From Armatimonadota bacterium (GTDB lineage: Bacteria > Armatimonadota > Hebobacteria > CAIYQO01), in contig JAKPKV010000141.1 of NCBI GenBank assembly GCA_029553475.1, positions 1-45,684 on the forward strand: a stretch of 45,684 bases of DNA, read 5' to 3'. Of the stretch, positions 1-45,684 are shown in pieces. Position 1 is the first letter of the stretch. Each line of letters opens with the position of its first letter. The notes beneath the pieces were generated by a model. The model was not told where the DNA came from. It did not search any database and was given only the letters and a program-made list of their open reading frames with translations. The position numbers and the translations under genes were made by a program.

Positions 1-1534
1 AGCCCATCACCTCGATGAAATGATACGGGCAGGCGCCGTCCTTGATCTGTTCGAGCAGCGTGCGCGCGTTCATCAGCCCGTGCGCCACCGCCACCTTCAG
101 CGTCGTGCCGTGCATCTCCACCTCGGCTTCCTTCACGCCGTCCAGCCCGCGCACCGGGGAGAAATCCAGCCGGCCCAGCATCTCGCCGGTCACGATGAAC
201 GGCTGCGCCTCCTTCGGCGCGGTGAGCAGGAAGTAGGCCGTGCGCAGCGCCGCCTCCATCACCCCGCCGGTGGCGCCGAAGATGACGCCCGCGCCGGACG
301 CCGTGCCGAACGCCAGGTCAAAATCCTCGTCCGGCAGGTTCTCGAACTTCAGCCCGGAGAGTTTGATCAGGCGCGCCAGCTCGCGCGTGGTCACCACATA
401 GTCCACGTCCTTGTAGCCGCTGTCCGTCAATTCGGGGCGCTCCACCTCGTATTTTTTCGCGGTGCAGGGCATCACCGAGACCACCACCATCTTCGCCGGG
501 TCAATGCCGTGTTTCTCCGCGTAGTACGTCTTCAGCAGCGTGCCGAGCATCATGTGCGGCGACTTCGCGGTGGACAGGTGCTCCACCAGTTCGGGGTAGA
601 AATGCTCCAGGTATTTCACCCAGCCCGGCGAGCAGGAGGTGATCATCGGCAGCGTGCCGCCCGTCGTCAGCCGCTGCACCAGCTCGCTCCCCTCCTCCAT
701 GATCGTCAGGTCGGCGGCGACGTCGGTGTCGAAGACCAGGTCAAAGCCCACGCGGCGCAGCGCGGCGGCGAGTTTCCCCGTCACGCGGGTGCCCGCCGGC
801 ATGCCGAACTCCTCGCCGATGGTCACGCGGATGGCCGGCGCCACCTGCACCACCACCACCTTCTCCGGGTCATTGATGGCGTCCCAGACCTCTTTCAGGT
901 TGCTCTGCTCGCGCAACGCGCCGGTGGGGCACACCAGGATGCACTGCCCGCAGTTCACGCAGGCGGTGTTGCCGAGCTCGGTGTTGAAGGCCGGGGTGAT
1001 GACCGTCTGGAAGCCGCGGCTGGTGAAGTCAATGGCCGCCACCCCCTGCACCTCTTCGCACACGCGCACGCAGCGCCCGCAGAGGATGCACTTGTCCGGG
1101 TCGCGCACGATGGAGGTGCTGCTCGCGTCAATGGGGAGCTCGCGGTGCGCGCCGGCGTAATGCGCCTCGCGGACCCCGAGGTCCTGCGCCAGCGTCTGCA
1201 GGCCGCAGCTCCCGCTGCGCACACAGCGCAGGCATTCCTGCGGGTGGTTCGCCAGCAGCAGCTCGACGATGGTCTTGCGCGCGCGCCGGGCGCGGGGGCT
1301 GTGGGTGTGCACCACCTGGCCGTCCGCCGCCGGGAAGGCGCAGCTCGGCACCAGCCCGCGGGCGCCCTCCACCTCCACCACGCACATGCGGCACGCGCCG
1401 GAGGGGAAGAGGTCTTCCAGGTAACACAGCGTCGGGATGTCAATGCCCTGGTCGCGGCAGACCTGCAGCAGCGTCTGCCCCGCCGGCACCGTCACCTGTT
1501 TCCCGTTAATGGTCAGCGTAATTGTCTCGGCCAT
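1..1534 (-). CDS. hydA: [FeFe]-hydrogenase catalytic subunit HydA (3' end cut by window edge)
   Basis: Catalytic subunit of a multimeric, NADH/ferredoxin-linked [FeFe]-hydrogenase that makes or consumes H2 in the cytoplasm. The start is the ATG at 1534, preceded by GAGGAT at 6-nt spacing. Visible domains: an N-terminal [2Fe-2S] domain (Cys37, 48, 51, 65), the His-Cys cluster HPQECLRC (His97, Cys101, 104, 110), two [4Fe-4S] ferredoxin motifs (Cys149-159 and Cys192-202), then the H-cluster domain. Its first H-cluster motif reads TSCSPGW near residue 299 and the second MPCTAKKYE. The third motif begins FIEVMG and is cut by position 1, so about 511 residues are visible. It is the last visible gene of hydC-hydB-hydA, 51 nt after hydB. 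The serine in the first motif replaces one of the two adjacent cysteines of the textbook form. Confidence 0.95.
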   Translation of the reverse strand, partial: MAETITLTINGKQVTVPAGQTLLQVCRDQGIDIPTLCYLEDLFPSGACRMCVVEVEGARGLVPSCAFPAADGQVVHTHSPRARRARKTIVELLLANHPQECLRCVRSGSCGLQTLAQDLGVREAHYAGAHRELPIDASSTSIVRDPDKCILCGRCVRVCEEVQGVAAIDFTSRGFQTVITPAFNTELGNTACVNCGQCILVCPTGALREQSNLKEVWDAINDPEKVVVVQVAPAIRVTIGEEFGMPAGTRVTGKLAAALRRVGFDLVFDTDVAADLTIMEEGSELVQRLTTGGTLPMITSCSPGWVKYLEHFYPELVEHLSTAKSPHMMLGTLLKTYYAEKHGIDPAKMVVVSVMPCTAKKYEVERPELTDSGYKDVDYVVTTRELARLIKLSGLKFENLPDEDFDLAFGTASGAGVIFGATGGVMEAALRTAYFLLTAPKEAQPFIVTGEMLGRLDFSPVRGLDGVKEAEVEMHGTTLKVAVAHGLMNARTLLEQIKDGACPYHFIEVMG

Positions 1535-1585
1535 AATACTATCCTCATCTCGGGATGCTGTTCGCCATCCCCCCATCCGCCATCA

Positions 1586-3622
1586 CTATTGCGCGCTCAC
1601 CGCGTCGAATTTGCACACGTCCTGGCAGGCGCCGCAGTGCACGCACTTGTCCTGGTCAATGATATGCGTCTGCTTGGGCGCGCCCCAGATCGCCCCGGTC
1701 GGGCACTGGCGGGCGCACAGCGTGCAGCCCTTGCACTTCTCCGCCACGATGTGGAAGGTGAGCAGCGCGCGGCACGCGCCCGCGGGGCAGCGCCGCTCAA
1801 AGACGTGCGCCTCGTATTCGTCGCGGAAGTAGCGCAGGGTGGAGAGCACCGGATTCGGCGCCGTCTGCCCCAGCCCGCAGAGCGAGGTGTCGCGGATCAC
1901 CGGCGCCAGCTCCTCCAGCAGCGTCACCGATTTGAAGCGCTCCACCGTCTCGCGCGGGCTCTCGCCGCCCGCCGGGCGCACGATGCGCTCGAGGATCTCC
2001 AGCATGCGCGTGGTCCCTTCGCGGCAGGGGATGCATTTCCCGCAGCTCTCGTTGCGGATGAACTCCATGAAGAAGCGCGCCAGGTCCACCATGCAGGTGC
2101 GCTCGTCCATCACCACCAGCCCGCCGGAGCCCATCATGGCGCCCACGGCGATGAGACTGTCGTAGTCCACCGGGGTATCCATCAACTGATCGGGAATGCA
2201 GCCGCCGGACGGCCCGCCGATCTGCACCGCTTTGAAGGGGCGGTCCTCCAGGATGCCGCCGCCGACTTCGAAGACCACCTCACGCAGGGTGATGCCCATC
2301 GGCACTTCCACCAGCCCGGAGTTTTTCACCGTGCCGGTGAGCGCGAACACTTTGGTGCCCTTGCTGCGCTCGGTGCCGACGCTGGCGAACGCCGCGCCGC
2401 CCTCGGCGACGATGCTCGACACGTTGGCGAAGGTCTCCACGTTATTGATGCACGTGGGCTGGCCCCAGAGGCCGCTCTGCGCGGGATAGGGCGGGCGCAC
2501 GCGCGGCATGCCGCGCTTGCCTTCGATGGAGGCGAGCAGCGCCGTCTCTTCGCCGCAGACGAAGGCGCCGGCACCCTGCTTCAGCTTCAGGTGGAAGCTG
2601 AAGCCGCTGCCGAGGATGTTGTCGCCGAGCAGGCCCACGCGCTCCAGCTCTTCGATGGAATGCTCCAACCGCTTGATCGCCAGCGGGTACTCCGCGCGGC
2701 AGTAAATGTAGCCGTAGCTGGCGCCGATGGCCAGCGCGCCGAGCAGCATCCCCTCGATCACGCGGTGCGGATCGCCTTCCAGCACCGAGCGGTCCATGAA
2801 CGCGCCCGGGTCGCCTTCGTCGGCGTTGCACACCAGGTACTTCGGAGTAGGCGTCTGCTGGCGGGTGAGCTGCCATTTCCGTCCGGTGGGGAAGCCGCCG
2901 CCGCCGCGCCCGCGCAGCCCGGATTGCAGCACGTGGTCGAGCACGCTCTGCCCGTCGTCGCCCGCCGCCAGCGCTTTCTCCAGCGCCGCGTAGCCGCCGC
3001 GCGCCAGGTACTCGCTCAGCGAATCCGGGTCAATGAGGCCGCAGTGCTTCAGCACGGTGCGCCGCTGCCGCGCCAGCACCGGCAGCGTGTAGAGATCGGG
3101 CAGCGCGGCGAATTCCGGGGCATCGGGGTCGGCGTCGGGGGTGGGGATGACGCCCATCGCCAGCTCGGCGGGGATGTCGTCGTTGAGCAGGTAGCGCTCG
3201 GCGATGGCCAGCGCCTTCTTCACGTCCACGCCGTCAAAGCAGACGCGCGGGCGGCCGGGTTTCTTGATATCGAGCATCGGCTCGCGGTGGCAGAGGCCAA
3301 AACAGCCCACTTCCTTCATCGCCACGTCCAGGTCGTGTTCGGCGAGGAAGCCGCGCAGCGCGGGGATGACTTTATCCATGCCGCTGGCCAGGCCGCAGGT
3401 GCCGGCGCCCAGATAGATGATGGGAACCGCCAGCGCATGATTGGCGGCGGCGCGCGCGCCGGCCAGCACTGCGCTGCAGCCGGCGTCCTGATGGCAGATC
3501 GGCCCTTCCCGGCGGCAGCGCACGTAGTCCGCGCAGGGCGTGGCGGCGCGGTGCGTGCAGCGGCTGCAGCACGCCTCGGTCAGCGCCTTCACGGTATGGT
3601 GTTCTCGCAACACAGTGCTCAT
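1586..3622 (-). CDS. hydB: Hydrogenase diaphorase subunit HydB (NuoF-like)
   Basis: FMN- and NAD(H)-binding subunit of the trimeric hydrogenase, the likely site of electron bifurcation with HydA and HydC. The 678-residue protein shows a Cys-rich N-terminus (seven Cys between residues 18 and 49), then a thioredoxin-fold [2Fe-2S] domain (GAGTCGLASG and EVGCFGLCHREP). A NuoF core follows with the FMN/NADH motifs GRGGGGFPTGRKW and CNADEGDPGAFMDRS, and the GAGAFVCGEETAL stretch. Then come an SLBB region, a NuoF [4Fe-4S] site (ESCGKCIPCREG) and a C-terminal double ferredoxin (CKGCTLCARQCP and CVHCGACQDVC). Domain order and length match HydB of Thermotoga-type enzymes. It lies 115 nt after hydC and 51 nt before hydA. 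The N-terminal Cys cluster ahead of the thioredoxin fold is not part of the minimal NuoF plan. Confidence 0.95.
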   Translation of the reverse strand: MSTVLREHHTVKALTEACCSRCTHRAATPCADYVRCRREGPICHQDAGCSAVLAGARAAANHALAVPIIYLGAGTCGLASGMDKVIPALRGFLAEHDLDVAMKEVGCFGLCHREPMLDIKKPGRPRVCFDGVDVKKALAIAERYLLNDDIPAELAMGVIPTPDADPDAPEFAALPDLYTLPVLARQRRTVLKHCGLIDPDSLSEYLARGGYAALEKALAAGDDGQSVLDHVLQSGLRGRGGGGFPTGRKWQLTRQQTPTPKYLVCNADEGDPGAFMDRSVLEGDPHRVIEGMLLGALAIGASYGYIYCRAEYPLAIKRLEHSIEELERVGLLGDNILGSGFSFHLKLKQGAGAFVCGEETALLASIEGKRGMPRVRPPYPAQSGLWGQPTCINNVETFANVSSIVAEGGAAFASVGTERSKGTKVFALTGTVKNSGLVEVPMGITLREVVFEVGGGILEDRPFKAVQIGGPSGGCIPDQLMDTPVDYDSLIAVGAMMGSGGLVVMDERTCMVDLARFFMEFIRNESCGKCIPCREGTTRMLEILERIVRPAGGESPRETVERFKSVTLLEELAPVIRDTSLCGLGQTAPNPVLSTLRYFRDEYEAHVFERRCPAGACRALLTFHIVAEKCKGCTLCARQCPTGAIWGAPKQTHIIDQDKCVHCGACQDVCKFDAVSAQ

Positions 3623-3715
3623 CGTCGCTATCCCTTTTCACTTCTCCACACCGGGACCGCGAAGGTGTCCTCCTCGTCCCCGGTTCCGCGTTCGTTGCCC
3701 CCGCCCACCGGGGCC

Positions 3716-3732
3716 GCGGAGTTGCACTCCGC
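3716..3732 (-). other. Intercistronic hairpin between hydC and hydB
   Basis: A perfect 7-bp stem (GCGGAGT/ACTCCGC) with a 3-nt loop lies just after the hydC stop in the 115-nt spacer. It has no U-tract. It may affect mRNA stability or the relative expression of the subunits; that role is inferred. Confidence 0.4.
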
Positions 3733-3737
3733 ACCCG

Positions 3738-4217
3738 TCATTTCTCCCGATACGGCTCCAGCAGCTTCGCGACGGCGTTCGACTTCACCGCGCCGTGAAA
3801 ATCGCCGTCCACCATCACCACCGGGGCGATGGAGCAGGCGCCGATGCACGCCACCGTCTCCAGGGTGAACTCGCCGTCGGCGGTCGTCTCGCCGGGCGTC
3901 ACGCCCAGATGATCGGCCACCGCGTCCAGCAGCTGCTTGGAGCCGCGCACGTGGCAGGCGGTGCCGCGGCAGACGCGGATGGTATGCGCGCCGACGGGCT
4001 TCAGCCGGAACTGATTGTAAAAGGTGGCGACGCCGAAGACCTTCGCCGCCGGCAGATTCAGGTGCCGGGCGATGGCGCGCAGCGCGTCCTGCGGCAGGTA
4101 GCCGAACTCCTCCTGCACGGCTTGCAGCAGCGGGATCAGCGCCTCGCGGCGGCCGCTGGGAAAGGCCCGCACGATGCGCTCGACGGCACTGGCACATTCG
4201 CAGACGTGGGTGGTCAT
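3738..4217 (-). CDS. hydC: Hydrogenase subunit HydC (NuoE-like [2Fe-2S] protein)
   Basis: Small electron-transfer subunit of the HydABC hydrogenase, 159 residues, the usual NuoE length. The thioredoxin-fold [2Fe-2S] site is complete: CRGTACHVRG supplies two Cys spaced by four and ETVACIGACSIAP the other two spaced by three. The N-terminal helical region contains EEFGYLPQDAL, typical of NuoE. The ATG at 4217 follows a GGGGGCGGAG ribosome site. It is the first gene of the operon and lies directly behind the promoter and Rex-like operator at 4233-4284, so the operon is probably switched by the NADH/NAD+ ratio. NuoE of respiratory complex I would look similar, but the HydA partner settles the assignment. 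Confidence 0.95.
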   Translation of the reverse strand: MTTHVCECASAVERIVRAFPSGRREALIPLLQAVQEEFGYLPQDALRAIARHLNLPAAKVFGVATFYNQFRLKPVGAHTIRVCRGTACHVRGSKQLLDAVADHLGVTPGETTADGEFTLETVACIGACSIAPVVMVDGDFHGAVKSNAVAKLLEPYREK

Positions 4218-4232
4218 CTCCGCCCCCTTATT

Positions 4233-4256
4233 TCGTGAAAAGTTTCACTAGTGAAA
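4233..4256 (-). promoter_or_regulatory. Rex-like operator ahead of hydC
   Basis: The core at 4235-4248 reads GTGAAAAGTTTCAC, which fits the Rex consensus core GTGAA-N4-TTCAC exactly. The outermost bases of the 18-bp site are imperfect. A second, overlapping 14-bp perfect palindrome TTTCACTAGTGAAA (4243-4256) adds a third half-site. The block lies across the expected transcription start, just downstream of the -10 box, where a repressor would stop initiation. Rex senses NADH/NAD+ and is known to control fermentative hydrogenases. No rex gene is in the window, so the regulator is inferred. Confidence 0.7.
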
Positions 4257-4284
4257 TATAGTACGAATCGGCAGCCGTTGTCAA
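4255..4284 (-). promoter_or_regulatory. Sigma70-type promoter of hydCBA
   Basis: Read on the minus strand, TTGACA (4279-4284) and TATATT (4255-4260) are separated by 18 nt. The predicted start falls near 4248, inside the Rex-like operator, about 30 nt before the hydC ATG. Confidence 0.75.
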
Positions 4285-4353
4285 CAGGCTTCCCTCGCCC
4301 GGCAAGGGGATTTTTTGATATTTTTCACGACCAGGGCGAGACGGCAACGCGGA

Positions 4354-4374
4354 CCGCCGTCAGGATGACGGCGG
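4354..4374 (-). terminator. Possible terminator hairpin after the DUF255 gene
   Basis: A perfect 8-bp stem (CCGCCGTC/GACGGCGG) with a 5-nt loop lies about 40 nt after the stop of the DUF255 gene and ahead of the hyd promoter. There is no U-tract, as for other gene-end hairpins in this window. Confidence 0.4.
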
Positions 4375-4416
4375 CGCGGATCAGCGGCATGATGCGGGCA
4401 GCGCGGATGGCCGCGG

Positions 4417-6534
4417 CTATGCCGCTTCATCCATGCCGCGCGGGGGCCGGCCGAGGGCGCTCAGCGCGCGCCGCAACGCCTCAGGCTCCGTCTTCGGCTC
4501 GCTGCAGTGCTGCCCGGCGCAGACGTAGGCCACGGCGGCTGCTCCCTCTGGCGCGGGGTATGGCGGGTTGGCATCCGGGGCGAAGGCGGCCACGAGGCGC
4601 CCGGACCGGTACGTCTCCCGCGCGGCGCGCCAGAGGGCCTGCGTGGCGTCATCCTCGAGCGCGCCGACGATGATCGCCGCCGCCGGGGGGCGCAGGTGAT
4701 GCGACACCGCCAGGCCATAGCCGGCGGCGTAGACGCCGTAGTGCGGCGCCTCCGCGGCGAAGGCTTCCAGCGTGCGCCGGGCATAGTCGCGATACCGCGC
4801 CTCGTGCGTGAGGAGCCAGGCGCGGTCCAGCGCCATCGCCAGCACGGCGTTGGGCGCGGGCGTGGGCAGATCGTCAATGGTCTTCCGTCGCGAGGCGAGG
4901 AACGCCGCCTCCACCCCACCCCGCTCCGCCGCCACGTCGAAGAAACCGCCGGCGTCATCATCCCAGTACTGCGCGATGCACAGCTCGAGCAGGCGCAGGG
5001 CGGCCGCGAGCTGCGCGCGCTGACCGCCGCAGCCGAAGGCCGCCAGCAGCGCCTGCGCCGCGTACGCCTGGTCTTCCAGCAGGCCGGGCAGCCGCGCGCC
5101 GTCCTCGGCGTGGAATTGGTGATAGATGCCCTGATCGGGGTCGTAGGCATCGCGCAGCAGCGTGTCGGCGGCGCGCAGGGCGACGCGCAACGCCTCGTCG
5201 TGTTCGAGCAGCGTCCCCGCCTCCAGCAGCGCGGAGATCAGCAGCGCGTTCCAGCCGGCGTATTTGCTGGTATCAATCGCCGGCGCCTTCCGCTGTTCGC
5301 GCGCCCGCAGCAGCGCCGCCTTGCCGCCGGCGATGCGCGCCCGCACCGTCTCCAGCGGCAGCTCCAGGTCGCCCGCCAGCTCCTCCGGCGTGCGCATCAC
5401 CCGCAAGACCGTGCGGTGATGTTCGGGCATATTGCCGCGCGGCGTCACGCCGAAATACGGCACGAGCACCTGTGTCTCCTCGGCGGACAGCGCGCGCAGG
5501 AATTCCGCCTGCGACCAGGTCCAGTAGTCGCCGTCGTCATGCGGGCGGCCATCGGCGTCCTGCGAGGCGTAGAAGCCGCCGCGCCGGTGATCCGTCAGCT
5601 CGCGGAGAATGAAGGCGAGGGTGCTCAGTGCCGCTTCGCGCAACAGCGGATCGTCGAAGGCGCGGCAGGCGTGCGTCAGGTTCTCCAGCATGAGCGCATT
5701 GTCGGGCGCGAGCTTTTCGAAGTGCGGGATGCTCCAGCCGGCATCGGTCGCGTAACGGTGCCAGCCGCCGCCGAGCTGATCGTGAATGCCGCCCCACGCC
5801 ATCTCGCGCAGCGTCTTCACCACCATGACGCGCCAGCGGTCGTCTCTGGTCGCGTCCCACTGCAGCAGCGCCAGCTCGATGGCCGCCGGATGCGGGAATT
5901 TCGGCCCGCCCCGCTCAAAACCGCCCTGGTCGCGATTGAACTGCGTGCCCAGCGCGCGCAGGATCGTCGCCGGCTGCTCCTCGCTCACCCCGGCGGGCGG
6001 GGCGCCCTCGCGTCCCTCGGCGCGCGCGCGCAGCGATTGCGCCACCTCCTCCAGCTCATGGCGGCGATGTCGGTACGCGTGCGCCAGCCGCGGCAGCAGC
6101 GTCAGGAATCCGGTGCGCCCGGCGATATCCTCCGGCGGGAAGTAGGTGCCGCCGTAGAACGGCGCGCCGTCGGGCGTGAGGAAGGCGGTCAGCGGCCAGC
6201 CGCCGTGCCCGGTGAGGAGTTGGATCGCCGTCTGATAGCGGGCGTCAATGTCGGGCCGTTCGTCGCGGTCCACCTTCACCGGGATGAAGTGCTCGTTGAT
6301 GAGGGTGGCGATCTCCGGATGCTCATAGCTCTCCCGGTCAATGACGTGGCACCAGTGACACCAGGCGGCGCCAATGTCGAGGAGCACCGGTTTCTCCTGC
6401 CGCCGCGCCTCCGCAAAGGCGTCGGGGGTGAACTCGTACCATCCCACGGGCTGGTAGGCCGCGGCGCGCAGGTAGGCGCTTCGCGCGGTGATCAGCCGGT
6501 TCGGCCGCCGGTCAAACTCGTCATACAGTGCCAT
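4417..6534 (-). CDS. DUF255 / thioredoxin-fold protein (YyaL, SPATA20 family)
   Basis: A 705-residue protein with the hallmark of the YyaL/spermatogenesis-associated protein 20 family: the thioredoxin-like DUF255 domain with WCHWCHV at residues 58-64, followed by DRDERPDI and TGHGGWPL. The rest resembles the (alpha/alpha)6-barrel of glycoside hydrolase-like and N-acylglucosamine epimerase-like folds; the stretches KYAGWNALLISALLEAG and LEDQAYAAQALLA are typical. No signal peptide is evident, so it is probably cytoplasmic. Its biochemical function is not established; redox or sugar-related roles have been suggested. The length is normal for the family. The ATG at 6534 has a GGGAGG site. Its 5' flank is the palindromic element at 6558-6724. 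Confidence 0.9.
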   Translation of the reverse strand: MALYDEFDRRPNRLITARSAYLRAAAYQPVGWYEFTPDAFAEARRQEKPVLLDIGAAWCHWCHVIDRESYEHPEIATLINEHFIPVKVDRDERPDIDARYQTAIQLLTGHGGWPLTAFLTPDGAPFYGGTYFPPEDIAGRTGFLTLLPRLAHAYRHRRHELEEVAQSLRARAEGREGAPPAGVSEEQPATILRALGTQFNRDQGGFERGGPKFPHPAAIELALLQWDATRDDRWRVMVVKTLREMAWGGIHDQLGGGWHRYATDAGWSIPHFEKLAPDNALMLENLTHACRAFDDPLLREAALSTLAFILRELTDHRRGGFYASQDADGRPHDDGDYWTWSQAEFLRALSAEETQVLVPYFGVTPRGNMPEHHRTVLRVMRTPEELAGDLELPLETVRARIAGGKAALLRAREQRKAPAIDTSKYAGWNALLISALLEAGTLLEHDEALRVALRAADTLLRDAYDPDQGIYHQFHAEDGARLPGLLEDQAYAAQALLAAFGCGGQRAQLAAALRLLELCIAQYWDDDAGGFFDVAAERGGVEAAFLASRRKTIDDLPTPAPNAVLAMALDRAWLLTHEARYRDYARRTLEAFAAEAPHYGVYAAGYGLAVSHHLRPPAAAIIVGALEDDATQALWRAARETYRSGRLVAAFAPDANPPYPAPEGAAAVAYVCAGQHCSEPKTEPEALRRALSALGRPPRGMDEAA

Positions 6535-6557
6535 CGCCCATCCTCCCGCGGTGGAGA

Positions 6558-6724
6558 CTCAGAAACGGTATTGAACGTGATCGGTGCCAGATCGAGATGG
6601 GGCGTGGCTGGCTAGGCGGAGTTCCGGGAGTCCCGATGGTATCGGGATGGTAGGAACTCCAACGCCGCCAGACGCGATCCAGACCAGCGAGATGGTGGCG
6701 AGAACGTTCAATACAGTTTCTCAG
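6558..6724. repeat. Large imperfect palindrome, MITE-like or structured leader
   Basis: A 167-bp sequence is an imperfect palindrome from end to end. The outer 21 bp (CTCAGAAACGGTATTGAACGT) match the inverted right end with two mismatches. The inner arms share GGCGGAGTTCC-like sequence, and the centre is a perfect 7-bp stem TCCCGAT/ATCGGGA with a 3-nt loop. It lies between argB and the DUF255 gene, both on the minus strand, and fills most of their 244-nt spacer. No clear target-site duplication was seen. On the minus strand a TATAGT box (6729-6734) lies just outside it, so it could be transcribed as the leader of the DUF255 gene. Confidence 0.7.
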
Positions 6725-6778
6725 GGCTACTATACCCCGCGGGACGGACGGCGGCGGCGGGATCGTCGCACAGCGATG

Positions 6779-7690
6779 TCAGCCCTGCGCCGGCGCCGGC
6801 AGGGCGGGAGTCGGCTCCGCGCCGGCGTCATCCGGCACCAGCATGGTGCCGATGCCGCCGGCGGTGAAGAGCTCCACGAGGATGCCGTGCGGCTGGCGGC
6901 CGTCCACGATATGGCAGCGCCCCACCCCGCGGCGGAGGGCGTCCAGGCAGGCTTCGATCTTCGGGATCATGCCGCCGCCGATCTGCCGCGTCTCGATGAG
7001 CGTGGTGGCGTCGCTGACGGTGAGCGAGGAGATGAGGCTGGCGGGGTCGTTGACGTCCAGCAGCACGCCCGGCACGTCGGTGAGCAGGATGAGCTTCTCC
7101 GCCTTCAGCTCGCCGGCGATGGCGGCGGCGGCGGTGTCGGCGTTAATATTATAGCTGTGCTCGTCATCGTCAAACCCGATGGGGGCGATGACCGGCAGGT
7201 AGCCGCCGGCGGTGAGGTCGCGGATGATGCGCGGGTTCACCTCGGCCACCTCGCCGACGAAGCCGATATCCACGCCGTCCGGCATCATCTTCGTCGCGCG
7301 CAGCAGGCGGCCGTCTTTGCCGGAAAGCCCCACGGCGTTGCCGCCGAAGCCGTTGATATCCTTCACGATGCGTTTATTCGTCAAACCGGCGAGCACCATC
7401 TCGACGACGTCCATCATCGCGGCGTCGGTGACGCGATAGCCGTTCACCTTCGTCGTCTCCATGCCCAGGCGCGCGACCATGGCGTTGATCTCCGGCCCGC
7501 CGCCGTGCACGAGGATGGGGTTGAGGCCCACCAGCCGCAGCAGCACGACGTCCCGCAGCACCTTGGTGCGGACGGCGGGGTCGGTCATCGCCGCCCCGCC
7601 ATACTTGATGACGACGGTGGCGTCGCGATGCCGCTGCAGATACGGCAGCGTCTCGGCGATGGTGTGCGCGCGTTCATACAGCGTTTGCAT
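6779..7690 (-). CDS. argB: N-acetylglutamate kinase
   Basis: Phosphorylates N-acetyl-L-glutamate with ATP, the second step of arginine synthesis. The 303-residue protein shows the amino-acid-kinase signature KYGGAAM near residue 29, the substrate loop LVHGGGPEIN, the NGYRVTD motif and ADTAAAAIAGEL. The C-terminal part has LLTDVPGVLLD and the IGGGMIPKIEACLDAL segment. An N-terminal helix precedes the core, as in hexameric, arginine-inhibited enzymes. The last ~20 residues are an Ala/Pro-rich tail. The start codon overlaps the stop of the pentapeptide gene (TAATG), which indicates translational coupling. It is the last gene of argC-argJ-pentapeptide-argB. Confidence 0.95.
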   Translation of the reverse strand: MQTLYERAHTIAETLPYLQRHRDATVVIKYGGAAMTDPAVRTKVLRDVVLLRLVGLNPILVHGGGPEINAMVARLGMETTKVNGYRVTDAAMMDVVEMVLAGLTNKRIVKDINGFGGNAVGLSGKDGRLLRATKMMPDGVDIGFVGEVAEVNPRIIRDLTAGGYLPVIAPIGFDDDEHSYNINADTAAAAIAGELKAEKLILLTDVPGVLLDVNDPASLISSLTVSDATTLIETRQIGGGMIPKIEACLDALRRGVGRCHIVDGRQPHGILVELFTAGGIGTMLVPDDAGAEPTPALPAPAQG

Positions 7691-8400
7691 TATCTCGCTC
7701 CCGGTTCGGTGTCGAAGGTCTCCGGCAGCCGCGTGTGCGCATCCGTGCGCGCGCGGGCCAACTGCGCCGGCGTCAGGCCGCGCGCCTCGCGCAGGTCAAC
7801 GCCCGCCAGCGCGGCGTCCTCCAGGGTGGCGCCGTTGAAGATCGTCCGCGCCACCCGCGCGCCGCGCAATGACGCCTGCCGCAGGTTCGCCCCCAGCAGA
7901 CTGGCGCCCGTCATCCAGGCGCCGTCAAAGCAGGCCTGCTGGCAGGTGGCGTATTCCAGATGGCAGGCGCCCAGCGCCGCGCCGTCCAGGTGCGTCCCGT
8001 TCAACGCGCTGCGCTCCAGGTGCGCGCCGACGAGATTCGCCCCGCGCAGGTCCAGGCGGTTCAGATCGAGCCGCACTTCTTTGCCGAACTCGTGCCGGCG
8101 CGCGCGGCGGCCCAGCACGTCGAGCACCGCCTGCAGCTCGGCATGCGTCTCCAGCGCCGGCGGCGCCTCCGCGCCCTGCCAGGTCGCCCGCTCGTGCAGG
8201 AAATCGCACAAAAACTCCATCACCGGCCAGTGCGCGTCGGGCGCATCATGCGCCACCCGCTCCAGCGTGTGGACCGCGCCGACGCGCAGCGCCACGCTCG
8301 GACTCGCCAGCCGCTCCATCAGCCACGCCAGCGGCACGGGGCTGCCCGAGGCCTCAATCGCCTGCACGATATGGATGCGCACGATAGGGAGCTCGTTCAT
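7690..8400 (-). CDS. Pentapeptide-repeat protein inside the arginine operon
   Basis: A 236-residue protein with two parts. The first ~90 residues are helical and contain VALRVGAVHTLERVAHDAP and HWPVMEFLCDFL, a segment found ahead of the repeats in other bacterial pentapeptide-repeat proteins. From about residue 110 there are tandem A(D/N)LXX repeats (LDLRGANLVGAHLERSAL, then GASLLGANLRQASLRGARV) that should form a right-handed quadrilateral beta-helix. No signal peptide or membrane segment is seen. The function is unknown; some family members mimic DNA and bind gyrase, but nothing here shows that. It overlaps the argB start and follows argJ by about 40 nt, so it is transcribed with arginine genes, which is unusual. 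Confidence 0.9.
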   Translation of the reverse strand: MNELPIVRIHIVQAIEASGSPVPLAWLMERLASPSVALRVGAVHTLERVAHDAPDAHWPVMEFLCDFLHERATWQGAEAPPALETHAELQAVLDVLGRRARRHEFGKEVRLDLNRLDLRGANLVGAHLERSALNGTHLDGAALGACHLEYATCQQACFDGAWMTGASLLGANLRQASLRGARVARTIFNGATLEDAALAGVDLREARGLTPAQLARARTDAHTRLPETFDTEPGAR

Positions 8401-8439
8401 GCGTCACCTGCTCTCCGCCCGTTCGTCGTTCTCCGCCCG

Positions 8440-9654
8440 TTACGTCGTATAGTCGGCGTTGATCCGGACATAATCATACGAGAAATCGCACGTCCAGACG
8501 ACCGCCTTGCCCTCGCCCTCCGCCAGCCGCAGGTCAATCACCACTTCGTCCGCCCGCATGGCCGCCGACGCCACCTCCGCATCGCACTCCACCGGCTGCC
8601 CCTCGCGCACGACGGGCACGCCGGCGAGGTCCAGGCTGACGCGCGCGGGATCGAAGACGACGCCCGCGCGCCCCGCCGCCGCCAGCACCCGCCCCCAGTT
8701 GGGGTCATTGCCGAACAGCGCGGTCTTCACCAGCGGGGAGTTGGCGATGGTCTTGGCGATCGCCGCCGCCCCGGCGTGGTCGGCGGCGCCGCTCACGCGC
8801 ACCTCTACCAGCTTGGTGGCGCCCTCGCCGTCGCGGGCAATCGCCTTCGCCAGCGCGGTCGCCACCTGGCACAAGCCCTGCTCGAAGCGCGCGAAATCCT
8901 CCGTGCCCTGCTCCAGGCGGATGCCGGTCACCCCGCTGGCCAGCAGCAAGACGGTATCATTGGTGCTGGTGTCGCCGTCCACGGTGACGCGGTGGAAGGA
9001 TCGGTTCACCGCGGTGCGCAGCGCCACCGCCAGCAGGTCCGGCTGGATCTGCGCGTCGGTGGTGATGACGCCCAGCATCGTCGCCATATTCGGCGCGATC
9101 ATGCCGGAGCCTTTCGCCATGCCGCCGATGCTGATGGCGCCCTGCTCCGTCTCCACGATCACCGCCGCCTCCTTCGGGCGCGTATCGGTGGTCATGATGG
9201 CGCGCGCGGCGAGGTGGCCGCTCGCCGGAGAGAGACTGTGCGCGGCCTCCGCGATGCCGGCGCTGATCTTCTCCATGGGCAACTGCCGCCCGATGACGCC
9301 GGTAGAGCAGACGAGCACCAGCTCTGCCGGCAGGCCGGTGGCGCGGGCGACGTCGGCGGCCATCTGCACGCAGCGGCGCATGCCTTCCTCACCGGTGCAG
9401 GCGTTGGCGACGCCGCTATTGATGACGACGGCCTGCGCGCGCCCGGCGCGCACCTGCCTGGCGCTGTACAGCACCGGCGCCGCTTTCACCACATTGGTGG
9501 TGAAGACGCCGGCGGCGGAGGCGACGCGGTCCGCGGTGAGCAGCATCAGGTCCAGGCCCGCGTGTTTCAGGCCGCACGCCACGCCGGCGGCACGGAACCC
9601 GCGCGGGACGGTGATGCCCCCCTCGATGGGGATGGTGGACGAGTGCTCGGTCAT
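8440..9654 (-). CDS. argJ: Bifunctional ornithine acetyltransferase / N-acetylglutamate synthase
   Basis: Transfers acetyl from N-acetylornithine to glutamate, and possibly makes N-acetylglutamate from acetyl-CoA; this recycles the acetyl group in arginine synthesis. The self-cleavage site is visible in GMIAPNMATMLGVITTDA, where the Ala-Thr bond is cut and Thr becomes the nucleophile. Other family marks are GITVPRGFRAAGVACGLK, CSTGVIGRQLP and GNDPNWGRVLAAAGRAGV. The ATG at 9654 (404 residues) is preferred because AAGGA lies 7 nt before it. A GTG at 9669 overlaps the argC stop but has no ribosome site. Operon position: directly after argC. Confidence 0.95.
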   Translation of the reverse strand: MTEHSSTIPIEGGITVPRGFRAAGVACGLKHAGLDLMLLTADRVASAAGVFTTNVVKAAPVLYSARQVRAGRAQAVVINSGVANACTGEEGMRRCVQMAADVARATGLPAELVLVCSTGVIGRQLPMEKISAGIAEAAHSLSPASGHLAARAIMTTDTRPKEAAVIVETEQGAISIGGMAKGSGMIAPNMATMLGVITTDAQIQPDLLAVALRTAVNRSFHRVTVDGDTSTNDTVLLLASGVTGIRLEQGTEDFARFEQGLCQVATALAKAIARDGEGATKLVEVRVSGAADHAGAAAIAKTIANSPLVKTALFGNDPNWGRVLAAAGRAGVVFDPARVSLDLAGVPVVREGQPVECDAEVASAAMRADEVVIDLRLAEGEGKAVVWTCDFSYDYVRINADYTT

Positions 9655-9665
9655 GCTGGTGTCCT

Positions 9666-10724
9666 TCACGGATAGACGGCCGGCCGCTCAAGGCCGGTGG
9701 CTTCATCCAGGCCACAAAGGAGGTTCATATTCTGCACCGCCTGCCCGGACATCCCTTTGCCCAGGTTGTCAATGGCGGCGAGGGCGACCACGCGCCCGGC
9801 GCGCGCGTCTACCCGCGCGGTGACGAAGGCGCGGTTGGAGCCGGCGCACCATTTCGTGTGCGGCAGCGTCGTCGCGTCCAGCACGGTGACGAAGGGGGAG
9901 CCGGCATACGCGTCACGGTAGATGGCCAGCACCTCGTCCGTCGCGCAGGCGCGCGTCAGCGGCCCGTAGGCGGTGGTGAAGATGCCCCGCGTCATCGGGA
10001 TGAGGTGCGGCGTGAACGTGATCACCGCCTCCTCCCCCCCCGCCGCGGTGAGCTGCTGCTCGATCTCCGGCTGGTGCCGGTGCGCCCCAACCGTATACGC
10101 GCTGACGTCCTCATTCGCTTCGGCGTACAGATACGGCGTCTGCAGCGCGGTGCGGCCGGCGCCGGAGACGCCGGACTTGCTGTCAATGATGATGCCGCGC
10201 GGCGCAATGAGCCCCGCGCGCAGCAGCGGCGCCAGCGCCAGCAGCGCGGCCGTGGGATAACAGCCGGGATTGGCCACCAGCGCCGCACCGCGCAGCGCCT
10301 CCCGGTCGAGCTCCGGCAGGCCGTACACCGCCCGCGCGAGCCAGTCCGTCGCGCCGTGTGCCCTGCCGTAGTACGCTGCGTAGACGGCGGGATCTTTCAG
10401 CCGGAAATCCGCGCTGAGATCAATCACCTTCCCGCCGCGCGCCAGCACCGCCGGCGCCAACTGCATCGCCGTGCCGTTGGGGGTGGCGAAAAAGACCACC
10501 TGCGGCTCGCCGTGAAAGCGCGCCTCCGCTGCCGGCAGCAGCGCCATCTCCAGCCCGGCGAGATGCGGATAGACGGCCGTGAGCGGCTGTCCCGCCGAAC
10601 TTTCCGAGGAGACGGCGACAATCTCGACGGCGGGATGCGCGGTGAGCCAGCGCAGCAATTCGATGCCGCCATACCCGGTGGCGGCAATCACCGCCACGCG
10701 AATCGGGTGTGCGGGTGTGGTCAT
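9666..10724 (-). CDS. argC: N-acetyl-gamma-glutamyl-phosphate reductase
   Basis: NADPH-dependent reduction of N-acetylglutamyl phosphate to the semialdehyde, the third step of arginine synthesis. The 352-residue protein has an N-terminal Rossmann motif (VAVIAATGYGGIELLR, a small variation of the usual G-x-x-G-Y-x-G), the catalytic Cys in ANPGCYPTAALLAL and the SKSGVSGAGR segment. HLIPMTRGIFTTAY and the C-terminal DNLGKGMSGQAVQNMNLL are also characteristic. It is the first gene of the arg set, and its stop overlaps the upstream GTG of argJ. The ATG is preceded by AAGGAA at 8 nt. No convincing promoter or ArgR box was found in the 109-nt spacer behind the NlpC/P60 gene. Confidence 0.95.
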   Translation of the reverse strand: MTTPAHPIRVAVIAATGYGGIELLRWLTAHPAVEIVAVSSESSAGQPLTAVYPHLAGLEMALLPAAEARFHGEPQVVFFATPNGTAMQLAPAVLARGGKVIDLSADFRLKDPAVYAAYYGRAHGATDWLARAVYGLPELDREALRGAALVANPGCYPTAALLALAPLLRAGLIAPRGIIIDSKSGVSGAGRTALQTPYLYAEANEDVSAYTVGAHRHQPEIEQQLTAAGGEEAVITFTPHLIPMTRGIFTTAYGPLTRACATDEVLAIYRDAYAGSPFVTVLDATTLPHTKWCAGSNRAFVTARVDARAGRVVALAAIDNLGKGMSGQAVQNMNLLCGLDEATGLERPAVYP

Positions 10725-10833
10725 GGTCGTATTCCTTACTGGTACTTCTGTTCGCGCCCTGGCCCGAGCGCCTGCCGCCGCGGAGACGCGGATGCGGACG
10801 AATCACGCGGACGTCACCATCCAAGGCACCAGG

Positions 10834-11757
10834 TCAGCGGCGCGCGCCGGCGTATGTACGCCAGTAGGACGGGTTCGCCAGTTCGTCAATCGCGACGCGG
10901 CCGCGATTCGAGGAGGCGTGAATGAAACGGCCATCGCCCATGTAGAGGCCGGTATGGCCGATGCCGCCGCCGCTGCCATAAAAATACAGGCGGTCGCCGG
11001 ACTGCAGGTCCGCCACCGCGACGGGCCTGCCCACGCCGAACTGCTGGGCGGCGGTACGCGGCAGCTTGGCGCCGTGCCGCGCGAACACCGTCTGCACCAG
11101 CAGCGAGCAATCCACCGTTTTCGGCAGTCGCCCGCCATACTGGTAGGGCGTACCCAGGTACTCCAGCGCGGTATCCACGAGCTGCGCGCGCCCGCCCGGC
11201 GTCGCGGCGGCCGGCTGCACCTTCGGCTGCGGGATGTGCATGCGCGTCTCCGTCAGCGCCAGCGCGGTGATGGAGACCCAGCCGGTGGAGCCGTCGGACA
11301 TCAGCACCGCGTAGTAATTCCCGCTTTGCCCGGTCACCAGCAGGCGGGTGCCCTGCGCGGCGTTGCTGAACAGCGCCGGCCCCGGCGCCGGCCGGCGCAG
11401 GATATCCGTGGTCGCCACCTTCACGGTGGCCACCAGCCCGGTGACCATCTCGCCCTGGGGGGTGCCGGCGACGGCGGTCTCCGCGGTGGTGGTGAGCTGC
11501 GGCGCCATCTGCTTCACGATCGGCACCATGATGACCTGCCCCGGCTTCAGCACGGTGTCCACCGCGAGCTGATTGAACCGCGCCAGCTCCTCCACGGCGA
11601 TGCCGTAATCCGCGGCGATGGTCGCCAGCGTCTGCGTCCCGCTCACGACATAGCCCTCATAGTCCGGCGTTTCGGGGGCGGTCACCCCCGCGCTCAACAG
11701 CGCCAGCACTTCGAGGCCCACCAGCAGGCTGATCACCAGCACACGCGCGCGCACCAT
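10834..11757 (-). CDS. Secreted LysM-SH3-NlpC/P60 cell-wall peptidase
   Basis: Predicted gamma-D-glutamyl-diamino-acid endopeptidase that trims peptidoglycan stems outside the cytoplasm. The 307-residue protein begins with a signal peptide or anchor (RARVLVISLLVGLEVLALLSA). Next are a LysM module (about residues 36-80, TLATIAADYGI and LKPGQVIMVPI), a bacterial SH3-like domain (GTRLLVTGQSGNYYAVL, then STGWVSI) and a C-terminal NlpC/P60 domain. The catalytic residues are in place: Cys217 (VDCSLL), His268 (GHTGLY) and His280 (IHASS). The ATG at 11757 was chosen for its GGAGG site and because the signal sequence begins there. A TATAAT box lies at 11793-11798. The same-strand arg genes follow 109 nt later. 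Confidence 0.93.
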   Translation of the reverse strand: MVRARVLVISLLVGLEVLALLSAGVTAPETPDYEGYVVSGTQTLATIAADYGIAVEELARFNQLAVDTVLKPGQVIMVPIVKQMAPQLTTTAETAVAGTPQGEMVTGLVATVKVATTDILRRPAPGPALFSNAAQGTRLLVTGQSGNYYAVLMSDGSTGWVSITALALTETRMHIPQPKVQPAAATPGGRAQLVDTALEYLGTPYQYGGRLPKTVDCSLLVQTVFARHGAKLPRTAAQQFGVGRPVAVADLQSGDRLYFYGSGGGIGHTGLYMGDGRFIHASSNRGRVAIDELANPSYWRTYAGARR

Positions 11758-11792
11758 GCCACCTCCACGAGTCAACGCAACGATATCGCTGT

Positions 11793-11798
11793 ATTATA
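11793..11798 (-). promoter_or_regulatory. -10 box of the NlpC/P60 gene
   Basis: A perfect TATAAT on the minus strand, about 36 nt before the gene start. The -35 region (TAGCCC at 17-nt spacing) is poor, so the promoter may need an activator or another sigma factor. Confidence 0.5.
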
Positions 11799-11888
11799 CC
11801 CTAACTTCGCCGGAAGGGCTAGGTCTCGCGTCGGCACACGCGGTCGCGGCGTCGCGACACCGCGCGATGCCGCCCGCCGCGCGCCCCA

Positions 11889-11929
11889 CATGCCGACACC
11901 CCGGGCGGACTGCCCGGGGTGTCGGCATG
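11889..11929 (-). terminator. Terminator hairpin at the end of the ribosomal protein locus
   Basis: A perfect 18-bp stem (arms 11889-11906 and 11912-11929) closes a 5-nt loop 21 nt after the rpsI stop. It is GC-rich and not followed by a U-run. Its place at the end of a 24-kb gene string supports a terminator or 3'-end stabilising role. Confidence 0.8.
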
Positions 11930-11950
11930 CGCGGTTCCGCCCTGGCGGGT

Positions 11951-12340
11951 CTAGCGCTTGGAGAACTGGAAGCCGCGGCGCGCGCGCTTGCGGCCGTACT
12001 TCTTCCGCTCTTTCACGCGCGGGTCGCGGGTGAGCATGCCGTGGGCGCGCAGCACTTTGCGCAGCGCCTCGTCGTACTGCACCAGCGCGCGGGCGAGGCC
12101 GTGCCGAATGGCGCCAGCCTGTCCGGCGTTGCCGCCGCCCAGGCACTTCACGGTGACATCGAAGCGTTCGGTGACGCCGGTGACGTCCAGCGGGGACATC
12201 GCCAAGATCTCCAGCGTCGGCCGGCTCAAATACTCGTGTACCGTGCGGCCGTTGACCGTCACCGCGCCGCTGCCGTCGCGCAGCCAGACTTTCGCGATTG
12301 CATTCTTTCTCCGGCCGGTGCCGTAATAGAATTCCGCCAC
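11951..12340 (-). CDS. rpsI: 30S ribosomal protein S9
   Basis: Small-subunit protein whose C-terminal tail reaches the P-site tRNA. The sequence contains [16 protein letters not shown] near the start, [19 protein letters not shown] in the middle and the basic tail [16 protein letters not shown]. The start is taken as GTG at 12340 (129 residues): GGAGG lies 7 nt before it, and the protein then begins (M)[11 protein letters not shown] as in other S9 proteins. An ATG six bases upstream is only 1 nt from the ribosome site. Last gene of the locus, 24 nt after rplM and followed by the long terminator hairpin. Confidence 0.97.
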
Positions 12341-12364
12341 GATCATGCCTCCTCATCGGCAGCG

Positions 12365-12805
12365 TTACTGCCGCACCATCTCCGTAATGTCTTCAGGCTG
12401 CTGGCCCTGGTGGGGATGCGCGCCGCCGGCATACACCTTCAGCTTGCGGCCCATTTCGCGGCCCAGCGCGTTGTGGGGCAGCATCCCCAGAATCGCGCGG
12501 CGCACGGTTTCCGCCGGGTCTTTGGCCAGGTCATAGCCGAACGTCGCCTGCTTGAAGCCGCCCGGATACCCGCTGTGCCGATAGCGCACCTTCTTCAGCA
12601 GCTTCATGCCCGTCACGCGAATCTTCTCGGCGTTGATGATGACCACGTAATCGCCGGTATCCACGTTCGGGGTGAAGATCGGTTTGTGCTTGCCGCGCAG
12701 GAGCGCGGCCACGCGCGAGGCCATGCGGCCCAGCACGAGGTCGGTGGCGTCCACCAGCATCCACCGGCGTTCGACGTCATGCGATTTCGCCAGATAACTC
12801 TTCAT
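12365..12805 (-). CDS. rplM: 50S ribosomal protein L13
   Basis: Early-assembly large-subunit protein, 146 residues, normal length. Recognised by WMLVDATDLVLGRMASRVA near residue 15, GDYVVIINAEKIRVTG and the C-terminal LGREMGRKLKVYAGGAHPH. The ATG at 12805 has GGAG at 9 nt. The start lies inside the 3' end of truA (29 bp overlap), so the two genes are probably translationally coupled. It pairs with rpsI as in most bacteria. A short hairpin at 12824-12839 lies just upstream, within truA. Confidence 0.97.
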   Translation of the reverse strand: MKSYLAKSHDVERRWMLVDATDLVLGRMASRVAALLRGKHKPIFTPNVDTGDYVVIINAEKIRVTGMKLLKKVRYRHSGYPGGFKQATFGYDLAKDPAETVRRAILGMLPHNALGREMGRKLKVYAGGAHPHQGQQPEDITEMVRQ

Positions 12806-13589
12806 CGGTTCTCACTCCACGCTGTCCCGCCTCCGGGACCTGTCCATTCCAGGCATACCCGACACGCATCAGGATCAGCCCGGTTGACGGCGCCGCCATG
12901 CCACTCGGGTGCCGGTTCCGCCCCTGGAGCAGCGCGCCCAGCCAGTTGACCGGCCGGTCGCCCCACCCCACCTGTACGACATTGGCGACCAGCAGGCGCA
13001 CCATCCGTCGCAGAAACGCGTCCGCCTGCACCTCTATAATCACCGCATCGCGCCACCGATGCACGCGCGCTCGCTGCACCGTGCGCACCGCCGATTCGCC
13101 CGGCGGCGGCCCCTCCTGACAGAAGGCCTGAAAATCATGCCGGCCCACCAGCGGCTGCAGCGCGACGCGCATCGCCGCGACATTCAGCGGGCGGTCCACC
13201 TGCCAGCTAAAGCGGCCGCGCAGCGGGTCCGGCCGGCGCGCCATCTGCACGACGTACCAATAGCGCCGGTAGCGGGCATCCAGCCGGGCATGAAAGCCGG
13301 ACGGACACTCCCACGCGCGCCGCACGCGAATGGACGGCGGCAGCCACCGATTCACCACCCGCGCCACCCGCTCGAGCGGGAGCGGGTTCGCGGTGCACAG
13401 GCTCACCACCTGCCCCAGCGCGTGCACGCCGGCATCGGTGCGTCCCGCGCCCAGCACCGCCACCGGGTGCTGCAGCGCGGCGCTGAGCGCGGTTTCCAGC
13501 GCCCCCTGGATGGAGGGGCGCGCCGCTTGCCGCTGAAATCCCGCCCAATCCGTTCCATCGTAGGCGACGGTCAGGGCGAGGGTACGCAC
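12777..13589 (-). CDS. truA: tRNA pseudouridine(38-40) synthase
   Basis: Converts uridines 38-40 of the tRNA anticodon arm to pseudouridine. The 270-residue protein has the N-terminal LTVAYDGTDWAGFQRQ and the catalytic aspartate in GAGRTDAGVHALGQV. RRYWYVVQ and FLRRMVRLLVANVVQVGWG are also family marks. The start is GTG at 13589; GGAG overlapping the rplQ stop region serves as ribosome site, so it is coupled to rplQ. The C-terminal ~20 residues run past the usual end and overlap rplM by 29 bp. The position between rplQ and rplM is the Gram-positive type of arrangement. Confidence 0.95.
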   Translation of the reverse strand: MRTLALTVAYDGTDWAGFQRQAARPSIQGALETALSAALQHPVAVLGAGRTDAGVHALGQVVSLCTANPLPLERVARVVNRWLPPSIRVRRAWECPSGFHARLDARYRRYWYVVQMARRPDPLRGRFSWQVDRPLNVAAMRVALQPLVGRHDFQAFCQEGPPPGESAVRTVQRARVHRWRDAVIIEVQADAFLRRMVRLLVANVVQVGWGDRPVNWLGALLQGRNRHPSGMAAPSTGLILMRVGYAWNGQVPEAGQRGVRTDEELSGEIA

Positions 13590-13591
13590 GC

Positions 13592-14137
13592 TTACTCCAC
13601 CAGCTCGATCTTCACCATCGCGGCGCCGTCGCCCCGGCGCGCGGGACGAATGATCGTCTTGCCCTTGCCACTCAGGTGCGATTCGCCGCCGAGTTTCGTC
13701 ACGCGCAGATACCCGCCGGCGCGGTCCTGCAAGCGCACGCCGATCTCCGTGAAGAGCTTGTGCAGCAGGCGCTCGCCTTTCGGCACCCGCTCGGGCGCCT
13801 TCAGCCCGCGCGGGCGCTGGCCCGGCTGCTTCGGCGTCAGTTTATACGGCAGCGGTTCGCCGGTCACGTTCTCGTACTGCGCTTTCGTGGTCACCGCCTG
13901 CCCGGTGGGAATCCAGCGCCGCGCCGCGCGGCGGTTGTTCAGCGCCGTGTCGGGATGCAGCGCCGCCTCGCGGGCGAGCGTGATCACCTTTTCGATGATC
14001 GGGCGTACTTCCCCCGCGCGCGCCGCCGTGGTCGTCACGTGCCCGTGCTCGATGACGGCGGCCACCAGATTTTTCAGAATCGCGATGCGCTGGTCAGTCG
14101 GGCGACCCAGGCGCCGCGTTGCCACACGATGTCTCAT
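13592..14137 (-). CDS. rplQ: 50S ribosomal protein L17 with a large internal insertion
   Basis: Large-subunit protein near the tunnel exit. The ends are plain L17: MRHRVATRRLGR, LKNLVAAVIEHGHVTTT and EVRPIIEKVITLAR at the front; HKLFTEIGVRLQDRAGGY, LRVTKLG and MVKIELVE at the back. The protein has 181 residues instead of about 120. An insertion of roughly 60 residues (about 67-125) separates the two halves and holds YENVTGEPLPYKLTPKQ and RPRGLKAPERVPKG. A shorter one (about 151-165) follows LGG. The frame is open throughout, so this is an insertion rather than a frameshift. It lies between rpoA and truA. Confidence 0.95.
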   Translation of the reverse strand: MRHRVATRRLGRPTDQRIAILKNLVAAVIEHGHVTTTAARAGEVRPIIEKVITLAREAALHPDTALNNRRAARRWIPTGQAVTTKAQYENVTGEPLPYKLTPKQPGQRPRGLKAPERVPKGERLLHKLFTEIGVRLQDRAGGYLRVTKLGGESHLSGKGKTIIRPARRGDGAAMVKIELVE

Positions 14138-14195
14138 GATCGTTCACCTGTCTCCTGTGGCGCCCCGCGGGCTCCACGGCACTCCCCCGCGGGGA

Positions 14196-15203
14196 TTATG
14201 CGTCCTCGTCGTCGTCGTCGTGCTCGGGCACGTATTCGCCGGAGTCGCGCAGGGCGAGCCCCATCTCCGCCAGTTTCTCCTTCACCTCGGTGAGGGATTT
14301 GCGGCCGAAATTCTTGATCGCCATCAGGTCGGATTCCGAGTGCGCGACCAGCTCGCCCACGGTGGTGATCCCCACCTTGCGCAGGCAGTTGAAAGTGCGC
14401 ACGGAGAAGCCCAGGTCTTTGATGCGCTTCTCGGCCCCGGGCACGGCCGCCGCCATGTGATCGGCGAACAGCCCGTGCTCGTCCTGCTCCCCGAAGTCGA
14501 AGAAGAGGATCAGGTAGCGGTCGAGAATCTTCGCCGCGTCGCTGATCGCCTCCTGCGGGCTGATGGTGCCGTTGGTGCGCACTTCCAGCGTCAGCCGGTC
14601 CAGGTCGGTGGCGCTGCCCACGCGGGTGGGATCCACCCGGTAGGCGACGTGCCGTACCGGCGTGTAGATCGAATCCACCGGGATGGTGCCCAACGGCATG
14701 CGCGCGCGGTCCTGCGCCTCGGCGGCGACGAATCCGGTGCCGAACTGCACTTCCATCTTCACGTCGAGCACGGCGTCGTCATGCGTCAGCGTGGCGATGT
14801 GGTGCCCCGGATTGGCGATTTCCATATCCGGCGGCAGCTCGATGTCGGCGGCGGTCACTTCGCCGGCGCCGGTCCGATACAGCGTCACCTCGCGCGGCTC
14901 ATCCGCCGGCCGGTCATCGGCGCTCGGGATAATCTGGAACGCCACTTCCTTCACGTTCAGCAGAATATCGGTGGTGTCTTCCACCACGCCGGGGATGGTG
15001 CTGAACTCGTGCAGCACGCCGGCGATGCGGATCGCGCGCATCGCCGCCCCCGGGATGGAGGAGAGCAGCACGCGGCGCAGCGCGCTGCCCAGCGTGGTGC
15101 CGTACCCGCGCTCGAGCGGCTCGACGATGAACTTCCCGTAACGGGGGTCGGTCCGGTCGTCAATACGCTCGATCCGCGGCGTGGTGTTACTCATCATCAA
15201 CAT
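14196..15203 (-). CDS. rpoA: DNA-directed RNA polymerase subunit alpha
   Basis: Alpha subunit; its N-terminal domain dimerises and assembles beta and beta', and its C-terminal domain contacts UP elements and activators. At 335 residues it is of normal length. The NTD shows FIVEPLERGYGTTLGSALRR and LLSSIPGAA, with KEVAFQIIP further on. The CTD shows GFSVRTFNCLRKVGITTVGE and MAIKNFGRKSLTEVKEKLAE. The acidic end (EHDDDDEDA) is longer than usual. The ATG at 15203 has GGAG at 8 nt; other ATGs at codons 3 and 4 are less well placed. Gene order rpsD-rpoA-rplQ is canonical. A 7-bp hairpin (15234-15251) precedes the ribosome site. Confidence 0.97.
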   Translation of the reverse strand: MLMMSNTTPRIERIDDRTDPRYGKFIVEPLERGYGTTLGSALRRVLLSSIPGAAMRAIRIAGVLHEFSTIPGVVEDTTDILLNVKEVAFQIIPSADDRPADEPREVTLYRTGAGEVTAADIELPPDMEIANPGHHIATLTHDDAVLDVKMEVQFGTGFVAAEAQDRARMPLGTIPVDSIYTPVRHVAYRVDPTRVGSATDLDRLTLEVRTNGTISPQEAISDAAKILDRYLILFFDFGEQDEHGLFADHMAAAVPGAEKRIKDLGFSVRTFNCLRKVGITTVGELVAHSESDLMAIKNFGRKSLTEVKEKLAEMGLALRDSGEYVPEHDDDDEDA

Positions 15204-15233
15204 ATCGGTTGCTCCTGCCCCTGTCAGTGCGGA

Positions 15234-15251
15234 CGCGCGAGCCGTCGCGCG
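15234..15251 (-). other. Hairpin upstream of the rpoA ribosome site
   Basis: A perfect 7-bp stem CGCGCGA/TCGCGCG with a GCCG loop in the 53-nt spacer between rpsD and rpoA. One of a series of such spacer hairpins in this locus. Confidence 0.5.
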
Positions 15252-15256
15252 CCGCG

Positions 15257-15874
15257 TCAGCGCGAGAAGAACTCAACAATGAGCTGCTCGTGCATCTCGG
15301 GGAGTTCCATCGCGTCACGCGTCGGCACGGACAGCACGTCAATGCGCTGCGCCTCCGGCGTCACGCTCATCCAGCTCGGCGCGCGGCGCACGGACGAGCC
15401 CTGAAATATGTCCATCTTCTTCGAGCGCTCGCGCACCTCGACGACGTCGCCGGGTTTCACCTGATACGACGGGATGGTGACGATCCGCCCGTTGACGGTG
15501 AAGTGCCGGTGCGTGATGAGCTGGCGCGCCTCGGCGCGCGACGACACGAGCCCCGAGCGGAAGATCAGGTTATCCAGCCGCAGCTCCAATTGCTGCAGCA
15601 TCGTCTCGCCGGTGACGCCGCGCTGGCGCACCGCTTTCCCGAAGTAATTGCGGAACTGCCGCTCGAACACGCCGTAGTAGCGGCGCACCTTCTGCTTTTC
15701 GCGCAGCTGGTGCCCGTAATCGGACACCTTCTTGCGGCCCTGCCCATGCTGGCCGGGGGGGAAGGGGCGGCTGTCCACCGGGCATTTCGCCCCAAAACAC
15801 TTGGCGCCCTTCAGCAGCAGCTTCATCCCCTCGCGGCGGCAGAGTTTACATACTGGACCCGTATATCGTCCCAT
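15257..15874 (-). CDS. rpsD: 30S ribosomal protein S4 (zinc-binding form)
   Basis: Primary 16S rRNA-binding and decoding-fidelity protein, 205 residues. It begins MGRYTGPVCKLCRREG; the four cysteines CKLC and CFGAKC near residues 9-31 form the zinc site of C+ type S4. RPFPPGQHGQGRKKVSDYG and the S4 RNA-binding domain (RLDNLIFRSGL, ARQLITHRHFTVNG) follow. Length and ends are ordinary. The ATG at 15874 has GAGGAG upstream. It lies between rpsK and rpoA in the usual alpha-operon order. S4 is an autogenous repressor in some bacteria; no such site could be recognised here. Confidence 0.97.
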   Translation of the reverse strand: MGRYTGPVCKLCRREGMKLLLKGAKCFGAKCPVDSRPFPPGQHGQGRKKVSDYGHQLREKQKVRRYYGVFERQFRNYFGKAVRQRGVTGETMLQQLELRLDNLIFRSGLVSSRAEARQLITHRHFTVNGRIVTIPSYQVKPGDVVEVRERSKKMDIFQGSSVRRAPSWMSVTPEAQRIDVLSVPTRDAMELPEMHEQLIVEFFSR

Positions 15875-15898
15875 GGATTCTCGTCTCCTCAGCTCGCG

Positions 15899-16288
15899 TC
15901 AGACGCGGCGACGTTTCGGCGGGCGGCAGCCATTGTGCGGCACGGGGGTGGTGTCGCGGATGGACGCCACGTTGAGCCCGGCGGCGCCGATGGCGCGGAT
16001 CGCCGTCTCGCGTCCGCTGCCCGGCCCCTTCACGAAGATGTGCACCCGGCGCATGCCCTGGTCGGCGGCGCGGCGGGACGCGGTCTCGGACGCGAGCTGC
16101 GCCGCGAATGGCGTGCCTTTCTTCGTGCCCTTGAATCCCACCGACCCGGAGCTCGACCAGGAGACCACGTCGCCATTGACATCCGTGATGGTGACAATCG
16201 TGTTGTTGAAGGTGGACTGAATATAGGCGTTCCCTTCAACGACCGCGCGCTTCTCGCGCCGTTTGGTTTTTCCAACTTTACGTGCCAT
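15899..16288 (-). CDS. rpsK: 30S ribosomal protein S11
   Basis: Platform protein of the small subunit, 129 residues. Typical segments: [47 protein letters not shown]-like [17 protein letters not shown], and the C-terminal [19 protein letters not shown]. No unusual extension. The ATG at 16288 follows GAGGAGG. The 43-nt spacer behind rpsM carries a perfect 8-bp hairpin (16301-16320) right before the ribosome site. Confidence 0.97.
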
Positions 16289-16300
16289 AGCGTCCTCCTC

Positions 16301-16320
16301 GGCCGCCCGTCAGGGCGGCC
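16301..16320 (-). other. Hairpin upstream of the rpsK ribosome site
   Basis: A perfect 8-bp stem GGCCGCCC/GGGCGGCC with a 4-nt loop, ending directly before GAGGAGG of rpsK. It could modulate ribosome access or act as a processing site (inference). Confidence 0.55.
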
Positions 16321-16331
16321 GGGCCTTCCTC

Positions 16332-16712
16332 TTACTTCTTCACGGCTTTCTTTCTGCCGGCCACGGTGCGCTTCGGCCCCTTGCGGGTGCGCGCGTTCGT
16401 CTTCGTGCGCTGGCCGCGCACGGGCAGGCCGCGGCGGTGGCGCAGGCCGCGATAGCAGCCGATATCCATCAGCCGCTTGATATTGGCGGAGATCAGGCGG
16501 CGCAGGTCGCCTTCCACCGTCATCTCGCGGTCAATGACCTCGCGCAGCTTCGCCACCTCGTCTTCGGTGAGGTCGCGCACGCGGGTTGCCGGGTCAATGC
16601 CGGTCCGTTCCAGGATCTTCATGCTCGTCGGCAGCCCGATCCCATAAATATAGGTGAGGGCGATCTCAACGCGCTTGTCTCGGGGCAGGTCCACACCTGC
16701 TAATCGTGCCAT
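16332..16712 (-). CDS. rpsM: 30S ribosomal protein S13
   Basis: Head protein of the small subunit that bridges to L5 and contacts P-site tRNA. The 126-residue protein begins [20 protein letters not shown] and has [18 protein letters not shown]. It also has the helical LRREVDREM-type segment and the basic end [20 protein letters not shown]. The tail of lysines (GRKKAVKK) is standard. The ATG at 16712 has AGAGGAGA upstream. Order rpmJ-rpsM-rpsK is canonical. Confidence 0.97.
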
Positions 16713-16740
16713 GCCAGTTCTCCTCTTCCCGCGGCCCTCG

Positions 16741-16854
16741 TCACCCCTGCACCTGCTTGTGCTTCGGGGTGACGCAGATCACGCGCACTTTCCCCTCACG
16801 GCGAATCACCTTGCATTGATCACAAATGGGTTTGACCGATGCTCGCACTTTCAT
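16741..16854 (-). CDS. rpmJ: 50S ribosomal protein L36 (zinc-binding form)
   Basis: A 37-residue protein, too small for most gene callers, between infA and rpsM. The translation begins [19 protein letters not shown] and continues [18 protein letters not shown]. The zinc ligands Cys11, Cys14, Cys27 and His32 are all present, so this is the C+ form. The position is the standard one for rpmJ. Short spacers on both sides show it is part of the same transcript. Confidence 0.97.
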
Positions 16855-16884
16855 CGTTGCGACTCTCTTCCCGGCGCTGCCGCC

Positions 16885-17127
16885 TTATTTATAGCGATAG
16901 ACGATACGCCCGCGGGCCAGGTCATAGGGCGATAGCTCCATCTTGACCCGATCCCCCGGCAGGATGCGGATGAAATTCAGCCGAATTTTCCCCGACACGG
17001 TCGCGAGCACCATGTGCGGCTTGCCCTCGGGCGTCCTCGGCATGCTCTCCACCCGCACGCGGAAGGTGGCATTGGGCAGCGCCTCATCCACCACACCTTC
17101 CATTTCGATCGCCGCTTCTTTCGCCAC
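16885..17127 (-). CDS. infA: Translation initiation factor IF-1
   Basis: S1-fold factor that occupies the ribosomal A site during initiation. The GTG at 17127 is taken as start: GGGGAG lies 7 nt before it and the product begins (M)[10 protein letters not shown] as in other IF-1 proteins. The core includes [32 protein letters not shown] and [12 protein letters not shown]. At 80 residues it is about eight longer than usual because of a loop insertion [11 protein letters not shown] near residues 28-38, between two beta strands. It follows map by 21 nt and precedes rpmJ. Confidence 0.95.
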
Positions 17128-17148
17128 GCCTGTACTCCCCTCGCCCAC

Positions 17149-17925
17149 TCACCGCAGGCTGGTGAGGATCTCCGGTTCGTCCGGTGTCACGACCACCGTG
17201 TGTTCGTAATGGACCGACAACTGGCCGTCCGCCGTCACGTAGGTCCAGCCGTCCCCGGCCATCCGCACGTCAGGACGCCCGGCATTGAGCATCGGCTCGA
17301 TGGCCAGCGTCATGCCGGGCCGCAAGACCGTATTCCCGCCGCCGGTGACGTAATTCGGCACCTTCGGCTCCTCGTGCAGCCGCCGCCCGATGCCGTGCCC
17401 GCACAGGTCGCGCACGACCGCGTAGCCGTGCGACTCCGCCACCCGCTGCACCGCGGCGCCGATGTCCCGCACGGTGTTGCCCGCGCGCGCGGCGGCGATG
17501 CCGGCGGCCAGCGCGGCCCGGCCGGTCTCCATCAGGCGGGCCGCCGCCGGCGTCACCGTGCCCACCGCGAAGGTGTAGGCGGCGTCGGCATACCAGCCCT
17601 CGACGATGGCGCCCAGGTCTACCCCCACCACGTCGCCCTCGACGAGGGCGCGCGGCCCCGGGATGCCGTGCACCACTTCCTGATTGATCGAGATGCACGC
17701 CGTCGCCGGAAAGCCGTTATAGCCCAGGAACGCCGGCGTGGCGCCCATCCCGCGAATCGTCGCGTCCGCCGCGCGGTCCAGCTCGGCGGTGGTGAGGCCC
17801 GGACGCATCATCCCCGCGATCTTCTCCAGCGCCAGCGCCACCACGCGTCCCGCCCGGCGCATCAGCGCTTGCTCGTGCTCGCCCTTCACCGGGACGGACA
17901 CGGCGGGATGTCGGCGGCGCACCAT
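17149..17925 (-). CDS. map: Methionine aminopeptidase, type I
   Basis: Removes the initiator methionine from nascent proteins. The 258-residue protein shows all five metal ligands: Asp in VGVDLGAIVEG, Asp in YADAAYTFAVG, His in GHGIGRRLHEEP, Glu in LAIEPMLN and Glu in SVHYEHTVVV. The substrate His lies in the NQEVVHGIPG stretch. The ATG at 17925 overlaps the adk stop (TGATG) and has GGAGG at 6 nt. The adk-map-infA order is typical of Gram-positive-type loci. Length is normal for the short type I form without zinc-finger or SH3 extension. Confidence 0.96.
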   Translation of the reverse strand: MVRRRHPAVSVPVKGEHEQALMRRAGRVVALALEKIAGMMRPGLTTAELDRAADATIRGMGATPAFLGYNGFPATACISINQEVVHGIPGPRALVEGDVVGVDLGAIVEGWYADAAYTFAVGTVTPAAARLMETGRAALAAGIAAARAGNTVRDIGAAVQRVAESHGYAVVRDLCGHGIGRRLHEEPKVPNYVTGGGNTVLRPGMTLAIEPMLNAGRPDVRMAGDGWTYVTADGQLSVHYEHTVVVTPDEPEILTSLR

Positions 17926-18608
17926 CAGGCGCCTCCGCACAGCGCCGCGCGAATCGCCTCCGCCACCGCCGGCACGCCGATGGTGCCATCAATGGTCACC
18001 AGCATGCCGCGCGCCGCGTAATAGTCAATCAGCGGCTGCGTCGCGGCCACGTAGACTTCCAGCCGGTTGGCGATCGCCGCGGGCTGGTCATCCTTGCGCT
18101 GGATGAGCGCCGCCCCGCAGGCGTCGCAGATGCCCGCGTCGCGCGGCGGCATCGTCTCCACGTGGTAGATCGCGCTGCAGTTCGGGCACACCCGGCGCCC
18201 GCTCAGCCGGCGGATCAGCTCCGTCCGCTCCACCTCCAGGTTGATCACCCCATCCAGCCGGTGGCCGATCCGCGCGAGCATGGCGTCCAGCGCTTCCGCC
18301 TGCGGGGCGGTGCGCGGGAAGCCGTCCAGCACGTACCCGGCGGCGGCCCCGAGCAGCGCCAGCCGCTCCGCCATCATGCGGATGATCAGGGCATCCGGCA
18401 CCAGCTCGCCCCGCTGCATGTAGTCGTGCGCCGCCGCGCCGAGCGCGGTGCCCTGCGCCACTTCGGCGCGCAGAATATCACCTGTGGAGATATGCGTCAA
18501 CCCCCACTGGTCGCGCAGGTACGCCGCTTGCGTGCCCTTGCCCGCGCCGGGCGCGCCCAGTAAAATCAGATGCGGCCCCTGTGCCGATGCGCCCTGCGAC
18601 TCCATCAT
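17925..18608 (-). CDS. adk: Adenylate kinase with zinc-binding LID
   Basis: Interconverts AMP, ADP and ATP. The P-loop is GAPGAGKGTQ near residue 14; ISTGDILRAEV and DGFPRTAPQAEALD are family signatures. The LID domain has CPNC and CDACG, the four-cysteine zinc site found in many Gram-positive and thermophilic enzymes. The ATG at 18608 (227 residues) was chosen because GGGAG lies 6 nt before it. An upstream in-frame ATG at 18662 would overlap secY and add a non-conserved 18 residues. The stop overlaps the map start. Confidence 0.96.
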   Translation of the reverse strand: MMESQGASAQGPHLILLGAPGAGKGTQAAYLRDQWGLTHISTGDILRAEVAQGTALGAAAHDYMQRGELVPDALIIRMMAERLALLGAAAGYVLDGFPRTAPQAEALDAMLARIGHRLDGVINLEVERTELIRRLSGRRVCPNCSAIYHVETMPPRDAGICDACGAALIQRKDDQPAAIANRLEVYVAATQPLIDYYAARGMLVTIDGTIGVPAVAEAIRAALCGGA

Positions 18609-18642
18609 TGTCGGCTCCCACTCCCACCCGGCTCCCCGGCTC

Positions 18643-20004
18643 TCACTTGATGAATCCCTCATAGTGGCGCATCACCAGGTGCGCCTCGATCTGCTTCATG
18701 GTGTCCAGCGCCACGCCGACGACGATGAGCAGCGAGGTGCCGCCCCACAGCGGGAAGAGGTTCGCGTTCACGTCGTTCTCCGCCGCCTGCAGCAGCACCG
18801 GGATGATATACGGCAGCAGCGCCACCACGCCCAGGAAGATCGCCCCGGCGAAGGTGATGCGCGTGAGCACCTGGTCAATATACTGCTCGGTCTGCTTGCC
18901 CGGGCGCAGCCCCGGCACGAAGCTGCCGTGGTTCTTCAGGTTATCCGAGATATCCTGCACGTTGTAGATCACCGCCGTGTAGAAGTGGGTGAAGAAGACC
19001 ACGAGCAGGAAGTAGACCACCGCGCCCAGCCAGTGATAGCCCGGCGACAGCCACATCAGGTAATCGAGCCAGGTCTGCGGGTGGGCGAGATTCAGCGTGA
19101 TGTCCTGCGAGCGCGCCACCATCTGCGCGATGGTCGCCGGCAGCATCACCACCGAGATGGCGAAGATGATCGGGATCACGCCGGCGGTGACGATCTTCAG
19201 CGGCAGGTAGGTATTCGCCGCGCTGAAGGTGCGCCCGCCCACCTGGCGCTTCGCGTGCTGGATCGGGATCTGCCGCGTCGCCTGGTGCACGTAGGTGATG
19301 AACACCACGATGGCCAGGAAGATGAGGGCGATCACCAGCAGACTGGTCGTCGCCATCGCCAGGCTCGACTGCGCGCGGGCGACGGTGAAGATCTGCACGA
19401 TCGTCGTCGGCAGGCTGATCATGATGCCGGCGAAAATGATGAGCGAGATGCCGTTGCCGATGCCTTTGTCGGTGAGCTGCTCGCCCATCCACATCAGGAA
19501 CGACGTGCCGGCGGTCATCACCAGCACCAGCGGCACCACGCCGATCACCCCGAACGGCACCGTCACCGCGCCGATATTATAGAGATAGATACCCAAGCCG
19601 CCGGCCTGCAGCAGCGCGAGCACCACCGTGCCCCAGCGCGTGTAGGAGGAGATGACGCGGCGACCGCTCTGGCCCTCCTTCTGCAGCCGTTGAATCGAAG
19701 GAATGGCAATACCGAGCAACTGCATGATAATCGAGGCATTGATGTACGGCACGATCCCGAGCGCGAGGATGGAGAGGCGCCGGAACGCGCCGCCCGACAG
19801 AATGTCGAAGAGGCCGAACACCCCGGTCCGCGCCAATTCCTCGATTTTCGCCGGGTCCACGAACGGGGCGGGGATATGCAGCCCCGCCACGAACAGCGCG
19901 AACATGAACCCGACGAACATCAGCCGCTTCTTGAGGTCGGGCACCTGAATGGCCCGCCCCAGCCGCACCAATGACTCCCGCCATGTTGCCTCGTGTACTG
20001 GCAC
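18643..20004 (-). CDS. secY: Protein translocase subunit SecY
   Basis: Channel-forming subunit of the Sec translocon in the cytoplasmic membrane. The 453-residue protein has about ten hydrophobic segments. It begins with a cytosolic helix (IQVPDLKKRLMFVGFMFAL), and the plug-region segment LSGGAFRRLSILALGI follows. The conserved LQKEGQSGRRVISSYTRWGT, GIGNGISLIIFAGI and KNHGSFVPGLRPGKQTEQYI are all present. The GTG at 20004 directly follows the rplO stop and has GGAGG at 8 nt. Position in the spc operon between rplO and adk is canonical. Confidence 0.96.
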   Translation of the reverse strand: MPVHEATWRESLVRLGRAIQVPDLKKRLMFVGFMFALFVAGLHIPAPFVDPAKIEELARTGVFGLFDILSGGAFRRLSILALGIVPYINASIIMQLLGIAIPSIQRLQKEGQSGRRVISSYTRWGTVVLALLQAGGLGIYLYNIGAVTVPFGVIGVVPLVLVMTAGTSFLMWMGEQLTDKGIGNGISLIIFAGIMISLPTTIVQIFTVARAQSSLAMATTSLLVIALIFLAIVVFITYVHQATRQIPIQHAKRQVGGRTFSAANTYLPLKIVTAGVIPIIFAISVVMLPATIAQMVARSQDITLNLAHPQTWLDYLMWLSPGYHWLGAVVYFLLVVFFTHFYTAVIYNVQDISDNLKNHGSFVPGLRPGKQTEQYIDQVLTRITFAGAIFLGVVALLPYIIPVLLQAAENDVNANLFPLWGGTSLLIVVGVALDTMKQIEAHLVMRHYEGFIK

Positions 20005-20463
20005 TTATAGGACCTCCGTGCGCCCGCCGGCCGCGGCGATCTTCTCGGCGGCGCTGGCGCTGAAATGGTGCGCGGAGACGGTCAACGGTTTGGTGAGCTC
20101 GCCGCCGCCCAGCACGCGCAGGCCATCGCGCAGCGCGCGCACGAGGCCCGTCTGCACCAGGAGCGCGGGGGTGACGACGGTATGGGCGGCGAAACGGTCC
20201 AGTTGCCCGACGTTGATGATCGCGTACTCCTTGCGGAAGATGCCGATATTCATCGCCGTCTTGCTGATCCCCTTCCGCTTGCGCAGGCGGCGCTGGAGGG
20301 GGGTCTGTCCGCCTTCAAAGCCGGGCCGCACGGACCCGCGGGCCCACTGGCCCTTATGCCCGCGCGTGGCGGTTTTGCCGTGGCCCGACCCGGTGCCGCG
20401 CCCGACCCGCTTTTTGCCTGTGCGCGCGCCGTCCGGCGCCGCTAATGAATCCAACCGCATCAT
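20005..20463 (-). CDS. rplO: 50S ribosomal protein L15
   Basis: Late-assembly large-subunit protein. Recognised by [23 protein letters not shown] near residue 17, then [18 protein letters not shown] and the C-terminal [16 protein letters not shown]. The ATG at 20463 gives 152 residues beginning [10 protein letters not shown], as L15 usually does, with GGAG about 9 nt upstream. An ATG at 20493 overlaps the rpmD stop and would add ten residues without homology. The gene runs straight into the secY start. Confidence 0.95.
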
Positions 20464-20489
20464 GGTCTCGTACTCCACTCCTCGCGCTG

Positions 20490-20738
20490 TCATGCGTCGG
20501 GCGCTTCACGCGTCTCCACCACCAGCGCCACGACGGTCCCTTCCGCCTCGTCCTCCCGCACGGCCTGCACTTCCACCAGGTGGCGCACCTTGAAGGCCGC
20601 GCCGCGGGTGGCGGGATTGTCCGGCAGGACCACCGTCTGATTGAGTTTGCGCAGCCCCAGCGCCCGTACCGTGCGGCGCTGGTCCTCGGGGAAGGTAATC
20701 AGGCTCTTGCGCAGCGTGATTGCCAGCTTGCCACTCAT
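20490..20738 (-). CDS. rpmD: 50S ribosomal protein L30
   Basis: Small large-subunit protein. The core is typical ([48 protein letters not shown]). At 82 residues it is about 20 longer than common L30 because of a C-terminal extension ([20 protein letters not shown]). The ATG overlaps the rpsE stop (ATGA), and its own stop overlaps a possible upstream rplO start. Both junctions indicate translational coupling in rpsE-rpmD-rplO. Confidence 0.95.
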
Positions 20739-21262
20739 GCCACCTCTCCTCTCCGCATCGGCCGTCCGAGGATCTCCGCCACGCTCTTGCCGCGGATCGC
20801 CGCCACGTCTTCCACGGTGCGCAGCGCCTTCAGACAGCGCACCGTCGCCCAGGCGATGTTCACCGCGTTGTCCGACCCCAGCGATTTGGTGAGGATGTCC
20901 TTCACCCCCGCCACTTCCAGGATCGCGCGCACCGCGCCGCCGGCGATGACGCCGGTGCCGGGGGCGGCCGGCTTCAGCAGCACCAGCGCGGCGCCGAGGC
21001 GCTCCTGCACCGGGTGCGGGATGGTGCCGTCCACCATCGCGATTTTGAAGAGCGACTTGCGCGCCGCTTCCGCGCCCTTGCGGATGGCATCCGGCACCTC
21101 GGACGCTTTGCCGAGGCCCACGCCCACGTGGCCCTGCCCGTCGCCGACCGCGACCAGCGCGCTCCAGCGGAGCGTCCGCCCGCCCTTATGGACTTTCTGC
21201 ACGCGGTTGAGGGACACGACCTTCTCCTCGAGCTGCAGCGCTGATAGATCAATCTTCGCCAT
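20735..21262 (-). CDS. rpsE: 30S ribosomal protein S5
   Basis: Small-subunit fidelity protein, 175 residues, with the N-terminal double-stranded RNA-binding fold. It shows [54 protein letters not shown] and the [19 protein letters not shown] segment. [20 protein letters not shown] closes the domain. Length is normal. It follows rplR by about 30 nt, and its stop overlaps the rpmD start. Confidence 0.97.
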
Positions 21263-21292
21263 GCGTCTTCTCCGTCTTCAGGGTCCGGGCGC

Positions 21293-21664
21293 CTAAAACT
21301 CCAGGCCGCCGTCGCGCGCGCCGTCGGCGAGCGCCTTCACGCGACCGTGATACGGGTAGCCGCCCCGGTCGAATACTACCAGCGTGATGCCTTTCGCCGT
21401 CGCGCGCGCCGCCACCAGCGACCCGACGATCTTCGCCCCGCCGCTATTCCAGCTTTTCAGCGCCTCGCCTTGCTGGTCGCGAAACGCCGGCTCGTTCGTC
21501 GAGGCGGCGGCCAGCGTGTGGCCGGCCACGTCATCAATCACCTGGGCGTAGATGTGGCGCCCGCTGCGATGCACGACCAGGCGCGGGCGCTCCGGCGTCC
21601 CGCTGATCTTCGCGCGCACTCGGCGATGGCGTCGCTCGCGCGCGGCTTCTTTGTTCAGTTTCAT
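21293..21664 (-). CDS. rplR: 50S ribosomal protein L18
   Basis: 5S rRNA-binding protein of the central protuberance, 123 residues. It begins with the basic [20 protein letters not shown] and has [20 protein letters not shown]. The family segment [17 protein letters not shown] and the C-terminal [20 protein letters not shown], then [12 protein letters not shown], complete it. Normal length and context between rplF and rpsE. Confidence 0.97.
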
Positions 21665-21709
21665 CCCGCTCTCACCTCACTGCCGGGAGCCCTCACGGCC
21701 CCGCCCGCG

Positions 21710-22294
21710 TTATTTCTTGCCCTTGCCCGCCTTGGCGGCCTTGCCGGCCTTGCGCCGCACGACTTCGCCCGCGAAGCGGAGGCCTTTGCCCTTGTACGGT
21801 TCAGGCTTTTTCAGCGCGCGGATCTTCGCCGCCACCTGGCCGACCTTCTCCTTGCTGATGCCGGAGACCGTCAGACGCGCGGTGCAGTGCTGATTATCCA
21901 CGTTCGGCGACACCGTCTCCACCGCGATGGTGATCCCCGACGGCGGGATGACGATGACGTCGTGGGAGAACCCCAGGTTCAACACCACGCGGTCGCCCTG
22001 CAGCTGCGCGCGGTAGCCGATGCCGTGCAGCGACATCTGCCGGGTGAACCCCGTCGCCACCCCGTCCACCATGTTGGCGACCAGGCTGCGGGTGAGGCCG
22101 TGCAGCGCCTTGTGCGCCTTCACGTCGTCCGGCCGCTCCACGTAGAGCACCTCCGCGTCCCGGCGCACGGTAATCGGCGCGGGAATCGCCCGTGACAGCG
22201 TGCCTTTCGGCCCCTGCACGGTGATGATGCCCTCGGCTATCGCCACTGTCACCCCGTTCGGCAACGGGATCGGCTTGCGTCCAATCCGCGACAT
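21710..22294 (-). CDS. rplF: 50S ribosomal protein L6
   Basis: Large-subunit protein near the sarcin-ricin loop and the factor-binding site. The 194-residue protein begins MSRIGRKPIPLPNGVTVAI and has two tandem L6 domains. TVQGPKGTLSRAIP and LVANMVDGVATGFTRQM mark the first; LNLGFSHDVIVIPPSGITIA and KKPEPYKGKGLRFAGEVV mark the second. The Lys/Ala-rich end (KAGKAAKAGKGKK) is a common feature, slightly long here. A hairpin (22313-22331) lies ahead of its ribosome site. Confidence 0.97.
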   Translation of the reverse strand: MSRIGRKPIPLPNGVTVAIAEGIITVQGPKGTLSRAIPAPITVRRDAEVLYVERPDDVKAHKALHGLTRSLVANMVDGVATGFTRQMSLHGIGYRAQLQGDRVVLNLGFSHDVIVIPPSGITIAVETVSPNVDNQHCTARLTVSGISKEKVGQVAAKIRALKKPEPYKGKGLRFAGEVVRRKAGKAAKAGKGKK

Positions 22295-22312
22295 GCTTGC
22301 ACTCCCTGACTC

Positions 22313-22331
22313 GCGGGCGCCGCGCGCCCGC
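22313..22331 (-). other. Hairpin upstream of rplF
   Basis: An 8-bp perfect stem GCGGGCGC/GCGCCCGC with a 3-nt loop in the 43-nt spacer between rpsH and rplF. Confidence 0.5.
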
Positions 22332-22337
22332 CACGCA

Positions 22338-22739
22338 TTACCAGACCAGCGCGAGGACTTCGCCGCCGATTTTGTCGGCGCGCGCCTGCCGGTCGGTGAT
22401 CAACCCGCGGGAGGTGGTGAGAATGGCCACGCCCAGCCCGCCCTGCACCCGGGGAATATCCTGCCAGCCGACGTACAGGCGGCGGCCCGGCTTGCTGGCA
22501 CGGCGCAGCCCGCTGATGATCGGCTTGCGGCGCGGCCCGTAGCGCAGCGTGAGTTTCAGCAGCGCGCCGGGCGTCCCCGCGTCGGTGATCTCATACTTCT
22601 GAATATACCCTTCATCCTTCAACACGCGGGCGATCTCCGCCTTGATGCGCGACGCCGGGATCTCCACGGTGTCATGATCGGCGGCAACCGCGTTGCGGAT
22701 GCGGGTCAACATATCGGCGATGGGGTCAGTCAACGGCAT
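22338..22739 (-). CDS. rpsH: 30S ribosomal protein S8
   Basis: Central-domain 16S rRNA-binding protein, 133 residues. It begins [18 protein letters not shown] and contains [40 protein letters not shown] and [14 protein letters not shown]. The end shows [19 protein letters not shown] and GGEVLALVW. All are standard. S8 represses the spc operon in Escherichia coli; no such site was identified here. It follows rpsN by 10 nt. Confidence 0.97.
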
Positions 22740-22749
22740 CGCGATCCTC

Positions 22750-22935
22750 CTACCAACTCGACTTCGTCACGCCCGGCAACAGGCCGCGATGCGCGAAGGT
22801 GCGCAGGCAAATCCGGCACAGGCCGAACTTGCGGAAATACGCGCGCGGTCGCCCGCAGACGTGGCACCGGTTGTAGGCGCGCACGGCGAATTTCGGTTTC
22901 GATTTCCACGTTTCCAGTTTGCCTTTTTTGGCCAC
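22750..22935 (-). CDS. rpsZ: 30S ribosomal protein S14, type Z (zinc form)
   Basis: The 61-residue short form of S14 with a zinc site formed by CHVCGR near residue 24 and CRICLR near residue 39. It ends [14 protein letters not shown] as in other short forms. This C+ form is usual in Gram-positive-type and thermophilic bacteria. The ATG at 22935 is preceded by GAGGAGA. The spacer behind rplE holds the 10-bp palindrome CGGGCGCCCG. Confidence 0.97.
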
Positions 22936-22966
22936 GGCCGTTTCTCCTCGACGGGCGCCCGCCCGC

Positions 22967-23647
22967 TTAGCTCTTGCGCAGCGGCAGCCCCAGCAGGGTC
23001 AGCAGCGTCCGCGCTTCTTCATCGGTCTCCGCGGTGGTGACGATGGTGATATCCATGCCGCGCACGCGGTCAATACTGTCAATGCTGATCTCCGGGAAGA
23101 TCGTCTGGTCCTTGATGCCCAGGGTGTAGTTGCCGCGGCCGTCGAAGGATTTGGCCGGCAGGCCCTGGAAGTCGCGGATGCGCGGCAGCGCGATGGAGAA
23201 CAGCCGGTCCATGAACTCCCACATCCGCGCGCCCCGCAGCGTCACCTTGCAGCCGATGGGGTTGCCTTCGCGCAGCTTGAACGCCGCGATGGATTTCTTC
23301 GCCCGGGTCACCAGCGGCTTCTGCCCGCTGATGAGCGCCATCTCGCGCACGGCGTTGTCCAGCGTTTTGCTGTCCTGCAGCGCCTCGCCGACCCCCATGT
23401 TGATGATGACTTTCACCACCCGCGGAATCTGCATCACGTTGCCGTAGGCGAACTGCTCGCGCATCGCCGCCGCCACCTCGTCCCGGTAGCGCACGCGAAG
23501 GCGGGGCTCAGGCCCTTTCTCGACGTCGCCGGTGAACGCCACCGCGCCGCCCGCCGCCGCTTTCCCCTTGCCGGGCGCGCCGGGCTTGCCGGCCGGGGCC
23601 TTGCCGCCCTTCGGGGCGCCGCCCTTTTTCGCATCATCTTTAGCCAC
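22967..23647 (-). CDS. rplE: 50S ribosomal protein L5 with N-terminal extension
   Basis: 5S rRNA-binding protein of the central protuberance. The conserved part starts near residue 50 ([18 protein letters not shown]) and includes [39 protein letters not shown] and [18 protein letters not shown]. It ends [20 protein letters not shown]. The start is GTG at 23647 (226 residues): AAGGAG lies 6 nt before it. Compared with the usual ~180 residues there is an N-terminal extension of about 45, rich in Lys, Gly, Ala and Pro ([20 protein letters not shown]). Such a tail is probably disordered and RNA-binding (inference). Confidence 0.95.
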
Positions 23648-23723
23648 GGTAGACTCCTTATTGCACCTCACCATCCCGTTCGCGCCCCGATGGGCCGTCC
23701 GGCGGTGAGCCCTTGGTGGTCCG

Positions 23724-24230
23724 TTATGCCTGCGCCACGTCGGTGGGCCGCTCGATGTCGGCGCCGCACTGCTTGCAGACGCGGATGCGCCGTTTCACCT
23801 GCTTTGGGCCGCTCAGCGTGGTGCGCGTCGCGTCCACCTCGCGCATGCCCACGCGGGTCGGCTTGTCGCAATGCGGGCAGACGAGCATCACGCGGGAGAC
23901 GGGGATCGGCGCCTCCATCTCGATGCGCCCGCCCTGCTGCACCATGCCCGCGCCGCCGGTGGCGCGCGGTTTCTGGTGCTTCGTCACCTTGTTCAGCCCT
24001 TCGACGACCACCTTGCCCTCGCGCGGCAGCACGCGCAGCACCCGGCCGCGCACGCCCGCCACGGTGTTGGCGCGCTCGATCTGCTCGGCCATCGGCATGG
24101 TCTCGACCTGGGTGCGGAACTGCTCGGCCTGCTCGCGCTTCTCCAGGCCGGTCGCCTTACGCAGCCGGCTCAACCCCGCCCGGTCTCGTCCCGAGCGCAG
24201 ATAGACAATATCACCTTTGACGATCTTCAT
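23724..24230 (-). CDS. rplX: 50S ribosomal protein L24 with KOW-loop insertion and zinc ribbon
   Basis: Assembly initiator protein at the tunnel exit. The start [19 protein letters not shown] is the front half of the KOW motif, but the matching [20 protein letters not shown] comes only after about 40 extra residues (20-60). Those are charged and likely helical ([24 protein letters not shown]). The C-terminal part is the common zinc-ribbon version: CPHC at 118-121 and CKQC at 152-155. Total length is 168 residues against about 105 in the plain form. It is the first gene behind the internal promoter at 24276-24304. Gene order rplN-rplX-rplE is otherwise normal. Confidence 0.94.
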
Positions 24231-24244
24231 GCTCTACACCAGTC

Positions 24245-24264
24245 TGTCCCGGCCATCCGGGACA
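24245..24264 (-). promoter_or_regulatory. Leader hairpin of rplX with AUGG loop
   Basis: A perfect 8-bp stem UGUCCCGG/CCGGGACA closes an AUGG loop, 14 nt before the rplX start. It lies just downstream of the internal promoter, so it should form at the 5' end of that transcript. A close relative lies in the fusA leader. Confidence 0.55.
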
Positions 24265-24275
24265 CGCGAGGGTGA

Positions 24276-24304
24276 ATTGTACGGAAATTCCTCCGCGGTG
24301 TCAA
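24276..24304 (-). promoter_or_regulatory. Internal promoter of the spc operon, ahead of rplX
   Basis: On the minus strand TTGACA (24299-24304) and TACAAT (24276-24281) are separated by exactly 17 nt. The 147-nt spacer between rplN and rplX is longer than most in this locus, and the predicted start is about 40 nt before rplX. Confidence 0.8.
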
Positions 24305-24377
24305 GGGTTTTCCCCGTATTGCCCGCCCCGCGGTCAGCGCGGCGCCCGTTCCGGGGCCGCCAGGGCCGCTCACGGCC

Positions 24378-24746
24378 TCACAGCACCTCCGGCGCCAGGC
24401 TGACGATCTTCATGAAATCCCGGTCGCGCAGCTCGCGGGCCACGGGGCCGAAGATGCGCGTGCCGCGCGGGTTCTTCGCCTCGTTGATGAGCACCGCGGC
24501 GTTGTCGTCGAAGCGGATGTACGAGCCGTCGGGCCGGCGCAGCGGGCGGCGCGTGCGCACCACCACCGCTTTGGCCACTTCGCCCTTCTTCACGCCGCCG
24601 CCCGGGGTGACCTGCTTCACGGCCACGACGATGATGTCGCCGATCTGCGCCGGGGTGCCCACCGAGCCCTTCAGCACGCGAATGCACTCCACCACGCGGG
24701 CGCCGGAATTATCTGCCACGTTCAACCGCGTCCGTAACGAAATCAT
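24378..24746 (-). CDS. rplN: 50S ribosomal protein L14
   Basis: Large-subunit protein at the subunit interface, 122 residues. It shows [60 protein letters not shown] and [20 protein letters not shown]. It ends [20 protein letters not shown] as usual. It should follow rpsQ directly, but here an EF-G paralogue gene lies between them, 31 nt upstream. After it comes a spacer with a promoter for rplX onward. Confidence 0.97.
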
Positions 24747-24777
24747 GGGTTGCTCTCCTCACTCCAGCCGCGCCGCG

Positions 24778-26862
24778 TCAGCGCTGCTCCTCTTCCCGCC
24801 GCTTCTTCGCCTCGGCGATGACCGCGTCGGCGACGTGCGGCGGCACCTCTTCATAGTGCGACAGGCTCATGGTGAAGCTGCCGCGGCCCTGCGTCAGCGC
24901 GCGGAGCTCGTTCGAGTACTGGAACATCTCCGCCTGCGGCACCTGGGCGCGCACGCTGGTGGTGCCCGGGCCGGCGGGCTCGGAGCCCTGCACGCGGCCG
25001 CGCTTGCTGGACAGCCCGCCGATGATGTCGCCGATATACTCGTCCGGGATGGTGATCTCGACGTTCACGTAGGGTTCCAACAGCACCGGCTGCGCCTTCG
25101 GCATGGCATCCTGGATCGCCAGGCGCCCCGCCGACTGGAAGGCGACGTCTTTCGAGTCCACCGGATGGTACTGCCCGTCGTAGAGCGTCACCCGCATATC
25201 CACCAGCGGATAGCCGGCGAGCGGGCCGCGCTTCAGCGCGTCGCGCACGCCCTTCTCGGTGGAGGGGATGAACTGCCGGGGCACGACGCCGCCGACCACC
25301 GCGTCCACGAACTCAAACCCCGCGCCGCGCTCCAGCGGCTCAACCCTGATCTTCACATCGCCGAACTGCCCGGCGCCGCCCGTCTGCTTCTTGTGGCGGC
25401 CATGGCCCTCGGCGGGGACGCGGATCGTCTCGCGGTAGGCGAGCGTCGGGTTGCCCAGCGCCGTCTCCACGTTGAATTTGCGCTTCAGCCGGTCGCGCAC
25501 CACTTCCAAGTGCAGCTCGCCCATGCCGGCGACGATCGCCTGGTGGGTTTCCGCGTCCTGCTCGAAGCGGAGCGTCGGATCCTCTTCCATGAAGCGGTGC
25601 ATCCCCTGCGCCAGCTTGTCCTCCTCGCCCTTGTTCAGCGGGGCGATGGAAAAATTCAACATCGGCACCGGGTAGGCGGGCGGCGCGATGGCGATATGGT
25701 CGGCGCCGGACAGCGTATCGGCGGTGGTGGTATCGTGCAGTTTCGCCACCAGCACGATATCGCCCGCTCTCGCGCTCTCCACCGCCTCCTGCTGCTTGCC
25801 GACGAAGACGAACAGGTTGCCGATGCGCTCCCGCGCGTCCTTCGTCACGTTGAACGCCTCGCTGCCGGAGGCCAGCGTGCCGGAGTAGACGCGCAGGAAG
25901 GTGATGCGGCCGGCGAACGGGTCGGCGGTGGTCTTGAAGGCGTAGGCGACCAGCGGGCCGGCGGGATTCGCCGTCAGCTCGATGTCCGCCTCCCCGCGCA
26001 GCGCGCCCACCGGCCCGGTCTGGGGGGGCGCGGGCGCCGCGGCGGTGAGGAGATCGAGCAGCGCGATGGTGCCGTAATTCTTGCCCGCGGCGCTGACGAG
26101 CACCGGGAAGGCGCGGCCGGCGCGGATGACGTCGCTCAGGCCGGTGACGATCTCCTCGTCGGTGAGTTCGCCCTCGTCCAGATACTTCAGCGTCAGGTCG
26201 TCATTCGCCTCGGCGGCGGCCTCGACGAGCTGCTCGCGCAGGGCCGCGGCGCGGTCCCGCAGTTCGACGGGGATCTCCACCGCCTGCGGCGCGGCGGTGT
26301 CGTCCGTCTCCCTGAACGCCTGCATGCGCACCAGGTCCACGTAGCCGGTGAAGCCGGCCTGCTCGCCGATGGGCAGCGCCAGCGCCACCACCGCGTTGCC
26401 GAAGCGGGCGCGCAGCGCGTCCAGCGTGCGGTCGAAGCTGGCGTGCTCCTTATCCAGCTTATTGATGACGATGAGCCGCGGCAGCGCGCGCTCGGCGGCC
26501 AGGCGCCAATAGCGCTCCGTCTGCACCTCGACGCCGTTCACCGCGTCCACCACCACCAGCGCGGCGTCCGCCACGAAGAGGGCGCCCACCACTTCGCTGA
26601 CGAAGTCGGCGTAGCCCGGCGTGTCGAGGACGTTGATCTTCACGCCGTGATACTGCACCGGCACGAGCGACGTGCTGACGGAAATCTGGCGCTGCACTTC
26701 GTCGGTATCGGTGTCCGACACGGTGGTGCCGGCATCCACGCGGCCCATGCGGCCCACGGCGCCCGTCTGATACATCAGCGCTTCCGCCAGCGTGGTTTTC
26801 CCGGCGCTGCCGTGGCCGATGAGGACGATATTGCGAATCTGTCCGCTCTCGTATACTTTCAT
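24778..26862 (-). CDS. Elongation factor G paralogue (EF-G2 type) inside the spc operon
   Basis: A 694-residue translational GTPase with the full five-domain EF-G plan. G motifs: [10 protein letters not shown] (about 16-25), [14 protein letters not shown] and SAAGKN. The switch I region reads [11 protein letters not shown] instead of the RGITI sequence of true EF-G, as in the EF-G2 group (for example Thermus EF-G-2 and mycobacterial FusA2). Domains III-V are recognisable: [59 protein letters not shown] and the C-terminal [10 protein letters not shown]. The bona fide EF-G is at 32960-35038. Tight spacing (33 nt from rpsQ, 31 nt to rplN) and an AGGAG site show co-expression with ribosomal proteins. 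Its role is unknown; it could be a back-up or stress translocase, a recycling factor or an assembly GTPase. Confidence 0.93.
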
Positions 26863-26895
26863 GCCCCACTCCTGCCCATGAACGACGGGACGGCG

Positions 26896-27162
26896 CTATT
26901 TCGCGCGCTCGATCACCTCGATCACCCGCCAGCACTTGTCCTTGCTGATCGGGCGGGTCTCCATGATGCGCACTTTGTCGCCGGTGCGGGCGGCGATGCG
27001 CTCGTCGTTGTGCGCTTTGAACGTGGAGGAGCGCTTCATGATGCGACGGTACAGCGGGTGGGTCACCAACCGTTCGACCTTCACCACCACGGTTTTCTGC
27101 ATCTTATCGCTGATCACCACGCCCTCGCGGGTCTTGCGATGTGCGCGAACATTCTCTTCCAT
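26896..27162 (-). CDS. rpsQ: 30S ribosomal protein S17
   Basis: Primary 16S rRNA-binding protein with an OB fold, 88 residues. The segments [40 protein letters not shown] and [20 protein letters not shown] are diagnostic. Length is ordinary. It follows rpmC by 14 nt. The next gene downstream is the EF-G paralogue instead of rplN. Confidence 0.97.
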
Positions 27163-27176
27163 CTCTCTCTCCCTGT

Positions 27177-27464
27177 TCAGCGGGCTTTCCGCGCGGCGCG
27201 CCGGGCGGCGTTGGCGCCGGCCTGGTACGCCTGGTACTCGCGCATGGAGCGGAACCCGTGCGCCGCCATCAGCTCGTTCTCGCGGATGAGCGTCTTCAGC
27301 ACGGCGATGCGCTTGCGCGTGTTATGCATCCCGGCGGGATTCGTCAGGCGGTTGAGTCCGGCGTCGAAGCGATACGTGAGGAGCGCGCGCTCCGCCTCCG
27401 CCAGCTCCTTCTTCAATTCGTCAATCGTCATCCTGTGCAGACGATCGCGCTCTTGCAGTTTCAC
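27177..27464 (-). CDS. rpmC: 50S ribosomal protein L29
   Basis: Helical tunnel-exit protein next to L23. The core [20 protein letters not shown], with [20 protein letters not shown] and [14 protein letters not shown], is standard. At 95 residues it is about 25 longer than common L29: a C-terminal extension ([20 protein letters not shown]) follows. The ATG overlaps the rplP stop (ATGA). Confidence 0.95.
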
Positions 27465-27892
27465 AGCTCCTGCCCTCCTTCGGTCTCTTCGCGGGTGACG
27501 AAGCGCGTCTTGATGGGCAGCTTATACGACGCCAGGCGCATCGCTTCTTTCGCGATCTTCTCGGTCACGCCGGCGCACTCAAACAGGATGCGGCCGGGCT
27601 TGATCACCGCCACCCAGTGTTCCGGGGCGCCCTTGCCGGAGCCCATGCGGGTCTCCGCCGGCTTCGCGGTAATGCTCTTGTCCGGGAAGATGCGAATCCA
27701 CACTTTCCCCTGGCGTTTCATATAGCGGGTGATGGCCACGCGCGCCGCCTCAATCTGGCGATTCGTCATCCAGCACGGCTCCAGCGCCTGCAGGCCGAAC
27801 TCCCCCATCGCGACCGTATTGCCGCGGGTCGCTTTCCCCGTCATGCGCCCGCGATGCACGCGCCGGAATTTCACCTTCGCCGGCATTAACAT
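27461..27892 (-). CDS. rplP: 50S ribosomal protein L16
   Basis: Late-assembly protein near the peptidyl transferase centre, 143 residues. Diagnostic segments are [60 protein letters not shown] and the [20 protein letters not shown] loop. The ATG at 27892 has GGAGG at 8 nt; a second ATG two codons on is possible. It sits between rpsC and rpmC, overlapping the latter. Confidence 0.97.
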
Positions 27893-27916
27893 CGTATGGT
27901 CCTCCTCTGCTCGGCG

Positions 27917-28888
27917 TCAGGCCGATGTCTCCGGTCCCTCGGTGGCGGAGTCCGCGGCCGGGACCGCGGGGGTCTCGACCACCGGGGTCTCCCCCACGGT
28001 GTCGGTGAGCGGCGCCGCGGCCACCGCCTCGTCCGCCGGGGCGTCGGCCCGCGCGTCCGCCGGCGCGGCTTCGGTGCGCGCCACGCGCTTCCACCCCTTC
28101 TTCGCCGGGGCGTCCGCCGGCGCGCCGCCCGCGGCCGGGCGCGCCGCCGGCAGCGCCGGGCGCTCGCGTTGCGGCGGCAGCGGCGCGGTGCCGGGCAGGA
28201 TTTCGCCGCGATAGATCCACACCTTCACCCCGATGTTGCCATACTGGGTGCGGGCTTCGGCGATGCCGTAGTCAATGTCCGCGCGCAGAGTGTGCAGCGG
28301 GATCTTGCCGTCCTTGTCGCTGTAGCTGCGGGCGATTTCCGCCCCGCCCAGCCGGCCGGACACGATGACTTTGATCCCTTTGCCGCCGCGCTGCATGGTG
28401 CGGGCGATGGCCAGCCGGATGGCGCGCTTGAAGGACACGCGGCGCTCGATCTGGTTGGCGATGGATTCGGCCACCAGGTAGGCGTCCAGCTCCGGCGCCT
28501 TCACCTCCAGCACGTTGAGCTGCACGGTGCGCGGGATGAGTTTTTCCAGCTCGGCGCGGATCTCGTCAATGCCGCGTCCGCCGCGCCCGATGATCAGCCC
28601 AGGCCGCGCGGTGTGCAGCGTCACCTTGACCAGATTCGCCATGCGCTCGATCTCGATCTGCGAGACGCCGGCGTCCATGCCGCGGGCGCCGCGCCCGCCG
28701 CGCCCACCGCGCCCGCGCTGGACGGCGGCGGCGCCGGAGATGATGCCGGGCATTTTCGCGCGCAGGAACTGGCGGATCTTATGATCTTCCAACGCGAATT
28801 CCGCGTATTCCTTATCCGCGTACCAGCGACTCTGCCAGTCGCGGATGATGCCCAGGCGCATGCCGTATGGATGAACCTTCTGTCCCAT
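27917..28888 (-). CDS. rpsC: 30S ribosomal protein S3 with RGG insert and long C-terminal tail
   Basis: Small-subunit protein at the mRNA entry. It begins [20 protein letters not shown], has the KH domain with [14 protein letters not shown] near residue 97, and ends its conserved part with [18 protein letters not shown] near residue 232. Two additions are visible. Around residues 47-74 a Gly/Arg-rich stretch ([18 protein letters not shown]) sits between the N-terminal helix and the KH domain. About 90 residues rich in Ala, Pro, Asp and Thr follow the end. Total 323 residues against about 220. The frame is open throughout. Confidence 0.95.
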
Positions 28889-28891
28889 GCC

Positions 28892-29320
28892 TTAACTCCC
28901 CTTGCGCGTCGCCCGCGGGCGTTCGGCCACTTCAACGGTAATATGGCTGCTACGCCGCGTGATGACGCGCGCGCGGCCCATGGTGGTGGGGTGCATCCGC
29001 TTGAAGGAGCCCCCCTCGTCCACCACGGCGGTCTTCACGTACAGCCGCTCCGGGTCCAGCCCGAGCTGGTTCGGGTCAGCCGCGTTCGCCGCTGCGGACT
29101 CCAGCGCCTTGCGCACCGGCACGGCGGCCAGTACGCGGGTGAAGTGCAGGATATTCACCGCCTCCACGTAATCCTTGCCGCGGATCAGGTCTACCACGCG
29201 GCGCACTTTCAGCGGCGCGATGCGGATGTTCCGCGCCACCGCCAGCGCCACGCCCGCCGCGCGGCGCTGGGCGATGCGGGCGGCCTTGCGCGACCCTCGT
29301 CGTTGTTGATTCTTGCCCAT
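28892..29320 (-). CDS. rplV: 50S ribosomal protein L22
   Basis: Protein lining the exit tunnel by a long beta-hairpin. Recognised by NIRIAPLKVRRVVDLIRGKD, VPVRKALESAAANA and the hairpin region FKRMHPTTMGRARVITRRSS, followed by HITVEVAE. At 142 residues it has a basic N-terminal extension of about 25 (GKNQQRRGSRKAARIAQRRA). It follows rpsS by about 45 nt and precedes rpsC by 3 nt. Confidence 0.96.
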   Translation of the reverse strand: MGKNQQRRGSRKAARIAQRRAAGVALAVARNIRIAPLKVRRVVDLIRGKDYVEAVNILHFTRVLAAVPVRKALESAAANAADPNQLGLDPERLYVKTAVVDEGGSFKRMHPTTMGRARVITRRSSHITVEVAERPRATRKGS

Positions 29321-29364
29321 GGCAGTGTCCTATCTCCTCCCCGGACGGGAGTGCGTCTCTCCGC

Positions 29365-29646
<282 letters not shown>

Positions 29647-29674
29647 CTCGTCTCCTCCCCCGCGGGGCTGTGCC

Positions 29675-30508
29675 TTACTTCACGCCGCGGCGCTTCACGA
29701 TGAACCGGTCGGTTTCTTTGTTGTGGCGGGTCTTCTTGCCCAATGCCGGCTTGCCCCACGGGGTCGCCGGCCCCTTCTTGCGCCCGACCGGGCTGTGGCC
29801 TTCGCCGCCGCCGTGCGGATGGTCCACCGGGTTCATCGCCACCCCCACCACGTGGCCCTTGCGGCCCAGGTGGCGGACGCGGCCGGCTTTGCCGATCACC
29901 GCGTTCTCATGATCCACGTTCCCCACCTGGCCGACGGTGGCGCGGCAGCCGTGGAAGACGCGGCGCATCTCGCCCGAGGGCAGCAGCAGCGTCACGTATT
30001 TGCCGTCCTTCGCCATCACCTGCGCGTAGGTGCCGGCCGAGCGGCACATCTGCGCGCCGCGGCCTTCGTAGAGCTCCACGCCGTGCACCTGCGTCCCGAG
30101 CGGGATGGCGATGAGCGGCAGCGCGTTCCCCGGCTTGATGTCGGCGGTCGGGCCGGACTCCACCACGTCGCCCACCTTCAGCCCCAGCGGGGCGATGATG
30201 TAGCTGCGCACGCCGTCGGTATACTCGATGAGCGCGATGCGCGCGGAGCGGTTGGGATCGTATTCCAGCGCGAGCACCGTCGCCGGGATGTCGTCCTTCA
30301 GGCGCTTGAAATCAATCACCCGGTAGGCGCGCTTGGCGCCGCCGCCGCGGAAGCGCACGGTCACGCGACCGGCGTTGTTGCGGCCGCCCGTCTTCTTCAG
30401 CGGGCGCAGCAGGCGCTTCTCCGGCTCTTTCTTCGTCAGGTCGCTATAATCTACGGTGGTCATGAACCGCCGACCCGGTGAGGTCGGCCGGTAACTCTTC
30501 AACGGCAT
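29675..30508 (-). CDS. rplB: 50S ribosomal protein L2
   Basis: Highly conserved protein needed for peptidyl transferase activity and subunit joining, 277 residues. It shows [20 protein letters not shown] near the start and [17 protein letters not shown]. It also has [20 protein letters not shown] and the C-terminal [18 protein letters not shown], whose histidine is functionally important. It ends [10 protein letters not shown]. Normal length; the ATG at 30508 has GAGGAG upstream. Order rplW-rplB-rpsS is canonical. Confidence 0.97.
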
Positions 30509-30562
30509 TGCGGTCTCCTCGCCCGCGCGTCTCGGCCGCGGGCCGCCATCACGTCATCCCGA

Positions 30563-30883
30563 TCAGGCGCCTTCCAGCAGCGGGATATTCGGCGAATCCG
30601 CCGTCAGCGTCACGATCGCCTTCTTCCACGCGGGGGTCGTCCCCTCGCTGGCGCGGCGCCCGCGCGTCACCTGCACGCGGCGGCGCTTGCCGCGCACGTT
30701 CAGCGTGTTCACCTCGGCCACCTTCACCTTCTCCTTGGCGAAGAGCGCTTCCACGGCGCGCGCGATCTCCGGCTTGGTGGCGTCGCGGGCGACGATGAAG
30801 GTATATTTCTTGCCCTGCGCGCTGCTCACGCTTTTTTCGGTGAGAATCGGGCGAACCAGAATCTCATGGATGGGCTTCGTCAT
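30563..30883 (-). CDS. rplW: 50S ribosomal protein L23
   Basis: Tunnel-exit protein and docking site for trigger factor and SRP, 106 residues. It shows IHEILVRPILTEKSVSSAQG, KYTFIVARDATKPEIARAVE and VKVAEVNTLNVRGKRRRVQ. The C-terminus (WKKAIVTLTADSPNIPLLEG) is of the usual type. The ATG overlaps the rplD stop (ATGA). Confidence 0.97.
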   Translation of the reverse strand: MTKPIHEILVRPILTEKSVSSAQGKKYTFIVARDATKPEIARAVEALFAKEKVKVAEVNTLNVRGKRRRVQVTRGRRASEGTTPAWKKAIVTLTADSPNIPLLEGA

Positions 30884-31560
30884 GCGGCACCCCCTTCGGC
30901 GGTGATCGGCAGCCGGCGGGGCCCGACGGGCTGCTGCTTCAGTTCCTGGAAACGCTCGAGGCTGCCGCGGGTGAAGAGCAGGCGCTCAGCGCAGAGCACG
31001 TCATACGTGCAGAGCATCTGGGCGGTGGTCAATTGCACGTTCGGCAGGTTGCGGAAGGCGAGGATCGCCTCGTCGCCGGCGTCATCGAGCACGACGAGCA
31101 ACCGGCGGACCCCCGCCAGCCCCAGCGCGCCCAGCAGCTTCACCGCCTCGCGCGTCTTCGGCGCGGCCAGCCCGAAGGACTCCACCACCACCACGTGGGC
31201 GTCGGCGACGCGGGCGGAGAGGGCGGAGAGGAGCGCCTTGCGGCGCATCTTCTTCGGCAGCCCCTGGTCGTAGTCGCGCGGGTGCGGCCCGAAGGCGATG
31301 CCGCCGCCCTTCCAGTGCGGGGCGGAGCGCATGCCCTGGCGGGCGCGGCCGGTGCCCTTCTGGCGGTACACCTTGCGCGTGGAGTGGTGCACCTCGCCGC
31401 GGGTCTTCGTGTCGTGCGTGCCCTGCCGGCGGTTGGCCAGCGTGGCCACCACCGCCTGGTGCACGAGGGCCGGATTCGGCGCCACGCCGAACACCTCGTC
31501 GGCGAGGTCGAGCGACCCCGCGGTCTCGCCCGCGGGGGTATACAGCGGAATCGTTACCAT
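30880..31560 (-). CDS. rplD: 50S ribosomal protein L4
   Basis: Exit-tunnel protein and, in some bacteria, autogenous regulator of the S10 operon. The 226-residue protein has the tunnel loop THDTKTRGEVHHSTRKVYRQ, KGTGRARQGMRSAPHWKGGG and PKKMRRKALLSALSARV. NLPNVQLTTAQMLCTYDVLC lies in the C-terminal half. About 20 extra residues follow the usual end. The start overlaps the rplC stop by 7 nt, and its stop overlaps rplW. Confidence 0.96.
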   Translation of the reverse strand: MVTIPLYTPAGETAGSLDLADEVFGVAPNPALVHQAVVATLANRRQGTHDTKTRGEVHHSTRKVYRQKGTGRARQGMRSAPHWKGGGIAFGPHPRDYDQGLPKKMRRKALLSALSARVADAHVVVVESFGLAAPKTREAVKLLGALGLAGVRRLLVVLDDAGDEAILAFRNLPNVQLTTAQMLCTYDVLCAERLLFTRGSLERFQELKQQPVGPRRLPITAEGGAA

Positions 31561-32339
31561 GTGAAGTTCTCCAGAGCGGTGAAGGTGACCAGCTTGCCCT
31601 TGCCGCGCTCCACGACGGCCTGCGCGGGCAGGGTGACGACCACCAGGCCGCCCACCGGGCCCGGCACGGCGCCCTTGAGCACCAGCATCTGCCGCTCGGC
31701 GTCGGCGCGCACCACGGTCAGCCCCTTGACGGTGACCTTCTCGGCGCCCATGTGGCCGGGACGGCGGGCATTCTTGAAGACGCGGGCGGCATCGGTGGCG
31801 CCGGCGGACGCCGGCTTGCGATGGAACATCGAGCCGTGGGTGGCGCGCCCGCCGCGGAAGCCGTAGCGCTTCACCACGCCGGCGAAGCCGCGGCCCTTGG
31901 AGGTGCCGGACACGTCCACCTTCTCGCCGGCCGTGAAGATGTCGGCGCGGATTTCCATCCCGGCGGGAAAATCGTCCGGCGCGGCCACGCGGAATTCCTT
32001 GAGGTGGCGCAGCGGCGGCACGTTGGCCGCCGCGCAGTGGCCGTATTCCGCGAGCGTCAGCCGGCGGTGGGCGGTCTCTTTGACCGCGCCGCGCTCGCCG
32101 GTCTTGCGGCGCTGCTCGTGCACGCGGCGCAGCTCCTGCACGCGCTTCTGATCGCGTTCTTCATACGGCAGGTAGCCGAGCTGCACGGCCTCGTAGCCAT
32201 CGCGCGCCATGGTGCGGCGCTGCACGACATAACAGGGACCTACTTCCAGCACGGTGACGGGAATGGCCTTCCCGTCGTCGGAAAAGATCTGCGTCATGCC
32301 CACTTTTCGTCCCATAATCATCTTGCGAATCATCGCCAT
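31554..32339 (-). CDS. rplC: 50S ribosomal protein L3 with internal insertion
   Basis: Early-assembly protein near the peptidyl transferase centre. It begins with [15 protein letters not shown] and [16 protein letters not shown], and later shows [36 protein letters not shown] and [18 protein letters not shown]. At 261 residues it is longer than the common ~210. About 40 residues, charged and likely helical ([19 protein letters not shown]), are inserted between VQLGY (about 56) and LRHLKEFRV (about 110). The ATG at 32339 has an AGGAAAGG site. The leader contains a 7-bp hairpin (32411-32430). Confidence 0.95.
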
Positions 32340-32410
32340 GGTGTGTTCACCCTTTCCTACCCCAGCGGAGCCGTGAGCGGACTCTTGGGGCCGACCCCTC
32401 GGGTCGTCAG

Positions 32411-32430
32411 GCGCAACGGGGCGGTTGCGC
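32411..32430 (-). other. Hairpin between rpsJ and rplC
   Basis: A perfect 7-bp stem GCGCAAC/GTTGCGC with a 6-nt loop starts at the rpsJ stop codon. It is followed by further small inverted repeats in the 90-nt spacer. No U-tract. Confidence 0.5.
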
Positions 32431-32759
32431 TAGATTTTAATTTCAATATGCACGCCGCCCGGGAGATCAATGCGCATCAGCGCATCAATCGTCCGCTGGT
32501 TCGGCTCCAGGATGTCAATCATCCGCTTGTGCGTCCGCATCTCAAAGTGCTCCATGGACTCCTTGTCAATATGCGGGGAGCGGATGACGCAAAACTTGCT
32601 GATCTCGGTGGGCAGGGGCACCGGCCCGGCCACGCGGGCGCCGGTGCGGCGAGCCGTCTCCACGATCTTCAGCGCGGACGCATCCAGAATCCGATGGTCG
32701 TAGGATTTCAGCCGGATGCGAATCTTGTCTCCCGGAACCTTGCGAGTCTCTTTACGCAT
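32430..32759 (-). CDS. rpsJ: 30S ribosomal protein S10
   Basis: Small-subunit head protein, also the NusE antitermination factor. The 109-residue protein contains [40 protein letters not shown] and [20 protein letters not shown]. It ends [10 protein letters not shown]. The start is the ATG at 32759 with GGAGG about 10 nt upstream. An in-frame ATG at 32786 adds non-conserved residues and lies within the leader hairpin. It is the first gene of the S10 set and has its own promoter at 32847-32875. tuf, usually directly upstream, is missing. Confidence 0.97.
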
Positions 32760-32776
32760 GGACGGTGTGCCTCCAC

Positions 32777-32792
32777 GGTGGGCCATCCCACC
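32777..32792 (-). promoter_or_regulatory. Leader hairpin of rpsJ with AUGG loop
   Basis: A perfect 6-bp stem GGUGGG/CCCACC with an AUGG loop, 17 nt before the rpsJ start. Loop and position match the hairpins ahead of rplX and fusA. Confidence 0.5.
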
Positions 32793-32812
32793 TTCACGTT
32801 TTCACGGTGCCG

Positions 32813-32836
32813 GCGCCAAGGGGCGGCCCCTGGCGC
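32813..32836 (-). other. Second leader hairpin of the S10 transcript
   Basis: An inverted repeat (GCGCCA ... TGGCGC, extended by four G-C pairs after one bulge) lies in the 5' part of the predicted S10 leader. It may take part in leader-mediated control; that is inferred. Confidence 0.45.
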
Positions 32837-32846
32837 ACAGACGTAA

Positions 32847-32875
32847 ATGATAGTGATTTCGCGCGCCGCCGTCAA
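32847..32875 (-). promoter_or_regulatory. Promoter of the S10 operon
   Basis: On the minus strand TTGACG (32870-32875) and TATCAT (32847-32852) are 17 nt apart. The 200-nt region between fusA and rpsJ holds this promoter and two leader hairpins, and no gene. Confidence 0.7.
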
Positions 32876-32959
32876 CCGGTTTCGCCGGGAATTTTACCGG
32901 AATTTCCCCGAAACACCGGAAAAAGCGGCGCTTTTCCCCGCCAAGCAACCGGACGTTCG

Positions 32960-35038
32960 CTACCGCGCCGGCCGCCCGAGGACGGCGTCCGCGAGGGAGC
33001 GCGGCACCTCCTGGTAGTGCGACGGCTCCATGGTATACTCCGCGCGCCCCTGGCTGAGCGAGCGCACCACGGTGGCGTAGCCGAACATCTCCGCCAGCGG
33101 CACTTTGGCGCGGATCGCCTGCACGCCGCCGGGCTGGGGCTCCACCCCGTCAATGTGCGCGCGCCGCGCGCTCAAATCGCCCAGGATATCGCCGATATTC
33201 ACCTCGGGGCAGATCACCTCGACCTTCATGATCGGCTCCAGCAGCGTCGGCTTCGCCCGGCGCATCGCCTCCTTGAAGGCGATGGAGCCGGCGAACTTGA
33301 AGGACATCTCGTCGGAGTCCACGTCGTGGTAGGAGCCGTCGTACAGGCTCGCTTTCAGGTCAATCACCGGATAGCCGCCCAGGACGCCGGTATCCATCGC
33401 CTCGCGCATGCCGCTCTCGACCGCCGGAATATACTCTTTCGGCACCACGCCGCCGACCACCGCGTCTTCGAAGACGAAGCCGCTCCCCGGCTCCAGCGGC
33501 TCCAGCGCGATCCAGACGTGCCCGTATTTGCCGCGGCCGCCGGTCTGGCGCACGTAGCGCCCTTCCGCCTTCGCCGGCGCGGTGATCGTCTCGCGGTAGG
33601 CCACCTGCGGGCGGCCGATGTTCGCCTCGACGCGGAACTCGCGCTTCAGCCGGTCCACGATGATCTCCAGGTGCAGCTCCCCCATGCCGGAGATGATCGT
33701 CTGCCCGGTCTCCGGGTCGGTATAGCGGCGGAAGGTGGGGTCCTCGGCGGCCAGCCGCGCCAACCCCTCGGTCAGCTTCTCTTCGTCCGCTTTCGTCTTC
33801 GGCTCGATGGCCACCGAGATCACCGGCTCCGGGAAGTGAATCTGCTCGAGCAGGATGGGCGCGCCGCTCACCGCCAGCGTGTCGCCGGTGGTGGTGTGAT
33901 GCAGCCCGACCACGGCGACGATGTCGCCGGTGCGGATTTCGTCCACTTCCTCGCGGTGGTTGGCGTGCATGCGCAGGATGCGCCCCAGCCGCTCGTGGCG
34001 CCCCTTCGATACATTCGCGACGCCGGTGCCCTTCGGCAGCGTGCCCGAGTACACCCGGAGGTAGGTGAGCCGGCCCACGTAGGGGTCGGACATGATTTTG
34101 AACGCCAGGGCGCAAAACGGCGCGTCGTCGCTGGGGTCGCGGGTGATCTCCTCGTCGGTCACCGGGTGCTTGCCCGTGACGGCGCCGACATCCACCGGCG
34201 ACGGCAGGTACTCCACCACCGCGTCCATCAGCGGCTGCACGCCCTTGTTCTTGAAGGAGGCGCCGCAGAGGATGGGCACGATGGCGAAGCGCAGCGTCTG
34301 CGCGCGGATGCCGGCGCGCAGCTCCGCCTCCGTCAGCGTCTCCCCTTCCAGATACTTGTGCGTCAGCGCGTCGCTGCCGTCGGCGGCGGCTTCCACCAGG
34401 CGCTCGTGGTACTCCGCCGCCAGCGCGCGATAGTCCGCGGGGATCTCCTCGTCGCGCACCACGGTCCCCAGCTCGTCGGGGTAGATGAGCGCGCGCATGC
34501 GCACCAGGTCAATGAGCCCGCGAAAATCGCCTTCCGCGCCGATGGGGAGCTGCAGCGGGACGGGGTGGATGCCCAGCCGCTCGCGCATGGCGTCGAGCAC
34601 GCGGTAGAAATCCGCGCCGGTGCGGTCCATCTTGTTGACGAACGCGATGCGGGGCACGCGGTAGCGGTTGGCCTGCCGCCAGACCGTCTCCGACTGCGGC
34701 TGCACGCCGCCCACGGCGCAGAAGAGGCCGACGACGCCGTCCAGCACGCGCATGGAGCGCTCCACCTCCATGGTGAAGTCCACGTGGCCGGGGGTGTCAA
34801 TGATATTGATGCGGTGGTCGCGCCAGTGGCAGGACGTCGCCGCCGAGGTGATGGTGATGCCGCGCTCCTGCTCCTGCGGCATCCAGTCCATGGTGGCGGT
34901 GCCGTCATGCACCTCCCCCATCCGATGCAGGCGCCCCGTGTAAAAGAGGATGCGCTCGGTGGTGGTGGTCTTGCCGGCGTCAATGTGCGCGGCGATCCCG
35001 ATATTTCTGGTCTGCGTTAACGCGTATTCTCGTCCCAT
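32960..35038 (-). CDS. fusA: Elongation factor G (bona fide)
   Basis: Translocase of protein synthesis and, with RRF, recycling factor. The 692-residue protein has canonical G motifs: [15 protein letters not shown] (P-loop, about 17-31), switch [40 protein letters not shown] and [10 protein letters not shown]. The later domains show [36 protein letters not shown] and the domain IV tip [13 protein letters not shown]. It stands in the str operon after rpsG with a 180-nt spacer that carries leader hairpins. Comparison with the paralogue at 24778-26862 shows that this copy keeps the switch I consensus. Confidence 0.97.
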
Positions 35039-35054
35039 GGTCGTCTCAATCCGT

Positions 35055-35068
35055 CCCGGTCATCCGGG
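35055..35068 (-). promoter_or_regulatory. Leader hairpin of fusA with AUGA loop
   Basis: A perfect 5-bp stem CCCGG/CCGGG with an AUGA loop, 16 nt before the fusA start. The transcript sequence CCCGGAUGACCGGGAC closely matches CCCGGAUGGCCGGGAC ahead of rplX. Confidence 0.55.
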
Positions 35069-35076
35069 CATGACAA

Positions 35077-35106
35077 ATCCCACCCCGTCGTACGTCGGGA
35101 TGGGAT
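35077..35106 (-). other. Larger hairpin in the rpsG-fusA spacer
   Basis: An 11-bp stem with one G-U wobble (ATCCCACCCCG paired with CGGGATGGGAT) around an 8-nt loop, directly upstream of the small fusA leader hairpin. No promoter with consensus boxes was seen in this 180-nt spacer, so fusA is probably read from rpsL. Confidence 0.5.
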
Positions 35107-35218
35107 CCATCCGGACTTCCGTATGGGAGGGCGGTCACCCGCGCGGCCGCGCCCGCGCCGCCGCGCCGTACCGCGCCTCCGGGGCTGCCGACGGACGCCG
35201 CGGCGTCCCCGCGCGTCC

Positions 35219-35689
35219 CTAGAAGCGATAGTGCGCGAAGGCCTTGTTCGCTTCCGCCATGCGGTGCGTATCTTCCCGCTTCTTCACGGACGCGCCGGTG
35301 TTGTTGGCGGCATCCAGAAATTCGGCGGCCAGGCGCTCCTGCATCGTTTTCCCGCCGCGCTTGCGCGCGTTGGCGATGAGCCAGCGAATCCCCAGGTCCA
35401 GCTTGCGGACCGGGCGCACTTCCATCGGCACCTGATAGGTGGCGCCGCCCACGCGGCGCGGGCGCACCTCGACCATCGGCATCACGTTGCGCATGGCCTG
35501 CTCGAAGACCTCCAGCGGATCCTTACCCGTGCGCGTGTGCACCAACTCGAGCGCGCCATAGAAGATGGCCTCGGCCTTGCTCTTCTTCCCGTTCAACATG
35601 ATCTTGTTGATGAAGCGGGAGATCAATTCACTGTGGAACACCGCATCCGGCTGCACGTCTCGACGCGGCGCTGGTCCTTTTCTCGGCAT
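35219..35689 (-). CDS. rpsG: 30S ribosomal protein S7
   Basis: Head-organising 16S rRNA-binding protein, 156 residues, the canonical size. It begins [20 protein letters not shown] and has [39 protein letters not shown] and the [20 protein letters not shown] segment. It ends [20 protein letters not shown]. The ATG at 35689 follows GAGGGAAG. S7 is the str operon repressor in E. coli. Order rpsL-rpsG-fusA is standard. Confidence 0.97.
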
Positions 35690-35746
35690 CGCTTTGCTTC
35701 CCTCGTTCACTGATAGTCGGCGGGCGCGGACGGCGCCCCCCGCGCG

Positions 35747-36184
35747 TTATTTCTTCGCCGCGCCGGCTTTCGGGCGCTTCGCGCCGTACTTGGAGCGACC
35801 CTGCTTGCGGTTCTGCACCCCGGCGGTGTCCAGCACGCCGCGGACGATGTGGTAGCGGATGCCCGGCAGATCCTTCACGCGGCCGCCGCGGATCATCACC
35901 ACGGAGTGCTCCTGCAGGTTATGGCCTTCGCCCGGGATATACGCCGTCACTTCGATGCGGTTCGTCAGGCGCACGCGCGCCACCTTGCGCAGCGCGGAGT
36001 TCGGCTTCTTCGGCGTGACGGTCCAGACGCGCGTACAGACGCCGCGCTTGAACGGGCCGCCGGTGTGGACGAACTTGCGTCGGTTCGTGTTGAAGTTCCA
36101 CGTCAGCGCCCACCGCACGGTCGGGCTGACCTTCACCTGCTTTTCCTTGCGCCCTTTGCGGACTAACTGATTGATGGTCGGCAC
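35747..36184 (-). CDS. rpsL: 30S ribosomal protein S12 with loop insertion
   Basis: Decoding-centre protein. The start is GTG at 36184 (145 residues), beginning (M)[12 protein letters not shown], with AAGGGAGAGG upstream. Conserved segments: [20 protein letters not shown] (the streptomycin-resistance lysine is in TPKK), [10 protein letters not shown] and [20 protein letters not shown], in which the following Asp is the residue methylthiolated in some species. An insertion of about 20 residues (23-42, [20 protein letters not shown]) lies between the N-terminal tail and the core. It is the first gene of the locus, behind a consensus promoter. Confidence 0.96.
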
Positions 36185-36213
36185 GCGGGCCTCTCCCTTC
36201 AGCGACACATTCC

Positions 36214-36234
36214 CGGCGCGCCGCTGACGCGCGC
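36214..36234 (-). other. Leader hairpin of rpsL
   Basis: Inverted repeat GGCGCGC/GCGCGCC around a 7-nt loop in the ~90-nt leader of the str transcript. A smaller one (CGCAC/GTGCG) lies next to it. Confidence 0.4.
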
Positions 36235-36277
36235 CAAGACGCACGGCGTGCGAGCCGCGCATGGCAGACAGCGGAGA

Positions 36278-36306
36278 ATTGTAGCAAGACCTTCGGACCT
36301 TGTCAA
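36278..36306 (-). promoter_or_regulatory. Promoter of the str operon (rpsL)
   Basis: On the minus strand TTGACA (36301-36306) and TACAAT (36278-36283) are exactly 17 nt apart. The leader to the rpsL GTG is about 90 nt. Confidence 0.85.
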
Positions 36307-36312
36307 CAGATA

Positions 36313-36337
36313 CCCGCGCGGAATTTTCACGCGCGGG
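36313..36337. other. Inverted repeat between the rpsL and gap promoters
   Basis: A perfect 8-bp inverted repeat CCCGCGCG/CGCGCGGG around an AT-rich 9-bp centre lies between the two divergent promoters. It could be an operator shared by both, or a hairpin. The 362-bp region (36185-36546) contains this, both promoters and leaders, and no gene. Confidence 0.4.
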
Positions 36338-36392
36338 GGCGTGGCGCGCACTTTTTTCCGCAATGGCCGGCTCCGCCGGCGAAACCAGCGGC

Positions 36393-36422
36393 TTGACACC
36401 ATGGCGCGCTACCGACTATATT
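36393..36422 (+). promoter_or_regulatory. Promoter of gap
   Basis: TTGACA (36393-36398) and TATATT (36417-36422) with an 18-nt spacer, the same boxes and spacing as the hydC promoter. The leader to the gap ATG is about 115 nt. Confidence 0.8.
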
Positions 36423-36531
36423 ATGGCGGTTTCCGCCCGGAGCCTGCTCCGCGGACGCGAGCCACGTGTGTCGTCGCGGCCTTCGTCTTTCCCCACCCGT
36501 CGCTGGCGGCGGTCGCGCGTCTATTTTGTGA

Positions 36532-37557
<1,026 letters not shown>

Positions 37558-37608
37558 ATCGCCGACCGGCGGCGCGTCACCGTTCCCGCCCCATCGGTAC
37601 CTTCCTGA

Positions 37609-37639
37609 CGGATGAGCGGGCCCCGTGCCCGCTCATCCG
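37609..37639 (+). terminator. Hairpin between gap and pgk
   Basis: A perfect 12-bp stem CGGATGAGCGGG/CCCGCTCATCCG with a 7-nt loop, 24 nt before the pgk start. It lacks a U-tract, so it may be a partial terminator or an mRNA-stability element. Confidence 0.55.
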
Positions 37640-37663
37640 CGTCTTGGACCACGGAGGACTCAC

Positions 37664-38887
37664 ATGGCGAAACAGACCATTGCCGATCTTCAGGACCTGC
37701 GGGGCAAGCGCGTACTTGTCCGCGTGGACTTCAACGTGGCGATCAAGCCCAAGCTGCCCGCCACCCGCGACGACGCCGTCATCACCGACGACACCCGCAT
37801 TCGCGCCGCGCTGCCGACGATTCAGGCGCTCACCGGCCAGGGGGCGAAGGTCATCCTCGTCTCTCACCTGGGCCGCCCGGACGGCCAGGTGGTCGAGGGC
37901 CTGCGCATGGACGTCGTCGCCGCGCGGTTGCGCGAGCTGCTCGGCCGGCCGGTGGCGAAGGTGGACGACTGCGTCGGCCCCGCGGTGGAGGCCGCCATCG
38001 CCGCCATGCAGCCCGGCGACGTGCTCATGCTGGAGAACGTGCGCTTCCACGCCGAAGAGGAGGCGAAGGACGACGCCGTGCGCCTGCCCTTCGCCCAACA
38101 GCTCGCGGCGCTGGCCGATGTCTACGTCAATGACGCCTTCGGCACCGCCCATCGCGATCACGCCTCCACCGCCAGCGTGGCGCGCTTCCTGCGCCCGGCG
38201 GTGGCCGGGTTGCTGCTGGCGAAGGAGATCGAGACGATGGGCGGCGCGCTGGACGATCCCGCGCGCCCGTTCGTCGCCATCCTCGGCGGCGCCAAGGTGA
38301 AGGATAAGCTGAAGCTCATCGCCAACCTCGTGGGCAAGGTGGATGCCCTGCTCGTGGGCGGCGGCATGATCTTCACCTTCTACGCCGCGATGGGGTACGA
38401 CGTGGGGAGATCGCTCCTCGACCCAGAGCGTTTGGAGGACGTGAAGAATATCCTCGCCAGCGCCGAGCGCAGCGCGACGAAGCTGGTGCTCCCGGTGGAC
38501 GTGGTCATTGCGAAGGAACCCGCGGACGGCGCGGAGACCCGCGTGGTGACGCCCGCGGACATCCCGCCGGACTACATGGGGCTGGATATCGGGCCGAAGA
38601 CGGTGGCGCTCTTCACCTCCTACCTCAAGGACGCGAAGCTCATCTTCTGGAACGGCCCGCTCGGCCTTTTCGAAATCCCGGCCTTCGCGGGGGGCACGCT
38701 GGGCATCGCCGACGCGCTCGCCCGCGCGGACGCCTTCACCATCATCGGCGGCGGCGACGTGGTGGCCGCCGTGAACCAGATGGGCTACGCCGAGCAGATG
38801 GGCTTCATCTCCACCGGCGGCGGCGCCTCCATCGAGTTCATGGAGGGCAAACCGCTGCCCGGCGTCGTCGCGCTGGACGACAAATAA
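37664..38887 (+). CDS. pgk: Phosphoglycerate kinase
   Basis: Transfers phosphate from 1,3-bisphosphoglycerate to ADP. The 407-residue protein has GKRVLVRVDFNVAI near residue 14, VILVSHLGRPDG and LLENVRFHAEEE-like MLENVRFHAEEEAKDD. FVAILGGAKVKDKLKLI starts the nucleotide domain; GPKTVALFTSYLKDAKLIFW and TIIGGGDVVAAV complete it. It keeps the STGGGASIEFMEGKPLPGV end. The ATG at 37664 has GGAGG at 6 nt; an upstream in-frame ATG at 37625 falls in the hairpin region. It follows gap by 106 nt. Confidence 0.97.
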   Translation: MAKQTIADLQDLRGKRVLVRVDFNVAIKPKLPATRDDAVITDDTRIRAALPTIQALTGQGAKVILVSHLGRPDGQVVEGLRMDVVAARLRELLGRPVAKVDDCVGPAVEAAIAAMQPGDVLMLENVRFHAEEEAKDDAVRLPFAQQLAALADVYVNDAFGTAHRDHASTASVARFLRPAVAGLLLAKEIETMGGALDDPARPFVAILGGAKVKDKLKLIANLVGKVDALLVGGGMIFTFYAAMGYDVGRSLLDPERLEDVKNILASAERSATKLVLPVDVVIAKEPADGAETRVVTPADIPPDYMGLDIGPKTVALFTSYLKDAKLIFWNGPLGLFEIPAFAGGTLGIADALARADAFTIIGGGDVVAAVNQMGYAEQMGFISTGGGASIEFMEGKPLPGVVALDDK

Positions 38888-38906
38888 CCCGGCGCACACA
38901 CCGGAG

Positions 38907-38935
38907 ACGGGGAGTGGAGATCATCCACTCCCCGT
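38907..38935 (+). terminator. Hairpin after pgk
   Basis: A perfect 12-bp stem ACGGGGAGTGGA/TCCACTCCCCGT with a 5-nt loop, 20 nt after the pgk stop. No U-tract follows. Confidence 0.6.
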
Positions 38936-38992
38936 GTGCGTGCCGGTATCATCACTGCTGACGCACGCGACACACGAGCACTGGGAGTCATT

Positions 38993-39730
38993 ATGGTACG
39001 TGAAGAGCTGGAGCAGACCCTCGTCCTCATCAAACCGGATGCGCTGAAGAATTCCCTCACGGGCTACATTCTCTCGCAGCTGTCGGAGTTCCATACCGGC
39101 CTGCGCTTCGCCGGCGCGAAGGTGGTGCACGTCACCCGCCTGCTCGCCGAGGAGCACTACGCCGAGCACCGCGCGAAGGTCTTCTTCGAGTCGCTGCTGG
39201 AGTATCTCCAGGGGAAGCTGCATTACCCCGACGAGCCCCATAAGCAGCGCGTCATCGCCATCGTGTATCAGGGCCGCAACGCCATCGCCGGCATGCGCGA
39301 CGTGGTGGGCCCGACGAATCCGCATCAGGCGCGCGACGCGCGCCCCGGCTCCATCCGCGCCCTCGGCACGGTGGTGCCCATCACCGATGAGGGGGGGGAG
39401 GTCATCGGTACCCGGCTGGACAACCTCATCCACGCGTCCGCGAACCCCGCCGACGCGGAGCGGGAGATCAAGCTGTGGTTCAAGCCCACCGATATCCCGC
39501 CCAGCATGCGCATCTTCCCCACCGCCGCGTGCGACACGCACTTCTACTATCGCGATCAGCGGGTCTACACGACGTACACGACCGGCAGCATCTGCCTGGC
39601 CGCCCCCGGCGACGTGCTCTGGGATACCGACCTGGAAGTCCTCGAACTGGTCTGCCGCGGCGCGGACGCCCCCTACAGCCTGGGCGCGGTGGCGGCAAAA
39701 TACCTGACGAATTTGACGGAAGAGGAATAA
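38993..39730 (+). CDS. Nucleoside-diphosphate kinase-like protein with C-terminal extension
   Basis: The first ~163 residues are an NDK domain that would balance nucleoside triphosphates using ATP: TLVLIKPDALKNSLTGYIL, EEHYAEHRAKVFFESLLEYL, GRNAIAGMRDVVGPTNPHQA and the active-site His147 in NLIHASANPADAEREI. A short insertion (KLHYPDEPHKQR) and an extra loop (PITDEGGEVIG) enlarge the domain. From about residue 164 a further ~80 residues (MRIFPTAACDTHFYYRDQRV, TGSICLAAPGDVLW) form an unrecognised segment. Total 245 residues against about 140-150 for a plain NDK. The ATG at 38993 has GGGAG upstream. It follows pgk in the same direction. Confidence 0.88.
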   Translation: MVREELEQTLVLIKPDALKNSLTGYILSQLSEFHTGLRFAGAKVVHVTRLLAEEHYAEHRAKVFFESLLEYLQGKLHYPDEPHKQRVIAIVYQGRNAIAGMRDVVGPTNPHQARDARPGSIRALGTVVPITDEGGEVIGTRLDNLIHASANPADAEREIKLWFKPTDIPPSMRIFPTAACDTHFYYRDQRVYTTYTTGSICLAAPGDVLWDTDLEVLELVCRGADAPYSLGAVAAKYLTNLTEEE

Positions 39731-39772
39731 CGCCTTCGCCGACCGCGCGGGCACAGGCCCGCATAGCTGATA

Positions 39773-39807
39773 CCGCGACCGCCCGGCGCAATGCCGGGCG
39801 GTCGCGG
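39773..39807. terminator. Bidirectional terminator hairpin between the ndk-like gene and purA
   Basis: A perfect 15-bp stem (CCGCGACCGCCCGGC and its complement) with a 5-nt loop between two convergent genes. It could serve both strands. No U-tract on either side. Confidence 0.75.
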
Positions 39808-39829
39808 CGTGGGGCTCTATCGCCGTCGC

Positions 39830-41125
39830 TTACCGCGTCACCGCCTCGCGCATGACGATGGTCTGGCTGCGCTCGCTGCCGACGGTGATCATGCACACGG
39901 GCACGCCCACCAGCTCGCTCACGCGGTGCAGATATCGCCGCGCGTTCACGGGCAGCGCGTCGAAGTCGCGGCAATCGGCGATGGGCTGCCGCCAGCCGGG
40001 CAGCACCTCGTAAATCGGCGTCGCCTTCTCCACTTCCCACACGTTGGCGGGGAAGACGTCCACGCGCGCGCCGTCAATCTCGTAGCCCACGCAGACCGGG
40101 ATGTCCGCGAATTCATCGAGGATATCCAGGTGGGTCACCGCCAGGTAGTCCAGCCCATTCACGCGGGCGGCCTTGCGCAGCACGCACAGGTCCAGCCAGC
40201 CGCAGCGGCGCGGGCGGCCGGTGGTGGTGCCGTATTCGTGGCCGAGCTCGCGGATGCGGTCGCCGGTGGCGTCAGGCAGCTCCGTCGGGAACGGCCCGGC
40301 GCCCACGCGACTGGTATAGGCTTTGACCACCCCGATGACGTGATCAATGGCCGTCGGCCCGACGCCGGCGCCCACCGCCGCCCCGCCCGCCGTGGGGGTG
40401 GAGCAGGTGACGAACGGGTAGGTGCCGTGGTCAATGTCGAGCATCGTCGCGTTGGCGCCTTCGAAGACCACGTCCTCGCCGCGCCGCAGCGCCGCCGCGA
40501 TCATCCCGGCGGTGTCCCGGATCATCCCGCCGATCTCCGCGTAGTACCCCAGGTATTCGTCGAAAATCGCCCCGGCGTCGAAGGTGTCGGTAGAGCCGTA
40601 GAGTTTCGTGATGATCGCGTTCTTGTCGGCGACGATCGCCTCCAGCCGCGCGCGAAAATAGGCCGCGTTCCGCAGGTCGCCGATGCGCAGGCCGTGCGTG
40701 CGGCTGAATTTATCGGTATACGCGGGGCCGATGCCCTTCAGCGTGGTGCCGATCTTCCCGTCCCCCATCGCGCGCTCGGAGAGGCCATCCAGCGCGAGAT
40801 GATAGGGCATGATCATGTGCGCTTCTTCCGCAATGAAGAGATACGGGCGCACCTCGAGGCCGGTGGCCTCCAGGTCCGTGATCTCCTTCAGCAGCGACTT
40901 GGGGTTGATCACCATCCCGTTACCGAGGATGCTCGGTTTCTGGCGCACGATGCCGGACGGGATGAGATGCAGCGCGTAGTGCTGCTCGCCGATCTTCACG
41001 GTGTGGCCCGCGTTGTCCCCACCCTGATACCGCACGACGGTGGAGGCGTTGGCGGCATACACGTCCACCACGCGCCCCTTGCCCTCGTCGCCCCACTGGG
41101 TGCCGATGATCACGATACTGCCCAC
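39830..41125 (-). CDS. purA: Adenylosuccinate synthetase
   Basis: Joins IMP and aspartate with GTP, the first step from IMP to AMP. It shows the P-loop-like IGTQWGDEGKGRVVD at the N-terminus, YQGGDNAGHTVKIGEQHYAL, GIGPAYTDKFSRTHGLRIGD, VFEGANATMLDIDHGTYPFV and the GRPRRCGWLDL segment. RYLHRVSELVGVPVCMITVG precedes the end. The start is most likely GTG at 41125, because AAAGGAG lies 7 nt before it; the ATG at 41131 is only 1 nt from that site. About 431 residues, normal. Convergent with the ndk-like gene and preceded by its own promoter and leader hairpin. Confidence 0.96.
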   Translation of the reverse strand: MGSIVIIGTQWGDEGKGRVVDVYAANASTVVRYQGGDNAGHTVKIGEQHYALHLIPSGIVRQKPSILGNGMVINPKSLLKEITDLEATGLEVRPYLFIAEEAHMIMPYHLALDGLSERAMGDGKIGTTLKGIGPAYTDKFSRTHGLRIGDLRNAAYFRARLEAIVADKNAIITKLYGSTDTFDAGAIFDEYLGYYAEIGGMIRDTAGMIAAALRRGEDVVFEGANATMLDIDHGTYPFVTCSTPTAGGAAVGAGVGPTAIDHVIGVVKAYTSRVGAGPFPTELPDATGDRIRELGHEYGTTTGRPRRCGWLDLCVLRKAARVNGLDYLAVTHLDILDEFADIPVCVGYEIDGARVDVFPANVWEVEKATPIYEVLPGWRQPIADCRDFDALPVNARRYLHRVSELVGVPVCMITVGSERSQTIVMREAVTR

Positions 41126-41179
41126 TGCCATGCTCCTTTGACGGGTAATCTCGGTCAACGACCGGTCTGAGAACACAAA

Positions 41180-41221
41180 AATGGGGATGTCGGCATGCGT
41201 GCAACCGCCGGCATCCCCATT
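41180..41221 (-). promoter_or_regulatory. Attenuator-like hairpin in the purA leader
   Basis: The transcript forms a stem AATGGGGATG/CATCCCCATT extended by a second helix GCCGGC/GCCGAC (one wobble), with a 12-nt loop. It is followed by TTTTTGTG, the only clear U-tract after a hairpin in this window. It lies downstream of the purA promoter and upstream of the gene, the position of a transcription attenuator. Confidence 0.6.
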
Positions 41222-41237
41222 GTCGCAGTTACGATAT

Positions 41238-41267
41238 GTTATACACGAGGGCGAGGACGGCTGTCAA
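41238..41267 (-). promoter_or_regulatory. Promoter of purA
   Basis: On the minus strand TTGACA (41262-41267) and TATAAC (41238-41243) are 18 nt apart. The predicted leader is about 100 nt and begins with the attenuator-like hairpin. Confidence 0.75.
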
Positions 41268-41315
41268 GAAAGCGCACGCGCCGCCACGGATACGCCAGAG
41301 AGCGCCGCTCCCGCC

Positions 41316-41520
41316 GGGACTGACTCCGCATGGCCGGGTCTGCGCGCGCCTCCACCAGCCCCGCAGACGCCCCGTCAGCCGCCCCGCGTCGCCAGGCGGA
41401 GTCTGTCCCTCAAGAGCGGAGTGGAAGGGACAGACTCCGCCTGGCGGAACGGAACCGATTATGTGGCGTGTGCGATTCTTTCGGGAACGTGTGCAGACCT
41501 GGCCATGCGGAGTCAGTCCC
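41316..41520. repeat. REPIN-like palindromic doublet (205 bp)
   Basis: Four copies of a ~20-bp unit, GGGACWGACTCCGCMTGGCS, alternate in orientation: plus at 41316, minus at 41390-41410, plus at 41426-41446, minus at 41493-41520. The inner pair is a perfect 21-bp inverted repeat around a 15-nt loop. The outer pair is a 28-bp inverted repeat with one mismatch. Both pairs share exactly the same centre (41418), with equal 46-nt spacers. It lies between purA and rel in non-coding DNA. It resembles a REP doublet or a MITE; no transposase is in the window. Confidence 0.8.
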
Positions 41521-41551
41521 AGTGGAAGCATCCAATCACCTGACGATGCGC

Positions 41552-43786
41552 CTACGCCCCCGCCCGCCGCCGGTGGACGCTGAGGATGTCGCTGATGGCG
41601 TTGATGCGGTTGATGACTTCCTGGAGATGGGTGACGCCGGTGGTGTCAATCTGCAGGATGATGGTGGCGGTGTGCTTGCGCGGGTCGGAGCTCATCTTCG
41701 CCTGGCGGATGTTCGTCTTCGCTTCCGAGAAGATGGCGCCGAGGTCGGCAAGCAGGCCCATGCGATCAATGGCGATGATCTCGATGTCGGCCTGGTAAAG
41801 GCCGCGACCGGTGTCCTGCCAGTCCAGCGCGAGCAGGCGCTGGGATTCCTCCTCCGAGCTCTTCACCTTGCGCAGGTTCGGGCAGTCCAGGCGGTGGATG
41901 GCAATCCCCTTGCCGCGGGTGACGTAGCCGATGAGCGCGTCGCCGGGGATGGGCTGACAGCATTTGGAGAGGCGGTAGAGCACGCCGTCCACGCCGTCGG
42001 CGGAGATCTCGATGGCCAGCTCGCCCTGCTCCAGCATCAGGTCGCTGGTGCGCAGCTCGTCCAGCTTGCGCCGGGGCAGGTCCTCGCGGATGCGGTGCAG
42101 CACCCCTTCGGCGGTGAGGTCGCCATAGCCGATCTGCGCGTACAGGTCCTCCACCGACACCAGGTTCATCTTCTGCGCCAGCGCCTGCAGCTTCTCCAGC
42201 TTCAGGCATTCGGCGGGCGCCTCGCCCAGGCGCTTGCACTCCTCTTCCAGCGCCAGCCGCCCGCGCGTCACGTTATCCTCACGGTTCGCCTTGCGGAAAT
42301 ACGCCTTGATCTTGCTGCGCGCCTGGGCGGAGGCCACCAGGTTCAGCCAGTCCAGGCTCGGTTTCTGGTTGGCGCGCACGATAATCTCCACCACATCGCC
42401 GTTGCTGAAGCGGTAGGAGAGCGGCACCAGCCGGCCGTTCACCCGCGCGCCCGAGCATTTCGAGCCCAGGTCGGTGTGGATGCGGTAGGCGAAGTCAATG
42501 GGGGTGGAGCCGCTGGGCAGGTCAATGATGTCGCCGGCGGGGGTGAAGACGAACACCTGATCCTTGAAGAGGTCGCGCTTCGCCACCTCCAGCCAGTCCC
42601 CTTCGTCGCGCCCCTCCACGTAGGACTCCAGAAAACCGCGCAGCCAGGCGATTTTATCGTCGAAGGCCACGTCCTGGGTGCCGCCTTCCTTGTAGTGCCA
42701 GTGCGCGGCGATGCCCACCTCGGCGGTGCGGTGCATCTCCCAGGTGCGAATCTGCACTTCCAGCGGCTGCCCGCCGGGGCCGATCACCTTCAAGTGCAGC
42801 GACTGGTAGTGGTTCGACTTCGGGCGGGCGATATAGTCGGTGAACATCCCCGGCATCGGCACCCACAGGTTGTTCACCATGCCCAGCGCGGCATAACAGG
42901 CGGGCACGGTCTCCACCAGCACGCGGATGGCCTCCAGGTCGAGAATCTGGCGAAAATCCACCCCCTGCGCGCGCATCTTGGTGTAGATGGAGTAAAAATG
43001 CTTTGGGCGGCCCACCACCTCCGCCTCGATCCCGAGCTCCGCCAGCGCGTCGCGCAGTTGCTGAATGGCGCTGCTCACCACCTCTTCGCGCTCGCTGCGC
43101 GTGCGATTCACCTTCTGCTGGATCTCGCGGTACGCCTCGGGGTCCAGCACGCGCAGCGACAGGTCTTCCAGCTCCCACTTGATCTTCCAGATCCCCAGCC
43201 GGTGGGCGATGGGCGCGAAGATGCGCAGCGTTTCGTCGGCGATGCGCTGCTGGTCGGGTTCGCTGAGGTGGCGGATGGTGCGGATATTGTGCAGGCGGTC
43301 GGCCAGCTTGATGAGGATGACGCGGATATCCTTCGCGGTGGCGATGAGCATGCGGCGGAGATTCTCCGCCTGGCGCGCTTCCCGGGTGTGCGAGTGCAGC
43401 CCGCGCAGTTTCGTGACGCCCTGCACCAACGCGGTGACGTCCGCGCCGAACGCCTCGGTGACGTCCTCCGGGGTGACCGGGCTGGGCCCCGCCTCGCCGG
43501 GATGGAGGATCATCCCGTCTTCGAGCACATCGTGCAGCAGGCCGGCGATGATGGACGTTTCGTCCATTTCGAGCTCGGCGAGGATGTAGGCCACCTCGAC
43601 GGGGTGGACCATGTAGGACTCGCGCGACTTGCGCTGCTGACCGTCGTGCGCCCGCAGGGCGAAGGCGAAGGCGCGCTCCAGCACGTCAGGCGAGAGACCG
43701 TGCGCGTAACGCTCCACCCGCCGGCAGACGGCCGCGAACCGTTCTTCCAGCGTGCCTTCCAGTTTCGGGATGCCGACACTTAACAT
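41552..43786 (-). CDS. rel: Bifunctional (p)ppGpp synthetase/hydrolase (Rel/SpoT)
   Basis: Makes and degrades the stringent-response alarmone. The HD hydrolase domain is intact: RAHDGQQRKSRESYMVHPVE and GLLHDVLEDG, with LADRLHNIRTI following. The synthetase domain has GRPKHFYSIYTKMRAQ, YIARPKSNHYQSLHLKVIG and EVQIRTWEMHRTAEVGIAAH. A TGS domain (DQVFVFTPAGDIIDLPSGST), a zinc-finger-like region (KCCQPIPGDALIGYVTRGKG) and a C-terminal ACT domain (IEIIAIDRMGLLADLGAIF) complete it. The ATG at 43786 gives 744 residues. A GTG at 43813 is possible, but it would lie in the loop of the 5' hairpin. Confidence 0.95.
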   Translation of the reverse strand: MLSVGIPKLEGTLEERFAAVCRRVERYAHGLSPDVLERAFAFALRAHDGQQRKSRESYMVHPVEVAYILAELEMDETSIIAGLLHDVLEDGMILHPGEAGPSPVTPEDVTEAFGADVTALVQGVTKLRGLHSHTREARQAENLRRMLIATAKDIRVILIKLADRLHNIRTIRHLSEPDQQRIADETLRIFAPIAHRLGIWKIKWELEDLSLRVLDPEAYREIQQKVNRTRSEREEVVSSAIQQLRDALAELGIEAEVVGRPKHFYSIYTKMRAQGVDFRQILDLEAIRVLVETVPACYAALGMVNNLWVPMPGMFTDYIARPKSNHYQSLHLKVIGPGGQPLEVQIRTWEMHRTAEVGIAAHWHYKEGGTQDVAFDDKIAWLRGFLESYVEGRDEGDWLEVAKRDLFKDQVFVFTPAGDIIDLPSGSTPIDFAYRIHTDLGSKCSGARVNGRLVPLSYRFSNGDVVEIIVRANQKPSLDWLNLVASAQARSKIKAYFRKANREDNVTRGRLALEEECKRLGEAPAECLKLEKLQALAQKMNLVSVEDLYAQIGYGDLTAEGVLHRIREDLPRRKLDELRTSDLMLEQGELAIEISADGVDGVLYRLSKCCQPIPGDALIGYVTRGKGIAIHRLDCPNLRKVKSSEEESQRLLALDWQDTGRGLYQADIEIIAIDRMGLLADLGAIFSEAKTNIRQAKMSSDPRKHTATIILQIDTTGVTHLQEVINRINAISDILSVHRRRAGA

Positions 43787-43788
43787 GA

Positions 43789-45684
<1,896 letters not shown>

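Follow-up and report, generated by a model that had tools for sequence, protein, structure and literature searches.

EFG II is among the commonest duplicates of EF-G in bacteria and makes up a widespread family, the normal job of which is unsettled, as the three members studied so far disagree. The family is marked by loss of the RGITI sequence of switch I, with Ser in place of Thr, and by a conserved set of further positions (Margus et al., 2011; PMC3150367). Thermus EF-G2 is given, where PMC3832671 cites it, as a ribosome-dependent GTPase with low poly(U) (poly(Phe)) activity; its intrinsic GTPase is described as higher in PMC3150367 and as little in PMC3832671. Mycobacterium smegmatis EF-G2, according to the same citing text in PMC3832671, shows no ribosome-dependent GTPase activity. 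Bacteroides thetaiotaomicron EF-G2 is reported to promote translocation without GTP hydrolysis (Han et al., 2023, as cited in PMC12775393).

The window considered here is the whole stretch of 45,684 nucleotides analysed from an Armatimonadota genome. An initial annotation had noticed that the rpsQ–rplN order of its spc operon is interrupted by a complete 694-residue EF-G paralogue on the same strand, with gaps of 33 and 31 nt, a good ribosome site of its own and the true fusA 6 kb upstream. It proposed an EF-G tree and a search for homologues flanked by rpsQ and rplN as checks. The gene coordinates reproduce the order, the strand and both gaps, AGGAG lies 6 nt ahead of the ATG, and fusA is found about 6.1 kb upstream. 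The genes concerned, in the order of reading, are:

35219-36262, minus strand: rpsG and rpsL, start of the str–S10–spc run (TIGR01029, TIGR00981)
32960-35038, minus strand: fusA, the canonical EFG I gene of the str operon (TIGR00484, 1102 bits), with RGITI and DTPGH kept
27177-32786, minus strand: S10 genes rpsJ, rplC, rplD, rplW, rplB, rpsS, rplV, rpsC, rplP and rpmC
26896-27162, minus strand: rpsQ (S17; TIGR03635), directly upstream of the EFG II gene with a gap of 33 nt
24778-26862, minus strand: EFG II (EF-G2-type) gene, ATG start, 694 amino acids, intact, with a full-length EF-G fold
24378-24746, minus strand: rplN (L14; TIGR01067, 184 bits), directly downstream of the EFG II gene with a gap of 31 nt
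18643-24230, minus strand: remainder of the spc genes, rplX, rplE, rpsN, rpsH, rplF, rplR, rpsE, rpmD, rplO and secY
22750-22935, minus strand: rpsN, within the spc operon

Among these, rplD, rplW, rpsS, rplV and rpsC were named from position and from tblastn co-location in relatives. The ribosomal protein genes form one minus-strand run that starts at rpsL (36262), takes in fusA, the S10 genes and the spc genes and ends with secY (18643), and the EFG II gene lies inside the spc part of it. Another 26 Armatimonadota genomes share the rpsQ–EFG–rplN junction, two single-contig assemblies (G006 and G012) and the metagenome-assembled genomes (MAGs) DeMMO6_22 (L038) and 'Ca. Zipacnadia' (L065) among them, so that chance and assembly artefact are both rejected. 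No tuf gene is present between fusA and rpsJ (32786-32960), the str operon passing straight into the S10 operon. A gene for a RelA/SpoT-type (p)ppGpp enzyme lies at 41552-43813 on the minus strand, about 5 kb upstream of rpsL. Two long minus-strand ORFs at 37577-38899 and 43822-45633 have very low codon adaptation (0.41 and 0.33, respectively) and may be shadows of plus-strand genes; the former has no Pfam match. An Rfam search of the window gave no match.

The paralogue and fusA are the only full-length EF-G genes of this genome, and their products share 45% identity. Against the NCBIfam models, the paralogue scores 889 bits with NF009381 (the PRK12740 EF-G subfamily) and 674 bits with the EFG I model, and it falls below the cut-offs of the named EF-G2 models and of the tetracycline-protection models. 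A tetracycline ribosomal protection protein is ruled out by its 327 bits to tet_protect, the cut-off of which is 775. Thirteen diagnostic positions of EFG II, position 64 counted, were taken from two tables of PMC3150367 and read on an alignment with Thermus thermophilus EF-G numbering. The paralogue has the EFG II state at 12 of the 13 (type I, 6/6; type II, 6/7, the exception being Asn at 224), while the fusA product has the EFG I state at all six type I positions. RGITI is replaced in the paralogue by RQISV, with the Ser at the fourth position that EFG II requires, and the gene is accompanied by another EF-G, as EFG II always is. In place of the RGITI, DTPGH and str location of EFG I, it has RQISV, DTPGY and a place in the spc cluster. 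An EFG tree of 88 rows sets 80 EFG II rows apart from eight EFG I rows with support of 100. The AlphaFold model of the protein (pLDDT 91.5, pTM 0.84) matches ribosome-bound EF-G structures with TM values up to 0.91-0.93, M. smegmatis EF-G2 on the 70S ribosome (9k0z) with 0.89 and ribosome-bound B. thetaiotaomicron EF-G2 (8dmf) with 0.86. The chains of 7uvp and 8dmf are labelled as tetracycline resistance protein TetQ in the PDB sequence file; the entry title of 8dmf names B. thetaiotaomicron EF-G2, and YGYSV in switch I is the motif form of Bacteroidetes EFG II. Motif, tree and fold all identify the paralogue as EFG II, which is the assignment that the initial annotation had made. Its closest named relatives are in the MAGs DeMMO6_22 (74% identity) and UR.bin144 (96% over 72 residues).

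An EF-G match at the threshold used was present in 281 of 291 Armatimonadota genomes, most of which have two. The neighbourhood was read in the 83 genomes with a located EFG II gene, and in 71 of them the gene is inside the spc cluster, at one of two sites: between rpsQ and rplN (site A; 27 genomes of 15 families, the window's among them) or between rplE and rpsN (site B; 44 genomes of 17 families). The spc location is thus kept across 32 families, which make up most of those sampled, the named Zipacnadia MAG being counted as a family of its own. Gaps at site A are mostly shorter than 100 nt. Once rescored with rpsN, the gene order up to rpsH was as expected in 33/33 site B loci and in 18/19 site A loci, the remaining locus itself ending early. 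The two sites are related by a single exchange of the EFG gene with the rplN–rplX–rplE block. In the other 12 genomes, which belong to Fimbriimonadaceae (f15) and f5 with one each of f31 and f8, EFG II lies elsewhere. Normal rpsQ–rplN adjacency is seen in 14 genomes, Fimbriimonadaceae among them, in which EFG II is missing or located elsewhere, and three near-complete genomes (G025, G031 and G024; L293, L294 and L295) have one EF-G each, an EFG I. EFG II is not strictly required, as these three genomes do without it, and nor is its location, given that in Fimbriimonadaceae it lies outside the cluster; the three genomes are natural test cases for the cost of losing it.

In samples, not a census, of other phyla, EFG II was beside spc genes in none of 93 loci (Chloroflexota 30, Omnitrophota 16, Actinomycetota 20, Acidobacteriota 27). 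Four genes in str operons, with rpsL and rpsG as neighbours, had been labelled type II by the script; they were read as EFG I because of their place, not rechecked singly, and are excluded from the 93. Genomes of other phyla with EFG II elsewhere have ordinary spc order wherever the junction is readable. The initial annotation knew of no described example, and none of an EF-G gene in the spc operon or in Armatimonadota ribosomal protein clusters was found in the open-licence literature, although an earlier note in a subscription paper is possible. It had also considered that the insertion might be common and already assigned in a well-studied phylum. Common it is, across Armatimonadota, but that phylum is not well studied. 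The EFG II family is already known; what we have not found described is that a phylum holds it in a fixed place in the spc cluster, at two junctions related to each other.

A tree built on 16 spc/S10 proteins of 63 genomes shows site B as one clade (support 100) and site A as a single side of a branch (weak support, 49); its two label changes over three groups are the minimum possible. In the EFG tree, site B is also one clade, which encloses the relocated genes of Fimbriimonadaceae and f31 and leaves those of f5 outside. Site A falls into pieces in the free EFG trees, split among other phyla. Likelihoods are higher when site A is held together or when all Armatimonadota are held on one side (p-AU 0.7 and 0.625, respectively), so the free-tree split is not evidence of separate origins; a single origin, with site A as one clade and Armatimonadota as one side, is not rejected by these sequence comparisons. 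Recent horizontal transfer or mobile insertion is rejected, as both trees give site B as one clade and allow site A as one. Most simply, the gene would have entered the spc cluster once, early on, and switched sites once, with some lineages later moving it out or losing it. The EFG II genes of f5 (L302/G028 and L301/G014; L031 and L030) lie outside the spc cluster and branch separately from the genes of both sites; they could represent a second lineage or one that diverged early.

The domain IV tip and loop I are the parts of EF-G that enter the decoding site during translocation. The tip residues His566, Val568, Asp569 and Ser570 (H566-x-V-D-S) are invariant in 49/49 aligned EFG II sequences, and loop I of the window protein is positively charged (GRHKKQTGG). 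In the GTPase domain, the P-loop is intact and the switch I Thr is changed to Ser. The catalytic His after DTPG is Tyr in the window protein (Tyr84) and is His in no Armatimonadota EFG II examined; the same position is Tyr in Thermus EF-G2 (1WDT) and M. smegmatis EF-G2 (9k0z) and Ser in the Bacteroides protein. The loss of RGITI noticed by the initial annotation is real, but its conclusion that the GTPase cycle must therefore differ is not supported, because this loss, together with the change of Thr to Ser, is a defining trait of EFG II (PMC3150367) and nothing special to the window protein, and Thermus EF-G2, which likewise lacks RGITI, is reported to be active. A prediction of GTPase loss from the change of His to Tyr was likewise dropped, as Thermus EF-G2, reported to be GTPase-active, has the same Tyr. 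With Tyr in both active and inactive relatives, GTPase activity is unpredictable from the sequence.

A consensus scan found a promoter-like sequence, TTGACA-17-TACAAT, before rpsL (36278-36306, minus strand; 11/12, promoter-like only) and another between rplN and rplX (24276-24304, minus strand), downstream of the EFG II gene, and it found no promoter-like site in the 33 nt gap between rpsQ and the EFG II gene. The two sites have identical hexamers, and the latter may act as a second promoter, for the spc genes that follow rplN. The codon adaptation index relative to ribosomal proteins is 0.774 for EFG II and 0.776 for fusA, and the EFG II value exceeds that of every other non-ribosomal gene measured in the window. 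Comparison with a family relative gave dN of 0.18, dS of 1.08 and dN/dS of about 0.17, a figure that is rough because dS is near 1; that of the adjoining rpsQ is about 0.22. The substitution pattern clearly indicates purifying selection on EFG II. The gene would be co-transcribed with the ribosomal protein genes, and its product is probably made in step with ribosomes, as the initial annotation had proposed, in view of the tight same-strand spacing, the gap without a promoter-like site, the fusA-like codon bias and the deep conservation of the site.

In the reading that we prefer, to which we give a probability of about 0.55, Armatimonadota EFG II is a second translocase with altered GTP use that is made together with ribosomes as a result of an old and vertically inherited integration into the spc cluster. 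The gene would have joined the cluster early in Armatimonadota and then been inherited vertically there. Read on one transcript with ribosomal proteins, it would be produced at high, growth-coupled levels. The protein would most likely bind the factor site of the 70S ribosome and, with its kept domain IV tip and loop I, push tRNA and mRNA beside EF-G. Because switch I and the catalytic His are changed, it probably hydrolyses GTP more slowly or with looser coupling, as reported for some other EFG II proteins. It would accordingly be a routine partner of the ribosome, not a back-up induced by starvation. A bolder form of this reading, which we hold as a tentative and rather doubtful idea, has two parallel translocases encoded in one ribosomal protein super-operon, a hydrolysing EF-G and a slow or non-hydrolysing EFG II as its standing partner. 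If true, the standing partner could serve messages that are hard to translocate, the saving of GTP or the testing of new ribosomes.

The initial annotation had suggested assembly, recycling or a second translocation step rather than stress back-up. Translocation is favoured among these by the invariant tip; the other two are possible, and no sequence feature favours them over it. As a factor for ribosome biogenesis or quality check, EFG II would test-translocate or check newly made 70S ribosomes or subunits. The placing of its gene in the spc cluster across the phylum, at either of two sites, would suit such a role, as would GTPase changes that could favour longer stay on the ribosome. This is nevertheless unlikely, since fusA is also in a ribosomal protein operon, yet is no assembly factor, and the domain IV tip is kept as in translocases.

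That EFG II is a back-up translocase for stress or starvation, like its Bacteroides relative, is quite unlikely. Starvation does induce the best-studied EFG II relative (PMC6989115, PMC10994844), and EFG II can be lost or moved, so that its place in the operon might be a historical accident with regulation independent of it; the short gap without a promoter-like site, codon bias like that of fusA and a location kept across so many families speak against this. Distinctly improbable is an EF-G specialised for recycling with RRF, like spirochaete spdEFG2 or mitochondrial EF-G2. There is precedent for EF-G functions split between paralogues (PMC3150367 and references therein), but such a division is described for cases without EFG I, and this genome has a canonical EFG I. 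The paralogue also has EFG II diagnostic positions, although phylogenetic exclusion is partial as the tree had no spdEFG2 rows. Neutral hitch-hiking, in which a chance insertion into an operon that is hard to undo left an ordinary EFG II in a meaningless location, needs only one origin per site to explain the data, but is very improbable because exit seems possible, as judged from intact rpsQ–rplN in Fimbriimonadaceae and in genomes without EFG II, yet 71/83 genomes keep the gene in the cluster, where a high-output operon would impose the cost of producing a 694-residue protein.

A second translocase made in step with ribosomes remains the preferred reading. That a phylum keeps EFG II in the most conserved ribosomal protein cluster, at two junctions, is strong context evidence for a growth-coupled role on the ribosome, and Armatimonadota supply culturable, non-pathogenic species for tests of EFG II. 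The arrangement also shows that the spc operon can be interrupted at rpsQ–rplN and at rplE–rpsN and that such interruptions can persist across a phylum.

Compared with known systems, the window protein is like the EFG II proteins 1WDT, 9k0z and 8dmf in sequence, diagnostic positions, replaced RGITI, fold and replaced catalytic His, whereas EFG II of the other sampled phyla is away from the spc cluster and that of Armatimonadota is mostly inside it. With fusA (EFG I) it shares the EF-G fold, a location in a ribosomal protein operon and similar codon bias, although EFG I keeps RGITI and DTPGH and the two are only 45% identical. The pairs spdEFG1/spdEFG2 and mitochondrial EF-G1/EF-G2 resemble the present case in that EF-G is duplicated and labour divided, but they belong to a different subfamily and are described where EFG I is absent (PMC3150367), while the window genome has EFG I. 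B. thetaiotaomicron EF-G2 serves as a starvation factor that is very low during growth and is induced by carbon limitation (PMC6989115); from the residence of EFG II in the ribosomal protein cluster, the opposite regulation is predicted in Armatimonadota.
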